Assembly: GCA_903813345.2 (NCBI GenBank)
Contig: CAIIXF020000005.1
Span: 558,001 to 622,000 of the forward strand
Reading direction: 5' to 3'
Length of the DNA stretch: 64,000 nucleotides
From: Owenia fusiformis
Lineage: Eukaryota > Annelida > Polychaeta > Sabellida > Oweniidae
Positions 1 through 64,000 of this stretch are shown in pieces. Below the pieces are notes generated by a model. The model did not search any database and was not told the origin of the DNA. It was given only the letters and a program-made list of their open reading frames with translations. Each line of letters begins with the position of its first letter. Positions within the stretch are counted from its first letter, which is position 1. A program made the position numbers and the translations under genes.

Positions 1-281
1 GTCATGACCCTAGAAGTGTTATCGTGGAAGCCTGGCGCGACCGTAGCCTTTATTGTGGTTTATAAACGAATGTGAATATTAATGTATGGTAGTAATTTTG
101 ATTTTGACATGATTAAGGTAGTTAAGCCCAAATACCATGATCATAGTATTAAACTGTTTAATTGTAATGATGATCACTTAAAATTGTTAAGGATATTCCT
201 GGCATTAATGTCATACATATTTACTAGTCATTGCAATACATTATAATGGTCATAGTAGGATTAAGCCTAAATTTCTACATT
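1..281. other. Unassigned AT-rich sequence
   Basis: No gene, RNA or recognisable repeat boundary was seen in this stretch. It leads into the 39-bp repeat array. Confidence 0.4.
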
Positions 282-515
282 GCCACCCTCATACCTGGCC
301 TTGCAATACTATATTACATTGTCACGGTCATACCAGGCTTTGCGATCCCATAATACATTGTCACTGTCATGCCAGGCCTTGCAGTACTATATTACATTGT
401 CACGGTCATGGCAGGCATTGCAATATAATACAGAATTGTCGCGGTTATACCAGGCTTTCACGATAACATTACCACGGTCATGGCAGGATCCTTGCGCTAC
501 TTAAAAACACTGAAT
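282..515. repeat. 39-bp tandem repeat, about six units
   Basis: Units share a core like gtcacggtcataccaggc followed by an AT-rich half. Core starts fall at 282, 321, 360, 399 and 438, spaced exactly 39 bp, with a shorter degenerate unit after that. Because 39 is a multiple of three, the array yields a repetitive open frame at 280-504. This is a by-product of the array and not a gene. Confidence 0.85.
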
Positions 516-535
516 AACATGGTGACGGTTACGCC

Positions 536-1078
536 AGGCGTTAGTCTTGCAACAGATAGGGTCTCGATATACATGTAGGGTCAGAAAACATTGGCATTTT
601 AAGCACAGATGTTGGCCAGATTGTTTTGTAGTAGGATCATAGGCTCAAAGAATAATTCAGAAGATGCGTCACCTTAAATTGGAAAATTCTTAAAAAAAGT
701 GACCACCTTTCAAACACTCCTTGGTACCTGCTTCCCCGTGACAGATTTTGCACTTATTTTATAGCTGAGATCTCCATCTTTCTATTTCTTCTTGTTTGGT
801 TCGAGTAAATAACCTATGGATGCAGTTATTTGACTTTTAATGCGGCAAATATTTTTCACGAGATCCGGACTCTTGTGTGTCCAAATATTATTGTACTGAT
901 GACGTCACATTTCTGGAACCAAGGGAGCACCATTCAGATTTAGACAGACAAGAGTCTGGCGATAAAATATCACTGTTTTGACCTCTTATCAATGCAGTAT
1001 TGCTTGAATAACGGTCATTGGTGATAAAAAAGTTAAAGAATATCAAGACGCTTTATCTTACCTAACAAAAGGTACGAT
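536..1078. other. Non-coding flank of the retrotransposon target site
   Basis: No coding signal was seen. The stretch ends with ggtacgatattgt (1071-1083), which recurs at 9046-9058 beyond the satellite array. The retrotransposon therefore probably landed inside an older repeat whose other half is the 7911-9080 segment. Confidence 0.4.
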
Positions 1079-1088
1079 ATTGTAGTCA
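1079..1088. repeat. Target site duplication, 5' copy
   Basis: attgtagtca occurs here and again at 7901-7910 directly after the poly(A) tail. An exact 10-bp duplication is the expected scar of target-primed reverse transcription and fixes the ends of the element at 1089 and 7900. Confidence 0.85.
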
Positions 1089-1591
1089 TTTATTCCACAC
1101 TCGATGTGAGTGAAATGCAAGAGTGACAGCACTTAGCTTTGGTCCAGGCTTTTGAGCATTTTTTATGTAATCTGAGGATTATACCTAAAATAAACTACAT
1201 ACATGGATGTATAAAGGAACTATCTACTGATATACCGAAGAAATTTGTGAATTTTGATCGTCTTTGAGGTATTTTTGGAGGATATTTTACTCTTGATTTT
1301 GTGACTCTTGCAACACAAAGGATTAACCCTTTCTTTCCAAAATGGCAGAAAAACTGAAGCAAAAAACTCTTGTATTCACTGATAGGCATATTAAAGGATC
1401 TAAACCACCACCTAAAAGGAAGCAACCTCCAAGTAGCTCTGATGAACAGGACTTATCTATAAATGGGGACCACGATTATATCACAAAAAGTGACTTCGCA
1501 TCTCTGACAGATGAAATCAAATCGGAGGTAAAATCAGCCATATGTGATTCCATAAAGGACTACATGTCAACATTTGTGCTAGTTCAACGTC

Positions 1592-1655
1592 GTTAAACTC
1601 AATAACGGCGTTATTTATTATTAAGAATTTTCTTGGGGCCATTATTGAGTTTAAC
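1592..1655. repeat. Subterminal hairpin, left end of nested element
   Basis: Arms 1592-1608 (gttaaactcaataacgg) and 1639-1655 (ccattattgagtttaac) are complementary with one mismatch. The loop is about 30 nt. Confidence 0.85.
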
Positions 1656-2333
1656 CTCTTTACTATTCTTTCCATTGATGCAAGTTTTGGATCCACCGAA
1701 ACCATTTTTCCGCGATAGTATGCAACTGATACTTGACAACAATATAAAAACACATAACATCAAGCGATTCAACACAATATTATTGTATTAAATGGTCATT
1801 TATACAAGTAAAATGAGGTTAAACTTACCAATCTCTAAAATGACATTTCCGCATGTCCGGCATTGTGTCTGTTCGTCCCGGGTTAAAATTTAAACTATTG
1901 AAACGAAATTGTTGTCAAATAGATTGATAATTATCACGCGATTACTCGGGATAAAATAACCATTTTTGAGGATAGCAGGTATCTTTGATTGATTTATATA
2001 GCGCTTGTATACACACAAAATCGTTATTAATTGCAAACCTACTGTTCGTTGATGCAGTGTCGCAATGACGGTTAATTCCTGATACGATTTGCAATTTCGA
2101 TGTTACCGGAGCTGACCGATACTTTCGTAAAATTCCAAACCTGTCTCCAATATTTTCGTAATTATGCATCAATATGGTCTAAGGGGGGTACGGGATGGTG
2201 TGTATGTATTTATAAGGTATGTATGCATGCTTGAATCACATTCTTTATGTAATATTACCATGTTTTCGGAGTTAATTAGTTCCGCACGTCGAAACCTGCT
2301 GAACTCGCATCAAGGGCAAAATCATCATGGAAG

Positions 2334-2394
2334 TTAGACCTAGCCGGGGCCATAAGACATGTCAGATAAGAAACGAGGCCCAGGCTAGGTCTAA
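2334..2394. repeat. Subterminal hairpin, right end of nested element
   Basis: Arms 2334-2351 (ttagacctagccggggcc) and 2377-2394 pair over 18 nt with one mismatch around a 25-nt loop. It mirrors the hairpin at the other end of the element. Confidence 0.85.
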
Positions 2395-3194
2395 TGTTGT
2401 TGGACTACATTTGTGCAAGAACTAGCTGATCTACGTGCTGAAAATGCTAGCCTCAAGACAGAGGTAGATACTTTAAAGTCCGAAATGAAATCTATGAAAG
2501 ACGTTATTGGAACCCTTACCATGGAAGTAAACCATAATAACCAATATAGCAGGAAAAGCCATTTATGCATGTTGGGTATACCAGAGGCACCAAGTCAACA
2601 AGGTCGTGAGGATTCTATCCAAGCAGTGGTGAATGAAGTAAATCAACAAATGCCCTCTGAATTTGGTATTTGCGAGGCTGACATTGAGGTGGCTCACCGT
2701 CTTAAGAAACCCCAAGCTCATCAAGACAAACCACGCCCTATGATTGTCCGATTCCATAATCGCAAGGTGCGTGATTCCCTACTTTCTAACAGGAAGATCC
2801 TGAAGGGTAAGAGGCTTGTTATTATGGAGGACTTATCACCAGGTAATAAATCTCTACTTTACAACTTAAAGAAGCACCAAGGTGTTGCCAGTGCCTGGGC
2901 TTTTAATGGCAAGATATGGGCACAAGGGGAGAGGAGCCAATAGCCAGAAAATACAAGTTGGTATACTTGATAACTTGGACGAAAAATTCAGCTCCTAAAG
3001 GGTTAACTTTCCAAGTTGACCAGCAACTGACTTTTACATAGCATTACATAATTTTGACTTGAATATACCTTAGTGCAATTATATGGGACATTCTAATAAT
3101 TTAGCTAACTACTGACATTGACTTTTAGTCTTCTGAAGTTAGTGTTACCACTACGAGTAATCTTTTTTAGCCTACCTGAATGGACAATTTTCTG

Positions 3195-3560
3195 AAATAA
3201 CAAAAGGCTAACTGTATATATTGTTTGTATATAATCCTTTATAATGGTAAAGTACTTTTTGAGTTGAATGATCACAACAAGGTTGTTGGACATTGACTTT
3301 TTTAACCTTAAACAACCTGTGTTACCTTGAGCTACATCAATGGACTGTTATTTTATATGATTGCTATTATTCACAGTTGTTCTGAACAACTCTACCAGCT
3401 TCTAATCCACAATAATGACATTGACATTGTATTTAGAAATTACTTTTTAATAACAAAAGACTAACTGTTTTTATTGTTGTATATAATCTTCTGTAATGAT
3501 AAAGTACTTTTTGAGTTGAATAATCACAACAAGGTTTTTGGTCATTGATTTTTTTAAACT
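3195..3560. repeat. Duplicated segment in the ORF1-ORF2 spacer
   Basis: About 110 bp with ataacaaaaggctaactgt, taaagtactttttgagttga and atcacaacaaggtt occurs at about 3200-3305 and again at about 3450-3555, spaced roughly 255 bp. It is an internal direct duplication of the spacer within the retrotransposon. Confidence 0.75.
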
Positions 3561-4038
3561 TTACCAAACCAGTGTTCCATCAATGGACTGTTTTTATTTT
3601 ATATGATTGCCAGTATTACATTTGCTCTGTACATAGAAACTATATATTATAGTGATACCATGTGAGTAATTCCGTCAAATTCCTCAGGAGTGGACATTTA
3701 TATTTTACCCTTATGGACTCAGTCAAGCCTAACCATTAGCTAAAGTGCTAAACCGCTGCACATAGTCTCTTTGCATTTCTTATTTATTGTGCAAGGTTAA
3801 AGTTGGTTTAGATAGGGAACTCAACTGAGTGAAGTGTTTGTGTTTTGTGGTGGAGGCAAACAATAACAAATATAAGACTCAAGACTTACATTTGTTTGTC
3901 TACTTATTTCATTGTTTACAAATAAATAGTTTTTTCTTCAGACCAAACACATCTGCACATGCATTGTGAGAAACTGTGAGCATTCTGAAACACATTTTGA
4001 TATATTGCCCATTTTACTAATTGAGTACAACTTCTACA

Positions 4039-7000
4039 ATGGGTATTGGCATTATAGCTTGGAGAGCACGTATTGGCCTCTTTAGTGGCAACTTAGGGTC
4101 ACATAATAAATCAAACCATGTAACACCAATGCCATCTATTTTTAATATGCATAACTATGTACATGGTTGTATAAGGATATTCCTTATTTGTCTTTTTGTC
4201 TTAATTCTCTTATCCACAGAGCTGCATTATTTTATCTACATGTCGATCTTGTATGGATGTACATGTTTTTCTATACTGATATGGTATGGTTTCGTTTTTA
4301 CATCAATTTTGACATTTGTTCACCATAAACATAAATGTTATGGTACATTTTACATTCTGAAAATGTCACTCAGTACACTGATACTTGTGCTTATGGTATC
4401 ATTTATATCATACACTCCGAACATTATACAAGCATTGCTTCGTCTTAGCAATGATGTCCATTTAAATCCAGGTCCCCAATTATCCACAAATCTTACAAAT
4501 TTTGTCTTTTCAAACATTAATGGGATACGAGCTAATTATAATTCTAGATTTATAGCATTAAAGGATAGAATTCATGTCAATAAAAGCAAAATTGTAGGAC
4601 TGTGTGAAGTTGGTAACCTTACCAAAAATAATGTTTTAGAAAATTATTCCATCAGTGGCTTTCATCCTCCAATATACTTGAATAAAAACCGTGGCTTAAT
4701 AGTGTATGTTCAAGATGAGATCCCTTTCAAATTAAGACCTGACTTAATGAATGATTTTGGTGATGCCATCTGGATTGAACTTAACATCAACAATAAATCT
4801 ATCATTTATGGCATTTTTTATCGATCCCCATCACAAAGCATGGAAGAATCAAACAATTTCTTTACAAGATTTTCAACATCGTGTGCCAATGCAATGAGTG
4901 CAAATAATGACTTAGTCTTAATTAACGGTGATTTTAACGCAAGATGCAAAAAATGGTGGCAAGATGATCATGAAAACTCTGCAGGTCAAAAATTGTTTGA
5001 TAACATTGAGGCTTTAGGACTTTTTCAAATGATAGACGAGCCAACTCGTGTTACTCGTACTAGTAGGTCATGCATTGATCTGCTCCTTTCCAATAACCAA
5101 GATCTGATTTCTAATTTTTCTATTACGCCTCCTATTGGTAACACAGATCATTGCACTCTGTCAACTAACTGTTTCTTTGGCACTATAAAAGATGCTCCAT
5201 ACTCACGTAGATTATGGCATTATTCAAAAGCTGATATTACATTATTAAATGATGACATTAGGAGAGCTCAATTTGATGACCTCATTGAATCTTCAAACAA
5301 CATTGATGTTCTTGTTGATAATTTTAGCGACAAGCTATTTGACATTTTTTTGGACCAAATTCCAAATACTATCGTAAATGTAAAAAGCTCAGATAAATCC
5401 TGGTTTAATCATAATATTAAGACTATGATTAACAAAAGAAACAAACTTCATTCCAAATATCGAAAATCTCACAATTTGACATACTTAAACAAATATAATG
5501 AGCAATGTACACTCGTAAATAAAGCAATAAATGAGGCTAAAGATGCTTTTGACTCAAACTTGCGGAAGAAATTAACAACTTTTAAATATGGCAGTATGTC
5601 ATACTGGGCCATAATATCCAAACTTCTTGGCAAATCAAAAAATTCGAAAATACCGCTACTTTTTGACCAACATGGGCAACACATTGTTAAAGGCCATGAC
5701 AAGGCAAATTTATTTTTGTCTCATTTCATCAAAAATTTCCATCGTAACAATGATTTAGTGAACATCCAATTAGACCAAAGGACTGAAAACACTGTTAATA
5801 TTTTATCTACTCACGAGGATGAAGTTTTTGAATTGTTACTTTCTCTTAATATAAACAAAGCCACAGGCCCTGATCAAATAAGTAACAGAATTTTAAAAAT
5901 GGCAGCGCCAGCTCTTTCTTCATCCTTATCAAAATTAATTAACAAAATCTTTACCCTTAATTCATTTCCACAAAAATGGAAACTTGGTTACATTTTGCCT
6001 ATTCATAAAAAAGGTGATAAAACTGATGTCAAAAACTATCGCCAATTACTCTTCTTTGTTGTTTATCAAAAATAGCTGAACGCATTATTTTCAAAAGAAT
6101 ATTTGACCATCTCATCAGAAATGATCTGTTTTACAGCCTCCAAAGCGGTTTTCTTCCTGGTCATAGTACCCAATCTCAATTACTAAGCATAATAGATTAT
6201 ATCACTAATGAAATTGAAACAGGGGGGTGTGTGAGGGGTATTTATTTAGATATTTCAGCCGCTTTTGACACTTTACCACATTCATTACTACTAAAAAAGC
6301 TAGAATCATATGGTATTGGCCCTTCCATCCTATCCCTTTTAAAGTCATACCTCACAAATCGACGTGTCAAAGTAGTGCTTGATGGACAAGAATCGAACCT
6401 CTCAGATGTGAATTATATCAACTCAGGCGTCCCTCAAGGATCAATCCTTGGTCCTTTACTGTTCCTAGTTTACATAAATGATCTTCCTGAGAACTTACAC
6501 AGTAAATGTTACATATACGCAGACGACACTTCTCTTTACCAGTCATTTAACCATGATAATTTACTTGAAAAAAATAATATTTTACAAAATGATTTGAACT
6601 CAATTTCCAACTGGTCAAACTTATGGAAATTGAATTTCAAAGCTGAAAAAAGTAAGGACATTTTATTCTCAAACCCTCGTAAAGTAGTTTTACAAGTACC
6701 AGATCTAACTATTGGAAATAACTCTCTACCTCGTGTTGACTATCACAAACATCTCGGCTTAACACTTGACAAACATTTATCATTCGAACAACATATAAAT
6801 GAACTATACAAAAAAGTTGAAAAGCACTTAAACCCACTCAGATCACTCCAAAAGAAATTAGGAGGTAGACACTTGGAACTAATTTTCAAGTCATTTGTTC
6901 TCCCGATTTTTGACTATTGTGATATCCTCTACTCATGCGCAAACTTATCAAAATTAAAATTAATTGATCAGCTTTATTATAAGGCAGCCTGCATATGCTC

Positions 7001-7712
7001 TGGAGTCATTCATGGTACATCATGTACTAAAGTTTTGAACTGTTTAAATTGGACATCATTAGCAGAAAGACGCAAATATCACCGTAATATTCTTGTATTT
7101 AGATCGCAGAATAATTTGTTACCATCATATGTTTCAAGTATTTTCCAAAGATTTCGTAGACATCATACAGTAAATGTTCGACGAATTGCTCCTTTCCAAA
7201 TCCCAACAAAAATTACATCATTTTCACATCGATCCTGTATTTTACAAGCAATGATAGATTGGAATACCCTTTCAAAGCCCCTCATAGAAGCTGAAAATTT
7301 AAGTATATTTAAGTCAAGGGCAAAGAAAGAGTTATCTAACTCAATTATTCGATCCTCTGAACTTAATATTTCAAGAAATCAAGAAATTATACTTAACAAG
7401 GTTCGTTGTGACTTAATTTTTAAGTCCCATCTATACTCTCATAATTTTACAAACGTTACTTCACCTGCATGTTCTTGTGGCCATGCAAATGAAACAACAA
7501 TTCATGTAATTTTTTCCTGTATTCTCCGTGCTCCATTCTTAGAAGAGTTGGAAAACAATTTAGCTTTTCTTAATTTTGGTTATTCTCAATTCAAACACAA
7601 GAGGGACAAAGTAGAATTATTTCTTTATGGGGATTCAAACTTAACTAAATCCACTAATTTGAAAATTCTCAAGCTTACTGCATCATTTTTAGAAAAATGT
7701 GCAAATGTGTAG
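4039..7712 (+). pseudogene. Retrotransposon ORF2: leader with membrane segments, 2A-like motif, APE endonuclease, reverse transcriptase; one frameshift
   Basis: The first ATG is at 4039; the frame is already open at 4021. Residues below are numbered from 4021. A leader of about 145 residues contains several strongly hydrophobic segments (such as IFLICLFVLILL). It ends in DVHLNPGP (145-152). The APE-type endonuclease follows, with SNINGIRA, GLCEVGN, YGIFYRSP, LINGDFNA and TDH. The reverse transcriptase has KATGPDQI, SGVPQGSILGPLLF and YADD (6516-6527). A Cys/His cluster (CSCGHANETTIH) lies near the C-terminus. A single-base loss at 6040-6043 shifts the frame and leads to a stop at 6073-6075; the other frame continues uninterrupted to 7712. 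All catalytic motifs are otherwise intact, so inactivation is recent. Confidence 0.92.
4453..4476 (+). other. 2A-like ribosome-skipping motif
   Basis: The codons encode DVHLNPGP. The canonical 2A core is D-V/I-E-x-N-P-G-P; here His replaces Glu, while NPGP is intact. It lies exactly between the hydrophobic leader and the endonuclease, where cleavage would release the enzyme part. 2A-like motifs at this position are established for APE-type non-LTR elements of marine invertebrates; activity of this variant is unknown. Confidence 0.75.
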
Positions 7713-7901
7713 GTTTCCCTGCCACCACTCACTTCACTCTTGAGTCCATATTTAAATGTTTCTTTTTTCTTCACCCTGCAATTATAAATCAAGTGGCTGA
7801 TAATGCCTTCAGCAAAGCCACTACAAGTGTATAATGTTTATGTACGTTATGTATTTGTAAAATAAACTCTATGAATAAAAAAAAAAAAAAAAAAAAAAAA
7901 A
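7713..7901 (+). terminator. Retrotransposon 3' UTR, polyadenylation signal and A tail
   Basis: AATAAA lies at 7861-7866 and an uninterrupted A run covers 7877-7901, directly followed by the 3' copy of the target duplication (7901-7910). Confidence 0.85.
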
Positions 7902-7942
7902 TTGTAGTCAGCTTGACGGGCGGGCGGCGTCTCACTTTTCAG

Positions 7943-8940
7943 CTTGTCTACAGGTTTCCAGCCAAACCATTTGAGGGATTCATCTGAAATTTTCAGGGAT
8001 GTTTCTACATATCAACGTCAAGAACTGATTAGTTTTTGGGCATTCTGGGTAAATCTTAAGGTGGCCATTTTGGATTTTCCGTCCTAAAATCTTCACTTTC
8101 AAGACTTGTCTACAGGTTTCCAGCCAAACTATTTGAGGGATTCATCTGAAATTTTCAGGGATGTTTCTACATATCAACGTCAAGAACTGATTAGTTTTTG
8201 GGCATTCTGGGTAAATCTTAAGGTGGCCATTTTGGATTTTCCGTCATAAAATCTTCACTTTCAAGACTTGTCTACAGGTTTCCAGCCAAACCATTTGAGG
8301 GATTCATCTGAAATTTTCAGGGATGTTTCTACATATCAACGTCAAGAACTGATTAGTTTTTGGGCATTCTGGGTAAATCTTAAGGTGGCCATTTTGGATT
8401 TTCCGTCCTAAAATCTTCACTTTCAAGACTTGTCTACAGGTTTCCAGCCAAACCATTTGAGGGATTCATCTGAAATTTTCAGGGATGTTTCTACATATCA
8501 ACGTCAAGAACTGATTAGTTTTTGGGCATTCTGGGTAAATCTTAAGGTGGCCATTTTGGATTTTCCGCCCTAAAATCTTCACTTTCAAGACTTGTCTACA
8601 GGTTTCCAGCCAAACCATTAGAGGGATTCATCTGAAATTTTCAGGGATGTTTCTACATATCAACGTCAAGAAGTGATTAGTTTTTGGGCATTCTGGGTAA
8701 ATCTTAAGGTGGCCATTTTGGATTTTCCGTCCTAAAATCTTCACTTTCAAGACTTGTCTACAGGTTTCCAGCCAAACTATTTGAGGGATTCATCTGAAAT
8801 TTTCAGGGATGTTTCTACATATCAACGTCAAGAACTGATTAGTTTTTGGGCATTCTGGGTAAATCTTAAGGTGGCCATTTTGGATTTTCCGTCTTAAAAT
8901 CTTCACTTTCAAGACTTGTCTACAGGTTTCCAGCCAAACA
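7943..8940. repeat. 162-bp satellite array, six full units plus a partial
   Basis: The unit start cttgtctacaggtttcc occurs at 7943, 8105, 8267, 8429, 8591, 8753 and 8915, spaced exactly 162 bp with no length variation and only a few substitutions. Units include ggtggccattttggattttc. The unit size and arrangement resemble the core repeats of mollusc Pearl-type elements, which are regarded as Helitron-like; that assignment is inference. A diverged unit lies at about 13597-13740. Confidence 0.93.
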
Positions 8941-9080
8941 ATTCAAATTTTTACATATGTTACACAGTGATAAGTTCTAGAGCTGATTAACTTTTCTGCG
9001 GCCATCTTGCTTTCTTGGTCAACAAGACCACAATGCTGTGTTTTAGGTACGATATTGTTCACGTCTGTGCCTTGTTTACT
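8941..9080. repeat. Tail of the satellite-bearing element
   Basis: After the array the sequence continues through acatatgttacac, agttctagagctgatta and gcggccatcttgc, and ends ttttaggtacgatatt...tgtgccttgtt. The same order occurs at 51990-52551 in an RNASEH2A intron, so this is the shared 3' part of one element family. Confidence 0.75.
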
Positions 9081-10265
9081 TTACAACGCGCGTTTGGTTA
9101 GGACACAGGGGGATATGGAATGATGTGTTTATATGCTTGCTTGGATCTCATTATGATGGAGAGATGAAATGGCAGATACGTGGCAGTTTTGAGCTGAAGC
9201 GATTATTGCTTCTTTAATGCAAAACTATAAGTTGAATTTTTACCAGGTATGGATGCCTATATGAGCCCCCATTTTTCCAAAATCAGGGGTGCTTATCCGC
9301 TATCTAAATCATGTCAGTAAGATGTAAGACTTGATATATGGGCTTAGAATGAATGTTGATCCAGTCAAATATCATACTTTCGCGAAAAATGAATCAAAAT
9401 ACAGAAGATAATCTCTCCAAATCAAACAGCTACAGCAGTGTGGCCATTGTGATGTCACTACAAGATGAAATTACTTTTGTGACGTCTCCTTGACTCAACT
9501 GCCCTCAGTATGAAATATCTCTGGACCTGGGCCTATATTTATTAGTGTCAATAAATGTCAAATTTAATGAAAAAATTACAGTAAAAGCCCTTTGTAAAGC
9601 TACAGATAAGGATCGCTACAGTTATGACATATTATTCGTCACAATATTTGATCATCACCATTATCTGAAACTCTGGAATCTTATGTAACTTTCCATAAGG
9701 AACAAAATGATATATAACATGATAGGGTGGCAATGCTACATGTATGAGTTTAGAGGGGGGGGGGAACATAGATATGAAACACCCTTTACACATAGTGTCA
9801 CTTGTTCTAACAGACTGAGATTTGGTTTTTTTACATGTATTTCCAGAATCAAAACTTGGACCTTTTAAAGGAACCTGTACATGTATCACATGACTTGATT
9901 AAGAATGGAGTCAGGTAAGACCAACTTCAAACATCAATATTATTATATAACACTGCTAATATAATATTACCACAAGAAATGATTCCTTGCATGGATTTGG
10001 GTTATAATATGTTATATTTTTTTATATTTTATACAAGACTAACATACGAATTAGAATTGCACAATTTTTTAAAAAATCTTTTTCCATTAGTTCAAAAAAG
10101 TATACAATTATAAAAATTTTAAATTGCTCAAGTTTTATATAAAACACAAACATAAGGAGCAATTTTCTATATGTATTCTTTACAAGTTTACATTATGACC
10201 AATTGTCATTTTGATTAATCCCAGGGTTTATTGACATGTTCACTGGTGATCCACTCAATCACGCT
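9081..10265. other. Intergenic sequence upstream of GTSE1
   Basis: AT-rich DNA with no supported coding region. A short G run occurs near 9758-9766. No other structure was seen. Confidence 0.4.
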
Positions 10266-10712
10266 GGAACCGTTTCGGTAACAAAATGTCGGAACGTCGA
10301 AGGCACGATTTTTCTTTTTTCCTTATTTCACACGTTGTAGGCAGAATTCACACAACATTTTTATCACAAACGTGTATCAGTATCATATGATTAAGAAAAT
10401 GAACACATTTGCGAACAAATAGTTCAGAAGACAACGGAATCGTCGATTTAATCCCTCACTTAAGTTACCGAAATGGTATTTAACCCTTACCGTTTATGTA
10501 ACTTTAGTGAGGAATTAAATTGACGATTCTGTTGTCTTCTGAGCTATTTTTTCGCAAACATGTACCTTTTATAAAACATATGATACTGATACACGTTTAT
10601 GTGAAAAAATGTCGTGGGGATTCTGCCTACAACGAGCGAAATAAGCAAAAAAGAAAAATCGTACCTTTGACGTTCCGACGTTTTGCTACTGAAACAAACC
10701 GTTTCATATCAT
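10266..10712. mobile_element. Fold-back (palindromic) element upstream of GTSE1
   Basis: Two arms of about 200 bp (about 10266-10460 and 10500-10712) are inverted copies. For instance gtcggaacgtc on the left mirrors gacgttccgac on the right, and cgttgtaggcagaat mirrors attctgcctacaacg. The loop is about 40 bp. There is no coding content. It ends about 200 bp before the GTSE1 start, so it lies in the likely promoter region. Confidence 0.85.
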
Positions 10713-10841
10713 TTACAATATTGTTGTACAGCTGTTTACATGTATTATAGCCATATGATGTGTGGAATTGTGCAAATAGTGATTTCAAGTCACCTACAAT
10801 AGTTTTCAATGCTTGCTTTGCTTTAGTTTCAATTCATTCAA

Positions 10842-10847
10842 TTTGAA
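10842..10847 (+). promoter_or_regulatory. Possible CHR element (TTTGAA) upstream of GTSE1
   Basis: TTTGAA lies about 70 bp before the start codon. CHR sites of this sequence drive G2/M expression of vertebrate GTSE1-class genes through DREAM/MuvB complexes. The hexamer is common by chance in AT-rich DNA, so support is weak. Confidence 0.2.
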
Positions 10848-10890
10848 ATGTTTGTGTCACTTTAAACCAGTGTTTAGATATTTCTGAGAG

Positions 10891-10914
10891 ATGGCCACAG
10901 ATGACAATGTTTAA
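10891..10914 (+). promoter_or_regulatory. Seven-codon upstream ORF abutting the GTSE1 start
   Basis: ATG at 10891 opens a seven-codon frame that ends in TAA at 10912-10914, immediately before ATG 10915 in the same frame. If both lie on the mRNA, initiation at the main ATG needs leaky scanning or reinitiation. Alternatively the transcript begins or is spliced between them. Confidence 0.45.
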
Positions 10915-13900
10915 ATGGTTGTTGTAGATTGTACAGTTGATTTGTTGGTGGACCTCAATGATGGTGTTACAGAAGACAATGTAGAAGAGGAGCCTGCTGT
11001 TAAAACTGCAGATGAACTGCCCAGTATAGAAAGCCTTTTTGAGAGGGTCAAAACACAACCAGAAACAAAAGGTACACAAACTCAACTAAATATTTTCATA
11101 CAGTAAAAACCTGTGATAGTGGACATCTTTGGTATACCGATATAGTGTTCTACTCTTTGGGATTCCACTTTACAGCTTTTACTGGATTTGGCTTTTCTCA
11201 AAATACATTTTCAATTTTTGTAAAATTTATCGATTAATATTCTGTTGTCAGTTAATAGGTATAACTTGAGTGAGAATAATAAACATGATTTCTTCATGAT
11301 TCTCATGCAAGGCCATTCAAAATTTAATTATGTTTAATGTCTCCTCCCTTCTATGATTAAGGCAAATTTTCAGAAAAGAAATTAAGTGCCCAGACATGTA
11401 CTTGTATTTTATAATGAATTCAATTCCTCTATAACATGTACAGCTTCAGTATGTTTTCATTAAAAGGTTCACATGAACTCAAGGGATGTGTAACTTTATC
11501 AATCACTTGCTTTGTATTCATTGTAGTATTATATTTTTACTTGTAATAGAAATGTAATAAATAAAAGTTTTGTTTTTTATTTGTTTTTCACCTCCCATCC
11601 TCCTAAGATTTGGCACTTTGTCATTAAACATATAGTTACTTTGAATGGCCTTATCAGTTATAACCAAATACCTACTGTTTGATTTAAATGTTCATATTTT
11701 ATACACATTTGCTCTATGGGACAACAATTTGTGCTCAAAGCTGATTGTCAAAAGAACCATGAATGGCAGGAAGTGTTTGTTTTACCATATTCCATATTTT
11801 GAAAATTTCAAATATTGTAATGACATTGTTTTACCGCAAAAATATATAATTTGAAATAAAATGTTCAAAAACAATATAAGAGGCATTTTCAAAGAATGTA
11901 TTGTTTGACTAGGTTTTGGAATATTTTTTTCAGATAATCCAGAAATTGAGAGAGCGGAATCCCAGAAAGAACTCGAGACAAGCGTGAAAGTGAACGATGG
12001 TGAGATGAATCATAATCCACATGCCAATCAATCATTTCTTGTCTGATGACATGATACCTATGTCATTATCTGTTTAGAATATTTCTGATCCTTCAGTACA
12101 ATTTTGAGCATCTACAACACAACTTCATCTTCATAATATTTTATTTAATGATGGGTTTTTCCAAAAATCACTCTGAATTTTACTTTACAATTCTTAATGG
12201 GTTGTCTGAATTAGCCGAGCGCCTTCGTGAGCATTGGAATAAATGAGAGTTTATTTTTTGTAGATATTCGGCTCTTGGATGAAGAGGAATTTGATTTTGA
12301 ACTTGGTTCTCCGTAAGTATTGCAAGGAAAAACTGATAATAAACCCATGATATCATCATGTAGATTAAGCTACATTTAGTAGATTATAATGTTTTATGTC
12401 TATATTAATTGGAAATTCTGATGTATCTCTAATGTATGTCTTTTAATATCTGCCAATTAACTAAGGGTAGAGTAGATGGTTAATATTATATGTGACATTT
12501 ACAAATTCATAAATATAGTGTTCATCACTTGATCAGATTTAAATTGATCTATTAGATGGAAGTGCAGTGATAAAAATTTTGCTGCAGACTGCAGGGGGAA
12601 GGGCATTGTTGTAGATGACAGAGTAGGAGGATCAGCAGAAAACTTATGATTAAATACCCCAAGTCTGCAATATGAAATCACTCTGAATCATAACTGAAAT
12701 GATAATATTACGGCTTGGCTTGTAGAGATTTCTGCAGTTTGAAATGGTTAATATGACAAATATTTTGAAATGGCTAAATGATACAACCATTGAAACACTT
12801 GAAATGATCCAAACATTTAAAATACAAAAATTATACTCACAGCTTTTATTTTTCAGGAAAACCAGTGAAGATGACAAAACTACAGAATCCACAAAAAGAA
12901 AGGACAATGAAGAACATGATGACGATGATGATGAGGAGGAAGAGGTGTTCTTTGGTCCAGTCAGTCATATTGAAAAATGTGTGTCAGTTGCTGTCAAGGA
13001 AAATGTTGTGAAACCATTGAGCCCACTTACCACAAAACAAATGGCAGAGTTATTTGCAGAGGCAAATTCTGTAGCAAGTCAAATTATTCTACAGAAATCG
13101 CCATCTCCCAAACACACACCAGAAACAGAATTTTTGACACCAGACTTTATGAAAGAGAATTCTAATGAACCTTTATTGAATGTTGACCTACAGTTCACTC
13201 CGAAAAGCACTCCTAAAAGTGCAACATCCTTAACACGCTCTAATACCTTTACAAAAGACAGAAGCCCATTTCATAAACTGCCAAAAAGTAAACAAAAAGT
13301 ACTACCAGTTCTGGACGGAATTAACAAAAATACAACTTCAACTAAAAAGACTCTTAATAGACAAACACCTGTTAAAAGACGGAGTTTGCCACTTCGAAAT
13401 GCAATAACAAAAATGGAAAACTTGAGGAAGGGTACAATGTCATTTATGGAAGCTAAACCCACTAAGTCTGTACAACAGCCAGTTGCTACAAAGAAGAAAG
13501 AGGTATTTCTACATTTACTCTTTGAATTAAGCTTTCTCTCACAGCCTTGGTTGCTTTATTGTGATCAGTTTATCTTGCAGGTGATGGGTCGCCACTATAA
13601 AAGCTTGTCTACAAGTTTCCAGGCAAATTGTTTTATTTGAAATGGATTGAAAGTCATGATGGTAAATTTTGATGTGGCCATTTTGGATTTCCATCCCAGA
13701 GATTTTCAGAGATATTTCTTAAATTGATTAGCTTTTGGACATGTAACAGGCAAAATGTTGATGTAAAATCAACAAAGTCAGACTAAAGGAATTGGATTCA
13801 TTTGAAATTTTGATTCATATTTAAATTCCATCCTAGAATCTTGTTTGTAAAGCTTTGTATCTATTTCATCTACACCTACATTAATAATTTGCAATAGACT

Positions 13901-16900
13901 AAAATCCCATTTACCGTTTTTACAGCAAATATATAACAATAAATAGAATTTTTATAAGGTGGACTACAACTTCAGAAGAAAACAGTTGCGCTTAATTGTT
14001 AAACTGCTTGCTGACTGATGATTTAAATGTGGTTAAGCTATCACTGTCTAAGATATCACTAGAAAGTGTTCCATTTTACTATTGTCCTTGGAAAGTAGCT
14101 GAACTTGTGTGCATCTGTTCTATCAACTGGTTGAAGGAATTTATATGCAAATCCAGCAAAACCATTTTATTGGTTGATTTTAAACCTTTCAGCAATTTTG
14201 AAAGGATCTTTTGTAGTTGAGGCTCATTAGTAGCTTAATTTGAAAAAATGCATTTTAAATAAGATTTTAAACATTTTTCTTTGGAAAATTCTGTTCAGTG
14301 AATAATTTTATTTTCTAATTTCCAGATTACAAGGCCAGGAGGTGGTCCAGTGTCTACAATTGTTCAACCAAAATCCTCAGCTGCTTTGAAATCCTTAGCT
14401 CCTGATCCTGTGAAATCTGCAGCCTCTGGTCCCTCAAGGTCTACAGACCCTGTTCCCTTGAAATCTACTGCTCTTGGTCCTGTTAAGGCCACTGCCCCTT
14501 CAGCTATGAACACAACTCTAACAGGTAAGTTAAGCCACTAGTTGATCATTGAATGATCATAAATATATTATGAATGTTATGTCAAATATAATTTACAAAA
14601 AAATCAACCCATGGGCCCCCCCCCCTAAGGTTGGCCCAGAAAAAAAAAAGTTGGGCTCAAAAAAATTTTAGGCCGTAAAAGGCTTTAAGGCCCCAAAAAG
14701 TGGGCCTTTTGGTCATTATTGGGCCTTCTAAGGCCTTATTTGTTTTAATTTAGGCCAAATTTTGAAGAAAAAGGGGCTCAAATTTTCAAAATTTGGGCCC
14801 ACTTTTCGGTTTTAGGGGCCCAAAATTTTTCTTGCGCGGTTTTTTCTCTGACCTCAAATTTGGGCCCCCCCCCTATTGGTCCCTGGATCCGCCACTGTCA
14901 ACTGACAAAAAATAAGTAGGGTCGTTGTCATGATCTCAAATAGATAAAGCAAAGGAACTAAAATAATATTTACTGCAAAATGTTGGCAAGGTAACTCAGC
15001 CTGCCTCATGCTGGGCAACTCACATAAATATTTAATTTTTCTATGAATTTTAAAGTTGTAAGACACTTGTAGATCCCCTTATATTTCCAGATAAACCAAG
15101 AACGTCAGGATTAAAACTTCCAAGTTCAAAGCCTCAGTTATTGCGACCGGGGCAGATGCAGCAAAGCCTGATGGGTAATAGAAGCAAGCTAGTAAAGCCA
15201 GGAAGTGGACCAATGAAAGCATCAACAGGACTTCTGAAACCAGGGCAGGTTGGTATTAAAACAGGCCTTGTGTTTCATCACTCATTCACATTGAAATGAT
15301 TAATACTGCAAGTGAACAGTCCAATTCCACATGATCTATGAGAAAGGAGCACGTAGGTTATCGCAAACAATTTCAAACGATTCTAACTTTTTTTATTTTA
15401 TTTTATTTTTATTTCTCTTTTCAAACATTACAAGTACTGTACAATAATTAGAACAATTCAGATATTTTTCACACCACCTCCATTCATTCAGACATTTGCA
15501 ACAGTCATACTTTTAAGTTCAGTTTCAAATTGCGCCTCATACAAATTTTGATTCACTTTGTCGAACTCTTTTGTAAAAATATAGTACTTAATTGCAAGGG
15601 TAAGTCTATTTGGTAAGATATTATTCTCATTAGCTTGCCTTTCAAAAACCATGTCTTGGGCATTAAAATCGAAATCAACTTTAAATAAACGCTTTAAATT
15701 CCCTTTGATTGTTTTCAGAAATATTTGAATCCTTTTGCACTCCCAGATTTGTGTTTTAACGTATCTCGAAAGGCACAATAGTTACATTTAGAGTCATTTT
15801 TAAAGGGTGACGCATATCGTTTATATCCCGGAATAATACTCAAGGGTTTACAGGTTCGAGGTTGTTGTGTCAACACCTCTTACTGTTATATAGCATAAGT
15901 ATATTATAGATCGTCACACATTTATAAAAGGGTGATTTTTATTTTGACAAATCAATTCCACATTTATGGGTGAAGTTTCAGGATCTTCTATTTGTGTATA
16001 ATAAGGAAAAATTTATATCTAAATTTCCCCATAACGTAATAGCACACAGCTTGGCATATGAAATATCCTACAAATGAAACAAAGCAGTTCTAATACAAGG
16101 ATTAATATTGGCTGTTGTACATATTCTTTGAACGCAATCACTCTATGGATATTGTTTTCAAAATCATTATAAACGGATTACTTTATCTCAAAGACAATTT
16201 CAATAAAGTGGATTTTACAGAACTCCCCTTATTTCTTAAAAATGGACTGATCCAGTTGATTCGCCTGGCGCCGCCATTTTGTTTTTATACGGGAAGCTTA
16301 TCAGAACCCTTTAATGCCTATCTGCGCTACAAAGGCATTTGTAGTTCAGATACCATGAAGTATTTAAAATTCAAGTTGTCGCGTTTTATTCTGTTTCGTA
16401 CACATATACGCATTTTAAAATACCTGTAATCGGTTCTCTTTAATTCACGATCATGTTTGTCTTTATATAACGGTTCCAAGAACTTGTTTCCATTTAATAC
16501 TGTTTGAATTGATTTAACCGTTATACATGTTATACTAGAAATTGTCACCTGTTTTTCACCAAGTTTCAAATACATAAGTTCTTCCTGTATGCTGGGTTCA
16601 AAGGTCGAATTTAAATCTGATTTCAATAGAGATTTCCAATCATTCGGTATAGCCGATATGATTGAAAAATACTCAAGGAAGTTGATATTAATATTATATT
16701 TTGCTTTAAACTCATTGTACTGTAAAAAAATCCCATTCTCGTTAAGAAGGTCATTAATATTAATGACTCCCTTTTCCATGACATGTTTGTACATCACCTC
16801 CTTATCATTAATTAGGATTGATTTGTTATTCCAAATTATTTCACCTTTAACCTCTGAACTGGTTCTAGGCGGCGACATATTAATTCTGAATAGTTTCGAA

Positions 16901-19900
16901 GCAAATTCATATAAAAGGTAGGAACACTATGTGCCAGTGTTTTAATATCATAATTACACTGCAACAAAAAAACTCAGTCGTCCAAGATGCTTGAAATAAA
17001 CTTGAGGAATAAGCTTCCAGTGACTAGTTCGTGTGTCAAGTAAACATCTTAACCACATTAATTTCAGGGCTTTCTCCATTGTGAACATATTAATCATTCT
17101 TAGACCCCCATCCTCAAAATCCCCTATTAAAGTGTTTCGCTTAATTTTCTCACCCTTTCCTCCCCATAAAAACGAATAGACTAGTCGTTGGGCCTTCGTC
17201 AAGATATCATCAGGCGTATTGGTTAGATGATTTTAACTTGAATTATGAATATTTTCTGATCATGAACACGGGTGTATCTTTTAGATCCATTCATTATCTT
17301 CAAGAAAAGTACATATAATGATAATTTAGTTAATCAGACCTAAGTGATATTTAAGGGGCAATGGACCAATCAACATACTTTTTCAAAAACGTTTATTATA
17401 TTGTTGAATGCATAATTAGAATGTGCTTTGAGACATGTTCGATTTCCTAAAAGGAAAAGTTGATTTCTCCAGGGACTTTAAAGATACTGAATTTGAATGA
17501 CCAAAATGAACTGAAACTAATGGATAGCATGGGATTTTTCAGTGGGGAAATAACATGGGGAACACTTATCTTAAAGCAATTAAGTTTTTTTTAAAGAACT
17601 ATTTGATACATCAAAATAATACCCTTTGCATTCGTTCGACTTCACTTCTTAAAAGAGAGCTTCGTAGTTTAACTAGACTCTGCACGCAGGGTATCAAAAT
17701 AAAGAATAGTAATGCATTAAACATTGTAAAAAATGATTGCATTTTTGGTGAAAATGGGGTCAACATCTTTGAAAAAGTGTGTTGATGGGTTGATTGCTAG
17801 ATAAATATCTCCGAGTTTGTTTGACTTTATTATTACTAAGCATAATTTTCTTTGAAATAATGAATTGATCTAAAAGAGAAACTTGTCTTCATTGTCAGAA
17901 AATAGTCATAATCCAAGATATAACCTTCTGAAATTTTTTGCGATAACCCACATGCTCCTTTTTTAATGAAAAATTAGAAGAAATTACTAGGAATATCATG
18001 AAAGTCATATATTATAAATCTTTCAAATTTTAAATGTAAATTCAATTTTTTCTCATTCTACCAGAAATAGAGGTGCTAAGCTGAATTTACTGGGGTAAGG
18101 CTTATAAGTCATTATACTTTCAGAAATTAATCAGAAAGATAGATTTGATTCTTATAACTGTGTGAAACCAGATGATGATTTTTCATTTTCAGGTTTCAAA
18201 GCCAGTAGGAAGTTCGGTATCTTCAATTGTTCCTCCTAGTTCATCAGGCAATGGGCCCATGAAGGCTACAGCCCCTGGCCCCATGAAAGCTACAGCCCCT
18301 GGCCCCATGAAAGCTATAGCCCCTGGCCCCATGAAAGCTACAGCCCCTGGACCCATGAAAGCTACAGTTCCAGTTAAAGGTTAATTTTTACATTTTCTTT
18401 AATATTAATTTCAGCAATTGATAAATTTTAGGTATAAATGACATACACTGTATAAGAGCATAGAATTGAATTAATCAAGATGACAATATGGATCTTGATA
18501 TATATGAAGAATCATAGAAAAACGTTTTTCAGAGTATCACTCAAGTTTTAGTTATTGGATTTTTGAGTGCCTTTGCCTTATTTCTCAGATTATTTTCAAC
18601 CTACAACTTGTTTGACTTTGTTGCTATGACATCAATTGTAGGTTTGTCCCCTAAGAAGAAGCCTGTTACTAGAAGCAATACATGTACCCCCAAGCGAATG
18701 ACACCTCCCCGGAAAGTCAACGTCATAAAGTCAACGCCTGTAATGCCAGACAAAGGTGTTCAACAACCCAAGCGACTTCTTTCTCATTCTTCTGGGTCAT
18801 CTACTGCTTCAACTCCACCAAAAGATCAAAGGTATGGTTGTTTGGAGATTGGTCAAATATCATGTTTCATGTACTGTAAAATCTAAGTAACTGAAATGGC
18901 CTTTGCAACCTCTAATAAAAGTGTTCTACTTGTTGGGAGTTGTTACACTAACAGAGGCTCATTTTCACAGATTGTACTGTACACTGTAGTATATGTAAAT
19001 ATATTTTTAAGGAAGTGCAAAAAAACTACTTTTGGTCCCTTATGTATAAGAAAATGTACATCTGATAATGTTTGTTTTTCTCCATTAGTCACAAAATATG
19101 AACAAGGTACACCATGCATCCCTTGATGATTTCACCAATGGAATCCAATTTAATTTAAAACCGCAACTTCTAATAATTGCAGGTTAAATAAATCTCAAAA
19201 TTGTTTTTATTTTGAAAACAGTCTCAACATGACAGTGAACACACCTCCTAACAAGAATCTGTTCACTGGTGGCTCCGCACAGAAACGACGTTCCATGTTG
19301 CCAACTCCTACCAAAAGAGGCCGCTTAAGCTCTATGGGGTCCATCCCAAGGTAAATCCTATTTTGTTGAAGTTGAACAGAAGAAGAATTGTTAAAATCTT
19401 AAAAATACTCATAGTATTTTGTACTGTGGCCTTTTCTCATAATTGATGCCTTGTCTTTCTCTTGCAGCCCACTCTCTGTGCGAAGCAACACAAGCTCCGT
19501 GAACTCATCAATTGGTTCTCCAGTGATGGGACGTAACTATGGCAAAAGCTCCAGTGTATCCTCCTACACAGCTTCCCCTAAAGCTGCATTGGTAAGTATA
19601 CTATATTCATAGTTTATAAAATTGCTATTCACTTTTTCTTCAAAGAGATGTTTGGGTCTTGAGAATGCTACCAAACAGAGAGTAGGAGTGATATACATAC
19701 AGTATGTAATTGGATGGAATCTTATTTCGACATTTTAACCTTATTTCATGGCCACTAGTTTTAAGTAGCATAAAACAATTCAACAAATTGTTTGACTAAG
19801 TTAAGGTCTTTATTTGTTTATTGAATTCATCTTAATAACATACTATACTTTAATTGTGGAGGGCCCAAATAGTAAAACAAGGGATGGGTTAATACCTTAA

Positions 19901-21769
19901 AGGCCCCGTATAATGTTTAAACCATTTTGGCTTATATTGTATTGTTGACTTACCCAATGTCATCAATGCGTGTTTTGTCTTCAATAATGTTGTCCCAATG
20001 TTACAAGAATGTCTAGGTTTATTTAGAGTATGTAAAATAAATTCATCTCACTCATATATCATTACCAAATACGTAATCATTCTCATATTCATTCTCCATT
20101 GCTTGTATTACAGTTTTCTGGAATAGATGAAAACTCACCGAGTTGTTTGAAGGTAATGCGAGATGCTATCATCATTTAGAATGTGTGTTGTATTTTGTTT
20201 ATACACCAATGCACCACAATTCCCAGGTGCCCCTCACACCAAAAGTTCAATAAAGATTACAAATAATTTGTCTATGGAATTGGGTCACCTGGGAACTTTT
20301 TGAAACTTTTTAATATTTTATTGAAATTACTGCCCATGCATCTTTCTTCTAACATTTAGTTCTATTCAGTAAAGTGCACCGAAAATCTTTCCACGTCATT
20401 TCAGAGATTCGAAAGAATTTGTAAATAACTTTCTTAATATCTTTCTAATATCCTTACTACTATTTATGTAGGCATCTGTTGGATTCTCAATTGGCTGCTT
20501 TCCACTTTCTAGTTTTGTTGTATAGTTGTTTTTAACTTTTTGTAGAATTTCTTTGTTACACTCTAGTTCACTAATGGAGGAGCATTTTAATTTAATGCAC
20601 TTTTTATTTACACTAAACTATTATTTTGAACATTCGTGATCCTACTTGTAGTGTAACACACTGACACTTCTGTTGACCAATCATAGCCCTGTTTCGGTGT
20701 ATATCATGAATAAAGATTCCTGACTTTCTTTTTCATAAAAGAAAAACAACGGCTTATTCTATAACATTTTTACAATACAGTTACTTTATAATGTAACTTT
20801 TTCAAATAAAATGTATATTTGATTCATGTATTAGCTTATGAAATAACCCTTTGTAGACAGATGGGTACAGGTATTCAGTCATTCACAGAATGTAGTGAAC
20901 TATTTTTATGTCACCATCAAAAAGTGGTGACATGTTGTTATGGTCTCCGTTTTTTGTGGCGGCTGTTGATGATTGTTGGGTGGCGGGCGGCGGTTGACGT
21001 CTGTAACAAATAACTTAACAAATACTGTTTAGACTGACTTCAATTTTCTTCAAAATCAAGTTATCAGAAGTTCAAATCTGATTATAGCTTTGACCTTCAA
21101 TGACATTCTCAAGGTCAAAAAAGATTTGACCTTCTCAAGGTCAAAAAAGTTATTTTTACAACTTGCTTCAAATTGACCAATTTTTGGTCAAAATCAACTA
21201 CAGGTTAGAAGTTCAAATCTGACTTTAGATTTGAGATTTGACCTTCAATGACCATCTCAGGGTCAAAAAAGATATTTTTCAACTTGCTTCAAATTGACCA
21301 ATTTTTTTTCAAAATCATCTACAGTGTTCTCAGAAATTCAGATCTGACTTGATTGAAGATTGAACTTATGATATTGTGAGCAACTAGGTGGTGACATTTT
21401 TTCATGTTAATGTCTTGTTAGTCATATCGTTAGCATTTGTTAGTTCATCACATTTACTACTAGATGAAACAAGTATGCAATACAATTGCTTGAATTGTTC
21501 TTGATGCTAAATTCATCTGCATCATATCATAGAATTCATGAACAACAAAGACGTCATTGGACAAAATAGTATTAATAAACTGGTTGAAGATCTTGAAATT
21601 CCATGTGATGAAACGTTAACATTTCCTCTTTCAGCCCAGGAAAACAAAAGTTGCATTCACACCACTAGGAGGAAAAACTGAAAAGAAATCCCTTTGGTCA
21701 CCAGTGAAGCGTCGTCAACCAATAGACAGTGATGAGCAATACCATCAATGCACAAAGAGAATCAAGTGA
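10915..21769 (+). CDS. GTSE1: GTSE1 homologue (G2 and S phase-expressed protein 1), 12 coding exons
   Basis: Coding exons: 10915-11071, 11934-11999, 12264-12312, 12857-13502, 14326-14524, 15091-15248, 18193-18379, 18642-18831, 19222-19350, 19468-19591, 20114-20152 and 21635-21769. All are GT-AG and keep one frame for 692 residues. Identification rests on DIRLLDEEEFDFEL (75-88) followed by an acidic run and VFFGPVSHIEKC (121-132), the signature N-terminal block of GTSE1. A helix QMAELFAEAN follows. The rest is basic, Ser/Thr/Pro-rich and probably disordered, with many SP/TP sites, a five-fold octapeptide repeat (446-485) and SMLPTPTKR (575-583), which resembles an EB-binding SxIP-type site. 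The family protein binds microtubule plus ends in mitosis and restrains p53 in vertebrates. The C-terminus lacks the LIDL-type clathrin motifs known in vertebrates. Start chosen as the first ATG after an in-frame stop; a further 5' exon cannot be excluded. Confidence 0.9.
13597..13740. repeat. Diverged single unit of the 162-bp satellite in a GTSE1 intron
   Basis: cttgtctacaagtttccagg, gtggccattttggatttcc, ttttcagagatatttct and gattagcttttgg correspond to segments of the array at 7943-8940, with some reordering and loss. Confidence 0.6.
14608..14885. repeat. GGGCC-rich low-complexity repeat in a GTSE1 intron
   Basis: Alternating gggcc/ggccc words and A or T runs, starting at a C run (14616-14625) and ending ggatccgccactg. 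A shorter, similar stretch lies at 22905-22985. It looks like one dispersed repeat family with strong self-complementarity. Confidence 0.6.
15343..17963. mobile_element. Composite element with about 33-bp terminal inverted repeats in a GTSE1 intron
   Basis: The left end at about 15343 reads aaaggagcacgtaggtta then tcgcaaacaatttca. The right end at about 17931-17963 is its inverted copy with about three changes. The enclosed 2.6 kb carries the remains of an L1-like reverse transcriptase on the minus strand. A related terminus occurs at 47579 in a SELENOK intron, so the ends belong to a dispersed family. No clear target duplication was found. Confidence 0.65.
15488..17202 (-). pseudogene. L1/Tx1-like retrotransposon ORF2 C-terminal remnant
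   Basis: Three minus-strand blocks occur in the right order for an L1-type ORF2 C-terminus. 17202-16954 has FLWGGKGEKIKRNTLIGDFE and GGLRM, the usual post-RT block. 16878-16327 has EIIWNNKSILINDKEV. 15778-15488 has QIWECKRIQIF and LTLAIKYYIFTKEFDKVNQN, the terminal block. Frameshifts separate the blocks, and about 550 bp between the last two is unrecognisable. The endonuclease and catalytic RT domains are absent. It is an old 5'-truncated copy. Confidence 0.8.
18253..18372 (+). repeat. 24-bp coding minisatellite in GTSE1 exon 7
   Basis: Five units encode GPMKATAP with small variations (one I for T, one V for A), residues 446-485. Units are nearly identical in DNA as well, pointing to recent expansion. 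Related single motifs occur in other exons (GPVKATAP in exon 5, GPMKAST in exon 6), so the octapeptide predates the array. Confidence 0.93.
20907..21420 (+). mobile_element. Minisatellite-bearing element, short copy (family M1)
   Basis: One end is a hairpin, tatgtcacc...gtggtgacat, followed by gttatggtctccg and a GGCGG-rich stretch. The core has two to three units of about 120 bp rich in tgaccttc and ggtcaaa. The other end is ggtggtgaca then catgttaatgtcttgtta. The same termini in opposite orientation bound 40575-42050, so both are copies of one mobile family that differ in core copy number. Confidence 0.85.
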
Positions 21770-22790
21770 AAGGTTGCGGGAACCTTCATATTTCAATTTG
21801 GTCATATCTTTTTCACTCCTTTGACATACAAAGGCATGAGAGGGGCGAGGTTATATTTATTCAGACATTTCTTCAACTAAAACTTTGGAAATGAAGTCCA
21901 AACATAGTAATGTACCTAATTTGAAGGAAAGTTAAGATAATTAAATTGAAATATCAAAATTATTAGACATTCTCTATATTCATGGATAGAGTTAGTTTCT
22001 GACAGATGAGACTAGATGAATGGATGACAGTTGAAAATATGGGCTGTGAGGAACCACAAATACACCATAATTATATGCAAGGTGTGAACAAGAACAGTAC
22101 AATGAAACTTTGCACTTTCTCATATCATGACGGGAGATAAACAAAACTTAATGTGTTCAAATGATGTATGTATGTGTTCACAATTCAAAACTGAGAATGA
22201 AATGGAACGACGCTACAAACACATATAAAAATATGTTTATTTTATACATGGTAAAACTTTACATATCAGCTATTAGTTAATATCCATGATTATATGTAGA
22301 GTTATAGATGGCCTGAATATTATTCATTTGTACATTACAATTATAGATATTAAGAAATAGTCATGAGAGTAAAAGATTTCAAACTTAAGTCTCAACTCAT
22401 ATCTGACCCTTAAAACATACTCTCCTATCTAATCCTTCCACATTTTATGAAATTTAAGTATTTAATATATATTTTAACAGCTCACATTTTACATATTACT
22501 TTACATCCAATATAAATGATTCTTCATTAATGCTTTATAGTCTATTAATTGTACATGTGAATATTGTACAGTATCAATAACCTATGTATACACATATAAA
22601 CCTGGAAACCAATTGTATGAACATGTTTTAATGAAAATACAATGTAAGTTATGAATGCAAAAAATGTTCAGTTGTTTTTTAAATATGAGATTCATTCGAC
22701 AATTTTATGAAGATTTAAACTACCCATGATACGAAATCTTCAAGATACAAATCAATCCTTGCTTTTTTCAACATTTTGTGGCAAAATAAA
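21770..22790 (+). terminator. GTSE1 3' UTR with candidate polyadenylation signal
   Basis: AT-rich sequence after the GTSE1 stop without coding content. AATAAA at 22785-22790 is the clearest signal, about 1 kb past the stop. The true cleavage site is not determined. Confidence 0.45.
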
Positions 22791-23195
22791 GTTTTACGTT
22801 TGAATTTCATAGTTTCCAATGGATTGATAAGTACTTTATCTTTCATACCACATCAAAAACAGCTCAAACGGGCCACATCGAAGCTTGCAATATGTTATCA
22901 AAAAATATGGCCCAAATTTTGAGAAATTAAGGCCCATTTTTGATAAATCGGCCTAAAAAGGGTAAAATTTTTCTGGGCCCTGCTTATTTTTGTGATAACC
23001 TGTTTTATTATTCTGGACATTTACATGTAAAATTAAGATTTTCCTAAATTAGGGGCAAGTGGATTTTTAACTAGATGTCACTTATTTCTCCTATTTATAA
23101 TCAGCGTATGTTCCATGCTATTTTGTGTTGAAAAATAATGAGTGAGAAAGTAACACATACTAAATCGCATAAAGATGGTTCTCAGAAAAGAATAA
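22791..23195. other. Non-coding sequence with a GGCCC-rich patch
   Basis: The patch at 22905-22985 resembles the repeat at 14608-14885. Nothing else was recognised. Confidence 0.4.
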
Positions 23196-23366
23196 CCTTT
23201 TACTCGCGAATGCAACTAACGCCTGTCGGCTACCGGATTAACCTACTGTTTTATGACCAACTCATTCAAATATGAATAGAATAGTGGTATGTACTATTCA
23301 TATTTAAATGAGTTGCCCATAAAATAGGTCAATCCAGTAGCTGACTGCAGGCATTCGCGAATACAA
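23196..23366. mobile_element. Palindromic MITE, copy 1 (family P1)
   Basis: The ends cgcgaatgcaactaac and its inverted counterpart flank a fold-back with cctgtcggctaccggatta. A second, better-preserved copy lies at 30055-30232. About 171 bp with no coding content. Confidence 0.8.
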
Positions 23367-25229
23367 GCTGATACAATTAATATATTATGTAATTTATTAT
23401 AGACCGGGTGCTTTTCTGCAAAAGGTCTCTCTGTAAAATGTGGTAGGCGTTTAGTGTTAAAAGTGTTCTGACAAGTGTTTCTTATGTAACTTTTTATGCT
23501 GAATCCAAAAGACCATGTTGGCAAGCTGAATTATGATTATTTAACCCTTAAAATACCATGTTAGTCCCCCTACCCCCAAAATTCACCCCTATCAGGGGGA
23601 AAAAATTCGTCAACCTAAAATAACTTTGATTTTATGATTTTTGAAAGTGAAATACATGGACATTGTATAAAATAAACATTTGAAGTATGAATGATACGGA
23701 TAACCCTTAAGAAATTTGAATAAAAGCAAAAAGTATGTACCCCAGGGGGCAAATTTATGACCCATTTTTACTTTTCGTGTCATAACTTTTTTATAAGACA
23801 ATGATGGATGCTAAAAAAATCCATGTAAAAGGCATAATACCTGGTCTACTAATCCTGCAAGAATCAAAGTAATTCCTTTGATATTTGCCTTGAAAAAAAT
23901 TAGTGAATTTAAGAAAAAATGACATTTTAGCTGGGACTGATTTTATGTGTGACTATAGCTGACCCCTATTGCTTTAACATTTATCCCTCTGTGTTCATAT
24001 ATATAGCATTTTAGAATAAATCTAAAATATAAAACTTATTTTAGCTAAGTTTTAGGAAGATTTAAGCTTTTTATCATGTTCAACTATTAAAAATTCATGA
24101 AATATGATGTCTAAAATTGATAAGTTATACGTATACCCTTGGAAGACCCTTATAATTTCTTATTTATGAACATATTTGTACCAATATTAGTTTTCTAGCT
24201 TAGAGAAATGATGTATGATATATCCTGGCTTGGCTTTCTGGTGGTTTTAACAATCTTTTATCATTGAAAATTCATTCTTAAATCATAGGTCTGCAATCGA
24301 TTAAATTCATGTATACCATTAGTATCATTCTACTGGTATGAGCATAATTGAACTAGCTATGATTTCATAGATTAGTTGTTTGATGTATGACATATTCCAA
24401 GCTGACTTTCTGGTGATTTTAACCATCTAAGAGGCTTAATCATTGAAAACCATTACAAATAAAGGCCTAAACGGACAGTATTAAGGTAGACTATTAGAAT
24501 GCCCTTATTAATTCCAGGCTTAGAGTATATTGGTACCTACTACTGTCTCATAGCTCGGAGGTTTGATATATGACATATTCTGACTAGTTTTTCTGCAGAT
24601 TTGAACCACCTAACAGGTCTAATCATTGAATATACTTAATATACTAGGTCTAAAATTGAAGTATTCAATAGAACCCTCTATGATAAATTCAAAAAAGATT
24701 CAGAATGACATTAACCTCAACACTGGATCTGAATCAGAATTACAATTCTTCATAGAGCTGAACTAGGAAGACAAGGCTAATTTCATTCTAAGCAGCCTGA
24801 CAATTGCATGACGTGAGAGCAAAAGTACCAATGATTCATACAAATCTTCATTTTATAGAGTTTTCTTCCCTGAACAATGTTAAGTCATATTAAAAAATCC
24901 CCCCCCCCCCCCCACTGTCCCCATTAACCTTTCTGTGTTACTCTTGGAGTTAAGGCAGAAATTCTTGAAATGGCATATACTCACTTTGACAACATTTTGA
25001 ATTAGTGGGATGTTTCAGTTAATGAGAGTTTTTGCAGAGTAGCAATTTTTGAAATTTAAATCCAATAGGACCATATATGGGAAATTCAAAAAAGATTCAG
25101 AATGACATTAACCACAACATTGGATCTGGAAATCGAATAAAGCAACTGATTGATGTGATCTCGGATGACTCTTGTAAATCAGAATTACAATCCTTCATAG
25201 AGCTGAACAAGGAAGACAAGGATTACTTT

Positions 25230-26115
25230 TCATTCTGGTAGTAATACATGGACATGGTCCAAATCTTGATACGCTTCACCATAGCCCAAAGAAAGGGAAA
25301 TTGGGAGCTTCATCTCAATGTATTTCAATGCATGATCCCCTTTTTCATGAGATATGACCACCAAAAGTATGCAAGATGGGGCACAGTACACTTCACTGCT
25401 GAAGTTTTGCTTCCTTGAAGACTGTAGCCAAATCCTCAGATGTAGATGCAATTGATGCTAATTTGTAAGAAGGATCATATATGGAAATATTACGGTTGGC
25501 ATTTCAATACCATTTGTTAAACAGTTAAGGAGTAGAGTACATTTGAGTTGGCTTGAATGTTTCATTCGTCAATGAGAGGGCTATTGGAAAAGACATCAGC
25601 TCATGTTTCATGATTTCATTGATGCCCACAGGTCTGTGGTTAGCTTCATATGCAGTGATAAGATTCTGCAAAACATTCCTGTCTGCCTTAACAACTTTCT
25701 GCTCGTTTATATTGGGATTAGGCATATAGTTTAAAAAATGTTGGTGCTTGCTCAGTAGATCAAGAAATGTTGTGTCTTTCATTTGACCCTGTTGGTATCA
25801 ACCTCTAAGACACAGACATCCAGTTGTTGTTGGCCAAACTGTCCAGCCTGTTGATTGTTTCTGTGAGTACATCTTTTGTACATATACTTTGGAGATTAAG
25901 TAATGGATCTTCTGAAAACATGCCAAACTTCAGCAGCATGTCACATATTTTATCTTCTTCCAGAGACTGAATACTCTATCTTTTATGAGTACTAGTATCT
26001 ACAACTATTTTTGATGTTATGAGTATTGGCTATCAATTTTTTCAATTTTTCTTCAACATGTATTGTAATGACTTCAGTATGAATGAAATGTCCCTTGGTG
26101 TTCTGGTCCTGGATT
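25230..26115 (-). pseudogene. Broken gene of an unrecognised element-associated protein
   Basis: Minus-strand open blocks run in a consistent order: about 26115-25990 (with NTKGHFIHTEVITIHVEEKL), about 25980-25830 (DKICDMLLKFGMFSEDPLL), 25782-25525 (NEIMKHELMSFPIALSLTNE) and 25451-25230 (ISHEKGDHALKYIEM). Stops and frameshifts separate them. The blocks look like pieces of a large protein seen repeatedly in repeat-rich invertebrate genomes, but I do not know its function. The last block extends into the left arm, and a decayed counterpart is present in the right arm (about 26640-26830), so the arm itself was once coding. Confidence 0.55.
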
Positions 26116-27204
26116 GTGATATTGGTTCTCGATTGGAGGGGGGAGGGGGGTGTTAGACATTGTTTCTTTTCAGGTTAGATTATGGTTTTGGGATATATAG
26201 GGTCTACTTTTCTTATGACAGATTTGCACTTGCGGTTTGCTTTTCTTGTTGGGTTTCTTTAATGTTTTTAGTCACCCTTCCCTTTGGCATTTGTGCTTAT
26301 ATATCCATAGATTCTTGTTTTGATTTGCAAATTACCACCCCCCCCCCATCTATGGAATCTCAAAACGCAAGTCCAAACATCATTCTTGTTTGAACTCCCC
26401 ATGTGTGACCTAAGATTATACCCCGGTCCCCATCTGTTCAATGCAGATATTGTCTTTGTGTTATGCCTACAATTCTGCCACCCTTCTAACCAATAGCATA
26501 CTGGCATAGGGGTCAATCAACTTGGTTGATTGAATTTGTAGAGCCTTTTACCACATAGTTCAATGCAAGAATCCTCACTCAACTGCAGCAGGTACTATAT
26601 TCTAATAGTTAGTGCATTTCCTCTACGTTTACTGTGCCACACCTTCCATAATTTTGGTGGTCATGAAATAAGAGATCATGCATTGAAATGCATTGAGATG
26701 GAGCTCCTAATTTCCCTTTCTTTGGGCTTGGATGAAGTATAGCAAGACTTGGACCAGGTCCATGTATCAACACCAGGATGAAGTTAGCCTTGTCTTCCCT
26801 GTTCAGCTCTATGAAGGATTTTAATCCTTATTCAGATCTAATGTTGAGGTTAATGTCATTTTGAATTTTTTTTTGAATTTTCAAAGAGGGTTCTATTGAA
26901 TACTTCAATTTTAGACCTAGTATATGAAGTATAATCAATGATTAGACCTGTCATTGGTTCAAATCTGCAGAAAAACTAGTCAGAATATATCATATATTAA
27001 ACCTCCGAGCTATGAAACAGTAGTAGGTACCAATAAACTCTAAGCCTGGAAATAATAAGGGTATTCTAATAGTGTACCTTAATACTGTCTGTTTAGACCT
27101 TTATTTGTAATGATTTTCAATGATTAAGCCTCTTAGATGGTTTAAATAAACAGAGAGTCAGCTCGGAATATGTCATACATCAAACTAATCTATGAAATCA
27201 TAGC

Positions 27205-27725
27205 TTGTTAAAGTTGATTATTTTGGTCAATCTTGCATATTTTGCTTTAATATTTCAGAATTATTTACTTCATTTAATGTGAATTTTGTTGTGAACATTT
27301 AATGATAATCTGCTTATAAAGTAAAAAACTACAGCATTTTACAACACATGCCCCATGTGGCCACCACTCCAGCCAACGAAGCTGTTGATGACTCTCCTAC
27401 ACATACCAACATGGATTGCAAAGCTTCTGATGAAGCTATCCACTTAAAATTGAAGAACATCTGAGAATTTGTCTGACACTAGTTTTACTTCTCAAGATAG
27501 ATTTTAGTCACGCCATGGACAATTGAACAACTTCCTTCGCCAGATTTGATTGTGCATGTAGAGGAGAAGGGGCCACATTGGACATATGTTGTAAAGTGCT
27601 GTAGTTTTTGACTCCACAGGCAGATTATCATGAAACTTTCAAAACAAAATTCATATTGAATGAACTGAATAATTCTGAAGTTTTGAGGCAGAATATGCAG
27701 GATTGACAAAGTTAATTAACTTTTC
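27205..27725. mobile_element. Fold-back MITE nested in the right arm
   Basis: The left half (gttaaagttgatt at 27207, ttcagaattatt, gataatctgctt, aaaaactacagca) is mirrored in the right half (tgctgtagttttt, ggcagattatc, aataattctgaag, gttaattaac). The arms are about 190 bp. The equivalent site in the left arm (near 24340) lacks it, which shows insertion after the large inverted repeat formed. Confidence 0.85.
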
Positions 27726-28705
27726 TTCGGTCCTGTTTTTTGGACACCCTGTACCAGTAGAATGATACTAGGCTAATGGTATACTTGAACTTAATCGATT
27801 GCAGACCTATGATTTAAGAATGAATTTTCAATGATAACACCTAAGATTGTTCAAACCACCAGAAAGCCAAGCCAGGATATATCATACATTATTTGTCTAA
27901 GCTAGAAAACTAATATTGGTACAAATATGTTCATAAATAAGAAATTATAGGGGTCTTCCAAGGGTATACCTATATCTTATCAATTTTAGACATCATATTT
28001 CATGAATTTTTAATATTTGAACATGCTAGAAAGCTTAAATCTTCCTAAAACTTAGCTAAAATAAGTTTTATATTTTAGATTTATTCTAAAATGCCAAATA
28101 TATGAACACAGAGGGATAAATGTTAAAGCAATAGGGGTCAGTTATAGTCACACATAAAATCAGTCCCAGCTAAAATGTCATATTTTCTTAAATTCACTAA
28201 TTTTTTTCAAGGCAATTATCAAAGGAATTACTTTGATTCTTGCAGGATTAGTAGACCAGGTATTAAGCCTTTTACATGGATTTTTTTAGCATCCATCATT
28301 GTCTAATAAAAAAGTTATGACACGAAAAGTAAAAAATGGGTCATAAATTTGCCCCCTGGGGTACATACTTTTTGCTTTAATTCAAATTTCTTAAGTGTAA
28401 TCCGTATCATTCATACTTTAAATGTTTATTTTATACAATGTCCATGTATTTCACTTACAAAAACCATAAAATCAAAGTTATTTTAGGTTGACGAATTTTT
28501 TCCCTCTGATAGGGGTGAATTTTGGGGGTAGGGGGACTAACATGGTATTTTAAGGGTTAAATAATCATATTTCAGCTTGCCAACATGGTTTTTTGGATTC
28601 AGCATAAAAAGTTACATAAGAAACACTTGTCAGAACACTTTTAACACTAAACGCCTACCACATTTCCTCTAGATGAAAATGCACCTTGTCTATTATGATT
28701 ATGCA

Positions 28706-30054
28706 ATCCCATTATTTGATTAATCATCAAAAAAATGATTTTACGTTTTATATTTCTAAAATTCTACCTTTTGTATTTTTAAAACTCTAGACAGGATAAT
28801 GGGTGTACTGTTACATTTTGAAACGCCAATTTATTTGTGTTATTGCTTGTCTGATATATAATGTAGATACTACCTAATCATTGCTAGTTACCATCGAGTG
28901 ATAGCGAAGACATTTTTCAAAATTTCATTATTTTTATCTTGTCCTTTTGCCTCTATGTAAAATCGAGAAAGATCACATCTTATTATAAGTTGCTTTAATT
29001 GAAAAGAGAAAGATGATGAAGTAGAGCTGTGAAAAGTTGCTCATGAGACTCTCTGATAACGTAGGAATAAAATCAGAATGACTTTTAAATAGAGACATGA
29101 CGTGTTTAGTATGACAAGTTTAACTGTGTTATTGATTTTCTTGCTTTCTTGTTCCTTCGCCGACACTTAAAATATATTTGCATTCAATATCTCTTTGGAG
29201 ACTATCGTCATGGCCTTTGTGTTCTGTGTGTACATTTCTTTCAGTGCCATCGATTATAAAGGAATGTTATTTGCCCGTCTTGTTCGTTTATTTATCTGTG
29301 AGATTAACAAGGTTTCGATAAGTACCTACATAACTTACATAGCGGATATACTGCTCTAATAATGCTGTGTTATTAAACGTGAGACAAATCAGTTCATTAT
29401 AATCTATTCATTCTTTGGAAACGTATACACAAAGAACCTTTGTATGACCTGACACTGGATATGGTTTTGATGGTTGTCGGAGAGAAGCGTCATAACTGAC
29501 TGAAATATTTTCAGGATCAGAAATGCTTCCGTTCTCAAAAGGTATATAAGTTGTGTATTTTCGGATGGTACTACTGTCACACAAGAGCAACGATGTTGGG
29601 ATTCAATGTTTACCTAAGCCATATTTAGGAGTTACCTCGTGTTTAAGTCCCGGGGTTTAAGTAGAACACCTCCAAAGTGGAACACCTTTTAGAGGTGCCA
29701 TGGGTTTTACTGTAGCCTACATACAATTACTTTACCCGAAACAACGCAATGGGAGATTGTACAATATTATGATCTTGTAATTCCAAAGAAAATCAAATGA
29801 ATACTTGAAATACATTTAACTAGAGTATGTTTTCAGTCCTTTCAAATTACTTGCTATTGTTCCGTTAGTTTATTGAGAGTATGTTTTCAATATACTTGGC
29901 TATTAATCATAATCCCTTCTCTATTAACCGTGACATTGTAAGATATTGGCACCAAGTATTTTAAAGTGAATAAAGTTTCCGGAATAAGTTATGAACTTGT
30001 GGATTACAAGTAATAGCAACAGTAGCCATTGTATTGCTAATAGTCGAGTCTCAT
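28706..30054. other. Intergenic sequence, nothing recognised
   Basis: AT-rich DNA without supported exons or clear repeats. A short stretch near 29660-29700 (gaacacctccaaagtggaac) resembles 53390-53405 and may be a dispersed fragment. Confidence 0.35.
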
Positions 30055-30232
30055 CTTGTATTCGCGAATGCAACTAACACCTGTCGGCTACCGGATTAAC
30101 TTACTATTTTATGACACCTCATTTAAAAACGAATAGTACCTGCCACTATTCCATTCATATTTAAAAGAGTTGGTCATAAAAACTAGTTTAATCCGGTAGC
30201 CGACAGGCGTTAGTTGCATTCGCGAATACAAG
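30055..30232. mobile_element. Palindromic MITE, copy 2 (family P1)
   Basis: It starts cttgtattcgcgaatgc and ends with the exact complement gcattcgcgaatacaag. The arms cover cctgtcggctaccggatta and its inverse. 178 bp, lying about 300 bp upstream of the kelch gene start. Confidence 0.88.
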
Positions 30233-30524
30233 GTCAGATACATTGATTTATTTTCAGAAAAATACATTAGAGACGATGTCATCAAAGCAGAGATAACATC
30301 GGATATGTCTTGACAACTATAGTATCAGAGGACACTTACATGTGATACCATGATACCGTGATGATGATGATACCGTGATGATTTGGTTGATGATCAAACG
30401 TAACGATACCTACATAAACGCATATTGGACAAATAGGGACTCGAAGCAGGATCCTTTGATTTTCCCCTCATTTTTTCAGTAAGTTCCACTGCCAGCCCAA
30501 GGATCCATAATCAAGGTTTGAAAA

Positions 30525-33500
30525 ATGCCTCCGAGGAATCGCAAACGGTCGCCCATGAAGGGACATCCAGGGAGCATGAGAAATCAACACACTAAGATTG
30601 TCATGCTTTTTAATAAAGCCACTGGAGGGACAGTTGTTAACTACATGCTTGTTGATGAGGCCAAACGCATCCTGTTACCTCGTGTTGAGAATGTTAAGTT
30701 CCCGATGCTTCATGACGTGATCGACTTCAGGGCTTGTGTTCTCAATAACTGTGTTTATCTACTAGGAGGGAAGGATAGAGAGAGTGGGGAAGTTTTGAAA
30801 CAGGTATAATATAGTACGTCTTATACGTCTTTGTAAGGTCATTTCATTCTTGAATGCTTGCCCTCAATTCCCTGACGTCCGTTAGTCGGAGAGCGATTTT
30901 GGCTAAATATTGTTCATTCATTTCATATTCAGATATTTAAACTTCCTTATAGTTCATGACAGTTGCTACGTACATTGCTAAGGGTTCATTTGAGATGATT
31001 AAGATAGCGAAGTGAGAATCCCTTGGACTTCTTGGTGAAATCCTCATATTTATAAATGTAACCAATAAAACTTCTGCCAAAATACAGTTACCATCAACTT
31101 ATGATCAGATGATGGCAACTCCTTTTATTTGAATTAATCATTGCTTGTAGGTGTTGAAGTTTGAGCCTCACACCAATAAACTTATAGAATGTCCCCCTAT
31201 GATAAGCCCCAGGGCCAAATTCACAGCAACTGCGTTGGATGGAAGACTATATGTGGCAGGTAAGACACTGTTATTCTTAAGTAATTGGAATGAATGGAAT
31301 GATTTGCCCCAGGATTCATTTCCATTCCCATAGAGAGTCGATCGGATGTAGTATTTGTTACTGTAATCGAACATTATTTTACATTTTCATGTCAACGCAA
31401 AGAAGAAGTGATATAATTTTATGACCACCTTTTTGTGATCTGAATTCTGCGTCTGTTACCCATTTTTCACATTCCCAAAGAATTCCTTAATAGTGCATTA
31501 TAGAAGTGTTCTTTGATTATCAACGAAGACTTCTAATATTATAGGAGGCTACAACAGGAATAACAAGCTTACTGCCAAATGTGAGAGCTTCGAGCCACTG
31601 GTGAACACTTGGTTTAAGGAGACATCTTTACCAGAGGGGATGAAACTCCACGCATGCGTCGAGGATCCCAAACGACGAAAGTTGTACCTCTCCGGGGGTA
31701 CCACTGTCAAAGAAGGGTGCAGTGTTAAAATGTGGTATGTTATATCAAGATACAATAATATTCTAAGAAAGTGATTCGAATGAAAAGATCAATTGCAAAA
31801 TCTACTGATGAAGAAAAAGGTGTTCGTGTATTTAGTAAATGAACTTTAAAGTGGATTTACATTGTTAGCTTAGTACATATTTGTTGTATTTTTCATTTTC
31901 TTACATTTTACGTTTTCCCACCGCACCCCTTCATGATCACATCTTACTTACTTCCCCACCTTAAATGTTTGTCTGTCATAGCGGGTTAGCCTATGGTCTT
32001 GTTCCGAGCCTCTTGTATTGTGTACGTGAACAGCCATTCATTTTACTTTGATTTTGTTTCAGGGAACTATTCAAACAACTTGAAGACTACACTAACCCGA
32101 CATCTTGCTGGTTGTGGCAGAGGTTTGGAGGGACTTACATGGACTCCCCCGCCCTCCTTCCGCAGGGTCTGAGGTCGCATTGTATGCTCATCAGCAGAGA
32201 TAAGCTTTACGTCATTGGAGGTAATGCTGTTGTCGTATTTGGTTTCTCTGATTTGTCCCATATTCCTCTATTTAAATGAACGTTTTGTTCAGATGGTATA
32301 CAATTCTATAATAATTCTAACGTTTGGCGTTGTTGGTCAACATTTCTTTGAAAATCACATTTTAACCGATTTGTTTGTGAATCCATCTTGTATTTTATTT
32401 CCATATATTTTGAATACTTTCTCATGATATATCATCATCATCCCTTTCAAATGATGTATCATTATCATTCCAGGACATATGAAGCCAACAGAGAGACAAA
32501 AACTTCGAATTTTGAGAAGACAAAATGAAGAAAAGACATTTAAAGAATGTAAAGATGAGGACAAACCTGGCACACCCACGAACGTTGACTCGTCGAATAA
32601 TGATGTAGAACAACAGGGATGCCCAATCGATGAGCCTACACGTGATCCTGATACTAATACAGAGACTGTGACTGAAGGTGCTGATACACTTGTACAAGAT
32701 CAAAACGGCCAAGACATTGCTGTTTCTAATACAACTATAGCTCATGTTGTCATGGAGACATCAAATACACTTGATGGTGCTATTGAAAATGCAATTCCAG
32801 ACAATTTGGATGATATCATATCTATTGACTCTGGTACGGGGCTATCGGACACAGAGAGTGAACACTCGGTGGATAAGACTCAGAATCAACAAAGAGGTGA
32901 TACACTTGAAAAAGAGGAAAATATTGACACTGATGTCATTGGTGATCCGGAATTAAACATTGCCAATGATCGTGGAAAAATAACTCCAACAGATGGTAAT
33001 AATGATGATGAATTAAAAAGTAGTAATAACAGTGCTAATGCATCTAATGAGAGCATACCTAATGTCACAGAGGACGACGACAAACTCAATGAACCCATTG
33101 ACTATACTGAAATTGCACAAGATGATGAAGGGAAAAATGTAAAAACAGAAACAACTTCCTATGATAACATGAGTATGAAAAATGACAGGAATAATGTTGA
33201 AGTAAATGGCACTGATAAAGCGCCAAATATTGATACAGCTCGTCATAAAAACACAGATGTTTGTGACAACCAAATAGAGGAACATACACATGGAAGTACA
33301 GACACAAATACAATTGAAGATTCAACTGACATTGATATAAAGGATGGTGTTTTGAATGAGAGCACAGAGAAAAATATTAATCATGTTAACGATCTCATCA
33401 AAATTGAAGACAAAGATGAAGAGAATAGTACAGACAAAAATGCAGAGAGCGTCTTAAGAAATAACAATAATGATGTTGATGGAGAAGAACTGGTCTTGGA

Positions 33501-34582
33501 TGAAACAAGTGATAATATTAAACAACAAATTATAAACCTCCCCAAACTGAATATCATGAACAAACCTGTAGATAAAGATAAGTTTCAGTTTCGTTTGGAT
33601 GAGGGACAGCATAGATTACCAACTATCATTGAGGAAAATGAAACATTGAGGACGAAAACATCAAAAGGTACTAAAAGTGTTAGTGCAAAGACTAATACCA
33701 CAGATAATAGCAAAGGGACAACAGATGACAATAACGACGTATCGATTGATAAATTAGCACCAAAGAAGAAACCTCAATCACAAAATATTTTTGCATCTCA
33801 AGGTAAGTGGATCTGACAAATATTTCGCATAAGGAATTCACAAATACTGAACGTGTAGAAACAATGAACGTCTCTGTGTTTGTAAAATATTCATAGGTTT
33901 GAATACTGGAGAGTATCATTTGCAATCCTTATTTTATTTTACCAAATATCAATTCTTGAAGTTCTGGTTCCATTTTTTAACTTTTTGCCAGATATTACCT
34001 GAATAATCAAAGAATGGGAGCAAATAAATGAAATTGTGACATTTTCAAAACTTACTTTCACAATTATGTTTCTGTAGAAATCCAGGCTTTTGAGTTAAGT
34101 TCGGAGAAAAGAAGAGAAAGGGAGACACCCTGGAGAGTTCATTGGCCGCGTATGAGTTCTCAGAGGGTCGGAGCTGGACACGTAATGATAGGTATGTGGG
34201 GAATTATTGGAAGATCATTTATCTTGATAGTTCTTTGAATATAATGCATCATCCTGTCACAGGGATAATTTTTCTACTTTGTCTTTATATTCTACGAACA
34301 GAAAAAATAAATGTTGTGGGCGACTTGAACAGAAAATGTTGCAGTAAATTGTTTTGTTTTTCAGGCAATAAGGTTTATATGATAGGTGGTACGAACGAAG
34401 ATCAGGAAAGTGTACACCATGTTGAATACTGGCACGTGAAGAAACGGGAATGGACGACGACATTTTCCCTCCCCCCTGGGGATTACTCGGACATTGACTG
34501 CTGTTTAGTGGACATGCCGAAGTCTAATCATAATTTCAAGTTGGATTGCTCCCTCGCTACTGGACGCTGGGTCATGTGGTGA
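30525..34582 (+). CDS. Kelch-repeat protein with a giant disordered insertion, seven exons
   Basis: Coding exons: 30525-30803, 31151-31259, 31545-31734, 32063-32220, 32474-33802, 34078-34191 and 34365-34582. All have GT-AG borders in one frame, 798 residues. Kelch blades are marked by VYLLGG (77-82), LYVAGG (126-131), LYLSGG (176-181), LYVIGG (241-246) and VYMIGG (730-735), with the usual spaced Trp and Tyr. There is no BTB or BACK domain before them; the N-terminus is short and basic. The single 1,329-bp exon 5 inserts residues about 247-688, very rich in Asp, Asn, Glu and Thr, between the fourth GG motif and the last blade. Kelch propellers mediate protein binding; the specific partner and subfamily are not evident. 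Two overlapping AATAAA signals lie at 35092-35102. Confidence 0.85.
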
Positions 34583-35177
34583 GGAATTTGCGTGAAAGAT
34601 CCACCGTCTTCAAAGGGAAGGAGAGGGACCATACTTAAGCAATGAGTTGGGCTGAATAGGTAAATGACACGGGATGGCATCGAACTAATGAGCTTCTCTT
34701 TCGAGAGAAAATCTGATATACAGTGCATCAGATGCGCACAGCTAAACCAACGTACCAGCCAACCAACAATTACGATACAGGAAGAGTACAAGAGTATTCG
34801 GGATAGAGTATCATCATTATGTTTGCTGGATCTAAAAAGGTCTCTCCACTGTTTGATTCGACATTCTGAGACATTTGATGAAACCATAATGTTTATTTTG
34901 AAAAAAACACTATAGAACATGTCGCCTTTTACCCTTTGCATTCGACTCTGCTTCCTAAAAGAGCTTCCTCTAGTTTATAATTATAGGGTGACTCTCAGGG
35001 TTGTCGCGATGAAAAGATTTTTTACCCTTTTTATGTAACACCAGAGATGACACGTGCTTTGATGTGTAGTGTACAATGTACGGACATTTGGAATAAAATA
35101 AACGCATGCTTTGTGTCCAACAATCAAACATTGTTTACTTTTTTATTTTTGTCGATAATCATAATATTTTTAGTTTT
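34583..35177 (+). terminator. 3' UTR of the kelch gene
   Basis: Non-coding, with overlapping AATAAA hexamers at 35092-35097 and 35097-35102 about 510 bp after the stop. No further gene was seen. Confidence 0.6.
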
Positions 35178-35461
35178 GATATGATTGCGTCATCATTTAT
35201 TGCACAGGTCTATACGTCCATAAGTATGATAATAGGGAGTTTAAGCTTCCATACAAAATCGAAACGCCAACCTCATGAACCTGTACGTATGACCAATTGC
35301 GTCCATACAAATGCATTGTTTAACTAGTTTGTTTTCACGTTTAGGTTGTGAAAAACATTGCAAGCTTAAACTCCCTATTATTCCACGCAGACGACGATTG
35401 ATAAGAATATCACACTTATGGACGTATAGAGCTGCGCAATTTAAATAATGACCTAATCAAA
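35178..35461. mobile_element. MITE with about 45-bp terminal inverted repeats
   Basis: tctatacgtccataagt (35209-35225) is mirrored by acttatggacgtataga near 35414-35430. The match extends outward through tgattgcgtcat and its counterpart. An inner inverted pair (aatagggagtttaagctt and its mirror) sits about 20-40 bp inside. About 280 bp, no coding content. Confidence 0.75.
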
Positions 35462-35523
35462 CGCTTCATAAGTAATACTTCAAACGGGTATAATAAACAT
35501 GCTATAAGTGATTTGTGAAAACT

Positions 35524-36018
35524 AACACCCCAGTCACATTTCCTGCGGCCGCCGTGCGGTCTATCATTTCTGCGGCCAGTTGCTTTTCTACGCTCGCCGC
35601 AGAATTTCTGCGCTCTCATACTTTTGCAGTCACATTTCCCACGGCAGCCGCACGGTGAATTTTAAATTCCTGTTGATAAATAGTACTTTTTTTCATTTTA
35701 TTTACATCAGGACAATTTATAAATGTTATTCATAGTGCTAGGATGTAATATCAAATGAAAAGTGATCGTGAAACATTGACAAATAATGATTCAATCTTGT
35801 TGAGCCAGTTGATTTCTACGGGGACCTCAGAAATGAACAAATATTATAACTCCGAGTTATAATTTCTACGGCGACCCTGCGGCCTGTAAAAAACTGGATA
35901 CGCCGTACGGAGGCCGCAAGGCGAGCGTAGTTTTTCTATGCTCGCCGCTGAAATTCACCGATTTAATTGATCTGCGGCCGAGTTGCGGCCGCCGTGCGAC
36001 AAATGTGACTGGGGTGTT
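35524..36018. mobile_element. MITE with 18-bp perfect terminal inverted repeats
   Basis: aacaccccagtcacattt (35524-35541) is exactly inverted at 36001-36018. The ends are CG-rich with repeated gcggccgc-like words, unlike the AT-rich surroundings. A TAA at each border would fit the 3-bp target preference of PIF/Harbinger elements, but the alignment of the ends is ambiguous. Confidence 0.85.
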
Positions 36019-37104
36019 AATGTTCTTCGAATTAAACGTTTCAGAAATATTCATCCCTCTTCATTAATTGAACTATTGTAATAGTTCACACTATGTACGT
36101 GCGGTTATTAAATTATCATGATGCAGCTGCTGTTATGAATCTAACAAGTGTTGAAATAGGTTGAAATTAAATGTAAATTTCTTTTTATAATTATTCAAAC
36201 AAATCCCGTCAACTTGATTGGATAGTGTGGACTTTTGTGAGGAAAAAATTTCACGATGGAGATATACAATTTATAGTTTCTTTAAAATTAGGTCGACGGA
36301 CAGAGGATGTAAAATGCGAGCATGGCAATCTCATTCCTAACAATTTAAAGTTTGTTTTCCAAAAAAGAACTGGTATCTAATCAAGTATTGAAAGTATTTG
36401 AATCCACGATGCAATATGTCAAAATCAAATTTTGGATTATCCTGGAATAAACTTAGCGGAAGTGTTGAACCTTTCAGAAATAGGCAAGGCATGGAATGAC
36501 GAGATGCCCTCAACTTGTCAAACCCTTCTACTTTTTAATATACTAGTTTTGTTTCTCTTCGTTTTATATTATTTGCGTTAGAGGAACTCGGTGCCTATTC
36601 CCATGGTCCTTGCTATTCCTGACATTAAGTAATCAAAAAACATTATAAACTTTTTCCATTAATGATAAGATCCCTTGTATTCTGTGAGTATTGCAGACTG
36701 CTAACATAATGTGTAAATTAATCGCATTATTTTAAAATTCGAAAAATGTGCATGCGCCTTTTTTCAATGTGGAACTTGTGTTGCCAACTCAATGGGCACT
36801 GTATTAGGCTTTACTACATTCAACAGAAAAGATGGTTTGTATCTTTATCAATAATGCAAATTATAAGTTGTTATGTATTCTGAATAATGGCACTGGGCCA
36901 CTTTAATGCTAAGAATTTATTCATAGTCGACGCATCGACTATTTTTGTATGTAGAAAGTACATAATTGCAAAATCAATTGAATGTAAATACGCAATTTGA
37001 CCAGAACCAATAAACTATTTGCACTTTAAACGGAGCCGTGACAAAGCGAATGTACACAAATGGATATTGCTGATATATTTAACTATTGTTTCGAGTCTTT
37101 TCAG
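36019..37104. other. Intergenic sequence, nothing recognised
   Basis: AT-rich with no supported coding or repeat structure. Confidence 0.35.
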
Positions 37105-37267
37105 AATTTTCCCAAAATAAACGAACTCCCAAAATATTGTTGAAGACCCCTAGAGACCTTTCCGTTAACGTCAAACAAAAACTGGAGATTATGAAACTTT
37201 ACCTTGTTTTACTTGATTCCACCATTCTCAAAGTAGATGGGATGTCAAGAACTTGGGATTATCTCTC
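37105..37267 (+). other. Possible orphan coding exon
   Basis: An open stretch of about 54 codons (with TPRDLSVNVKQKLEIMKLYL) lies between an acceptor-like ttttcag (37098-37104) and a donor-like ctc|gtaagt near 37268. Composition looks protein-like, but I recognise no family and no partner exon. It could be chance. Confidence 0.25.
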
Positions 37268-37811
37268 GTAAGTTACAAATCAGTTTTTCAATACTATCAA
37301 TATGCAATTACTGTAATTAAACAATCATTAATAACATTTCGATGTATTATGAAATATGTTACCATAGAAAAGTTTGCATTGGGCCATTTTGAATGGAATA
37401 TGCTTAAAAAGTGTGTTGTCAAATTACCGTCACAGTCGCTTCGATTTGTTGCACACGTCTCAACAAATCCGACTCTTTTCTGTTACTTTCTATTGTTTAG
37501 TTTTGAACTTAAAGGAATGAGAAGAACGGATACAAACGAGATAAAAGAAGGTTTACAGAAAAATGTCACAATTTTGCTCCCAAAAATTAAAAAGGATTGC
37601 CTGCAACATTTCATTCGCTCTATCCCTTCTTTCCTTTGAAAAAACAAGCTTTACTATGGATGAAGGACGGGGGGTGTATTAAAATAATTTTTGCCAGAGA
37701 GGTGTGAAGTTTTTGTATATATTAAACCTTGTTTTAGATAACTCCATAGATCCTAAGGTATAAAATAAATTGGAAAGTAAAGATCTTCCCTGGAATATAC
37801 AGATACCCCAG

Positions 37812-38918
37812 ATGACCATGGTCGTGAATGTTTTCTGTCAATTGCTGGTAGCGTCCATCGTTGTTTTACAACTAGGTGAGTCTACATGTCATTCTTGTGA
37901 TTTAACTATGCAGTTCTCATCTCCATTCTCGCGACTTTGGTTTGCATTGCTTCATATCGCTACGTGTACGACCACAATGTGAAAAACACGTTAAATGTCT
38001 CTAATTTTGGAATATAACTTTCACATTTATCATGGAGTCCTCGTGAATTTCCTTTTGTATTTAGAATGTTCACAATGAGCAACAATCAAACAGTGATGTA
38101 TGTTCATACACTCCCCTGCATAAGATTGGCAACTGGAAGTCCCATTTTGGATTAATTCATTATAAATTTATAAACTTGTGTAATGTTTTTTATTTTAGGA
38201 TTTTCAACTGCTCAACTTCAAAATGCTCTTGTGCCCAGATTGTGTTGGGAATGTGACGAGGACATTCAGACTTTGACGCCAAACTGTCCCTCCCCATTCG
38301 ACATTACAGATTCCACGTTTACGTTGAACTACACCATATGCCCCAGTGGGCAGTATTATTGCAAGGTATTAGAAAGAGAGCTCTATCTAGTTATTTATTA
38401 ACTGACCATTCAATTTTACTCTGCCAATAGTTTTTGACACTTCTTATCGATCGTCCCTTCTTGCACTATATACATGTAGTTTGTCGTGTTCATATTGCGT
38501 TTGTCACATTTTCTGGCATGTTCATATTGTCTGTTAGATCATTTAAAGTCATTTATAATTAGTCACATTAGTAATCATTAGTAACATTATGAATTATCAT
38601 ACATAGTTAATCACATCATCAAACATATGATATTTGAAGATGTAACAACCACTTGTTTACATTTAAAGCACTATATTACCAAATGCATCACTATGCTTTC
38701 AGAAGACAATCAGCGATGCATTCAGCGGGGCCAAAGTGTCCAGATCATGTGCTGAGACTTGCAAAGAATCTGAAGTCCTGTTTGGAATAGGAGAAACCGT
38801 GTCATGTTGTACGTCTGATAAATGCAATGGTACAGTTAGATATACAGAAGAATGGATAGTCTTGGTCTTGTCACTTGGATTTATTGCTTGGATACACTGC
38901 TTGAAAGATTCATTATAA
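37812..38918 (+). CDS. Ly6/uPAR-domain GPI-anchored surface protein, three exons
   Basis: Exons: 37812-37875, 38199-38365 and 38703-38918, 148 residues. Residues 1-21 form a signal peptide with a hydrophobic core. The ectodomain has ten cysteines (37, 40, 51, 69, 76, 93, 97, 112, 113, 118), opening CWEC and closing CCTSDKCN, the three-finger pattern of the Ly6/uPAR family. N-glycosylation sites are NYT (65) and NGT (119). A C-terminal hydrophobic tail (WIVLVLSLGFIAWI) fits GPI-anchor replacement. The phase-1 intron after the signal exon is typical for the family. An upstream in-frame ATG at 37818 is an alternative start. AATAAA lies 37 bp after the stop (38955-38960). The ligand is unknown; such genes are often lineage-expanded in molluscs. 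Confidence 0.87.
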
Positions 38919-40574
38919 ACCTTGGATATTATATTTCAAACTTGGATGGGTTAGAATAAAGGCTGGATAATATCAAAGTTAAGTTTGGAAAATATTAAAA
39001 CCTTGATAGTTCATGATAACATTGGATAATTCAGTGATGATTTATGTGTGAAGTAGATGACTTATGACATTAAAATGAAAGAATATGTAGAAGTGTCAAA
39101 GCATATTTTGATGAGATGACCTCCTTTAAGATAATGAATATAAGTGTATATATCTTACAAATAACATATACAGCTTGTAAAATAGTTGATGATGGATAAG
39201 TCAGGGAGAGCTTGTGCCCATATTATGTTCCAATGTCCAAAGTCCACTTTGCCAAACATTTGCCAATTGCTCATATCACTTGAATTGCCATGGGCATGCC
39301 AAGGGATATAAATATGGCAAGGAATCATATGCGCCAAATTTTTGGTAAAGGTTGCATTCGCTATTTTTGTCTGCCTTTTATCAAAGGCACTCTTTCGGAC
39401 TGTATCATACAGATATCATACACTATAGTCTATGTATCTTTGTCTCATAACTTTTTGGAGAAACTATACTAGTATAGAATTTCTGATTTATATTACACAG
39501 TATTTATTTCCAGTTATATAATATGTACATAGAACTTCAATTATATTTTCATATAATTCTTACAACATGTTCTGTATATATACAAGGTTCCTTAACCACT
39601 GGGTCTCAGTGTGTTGCCAGCCAACTGTGGCTTAGCAACAAGATGACCTTGAAATTCCAGTACCATGTTTTATTAATAGAAAACAACTGCATTACAAGAG
39701 TATATACAGTGGTTACCTAAACATTACACCGTAAAGGACACAACTTAGTTTTTCAACAACTTAGTTTTTCAACAAATTGACTAACTTGAAGATGCCTCTC
39801 AGAAAATATTCAATTCAATTATAACTTGTTAAAGGATAAATGAGGGGGAGGGGGTTATTGTTCTACAATCAAGAAATACTCTCCAAATAAAACGGGTGTA
39901 GCTAAGACCTAAAGTGTGTGAGGCAAACATAAATTGGCAAAACTGCAATTAAGTAAAAGATTTTTCACATTTTCAATTGAAAAAAAAATGAATTAACATT
40001 TTTCTTTAAACCGATTGCTTCACCTGCCATATGCATAGCTACACCCATAATATGAATTATATTTGGAACAATGTGGCAATGATCAACTGAATTGATGATA
40101 CAGAAGTAAATACTGTATGTCATAAACACTACCCGCAATACCCCGTACAAGCACACTACAGTAGTTATGTGGTAATACTGTATTATGCCTTTACCATCAA
40201 ATTGTGACTTAGCAAACAATATATTAACTCTATAACTCATCGTTAGTATCCCCTTAAAATGTGAACCCCTTAGAGTAGAGTTGTTATGCTAGACAATATC
40301 CCAACACCTCATTTCACATTTTGTGTCGTGACAAAATGTTTCTCAGTTCACTGTGCTGCTCTTAAATCATCGGAATTCTTGTGTAAAATTCTAAAATCAC
40401 TCATCATAAAACTTTTATGATGACCATGCTTTTCTAAAATAGAAACTTGAAGAATGAGTATCTAAAGTTTACTCAATGTATAGGTGTAAAACCAGAACAA
40501 CGGCAACGCCAAAGCGTAGCAAATCCCATCGAACAGATATAGCTGGCATTTTTACAAACGAATAGCAAATATAA
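38919..40574. other. Ly6-gene 3' end and intergenic sequence
   Basis: AATAAA at 38955-38960 serves the Ly6 gene. The rest is AT-rich DNA without supported genes; small open frames here lack homology or splice context. Confidence 0.4.
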
Positions 40575-42050
40575 AACAAGGCATTAACATGACAAAATGT
40601 CACCACCTAAAACAATTTGGTAAATTTAAAGCAAGTTGGAAAATACCTTTTGACCTTGAGAAGGTCATTGAAGGTCAAAGGTCAAATCTAAAGTCAGATT
40701 TGAACTTCTGAGAACTTGTAAAGTCAAATTTGAACTTTTGAAAAGATGTAGATGATTTTGAAAAAAAAATTTGGTCAATTTGAAGCAAGTTGAAAACAGA
40801 CCTTTTTGACCTTTTTTGACCTTGAGAAGGGCATGAAAGGTCAAATGTCAAATCTAAAGTCAGATTTGAATTTCTGAGAACATGTAGATGATTTTGAAAA
40901 AAAAATTAGTCAATTTGAAGCAAGTTAAAAAAGACCTTTTTGACCTTTTTTGACCTTGAGAAGGTCATTGAAGGTCAAATGTCAAATCTAAAGTCATATT
41001 TGAATTTCTGAGAACATGTAAATGATTTTGAAAAAAAAAATTAGTCAATTTGAAGCAAGATGAAAAAATACCTTTTTGACCCTTTTTGACATTGAGAAGG
41101 TCATTGAAGGTCAAATGTCAAATCTAAAGTCAGATTTGAATTTCTGAGAACATGTACATGATTTTGAAAAAAAAATTTAGTCAATTTGAAGCAAGTTGAA
41201 AAAAGACCTTTTTGACCTTTTTTGACTTTGAGAAGGTCATTGAAGGTCAAATGTCAAATCTAAAGTCAGATTTGAATTTCTGAGAACACGTAGATGATTT
41301 TGAAAAAAAAATTTAGTCAATTTGAAGCAAGTTGAAAAAAGACCTTTTTGACCTTTTTTGACTTTGAGAAGGTCATTGAAGGTCAAATGTCAAATCTTAA
41401 GTCAAATCTAAAGTCAGATTTGAATTTCTGAGAACATGTAGATGATTTTGAAAAAATTTTTTAGTCAATTTGAAGCAAGTTGAAAACAGACCTTTTTGAC
41501 CTTTTTTGACCTTGAGAAGGTCAAATGTCAAATCCTAAGTCAGATTTGAATTTCTGAGAACACGTAGATGATTTTGAAAAAAAAATTTAGTCAATTTGAA
41601 GCAAGTTGAAAACAGACCTTTTTGACCTTTTTTGACCTTGAGAAGGTCATTGAAGGTCAAATGTCAAATCTAAAGTCAGATTTGAAGGTCAAATGTCAAA
41701 TCTAAAGTCAAATCTAGTCAGATTTGAATTTCTGAGAACATGTAGATGATTTTGAAAAAAAATTAAGTCAATGTGAAGCAAGTTGAAAAAAGACCTTTTT
41801 GACCTTGAGAAGGTCATTGAAGGTCAAATGTCAAATCTAAAGTCAGATTTGAACTTCTGAGAACATGTAGATGATTTAGAAAAAAATTGAAGTCAGTCTA
41901 AACAGTATTTGTTAAGTTATAGGAAGTTGTAAGAAATTGTTACAGACGCCGGACGCCAACCTCCAACCACCAACCGCCAACCACCAACCGCCGTCGCAAA
42001 AAAAACGGAGACCATAACAATATGTCACCACTTTTGGTGGTGACATAACA
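40575..42050 (-). mobile_element. Minisatellite-bearing element, long copy (family M1)
   Basis: The left end aacaaggcattaacatg then tgtcaccacct and the right end ggagaccataacaa then the hairpin tatgtcaccac-ttttg-gtggtgacata match the copy at 20907-21420 in inverted orientation. The core holds about nine units of roughly 135 bp containing tcaatttgaagcaagttga, tgaccttgagaaggtcattg and tcaaatctaaagtcagattt. The unit is itself full of direct and inverted ggtcaaa/tttgacc words. Confidence 0.88.
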
Positions 42051-42051
42051 A

Positions 42052-43385
42052 CACACCAGAAAGGCCACCATTTTCAAAATGGTTGCTCACTTGCCAAGGT
42101 GTCATCAGAAGAAATAATATGCTTTTAAGTAGCCACCTCTAAAATTTTTGAAAAATCGCACACGTACTTGTAAAATAACACACATAAAAATGGTGGCCAT
42201 TTTTCAAAATGGCCGCCTACTCCCCAAAGTTTTATTAGACAATGTGCCATGCTTACAGTATTCACATATCAAATATGTACAAAATCGCTCCATTACTTTT
42301 CGAGTTATAGTAAAATACGTTAAAATGGCGGCCATTTTTCAAAATGGCCACCTTCTACCAAAAGTGGCATTAGAAATAGACAGTGTGCCATGCTTATAGT
42401 ATTCACATACCAAATATGAACAAAATCGCTCCACTACTTTTCGAGTTCTAGTAAAATATGTTAAAATGGCGGCCATTTTTCAAAAAAAAATTCAAAATGG
42501 CCGCCTTCTACCAAAAGTGTCATAGGACAGTGTGCCATGCTTATAGTATTCACATACCAAATATGAACAAAATCGCTTCACTACTTTTCGAGTTCTAGTA
42601 AAATACGTTAAAATGGCGGCCATTTTTCAAAATGGCCACCTTCTACCAAAAGTGTCATTAGAAATAGACAGTGTGCCATGCTTATAGTATTCACATACCA
42701 AATATGAACAAAATCGCTCAACTACTTTTCGAGTTCTATTATTAAAATGGCGGCCATTTTTCAAAAAAAAATTCAAAATGGCCGCCTTCTACCAAAAGTG
42801 TCATAGGACAGTGTGCCATGCTTATAGTATTCACATACCAAATATGAACAAAATCGCTCCACTACTTTTCGAGTTATATTAAAATACGTTAAAATGGCGG
42901 CCATTTTGAAAAATGGCCGCCTTCTACCAAAAGTGTCTTTAGACAGTGTGCAATGCTTGTAGTATTCACATACCAAATATGAACAAAATCGCTCCACTAT
43001 TTTTGAGTTACAGCAAAAATCATAAAATGACGAGTAAAGGCCGCCATTTTTCAAGATGGCTGCCATGCGCTTCTTTAATATCTACATTTGTAGCATTATT
43101 AATGTCCTTTATAATTTTTTTACATTTAAAACATATTGCTATTACAGTTTTACATATTGAACCTAAATTACTGTAAAATCGGCACTAAAATGGCAGCCAT
43201 TTTGAAATGATCGGCCATTTTGAAAATCGGCTTTCGAGCAGATTTTCTATCCCCATAGGGTATATGTGTACAAAATATGAACAAAATCGGGCCAACGGTA
43301 TTTGAGTTATTGCCCGGACGGACGGACGTACGGACGGACGGAGGTGTTCCCTATATCCCTCCGAACTTCGTTCGATGGGATAATG
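42052..43385. mobile_element. Second minisatellite-bearing element (family M2)
   Basis: Starting at or next to the end of the previous element are about seven units of roughly 140-150 bp. Each contains atggcggccatttttcaaaatgg, accaaaagtgtcat, ccatgcttatagtattcac and caaaatcgctccactactttt. It ends with a GGAC-rich run (cggacggacggacg, about 43315-43340) and cttcgttcgatgggat. That kind of ending is frequent in marine mollusc repeats thought to be Helitron-like; the class is inferred. Confidence 0.8.
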
Positions 43386-43594
43386 ATTCAAATAGCTATG
43401 GCCATCACAAAAATGTTTATGATTATAATAATATACACCTTGTAAATATTTTTGCAATAACCATTTTTACTGCAGTGTATTATTTTGTATATTTTGAAAT
43501 ATATACACTGTACAAGACAAGTAAAATGTAAACTTAACAACTTTTGATGGTTTCATAAATCAATAAATAAATATTGTAGAAGTGCAAAAGCCAG
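43386..43594. other. Sequence between the M2 element and the SECIS
   Basis: Probable distal 3' UTR or downstream flank of SELENOK. No AATAAA in the minus orientation was found. Confidence 0.35.
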
Positions 43595-43660
43595 TTCCAT
43601 CAGCATTGCCAGTCTGCTTAGCAACAGTTACCTAGCAATGCATCATTAAATGTTGTCACA
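43595..43660 (-). ncRNA. SECIS element of SELENOK
   Basis: On the minus strand ATGA (43646-43643) is followed by a 10-bp helix (gcattgctag pairing ctggcaatgc with one G-U pair), an unpaired AA in the apical bulge, a small apical helix (ctgtt/agcag) and the returning strand ending in TGAT (43602-43599). This matches a type II SECIS: the AUGA/UGA non-Watson-Crick core plus the conserved AA. It lies about 240 nt past the stop in the 3' UTR, the right place to recruit SBP2 for selenocysteine insertion. Confidence 0.85.
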
Positions 43661-43887
43661 GCAACAATAACTAGCTGATGCATCTTCCCAAGCACAATCC
43701 AATCATCACGTTTCAACTAAACACAGTGCATATAATAGGATTTCAGAACAATGCCATTATTTTGTTAATGACTCCTTTGAAATTGAGAGTTTCTCTTTTC
43801 ACCCTAGATAATAGTCTCATATAATAATTTGATTAGATTATGGTTGTCGTGGCAACAGGCCCTCTTTGTGCATTCACCAGAGGGCGC

Positions 43888-46800
43888 TTATCTGCCTCAT
43901 CCACCTCCTGCCATTGGTGGTGGACTCGGACCACCTGGAAAAGAAATTTCAATATTTTACGCTTTGATTTCCTGAAAAGAAACTTCTATCAATAACATAG
44001 TATTCATTGCATTTTCAATGGAAGCTTAATTGATGGATTCTCTTAACTCAATCAAGTTCATAAGTTGGCACTTTACACATTTATTTAATAGTAGCCACCA
44101 AAGTTCATAAATTAACATGTTGATCATTAAATGTTGCCACCAAAGTGTGCAACCAAGAAAATCAAACTCCACTTGGCTAAAGGTAAGACATTCTTTGTTA
44201 TATTTTTAAAATTGCACACATACATGTACATACAAAACCAAATACAAATGTCAAGTAAAAATAAGCGCCATTACAAAAGCACTACATTCAGCATATTCAA
44301 AAGCCTTTTCATTACATGCTGACAAAGTCTTCTTGTTCTATAAAATGGTGATAACTTATAAAATCTTATGTGATTCTACTTACCACCACCTCCTCTGAAT
44401 CCTCCCATTCTTCTCCTTGGTGGGGGAGGGGGCCTGGAGAAAAATTATTTTAATCTTTATTGTTTTTACTCCAATGAAATTTAGAAAATAAATGCAAAAC
44501 AGACGTACGAATAACTGTTGTTGATTTACAATAGTAGGTCTGGAAAAGTTCTGGACACTAAGGTTTCAAATTTTAGACCTGTAAGGCCACCCCTTTAATT
44601 CCCTTTTTTAAATATACCCATTTAAGCAGAGAAAGTGGATCAACTATTTCTCAAGAATCTTATTTGCAAAAGTTATTATTTGAGAAAAATAAAACTTTGA
44701 ATGGACTGTATCTAAAAAGAATTAACTATTGGTTACTGAGTGGTAACATATTATGTGAAACATAACAATATGAAATGGAATCTCAACAAATTACATGGAT
44801 CATATCATCATTCTACAACTTGCATACCCATTAATGCATGTGAATAAATTATATGATGTCATACTCAAATTATCAAATAGCACACTGGACATTATAGGAT
44901 CATTCACTCTGAAATTGTATAAAATGAGGCTAAAGTGGCTATCATATAATAGATGTACTTACCCTTGTCCACCCCCACCTCCACCACCACCTCCAACTCT
45001 ATAATCTGTAGTGTAGCTTTCTCTACCTTTCTTTGTTGTACTTGGCTGAAATATAATATAGAATGTACAACTCTATAATCTGTTGTGAAGCCTTCTCTAC
45101 CTTTCTTTGTTGTACTTGGCTGAAATATAATGTAGAATGTACAACTCTATAATCTGTAGTGTAGCTTTCTCTACCTTTCTTTGTTGTACTTGGCTGAAAT
45201 ATAATGTAGAATGTACAACTCTATAATCTGTAGTGTAGCTTTCTCTACCTTTCTTTGTTGTACTTGGCTGAAATATAATGTAGAATGTTCAACTCTATAA
45301 TCTGTAGTGTAGCTTTCTCTACCTTTCTTTGTTGTACTTGGCTGAAATATAATGTAGAATGTACAACTCTATAATCCGTAGTATAGCTTTCTCTACCTTT
45401 CTTTGTTGTACTTGGCTGAAATATAATGTAGAATGTACAACTCTATAATCTGTAGTGAAGCCTTCTCTACCTTTCTTTGTTGTACTTGGCTGAAATATAA
45501 TGTAGAATGTACAACTCTATAATCTGTAGTGAAGCTTTCTCTACCTTTCTTTGTTGTACTTGGCTGAAATATAATGTAGAATGTACAACTCTATAATCTG
45601 TAGTGTAGCTTTCTCTACCTTTCTTTGTTGTACTTGGCTGAAATATAATGTAGAATGTACAACTCTATAATCTGTAGTATAGCTTTCTCTACCTTTCTTT
45701 GTTGTACTTGGCTGAAATATAATGTAGAATGTTCAACTCTATAATCTGTAGTGAAGCCTTCTCTACCTTTCTTTGTTGTACATTGCTGAAATATAATGTA
45801 GAATGTACAACTCTATAATCTGTAGTGTAGCCTTCTCTACCTTTCTTTGTTGTACTTGGCTGAAATATAATGTAGAATGTACAACTCTATAATCTGTAGT
45901 GAAGCCTTCTCTACCTTTCTTTGTTGTACTTGGCTGAAATATAATGTGCAATGTACAATTCAGTTGGACTTATTTGTTAATATTGTTTTATAATTGTTTT
46001 ACATGACTGCCTTTATGTTGAATGCTTGAACTGATAAAATTAGAGACATCACAAAATCCATTTACATGTATCTGTGAATTCATAACACATTAGTGATAAA
46101 ATCCCCAGACATCTAAGACATGATAAAGGAAGAACTTACGATTCATGTTTGGTTCACATAAGCCACATACATTATTTGAACTCTTGTGACTTGCTTAAAT
46201 GATTAGAATCTACACATGCTTCAGTATTTTATATATTGTACCATTTATTTTATTTATTGTTAATTTGTACCATTTATTTTATATATTGTACCATTTATTT
46301 TATATATTGTAGCATTTACCCAACATTCAATGTCATAACAAGAACTTGTCACTTATTCGTTTATTTCCATGATACTGTAATATGTGATTCAAAAGGCAAA
46401 TAAAAAGAGATCCCCAAGCTTATGTTGGGGCCTACATGATCCTCATGCTTATGTTGGGGCCTACACGATCCCCAAGCTTATGTTGGGGCCTACATGATCC
46501 TCATGCTTATGTTGGGGCCTACATGATCCTCATGCTTATGTTGGGGCCTACATGATCCCCATGCTTATGTTGGGGCCTACATGATCCCCATGCTTATGTT
46601 GGGGCCTACATGATCCCCATGCTTATGTTGGGGCCTACATGATCCCCATGCTTATGTTGGGGCCTACATGATCCCCATGCTTATGTTGGGGCCTACATGA
46701 TCCCCATGCTTATGTTGGGGCCTACATGCTCCCCATGCTTATGTTGGGGCCCACATGATCCCCATGCTTATGTTGGGGCCCACATGATCCCCAAGCTTAT

Positions 46801-49800
46801 GTTGGGGCCTACATGATCCTCATGCTTATGTTGGGGCCCACATGATCCCCAAGCTTATGTTGGGGCCTACATGATCCTCATGCTTATGTTGGGGCCTACA
46901 TGATCCCCATGCTTATGTTTGGGCCGACATGATCCTCATGCTTATGTTGGGGCCCACATGATCCCCAAGCTTATGTTGAGGCCTATATGATCCTCATGCT
47001 TATGTTGGGGCCTACACGATCCCCATTTGGATGCATGTTGGAGGTCACATAGTAAAGGACATTCAAATGACAGAAATCACGTAGAACCCCACACATGTTG
47101 ATATCATAATATTTACTTCTCTTAAATTAGCAAATAAAATCAATAGACTTACCATAACCATTGTTTGAAAGCTGGAAGATAAAGAATAAACACAAATTAA
47201 ATACAGATAAATACAGCTGCTACATCTGAATCAAGCTGCCACAGATGGTGGAGTTTGAATGTGAGATAAATAAATTGAATTCCGATATTTCCCCTTAACC
47301 TTTTTTCTTGAATGTACCAAGCTTAAAAGTAATTGCTCACAAATTACGCATAAGACATAAGCATGTTTCAACGAGTGCATGTAGCTTGTGTAATTTCAAT
47401 AAAGTAATTAACTTCCTATACTCGTATGTGAGCAATATTTCCGATGTTTACAGGGAAGGTTTGCAACAAAGTCTACAGGTGGTAATAAGTGATACTGAGT
47501 CCCTTAATTTAAACAAATATCTCTCGTAATATTATTTTATTTTTCAGTCTTTTGTGCAGTATGGTTATACCTACAGCCAAAAGGATCATGTAGTGTATCG
47601 CGAACAGTTTTGGACAGTTTTATTTTTGACAAGGAGTATTGTTAGACTACACATTCCCCGTTTTACATAAGAAGAATATACAATTCCCCTATCAGTGGTT
47701 ACTGGCAGAGGGAAGGAGAAACTTTTCATATGGTTAAAATGAGAAAAGGAGATCTTTTTTAAATAAGAACATTTTCGAAAAACTGAGATGGTTACAACTG
47801 TAATCCATTATCCATCGGTTTAATTCAAATGACATTTCTTTTACTTTTTGTGCTTAAGTTGAAGATCGCATTGTTCTAATGTAAAAAAAGGAATGTGTGA
47901 TACTCAGAGTCAAAAATAAAACTGTCTAGAATTATTTGCAATGTACTCTGCGATCCTTTCATTTTTGGTTGTTTTTATTCAAATAATAAAGATACAAACT
48001 TATTTTAATAAATATTTAATCACTTACAAGAGGACTATAAAGTTAATGATTCCCCAGAACATTTCCGGAATGAAGCTTAGTCTCCATGGAGACTGGGACT
48101 CCAGCATCTGTCCTGCAATCAAAATGAAACCACATCACCATGACGTATTGTATATAAACTAAATGTACTTGAAACTACATGCTCTTGTACATTAAAACAT
48201 GTATATCTGAACACCTCTCTAATCTGAACAACTCAACCATATTGAATATAAACAAAATGTACTTGTACATATACATGTTTATCCTATGCCAAGTAGAGTT
48301 TTAGGGAGATAAGTTGGTCAGATATATCCCGTATCCTGATTTTGAGGTTTCCATATCCAGAACCTCCATATCTCCCGCCATATCTCCCGCTTCGGTGCAT
48401 ATCTTCCCGCTTCCGGTGCATATCTTCCCGCTTCCGGTAATGCAATAAAATGACTTGATTTGTTTATTTTTACACCTTGTACTGTTGAAATGGCCATATG
48501 CCCCTGAAAAGTCTACTTGGTATAGGATAAAGCAGTTATGTACGGTCAGTTTGGATATTGGGTTCATCCCTCGTGAGGGATGAACCCTACGGTCCCTCAG
48601 GTAGATATGCATATCTCCCTCTGGATAAACCCCATATCCAAAACCTCCCAGTACATAACCCTTATATATCTGAACAACTCTAAATAAGAACACTTTGGTA
48701 TTCTGCATAGAAAGGCTTTGATATATATGTTTTGGTATTATCATGAAGAAATCAATTTTGAATATGATTAAAGTACATGTATAAAACATTTTACTCATTT
48801 AAAAGTCAACAAAAAGACTAAGAAAAAGAGGTATCAAATTGTTCACTTGGAGTCAGGAGTGTTGCATTGTGAACAGTCATTCCAATAAAAACATAATTTG
48901 TGGGAAAATGTCCAGTTTCATTATTGCAATAATTATGATGAATTCCATTTTGTTTTAAACTATCAAAAAGTAGTAGTCTTTTGATGTCTTATATATCAAT
49001 TGTTTTTTAGGTTTTACCCAATGAGGACTGGTTCCCAGAGTGCAACATCAATATTCTGTCCAATATGTGGGCACTATATATAAACATTGACAGGGACCCT
49101 CGCCGCATATGGGGTACCTTTTTTTCCATTTGGTATGGCAATAAACCTACATTTTAGGATCTGGTATGAGAATGCCTCTTCAAATTTATGACACGAGGTA
49201 TGATGATGGTCAAGTTTTTCCTTTTCCTGGTATGAGAATGGTTGTGGAAAATAGGTTACCTCACAATTGCGGTATGGTATTGGTCTAATAGTTACATACA
49301 GTATCCTTGATTTGAGGTTGTTTTTGATCGTTTTCCTCATATATCTGCCTTCTTCCCAAGGCCTTCTTCAATTTGAATATTAGTTTTTTCTACTTTGGAC
49401 ATTTGGTATGGCATTGGTCCTATATAAAGACATTTGGTATGGCATCAGTCTTATTTCTGAACATTTGGTATGGTATTGGTCCTATATTTGGGCATTTGGT
49501 ATGGCTTTTAGGCGTAATTTTTCTTGGAATGGGAACACATTTAAATTTGACAGTTTGGAACATATCGATATCTGAGGATTCAGCCTATGACCCCCTCCAA
49601 AATCTATAGACCCCTCGGGTGTGGGCATGTCGTGATACAAAATTTGAATTCAAACAGCTGCGGTTTTGTTCACTTCAACATTTGAATCGTGAACTTTGGT
49701 CTTATTTCTGAGCGAAAATTTCCAAAACTCACAAGAAATGATCGAGATATTGGTTGAAACAGGGGCTTTCAAATCTAATTTGTAAGCCCATGGTTGAAAT

Positions 49801-50496
49801 GAAATCTATTGAACTGTTTATTTTGAATTTTTAGTTGGTTATGATTTCAGAAAATAATGAAAATTCAATGTTTTCATTGTTGGTAAAAATCGCGTTTCAA
49901 TCCTGGGAGCCAATCCTTGGGTTTCCACTAGAGGCAATCTGCGCGAGATTCCATTTTTTGGTTCGGTTTTTAGGGCATGCGCAATAAATCCAGCAATTTA
50001 ATTGGTTCAAATTATTATAACGCATGCGCAACTAATAACTTATAGGAACATTTAATTTGAGATAGATGTCACTTATGTTCATTTTTTCACAGCAGTCCCT
50101 AGCCATGATGCACCATATAGTGCGGGAATATTTTTGTTTATTGTCAAAACAAAAAGTATGCACCCAAAACTCAAATATCTGGCGATGAAGCAGTTTGTTT
50201 TCTTCTGGCTGTCAGTGCTTTGGATTATTAAATAATTAGATAAAACATAGTCAGAGCAGATTGTTATTATTACATGACTGGACTTTATTGAAAATATTAC
50301 ATATTATCGCCCAGTTGATTTTTTACAAACATTTCAACTGGATATTTTGAAATTATATGATTACACATTTCAACACAATACATCTCAAGTGAATCTATGT
50401 ATATCCATAGACACGGTAATGCCAGTGCAAATATTTTATAATGTCCCTTTTGAGTAGAAAACAATGAAAACACTCACCTCCCGACACGTAAACCAT
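43888..50496 (-). CDS. SELENOK: Selenoprotein K, six coding exons, selenocysteine at TGA 43899-43897
   Basis: Minus-strand exons in order: 50496-50478, 48112-48028, 47171-47153, 45045-44963, 44433-44384 and 43934-43888. They give 100 residues (the human protein has 94). The N-terminus MVYVSGGQ, then SPWRLSFIPEMFWGIINFIVLFF, is the family's single membrane helix and SPWRLS block. A cytosolic Gly/Pro/Arg-rich tail includes nine glycines in a row (59-67) and PPPPPRRRMGG. The end is PSPPPMAGGG-Sec-GR, then TAA, with TGA as codon 98. The family protein sits in the ER membrane, supports palmitoylation by DHHC6 and takes part in ER stress and calcium signalling. Two exons contribute only 19 nt each. 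Its promoter is shared with RNASEH2A. Confidence 0.95.
45046..45960 (-). repeat. Twelve extra tandem copies of the SELENOK exon-4 acceptor and exon start
   Basis: The acceptor core (ctg on plus, CAG on minus) recurs at 45046, 45120, 45194, 45268 and onward to 45934, exactly 74 bp apart. That makes 12 duplicate units beyond the real exon. Each holds the tttcag acceptor plus 51 nt coding PSTTKKGRESYTTDYRV or variants (EGF, ESF), followed by 23 nt of intron. None carries the Gly-rich part or the donor of exon 4. Since 74 is not a multiple of three, read-through shifts frame and meets stops. Confidence 0.93.
46409..47017. repeat. 29-bp minisatellite, 21 units, in the same SELENOK intron
   Basis: The unit is gatccccatgcttatgttg followed by gggcctacat; starts at 46409, 46438 and so on to 47018 are spaced 29 bp. 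Each unit contains the self-complementary pair ccccaa/ttggggc, so a strand could form a row of small hairpins. Variation is limited to a few positions. Confidence 0.93.
47579..47960. mobile_element. Small inverted-repeat element in a SELENOK intron
   Basis: tggacagttttatttttgac (47611-47630) is inverted at 47909-47928. The outer ends (aaaggatcatgtagtgtatc and its weaker mirror) resemble the termini of the 15343-17963 element. About 380 bp, non-coding. Confidence 0.65.
48271..48660. repeat. Nested inverted repeats in SELENOK intron 1
   Basis: tatcctatgccaag (48271-48284) mirrors cttggtataggata (48517-48530). A perfect 28-bp palindrome at 48560-48587 (gggttcatccctc-gt-mirror) is itself enclosed by tttggatat and atatccaaa. 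The mixture suggests overlapping fold-back insertions. Confidence 0.65.
48715..48990 (+). repeat. Dispersed repeat, copy 1 (family D1)
   Basis: It shares ttccaataaaaacataattt, gtgggaaaatgt, gcattgtg and ataattatgatgaattccaa with 60745-61000 in the same orientation. The copy at 60633-61183 preserves terminal inverted repeats; this one does not show them clearly. Confidence 0.7.
49090..49520. repeat. Cluster of TTTGGTATGG direct repeats
   Basis: catttggtatggcattggtc and variants recur at about 49400, 49431, 49461 and 49491, roughly every 30 bp, with looser copies at 49130-49280. Located in SELENOK intron 1. Confidence 0.6.
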
Positions 50497-50510
50497 CTTC
50501 AAAACAAAGA

Positions 50511-50518
50511 TGACGTCA
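50511..50518. promoter_or_regulatory. CRE palindrome TGACGTCA
   Basis: A perfect 8-bp CREB/ATF site 15 bp upstream of the SELENOK ATG. An ATF-type site would fit the ER-stress induction known for SELENOK in vertebrates; the link is inference. Confidence 0.5.
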
Positions 50519-50755
50519 GTAAGTCTTAATTACACTAAACGAAACAATCGAAACAACCCCCGTATTCCCGGGAAATTCATTTTCGTTAGTGCTGGACTAA
50601 TATTTAAGACATTTAATAATTTCATGGATGGGTGGCATTTCAAAAGATAAATAAAAAATGTATATCTATTTAAATAAATGATATAAAATGTTAGAAAGAT
50701 GACCTAGTTTTACCGGAAATCAAAATTATTCTAACCAGATTCAGCCTTTGACCTT

Positions 50756-50763
50756 TTTGGCGC
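50756..50763 (+). promoter_or_regulatory. E2F-like site TTTGGCGC
   Basis: Matches the E2F consensus and lies about 45 bp upstream of the RNASEH2A start codon, consistent with S-phase-linked expression of a replication-repair enzyme. Confidence 0.45.
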
Positions 50764-50806
50764 GAGTTGTAAAATCTTGTCCTGTAATATATTCTCCAAT
50801 ATAAGC

Positions 50807-53800
50807 ATGGATATCAGCGGTTATAAGAAAAACAACTCTAAAAGTCACGTGGTAGCATCTGTTGTTCCAGAGATTACAAAAACTGAGCCATGTTGGCTTG
50901 GAATTGACGAGGCGGGAAGAGGACCAGTTTTAGGTTTTTGATTTTTCCTGTTTCTAGGCTAGACAATAGTCGAATTATAATCGCTAATCCATAGGCTAAG
51001 GGTTAAGTAATAGTAAGCTGTATAAAGAAGAGACAGGTTAACAACTAGGATTTAGGCCACTTGTTAACATGGCGATTTTAACATTATTTGTGTATAATTT
51101 TCAAAAAACAATGCAGAGTTGATCCAAAATTGATAGTTTGCAATTCTTACCTATGAATCAACCACATTCAAGTGATATAGAGTGAATAAAGCCGTCTTGA
51201 GGCGAGATATTCTGAAAACCTACAATTGCCTGGCAAGTTACCCGGATTTCCGTGTTGAATCATGAATGGAAGTTTGAAACAAGGAATTTGATTGGTTCCT
51301 GCTAACCGCCGCCAGTGACACCTATCTGGTTCTCTAAAATGTAATTCATTTTCTAGAAATAACAATCAATTAAAGTGTACAAAACTATAAAAGGTTTACT
51401 TAATAATTATTTATCAAAACATCTGATTCATATAATATATTTTTAAACCCATTTTTCTTGGAATTTTAAACTTCTAATTACAACCAATCAAATCAATCGT
51501 TACAAGATTCAATCTTTCCATGTGTCCGGAAGTTTCAACTTGCCGGGCAATTGCAGGTTCGTACAGTTGGTGTTTTTTTATGCTGTCTTATCGAAGAGTT
51601 AGGATATAGATTTGAAATATTCAACAATCTACGTTTCGAAAACACTTTGGAGAAGATTCTTGGGAGATTTGGTGGTACGACTCGATATCAGTAAGGAGAA
51701 CTCGTACCAAGACGGCAAGTTTTTGAAAAAATTTTCAATCCTAATTGTTGACCTGTCTCTTCTATATACAGCTTACTATTACTTAACCCTTAGCCTATGC
51801 GCTAATCGGTAGAAGATAATATAATTTCTAACCTGGCCTAACCTCTTTCAAATGCTGACTTATCTGATAGTAGATGATGTTCTATTTGTTGTTGATGTCC
51901 GCCTTTGAAAGAGGAAGGTGTATTTCTTGGAAGTTTTGAGATAAATCTTTTCATCGCGATTCCAGGAAGACCACTTAAGGCATATTTGCTCTAAATTTTC
52001 ACACATGTTACATGGTAAGAAGTTCTAGAGCTGATATTAACTCTTTGGCGACCATCTTGCATTCTGGTCGCCATCTTGGAAGTTTATAGATAAATCTTGT
52101 CATCGCAATTCCAGGAAAACCACTTAAATTTTCACACATGTTACATGGTACGAAGTTCTAGAGCTGATTAAATTTTCGTTGGCCATCTTGCATTCTGGAA
52201 GCCATCTTGAAAGTTTTTAGATAAATCTTGTCATTGTGATTCCAGGTAAACCATGTGACAGATTTACTTCGAATTTTCACACATGTTACATGGTAAAAAG
52301 TTCTAAAGCTGATTAACTTTTCGGTGGCCATCTTGCATTCTGGCGGCCATCTTGGAAGTTTTTAGATAAATCTTGTCATCGCAATTCCAGGAAATCCACT
52401 CGACGTGTTACCTAACAAGTTCTAGAGCTGATTTACTTTTCGGTGGCCATCTTGGATTCTGGCAGCCATCTTGGAAGTTTTTAGATAAATCTTGTCATCC
52501 CAATTCCACACTGCTATGTTTTAGGTACGATATTTCACCCTGTGCCTTGTTCTCATTTTATTTTAGGTCCAATGGTGTATGGTATTGCCTACTGCCCAAT
52601 CTCAATGAAAGACAAATTGAAAGATATGGGACTTGCAGGTTTGGTTATTTCCATGATATATGTAGGGCCTCGTGAATATTTTTGAAATAAAACATATCAA
52701 GGGTGTTACTAGCTAGTTGATGAGGCATATTTAAAAGGGTGAGGGAAAAATTTAGGCAATTTATTCTGACTATCACAAGACTTCATTTTCACAGTTTGAA
52801 TTGAAAAGAAATTTATGTATTTGCTTGATGAACTATTTCAGATTCAAAGACCTTATCTGAGGAAAAAAGAGAAAGTCTGATGAATAGCATAGATGAAGCC
52901 AAAGACTACATGGGCTGGATTGTCAATATCCTTGCCCCAAATGCCATTTCTAATGGCATGCTTAGAAGGTATGTTTATGTTATGTACATGACAAGTTCTA
53001 ATTATCTACAATCAAAATTACAAGAAATCAGAAAATCATTGTATTTATTCGTTCTGCAGGTGTAAATACAACTTGAACGCGATATCACATGACACGGCTA
53101 TAGGACTTGTACAGAAAGCTATTGAGAAGGGGGTAAATGTAAAAGAGGTAAGGGTTCATTTACTTTATGTTTCTTTGCTTATTTGTTTGTAGATACAGTA
53201 AAACTCATAGGTTTTGGGCCCAACTAAAGATGGCAGCAGAGGTAGAATCATAACAAACACAGATTGATTGGCATGCCATCTTTATTTGAAAACTATTTTT
53301 ATCATTCTTTAGCCTATGGTAAAACCTGAAAATAGAACACCTTATAGTCCCATTACCAATTGACTTAATTTTAAATGAACCTCTGTAAGTGGAACACCTC
53401 TCGAGTCATTTTAGATGTACGAAAGTTTTTCACTTTGAGTTAAGGGGTCAACTGACTGTTCTACATCTATGACCTATCTACAGGTAGACTGGCTAAATTG
53501 TATACCTCAATTGTAAATTTGACTGGAATCCACATGTATTCTTTTCATGGACATACAACTATTAGATATTGTCTACCCATAGGCAAATTATGCGCCTCAT
53601 ACTGACCAATCAGATTGGAGCATTTTAAATGTATTATTTTGCCTTATAGGTTTATGTTGATACAGTGGGGCCACCAGAAAAATATCAAGCTAAGCTAGAA
53701 GGAATATTTCCAGATTTGAAAATAACAGTTGCCAAAAAGGCCGATGCCCTTTATTCCATAGTCAGTGGGGCCAGTATATGTGCAAAAGTAAGTCTACTTA

Positions 53801-56346
53801 ATGAAATTTTATTGTACCTTAAGGTGGCCTATAACCATGTTTATTTTTTCGTGAAGCAACTCAGTAAAATTACGATTTCTTCGGACCCTAAATTCAATGT
53901 ATCTATGCCCAAAAGTGTCAGGAACACATACTCGTTTGATCTTGATTGAACATCAGGGTGCAGAGAAATCTTAATTTTACTGAGTGGCTTAAGGTGGCTT
54001 AAAATGATGCTTATTTTTTCGTTCCCGAGACACAAATCCACAACTCATCCCCTGGACAACTCATATCCTGGACATCTCATCCCCTAGACAGCTCATCCTC
54101 TGGACAACTCATCCCCTGGATGACTCATCCCCTGAACAACTCATCCCCTGGATGACTCATCCCCTGGACAACTCATCCCCTAGACAACTCATCCTCTGGA
54201 CAACTCATCCCCTAGATAACTCATCCTCTGGACAACTCATCCTCTAGACAACTCATCCCCTAGACGACTAATCCTCAGGACAACTCATCTCATGGACAAC
54301 TCATTCCCTGGACAATTCATCTCCTGGACATCTCATCCCCTAGACAGCTCATCCTCTGGACACCTCATTCCCTGGATGATGAACAACTTATCCCCTGAAC
54401 AACTTATCCCCTGGATGACTCATCCCCTGGACAACTCATCCCTAGACACCTCATCCCCTAGACAACTCATCCTCTTGACAGCTCATCCCCCTAGACAACT
54501 CATACCCAAGACAACTCATCCCCTAGACAACTCATCACCTAGCCAACTCATCCTCTGGACAACTCATCCCCCAGAGAACTCATCCCCTAGACAACTCATC
54601 CCCTGGACAACTCATCCTCTCGACAACTCATCTCCTGGACATCTCATCCCCTAGACAACTCATCCTCTAGACAATTCATCCCCTAGACAACTCATCCCCT
54701 GGACAACTCATCCTCTGGACAACTCATCTCCTAGACATCTCATCCCCTAGACACCTCATCCCCTAGACAACTCATCCTCTGGACAACTCATCCCCTGGAC
54801 AACTCATCCAATGGACAACTCATCTTCTGGACATCTCATCCCCTAGACAACTCATCCTTTGGGTAACTCATCCTCTAGACAACTCATCCCTGAGACAACT
54901 CATCCTCTAGACAACTCATCCCTAGACAACTCATACCTAGACAACTCATCCCTGGACAACTCATCCCCTAGACAACTTATCCTCTGGACAACTCATCCCC
55001 TAGACAACTAATCACTTGGATGATTCATCCTCTAGACAACTCATCCCCTAGAGAACTCATCCCAGGACAACTCATCCTCTGGACAACTCATCCCTGGACA
55101 ACTCATCCAATGGACAACTCATCCCTGGACAACTCATCCCCTAGACAACTTATCCTCTGGACAACTCATCCCCTAGACAACTAATCCCCTGGATGATTCT
55201 TCATTTGGCTTCATTTAATGTTATATTATCAATTCATATTATTGATATAATATATAGAGGTTATTTAATGGGAGATTTTTGATACAGGGTATATCTGAGG
55301 GAAATACAATATATCTATATTGTATTTACCGAGGGATATGCCCTGCATCAAAAATCGAGCATTTAATTACTGATTTATTCTATATAAAGTAGATTATGAG
55401 GAATAATAGGTAAGTCCCCTGACTCAGTATCTACTCCCTGAATTTGTGACGTCGTAGATATATATCTCCTGCTCAAGTCACATCAATTATATTTCCGCAT
55501 GTTATTTACCTATAACACCACTAAGTATGGAATAAATTGAGATATTGTGGCCAATGTGAATAAATTTAGGATTTTGCACCATGTGGAGAAAAAACTAAGA
55601 AGTGATTTATATAGGTTTGGATACTGTGGCAATGATTCTTCTCTTCTGTAGGAGGCTATAGTCTACTTAAGTTACATTTCAATTTAGATAACTTTTAAAT
55701 CAAGTTTTGATTATTGATAAAATTAAAATCTTGGTATTTTTGAAATTTAAAAGTTGCAGAGGTCAGCATAATATCTATGGCTGGTTTCAATTTTCAGGTA
55801 TGCAGAGACCATTGTGTAAAAGAGTGGGAATTTAAAGAAGGCATTGAAGTAGACAACTTTGGCTCTGGATACCCTGGAGGTAATATACATAGATGTTATT
55901 GATCAACCCTCGTACATACTAGATGTTATTGAGTGGCAGGGGTGGAATAGGAATTTTATATTGACCAAGGAAAATATCATATTTATTATTCATTATTGCC
56001 TGAGTGCCGGCCTGAGTGTTCATATTCTATCACAACCTTCAATAACCTAGTTATTACAAATTATTTTTTCTGAAACTTTATTTTAAAACTGTATGTTATC
56101 ACCCAATGAAAGTAACATGATACAATTTAATTTATCATAAACATTTATTAACTTTTACAAATTTTAAAAATGATGAAGATGTGGTTTCCCCATGGGTAGA
56201 TTCATTTTTAACATATTTCCAGATCCAAACACCAAGAACTTTATGAAAGAACAATTAGATCCAGTGTTTGGTTTCCCTCAACTTGTACGTTTTGGATGGT
56301 CAACTGCGTACAATGTCATTGATGAGAAGTGTGTCTCTGTTTGCTG
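50807..56346 (+). CDS. RNASEH2A: Ribonuclease H2 subunit A, seven exons found, last exon missing
   Basis: Exons: 50807-50933, 52567-52638, 52842-52968, 53060-53147, 53650-53787, 55798-55879 and 56223-56346, 252 codons plus two bases. Residues [20 protein letters not shown] (30-49) hold the catalytic Asp34 and Glu35. [24 protein letters not shown] (Asp142) and [19 protein letters not shown] (Asp170) complete the DEDD site. GSGYP carries the tyrosine that senses the RNA-DNA junction, and [13 protein letters not shown] is the conserved C-terminal block. The protein nicks 5' of ribonucleotides in DNA and degrades RNA-DNA hybrids in the nucleus, in complex with subunits B and C. The human protein has 299 residues, so about 45 C-terminal residues are not located. 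Reading through the last donor gives Trp then TAA, a possible short isoform. Confidence 0.94.
50980..51810. mobile_element. Fold-back element with about 70-bp terminal repeats in RNASEH2A intron 1
   Basis: The left end (ataggctaagggttaagtaa, agtaagctgtata, gaagagacaggt, aactaggatt; 50983-51052) is inverted at 51738-51808 with few changes. A weaker inner pair (acctacaattgcctggcaag at about 51218 and its mirror near 51540) extends the fold-back. About 830 bp, non-coding. Confidence 0.85.
51940..52552. repeat. Degenerate satellite and element tail in RNASEH2A intron 1
   Basis: Four to five units of 118-146 bp start tagataaatcttgtcat and contain acacatgttacatggta, agttctagagctgatta and ggccatcttgcattctgg. 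The final part ttttaggtacgatatt...tgtgccttgtt matches 9041-9075. The repeat ends about 15 bp before exon 2 (52567), so it supplies part of the intron's 3' end. Confidence 0.8.
53862..53985. repeat. Small inverted-repeat element in RNASEH2A intron 5
   Basis: actcagtaaaattacgattt is mirrored by aaatcttaattttactgagt. Similar ttaaggtggc...tttattttttcg sequence flanks both sides, as a long direct duplication would. Confidence 0.6.
54040..55200. repeat. About 17-bp minisatellite, roughly 65-70 units
   Basis: The unit gacaactcatcccctag/ctg varies at its last bases (cctct, ccaat, gatgactc). It fills about 1.15 kb of RNASEH2A intron 5. A resulting open frame (54292-54654) is an artefact. Confidence 0.9.
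55275..55360. repeat. Imperfect palindrome in RNASEH2A intron 5
   Basis: tttttgatacagggtatat on the left mirrors atatgccctgcatcaaaaa on the right, around a centre with gagggaaatacaatatat. The gagggatat words also occur at 61430-61490. Confidence 0.65.
55361..55797. other. Remainder of RNASEH2A intron 5
   Basis: AT-rich, ending with the exon 6 acceptor tttcaattttcag. No other feature was recognised. Confidence 0.4.
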
Positions 56347-56779
56347 GTAAGTGAAATTTCCCAAAGTTTTCATCCTCATGATCCCCTTCCCCCTGACCGA
56401 AACCTCATTTCTATCATCTCAGACATGCTAGTGTGACTCAACAATACACGACTTGTCATAAACTGCACATCTTAGAACCTATAATTCTTTATTTAAAAGA
56501 AAAGTATGGTATATTGTCTTAATAATTAATTGTAAAAGTATCTGTAGCTTCATTGATCCTCAAGAGCCAAGTGTCTACCAGGTTAAATATTCAATGGGAT
56601 TCGCTGTGCTATGTGTGGTGATCTAGTTTACCCTTTCACGTGTCATCTAAATACTATTAGGCAAACTTTTCTGACTTAGGTATTTCTCATAAGTTTTAAA
56701 AAAGCTGTGAATATGCAAAACAATATCTCTTTAATTACCAGGAGTATTTAGTTGGTATATTGTCTTAATACACCATTTC
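56347..56779. other. Region between RNASEH2A exon 7 and the synthetase 3' end
   Basis: It contains the donor of exon 7 and, on the minus strand, an AATAAA (plus 56488-56493) about 290 nt past the synthetase stop. No continuing RNASEH2A exon was found. Confidence 0.5.
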
Positions 56780-58651
56780 TTACATGTATTGTCCAAATTT
56801 TTCAGTTGCAATTTTCTTTAAGCTCTCACGATCGACCTTTCCATTATTGAGTGTTGGTATCTGATCTAGCATGAAGAAATATCTTGGTGCGTTGTTCATA
56901 CCATCTGCTGTGAAATCTCCAAATACCCCCTTACACCATTCTTTGATTTCCACGTCAGTTAATGTCAGTCCGTCCTTGACCTTGATACATGCGCAGAGTT
57001 CCTCGTAAAGGCGAGGGTCTGGGACACCCACAACCTGAACTTGGTCGATGCTACAGTGTTCTAGCAGTATATTCTCTATTTTACCTGGGTGAACGATCAC
57101 TGTGCCTCGTTTAATGAACTCTTTCAGGCGGCCCACGATTGTCACATAACCATAAGGTGTTAGGGTGCCAATATCTCCCGTATGCAACCATCCATATTCA
57201 TCAATGATTTCGTTGGTTTTAGCTGGATCATTGAGGTACCCTTGAAACACATTCGGCCCCCTGGTGCATATTTCACCCTGAGTGTTAATAGGGAGGATCT
57301 TGTTATCTTTATCTCTAATGCTAATCTCTACATTTGGAGACCCATAGCCAACAGTGAGGTGTTGCTTTGTGAAGTCAGCTATTGGGAAGATGGAAGAGAT
57401 GAAGCCACCCTCTGTTAGACCTATTAAGAGGACAGAAAATGATAGAAACATGAAATAATTGCATTTGTAGTCAGATAAATAAGAAGTTAAAAATAGTAGA
57501 AGTAAACCTATTATACCTCGTATACTAGAATTAAGATTCCACTTACCGTATCCAATCACTATTCCAACACCAAGCATCTTTTTGATATTCTCAATGAGAT
57601 TAGGATCAATTCGTTGACCTCCCGTCATTACACTCTTCAACTTGGACATATTATAACTCGCTCTTTTTGCAGTCTCCATGTTCATGATGTCATACATCAA
57701 ATACGGCATGAGAACGGTGTAGGTAACTTTCTCCTCTTGAATAATCTGAAGGAACGTCTCAGGGCCCGAATTCTGTACGGTTTGTTTTGCATCAATTGTG
57801 ACTATTGTTGTTTCAGCAGCGAGGGCAATAGCAAATGATCCCACGCCTCCCATCCATGACATTGGACGATCGTTGAACATAATACTACCTTTTGGAAGGC
57901 CAATTCTCATTTGGGAAGCCTTTGCCATGTGTATAAAGCATCTATGGGACAAAGGGCAGTATTTTGGTTTCCCCGTACTACCTGATGTTAGATTAATCCA
58001 AACAGCATCATCCATAGAGACATTATCATTGCATGATAATATACCCAATTTTTCCTTATCAGATTTCTCTTTCAGCAAATTTGGGAAGTTGACTCCACCT
58101 TTGGGGACGTCATCCGCAATCAGAACTACATGCTTCAATGTGGGCATTGTGTCATCACATTCACTATTTAAAACTTTCCCAAATAGTTTCAGCACAATAT
58201 CTCTTTGTTCTGCATCACCAATGTGTACTATTATCACACAGATCCCAGTCTCCTTGATTTTAACCTCTATGTCTTTTCCACTTTTAAGGTCATAGGTCAG
58301 AAACACAGGTAGCGCTGCACAATGTAGTAACGCTCCAACAGTGACTACAATCTCTTCACAGTTAGGCACGATTACTCCAACTTTATCCCGAGGCTTTACA
58401 CCTAGATCAACCAATGAGACAGCCAGGTTCTCAGACTGGGCCACCCATCTTTTGAATGTGATGCTACTTTTCCGAGTTCCATTCGGATTCATGAAAACAA
58501 ATGCTTCCTGTTCGCTATCCTTCAAATCCCGCAAATAGTCATAAAGAGTATCAGCGGTTAGTGCTTGTTTGGATGCTACATGGATATAACTCTTCTTTAA
58601 TGGCTCCTTAATAGGTTCTACATCAGCTCCTGTCACATTGATGTACTCCAT
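56780..58651 (-). CDS. Acyl-CoA synthetase / AMP-dependent ligase (ANL superfamily)
   Basis: Exons 58651-57547 and 57420-56780, 581 residues. LTSGSTGKPK (221-230) is the P-loop-like AMP motif. GYGLTEGG spans the intron (Gly369), WLHTGD (446-451) holds the ATP-ribose aspartate, and GRLKEFIKRG opens the C-terminal lid. NNGKVDRE (560-567) contains the adenylation lysine, Lys563. The usual GGxxIxPxEIE after the hinge is changed to GTVIVHPGKIE. The enzyme class activates a carboxylate to an acyl-adenylate and then a CoA thioester; the chain length is not predictable here. ATG 58651 follows an acceptor (tattccag, ending 58658), so a 5' UTR exon lies upstream. No PTS1 ends the protein. It lies antisense, either nested in a large last RNASEH2A intron or just downstream. 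Confidence 0.9.
   Translation of the reverse strand: MEYINVTGADVEPIKEPLKKSYIHVASKQALTADTLYDYLRDLKDSEQEAFVFMNPNGTRKSSITFKRWVAQSENLAVSLVDLGVKPRDKVGVIVPNCEEIVVTVGALLHCAALPVFLTYDLKSGKDIEVKIKETGICVIIVHIGDAEQRDIVLKLFGKVLNSECDDTMPTLKHVVLIADDVPKGGVNFPNLLKEKSDKEKLGILSCNDNVSMDDAVWINLTSGSTGKPKYCPLSHRCFIHMAKASQMRIGLPKGSIMFNDRPMSWMGGVGSFAIALAAETTIVTIDAKQTVQNSGPETFLQIIQEEKVTYTVLMPYLMYDIMNMETAKRASYNMSKLKSVMTGGQRIDPNLIENIKKMLGVGIVIGYGKWNLNSSIRGIIGLLLLFLTSYLSDYKCNYFMFLSFSVLLIGLTEGGFISSIFPIADFTKQHLTVGYGSPNVEISIRDKDNKILPINTQGEICTRGPNVFQGYLNDPAKTNEIIDEYGWLHTGDIGTLTPYGYVTIVGRLKEFIKRGTVIVHPGKIENILLEHCSIDQVQVVGVPDPRLYEELCACIKVKDGLTLTDVEIKEWCKGVFGDFTADGMNNAPRYFFMLDQIPTLNNGKVDRESLKKIATEKFGQYM
57421..57546 (-). other. 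126-bp stop-free in-frame intron in the synthetase
   Basis: The donor (gtaagtgg at 57546-57539) and acceptor (ttaatag ending 57421) split the glycine codon of YGLTE. The intron is a multiple of three and has no stop in frame. Retention would insert 42 mostly hydrophobic residues (with IIGLLLLFLTSYLS) into the adenylation motif. Confidence 0.85.
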
Positions 58652-59166
58652 CCTTTTCTGGAATAAGAAAATATGGAGGCCTGGAGCTTTGCTGTTTTCA
58701 GAATGGTAATGTGCCAACCTTAGTGTTAACCATTTATGAAAAATTATTGGGAATGGCAGTCATTTGAAGGGATAGAAATGAGTTTGTCACAATTTGCTCA
58801 TGTCATTCCATGGCATGCTTATTTCTAAAAAGTCCAACTGTGTTCTGATCCTTCAATTTTAGGGATCTTTTGGCAAAAAAGTGGAAATCCCCTTTTTCAA
58901 CCCTATTGAATTGAACATTGCGTCAAATCTTCAATAACGTCTGTATTTCATCAGATATCTTCTTTTTTCAGAAAATAAAATTAGTAAATTGGCATGCTTT
59001 TTGAAAATATTGTGTCTAACATTTTAACATGCCTGTGATTTATGATTTAGAAAAAGTTAATCATTAATTTACATTTTTAATATACAACAGTAACCAATGT
59101 TTGTATGAAAAAGGTCTATGACATGGCATTTTTACTCATATGTAGGTCTTGCATCAAATCGAGAAT
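58652..59166. other. Upstream region of the synthetase gene
   Basis: AT-rich. It includes the acceptor just before the start exon; the 5' non-coding exon was not located. Confidence 0.4.
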
Positions 59167-59209
59167 GGTGCAGGAATGGCTATATCGTTGTATAGCGATA
59201 TATATCGCT

Positions 59210-60540
59210 ATACTGCCTCTCATTGACTTACATGTGATATATTCGATATATATCGTCGATATATAAGGCTATATAAAATCTGGCCAGATATACGTCTCCA
59301 GATTTTATCATGTTCCTGGCATTTACCCATGACGATATACACGCTATATTCGATATGTATCCTCTTGCCAAGATATAGAGCGATATACACACGATGTATA
59401 CGCTATATTTGATATATATATATCCTGTCTTTAAGATATATATCCCCAATACAGGGGTTTGTTGAATCAGTTCTTACAATTAGCCATGATGATATACATG
59501 ATATACACGATATATTCGATATATATCCTATTTTCAAGACATAGAACGATATACACATGATATATACGCTATATTCGATATATATCCTGTCTCCAAGATA
59601 TATATCGGATATATATCCCCAATACAGGGTTTGTTTAATCAGTTCTTAAAATTATTCATGACGATATACACGATATATTCGATATATATCCTATTTTCAA
59701 GATATAGAACGATATACACAAGATATATACGCTATATTCGATATATATATCCTGTGTTTAAGATATATATCGGATATATATCCCCAATACAGAGATTGTT
59801 GAGTCGGTTCTTACAATTGTCCATGACGATATACACGATATATTCGATATATATCCTCTTTTCAAGATATAGAACGATATACACACGATATATACCCTAT
59901 ATTCGATATATATATCCTGTGTTTAAGATATATATCGGATATATCCCCAATACAGAGATTGTTGAGTCAGTTCTTACAATTAGCCATGATGATATACACG
60001 ATATACACGATATATTCGATATTTATCCTATTTTCAAGATATAGAACGATATACACAAGATATATATGCTATATTTGATATATATCCTGTCTTAAAGATA
60101 TATCGGATATATATCCCCAATACAGGGTTTGTTGAATCAGTTCTTAAAATTATACACGACGATATACACGATATACACGATATATTCGATATATATCCTA
60201 TTTTCAAGATATAGAACGATATACACAAGATATATACGCTATATTCGATATATATATCCTGTGTATTAGATATATATCGGATATATATCCCCAATAAGGG
60301 TTTGTTGAATCAGTTCTTAAAATTATGCACGACGATATACACGATATACACGATATATTCGATATATATCCTCTTTTCAAGATATAGAGCGATATACACA
60401 CGATATATACGCTATATTCGATATATATCTTCTTTTCAAGATATAGAGTGATAAACTAATGATATACACGATATATTTGATACATATCCTCTTTTCAAGA
60501 TATTGACCGATATACACATGATATATACGATTTATTCCAT
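59210..60540. repeat. CGATATAT satellite block, about seven units of roughly 170 bp
   Basis: Units carry gggtttgttgaatcagttct at about 59455, 59625, 59795, 59957, 60125 and 60298, then gatatacacgatatattcg, tcaagatatagaacgatata and aagatatatatcggatatat. Both strands give repetitive Ile/Tyr/Ser/Arg frames, which are artefacts. Confidence 0.88.
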
Positions 60541-60632
60541 AGTTAGCATGATATTCATAGGATAACATGTGAAAATAAAAACGGTATTTTTGTAATCAGT
60601 GGTAAAATATGATATTTTTGACAAATTTTCAC

Positions 60633-61183
60633 TTAACCCATGGGCTTTCAACTAGAAGGGTATGCAACTCTATGTAATAACATGAGACCTTCAAAATGAG
60701 CAATGACATGCTTCCCTTTTATGGCAATATTTGAAAAAGTATTAGATAAATGTATATGTTTTAGTATTATTTTGAATAAAAATCAATTTTTTAATATGAT
60801 TTAAGCATAAAATATATTCAATATCATATAAAAGTAAACAAAAGAGACCCAATAAGAATAAGAGTTATCAAGATGTTCTCTTGAGTATTGCATTGTGGGT
60901 ACTTATTCAAGAACACATTCCAATAAAAACATAATTTGTGGGAGAATGTTCACTTTCTGTATTGTCATAATTATGATGAATTCCAATTTTTATTAAATTA
61001 TCAAGATGTATGTAGAAGATCACGTTTTTATTTTTGAGTTATTTCATTTAATCATCATAAAAAGTACAAAATAAGATTTTCTTGGAATGTGTACATTCTC
61101 CAATTTTGAAAACCCATGGCAATGTTTATGTATGAAATATGGGAAGTTGCCTACCCTTCTAGTTGAAAGCCCATGCTTAACCA
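60633..61183. mobile_element. Inverted-repeat element, copy 2 of family D1
   Basis: gggctttcaactagaagggt (from about 60640) is inverted at about 61157-61176. The interior (60745-61000) matches 48715-48990. It is nested within the 4.4-kb AT-rich element. Confidence 0.78.
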
Positions 61184-61427
61184 TAGCATACAGTTTTTTA
61201 GCCATGACATACGGCGTCGTATGCGATGGTTTATGGATTTTTGCTACTTCAGACTCTAAACGACGCTAAGTGTCAACATCGCTGGATCGTTTGGAAAATT
61301 CGAATTAAATAACTGAATTTCCGACGATTCTGATGATGACTTTAACTATGGAATAAAAAGAACATCCTCTATATATTCGATATATATCCTATAGAGCGAT
61401 ATACTAACGATACATACGCTATAGTGA

Positions 61428-61495
61428 CCGAGGGAAATATCGATATCATCCGAGGGAAATATCGATATCATCCGAGGGATATTACCCATATCATC
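61428..61495. repeat. Three short direct repeats
   Basis: ccgagggaaatatcgatatc recurs about every 22 bp, with the third unit changed to ccgagggatattac. Confidence 0.75.
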
Positions 61496-61597
61496 CCGAC
61501 AGGTGAATAACGACCTTATACCATGGTCAAGAGCAACATCTACCCAAAATCTTCTGTTGAATGAGAGAAAAAAGGATTGAATCTTAGAAATATTTAC

Positions 61598-62414
61598 GTT
61601 ACATACACGCCCCTCCGTAAGTTTGGCAATCTTAGCTCCCTCATTGAACTACGTGTTAAAGCCTCTTTATGTTTGAATTTCTATTTCCATTACCTGCAAG
61701 GAAAATACTTATAATATTGATGGGAATGTAACTTAATTAATTTCCAATGCCTCCAAATGTTCCCAATTCTTTCCTCAATTGCAATAGGTTGAAAATTGAT
61801 GATAAATCTGATGAATTTTGGAAAATCGACATTCCCATGTAAACCAATGGGAAATGGTAGGTTTGCCGCAAGTCATATGACAGAATATTTATCCATCTGA
61901 GATCTTGCAAAAAATACAAGTTAGGTGGCCAAAATTGTATTTGCTTACTTTGTTTAATAAAAATTTAATATGTTTCCTCAGTTTTAAAAAGTTATAGGTC
62001 TTCAAAGTCAAATTTATTTTTCTGTTACATAAGTATTCATAAAGTAAACTGAACACTTAGAGTACAAAAAGTAGACAATTCAATTTTCTATAATTATAAA
62101 AATATTTTAGGTGAGTCTTTTACTGGTTAGATACCCTGAAATCAGATTTGCCCCGAACCCATCATTTTCCATTGGCTTACATAGGAATGACGATTTTCAC
62201 AAATTCATAAAGTTTATCATCAATTTTCGACCTATTGTGATTGAGGAAAAAATTGGGAAACCTTGGGGGCATTGGAAATGAAGTCACGTTACATTTCCAT
62301 CAATACAATAAGTATTTTTTCAAAAGGTTATGTTAATAAAAATTCAAACAAAAAGAGCCTTTAATATGTAGTTCAATGAGGGGGTTAGAGTTCCAAAACT
62401 TATGGAGGGTATAA
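61598..62414. repeat. Palindrome with arms of about 290 bp
   Basis: The left arm (cctcattgaactac at about 61640, ttgatgggaatgtaac, cctcaattgcaataggt, aaaattgatgataaa) is mirrored on the right (tttatcatcaattttc, acctattgtgattgagg, gttacatttccatcaa, gtagttcaatgagg). The spacer is about 250 bp. Confidence 0.85.
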
Positions 62415-62489
62415 CCTACTCCCAAGTACATTGAGAAATTAAGTATAAGGGCAAGAAGAACAAAATACTTAAAGAAATTAAAATGTGAA

Positions 62490-62720
62490 GATAATTTTAA
62501 TCAAAAAACAAAAAATATAAAAAAACTCATTTTTGGAAAAAAATAAATTTTTGGAAATAAATTTAATTTGTGAAAAAAAGATACCTAGGCTACTTGATAT
62601 TTGTCTTGATATCAAAATATACACGATTTTTTGGAAAAAATGAAAAATTTGGAAAAAATGAAAATTTTGAAAATATGAAAATTTGTGAAAAACTGAAAAA
62701 AATTTAAACATGTAAAAAAT
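62490..62720. repeat. A-rich simple sequence
   Basis: Repeated gaaaaatttggaaaaaatga-type words. The complementary frames are Phe-rich artefacts. Confidence 0.75.
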
Positions 62721-62754
62721 TTTAATATACCCTGATATCATCCCTCTAATCCTG

Positions 62755-63545
62755 AATATCTTGAAAAGAGGATATTTATCGAATGTATCGTATATATGGT
62801 GTGTATATCGCTCTATATCTTGGAAAGAGAATATATCGAATATATCATGTATATCATGTTTGAAAAATATAAGAACTGATTTAACAAAATTGTAAACTGG
62901 AAATATATATCCGATATATATCTTGAAGACAGGATATTATGAGGTTATATAATGGTTCTTTCTGTATATCGTGTTTATACTCGAGTGAGTATATAATATA
63001 TTCAAAAGTGAGCGTAGCGAACGAGTGAATATATTATATTCTCACGATAAGCACGATATACACGATATATTCGAAATATATCCTCTTTCCTAGATATAGA
63101 GCGATACACACGCGATATATACGCTAAAATCTATATATATCCTGTCTTCAAGATATATATCGGATATATATCTTCAATACAGAGGTTTGTTAAAAAAAGT
63201 TCTTATATTTATGGATGACGATATACACGATATATTCGATATATATCCTCTTTCCAAGATATAGAGCGATATACACATGATAACGATATACACGATATAT
63301 ATCCTCTTTCCTAGATATAGAGCGATACACACATGATATATACGCTATAATCGATATATATCCTGTCTTCAAGATATATATCAGATATATATATCTTCAA
63401 TACAGAGGTTTGTTAAAAAGTTCTTATATTTATGGATGACGATATACACGATATATTCGATATATATCCTACCCCAGAGATATATATCGGATATATTTCG
63501 ATTTGAGGATGGGGAGAGATAGTTTCACGAATATATCGTCTGAGA
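62755..63545. repeat. Second CGATATAT satellite block, partly inverted
   Basis: 62755-62940 runs in the opposite orientation to 63050-63545 (for example cgctctatatcttgg versus ccaagatatagagcg). The second part repeats the unit of the block at 59210-60540 with ttcaatacagaggtttgtta. Confidence 0.8.
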
Positions 63546-63588
63546 GACGATATATATCGCTATACGACGATATAGCCATTTCTGCACC

Positions 63589-64000
63589 TTTATGATCAAA
63601 TCCCACTCCCCCAATGTAAAATTTATACCAGTTGATGCAAGCACTGTATTGATCTGCAATACTTGATCTGTCCCTATTATACAGTTATACAGTTAGATAC
63701 GCACCTTCTTTCCTGAAAACCCCAAATTGCTCACCAAGTTAAGACTGACATCCTGTGCAAATTATATGGAGTATATGCTCAGCACCTATGATTATAACAA
63801 ACATTTATTTACCTTTTCTGATTTCTTTTGTCCAACGTTCTCTGTACGAACATGTATATTGTACTGCTGTTTTCGAACAATCTTATTTAAACATTATCTC
63901 ATCAATCATGCTACTCGACATCATGTCTTTAGGTAGGCCACATTGAATAAGGTTGGATATTGTATTTGTGTACATTGACACTGACATCTTTTCACTCTGC
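63589..64000. other. Unassigned sequence at the window end
   Basis: Not repeat-like and not obviously coding. Two overlapping small frames have no recognisable content. The missing last exon of RNASEH2A was not found here. Confidence 0.35.

Follow-up and report, generated by a model that had tools for sequence, protein, structure and literature searches.

The SELENOK gene in the window, by which we mean the whole 64,000-nucleotide stretch of DNA that was analysed, carries thirteen head-to-tail copies of the boundary between intron 3 and exon 4. Very probably, this array represents a mirage-type minisatellite, consisting of mostly tolerated, near-neutral DNA that is bypassed in splicing.

The gene was rebuilt from matches to human SELENOK together with splice sites, yielding six coding exons on the minus strand. 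The coding part of exon 1 (50478–50496) encodes MVYVSG, ends in phase 1 and is followed by the donor gtgagt. The 85-nt exon 2 (48028–48112), encoding the transmembrane part, was located by a tblastn match to human SELENOK (E = 2e-8), by its splice sites and by a match to the Pfam family SelK_SelG. Exon 3 (47153–47171), placed by frame and splice sites, has a length of 19 nt and a phase-0 end. The true exon 4 (44963–45045) measures 83 nt, the first 51 of which belong to the last array unit, and ends at the donor AGG/gtaagt. It is followed by the 50-nt exon 5 (44384–44433) and by the coding part of exon 6 (43888–43934), where tblastn recovered GPSPPPMAGG and where a TGA (43897–43899), read as selenocysteine, precedes the TAA stop (43888–43890). 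The rebuilt protein comprises 100 residues, selenocysteine counted, and matched SelK_SelG over profile positions 1–86 of 86 with 103.9 bits (cut-off 23.3; E = 7.3e-30). Searching the genome with the same family resulted in a single match, namely exon 2 of the array-bearing SELENOK. The C-terminus reads GGG-TGA-GR-TAA, making the predicted selenocysteine the third residue from the end. Pattern and fold indicated a candidate SECIS element at 43598–43646 (minus strand), with AUGA, AA and UGA arranged around a 10-bp stem. Its fold has a z of −2.1, an equally good fold being obtained in 6 of 200 shuffles, and it is absent from the Rfam matches: the whole window yielded none at the gathering threshold, and a lax scan of 40500–44000 (E ≤ 10) yielded 17 matches with a best E of 0.15, SECIS not among them.

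The array, as delineated by TRF, spans 44994–45958 on the minus strand with a period of 74, 13.0 copies, 96% matches, 0% indels and a score of 1783. Each of its 13 units of 74 bp comprises the last 23 nt of the intron and the first 51 nt of exon 4, the consensus in gene direction being GTACATTCTACATTATATTTCAG (23 nt, intron side) followed by the 51 nt of exon 4. Thirteen acceptors TTTCAG/C are set at an exact spacing of 74 nt. The true unit is the last one in gene direction, with the first base of exon 4 at 45045, and leads on to that exon's glycine codons and strong donor, whereas the 12 upstream units each run into the next unit. These 12 decoys, together with the 23 intron nucleotides that belong to the true unit, occupy 45046–45956 (minus strand), the first exonic bases behind the decoy acceptors being 45119, 45193, 45267, 45341, 45415, 45489, 45563, 45637, 45711, 45785, 45859 and 45933. 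Chance cannot account for 13 almost identical 74-mers in register, and a DNA search of the assembly, in which very common words were skipped, matched the array only at its own locus, in two pieces. Both the TRF result and the TTTCAG register bear out the original prediction that the acceptor and the start of exon 4 had been copied 12 extra times, with the true exon as the last unit. Since exon 3 ends in phase 0, the 51 nt correspond to 17 whole codons, which are free of stops in all 13 units; the predicted 17 in-frame codons per decoy were thereby recovered, as was the observation that the exon portion is a multiple of three and the full unit is not (74 = 2 mod 3). Intron 3 contains a second minisatellite at window positions 46409–47026, built of 29-bp units in 21.3 copies with 93% matches.

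Individual units depart from the consensus at 0–4 positions. Units 4, 8 and 10, all of them decoys, are identical to it, and the true unit differs by one intron base. The first unit exhibits the most intron-side changes (2), and the outermost unit alone reads GCACATT instead of CTACATT; array edges usually escape homogenisation. Higher-order repeat structure was sought by comparing units at increasing lag, where mean differences of 2.1–3.7 indicated no clear period. Translation of the units reveals one variable residue pair, read as Ser-Tyr in seven units including the true exon, Gly-Phe in four, and Gly-Tyr and Ser-Phe in one each. The anticipated alternation of Ser-Tyr with Gly-Phe or Ser-Phe is therefore present, with Gly-Tyr as an additional variant. 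Moreover, unit 2 starts with Gln-Cys replacing Pro-Ser.

Variable sites occur at about equal density in the exon-derived (7 of 51) and the intron-derived portion (4 of 23), and by our own reading the seven exon-derived sites split into four nonsynonymous and three synonymous ones. Nothing in this pattern suggests that the decoys are retained as coding sequence, and the array appears too young for more to be said. TTTCAG is intact in 12 of 12 decoys and PSTTKKGRE..TTDYRV is kept in 11 of 12, which would also fit selection on the decoys, although intact decoys carry little weight because the array is young.

The edges of the array point to a simple origin. The outer flanks read AGAGTTG/GAGG on the exon side and GAATTG/TACATT on the intron side, with TTG common to both, and the unit junction is AGAGTTGTACATT. 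From these sequences we infer that a tandem duplication at a 3-bp match, followed by growth, suffices to account for the array. In the founding event, a 74-bp piece consisting of 23 nt of intron and 51 nt of exon 4 would have been duplicated once, presumably by a slip or an end-join at the common TTG, and later expansion would have proceeded by ordinary minisatellite turnover. Located in the intron, the extra copies would be removed with it during splicing. The real acceptor would be selected by exon definition, as it is the sole acceptor 83 nt from a strong donor and the decoys lack a good donor at exon distance; under exon definition, an 83-nt exon with a strong donor is expected to win. The array may be tolerated because only its last acceptor lies close to the real donor, and judged from its sequence it would be neutral. 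Among the three roles originally considered, namely neutral slippage, a splicing decoy and a source of exon variants, neutral slippage is thus the best supported.

We scored donor-like sites by a plain, untrained count of matches (of 9) to a donor consensus. The site GTT/GTACAT at the unit end is present in 10 of 12 decoys, the other two having GA for GT, and reaches 4 of 9 matches; CAA/GTACAA in 12 of 13 units reaches 5, and the internal AAG/GTAGAG, found in all 13 units including the real exon, reaches 6. The five real SELENOK donors score 7–8. The earlier statement that the decoys have no proper donor hence holds insofar as none of them possesses a good one, but has to be amended for the weak donor-like sites.

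These sites bear on the proposal that the array supplies cassettes, in which decoys would serve as 51-nt in-frame exons through GTT/GTACAT and an acceptor at least two units further on, extending the cytosolic tail of the protein by 17-residue repeats. On paper such a cassette exists: exon 3 ends in phase 0, the 51 nt are exactly 17 codons, a chained product stays in frame, and skipping one unit leaves a 97-nt intron. Nevertheless, splicing between adjacent units would require a 23-nt intron, so that introns of at least 97 nt are needed, the donor reaches just 4 of 9 matches compared with 7–8 for real donors and is replaced by GA in 2 of 12 decoys, and changes between units show no bias to synonymous sites. 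We consider a role as a source of exon variants extremely improbable, and of the earlier suggestion only the in-frame cassette as such stands.

The consequences of decoy use without further splicing within the array can be calculated. Joining exon 3 to decoy k would create an exon 4 of 83 + 74k nt. Decoys 2–12 would each lead to a stop after 97 codons, 113–853 nt upstream of the last exon junction, and decoy 1 would shift the frame, which then runs beyond exon 6 without a stop. Given these premature stops and the frame shift, only the last acceptor yields SELENOK, barring cassette splicing. A stop well upstream of the last exon junction is expected to elicit nonsense-mediated decay. The array might accordingly damp expression, with some transcripts joining exon 3 to a decoy, stopping early and being degraded, such that copy number would set the SELENOK level. 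Every decoy acceptor is identical to the real one over the last 11 intron nucleotides, and decay would be expected for the stops of decoys 2–12. Against this, decoy-initiated exons of 157–971 nt would have to compete with an 83-nt exon beside a strong donor, conservation of the decoys does not exceed what the youth of the array explains, and published lancelet mirages are reported as splicing normally. Taken together, we regard such damping as unlikely.

Repeats are a usual site of assembly error, and the copy number could in principle have been inflated by misassembly of a shorter array. We hold this to be very unlikely, as the array is shorter than 1 kb and carries unit-specific variants in mixed order, the host contig has matches beyond 42 Mb, and comparable arrays, not all of one age, are present at further exon edges of the same genome.

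Those other arrays emerged from a survey of 85 loci, comprising 24 homeobox, 1 SELENOK, 30 RRM and 30 kinase loci. They were chosen non-randomly as the best-scoring matches, that is, the best 24 of 139 homeobox, the best 30 of 121 RRM and the best 30 of 144 kinase matches. Ten loci sharing sequence with another locus were dropped (L021, L029, L031, L035, L038, L046, L047, L048, L054 and L055), and SELENOK itself (L025) was excluded from the edge-zone test, leaving 74 loci. Of their 148 zones, 22 were longer than 400 nt and were excluded; exon ends are approximate and the survey is small. For acceptors, arrays overlapped 3 of 62 zones versus 7 of 124 shifted controls; for donors, the figures were 1 of 64 versus 7 of 128. 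Enrichment at exon edges was therefore not found in these loci (4 of 126 edge zones versus 14 of 252 control zones), exon edges being hit no more than their surroundings. Array sequence makes up 4.2% of the 75 non-redundant loci, and within the domain stretches matched in all 85 its share is 0.06%; the latter figure is lowered by the choice of loci, because a locus with a disrupted domain would have escaped matching. Both the coverage contrast and the edge counts are as predicted by neutral growth with removal inside exons.

The four zone overlaps comprise two true splice-edge arrays (L002 and L072) and two arrays located about 130 bp (L032) and 100 bp (L040) above an acceptor. L002, on contig C1 in the Hox cluster, carries at 479–1497 an acceptor-spanning array of 76-bp units in 13.4 copies directly above the homeobox exon of a Hox gene, which we take to lie between Lox5-like and Dfd-like genes. 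Its unit includes about 17 exonic nucleotides, and the AG is kept in 12 of 13 decoys. In this older array, mean conservation over 13 units is 0.91 in columns as far as the acceptor AG versus 0.92 in the rest, suggesting neither retention nor purging of the decoy acceptors. The splicing decoy that had been suggested for SELENOK finds no backing as a selected function: nothing indicates that decoy acceptors are retained, exon edges are not enriched in arrays, and the published cases are reported to leave splicing undisturbed.

L072, presumably a LATS-like kinase on the basis of its sequence and encoded on the minus strand, bears at 667–1472 an array of 35 copies of a 23-bp unit that begins at an exon donor, GTAAGTAATGAT. 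The donor G is present in 12 of 36 TAAGT sites including the true donor, corresponding to 11 of 35 decoys, and this column is the most variable among those not fixed by the anchor. The loss of the G of GT in the kinase array hints that decoy splice sites may carry a cost, which weighs against neutrality. The contrast between L002 and L072 would agree with decoy donors being costly and decoy acceptors cost-free, but with one array each it proves nothing, and shared descent of the units could equally give the L072 pattern. Further arrays were found by eye, outside the edge-zone count. An RRM gene (L041) has at 1019–1268 a 29-bp donor-side unit in 8.7 copies, with CAAGGTA five times, the true donor included, and CAATGTA twice; in L036 an array starts at a donor, and L046 exhibits a two-copy acceptor duplication. 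In both L041 and L036, the donor concerned is that of an adjacent exon.

One could extend these observations to a bolder reading, in which the SELENOK array is a brake tunable by copy number, its decoy acceptors sending some transcripts into decay, and the boundary arrays of SELENOK, the Hox gene and the LATS-like kinase act as heritable, fast-mutating splice modifiers, with decoy donors worn by selection and acceptors tolerated. We rate this as quite unlikely.

The homeobox matches lie mostly on contigs C1–C12, with a few on C172, C195 and C262; C1 carries the Hox genes. Among the Hox translations are a Lox5-like gene, whose homeodomain is followed by KLTGP, and Lox2/Lox4-like genes. We take these to be spiralian signatures, which speak against a lancelet origin. 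Searches of the assembly for the GFP family and for the molluscan haemocyanin family gave no matches, which is weak evidence as the respective controls also remained without matches; COX1 likewise gave no matches in the assembly.

Arrays spanning an exon boundary have been described as mirage minisatellites in the lancelet genes for Adh3, the globins BflGb6 and BflGb9, troponin C and PGBD5, and, in the available text, are reported as not interfering with splicing (PMC3087553, PMC3902484). For BflGb6, regular splicing was suggested by RT-PCR, with splice signals present in many units, and somatic instability was reported for the Adh3 mirage (PMC3087553, PMC3902484). The two BflGb6 haplotypes carry 6 and 3 units of 150–160 bp with 81–100% identity, and the same work proposed intron gain from mirage units and a possible role of such units as cryptic splice sites (PMC3087553). 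BflGb6 and the SELENOK array are alike in layout, each unit joining an intron's 3′ end to the 5′ portion of the exon that follows, and differ in that SELENOK has 13 units, each of 74 bp and with 96% matches, instead of 6 or 3 units of 150–160 bp. In the SELENOK array we likewise find units spanning one intron/exon boundary, minisatellite-sized head-to-tail copies and, in the additional copies, recurring splice signals. It differs from the lancelet mirages in the gene affected and in its apparently spiralian host, and is known here from the DNA of one assembly. The lancelet host of the earlier cases reflects where they were recorded and does not define the structure.

A minisatellite in human IFI6, described in 1995 (NAR 23:1854), reportedly contains multiple splice donors that, going by the title, are used as splice sites in the transcript, and it is said elsewhere to interfere with splicing of the gene. 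Known to us from that title and a citation, it resembles the SELENOK array in multiplying a splice site within a gene, yet on the donor instead of the acceptor side. Novel intron positions in Drosophila were traced to tandemly duplicated coding sequence containing a proto-splice site (PMC2891723). Both cases involve tandem duplication copying splice signals; however, in Drosophila a duplicated exon piece gives rise to a new intron, while in SELENOK an existing intron grows and no new intron position is apparent. Within the partial coverage of our literature search, no other clear case of a mirage-type array outside lancelets came up. In the accessible parts, PMC7960049 uses "mirage" only as the name of a transposon class, and the earthworm genome paper PMC12130307 mentions minisatellites and exon-intron boundaries unconnected with each other.

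The kind of array is thus already known and named in the literature, a point that the original prediction did not raise, and what is new is SELENOK as the gene and, apparently, a spiralian as the animal group. Mirage minisatellites, in the literature as far as covered described under that name from lancelets only, would apparently extend to a spiralian genome, including Hox and kinase genes. The SELENOK locus offers a natural multi-acceptor test bed with 12 decoys, fixed 74-nt steps, one true exon and a clear read-out. Two old questions thereby become testable, namely how the spliceosome chooses between acceptors that are almost the same, and whether arrays of this kind give rise to new exons or introns.

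Elsewhere in the window, a Pfam scan of 10 frames gave matches in five. These comprise an AMP-binding enzyme (56783–58759, minus strand), an RNase HII exon (53650–53946, plus strand), a GTSE1-like frame (12726–13637, plus strand), a kelch protein (34094–34579, plus strand) and an open frame at 38667–38915 (plus strand) that matches the TOLIP and cobra-type models of the Ly6/three-finger fold and has a hydrophobic C-terminus. We guess that its product is probably a GPI-anchored Ly6-like protein.

Tandem units also recur between the window and other places of the genome. Related units of 135–146 bp (CCATGCTTATAGTATTCACATACC...) at window positions 42203–43010, in L037 (1–509) and in L038 (2872–3210) belong to a dispersed repeat family. 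Units of 162 bp with GGGCATTCTGGGT occur at two genome places, the window (7932–8943) and L078 (4–720). Finally, two 39-bp arrays, similar in sequence once one of them is reverse-complemented, lie near unrelated genes at window positions 276–455 and in L007 at 52–367.
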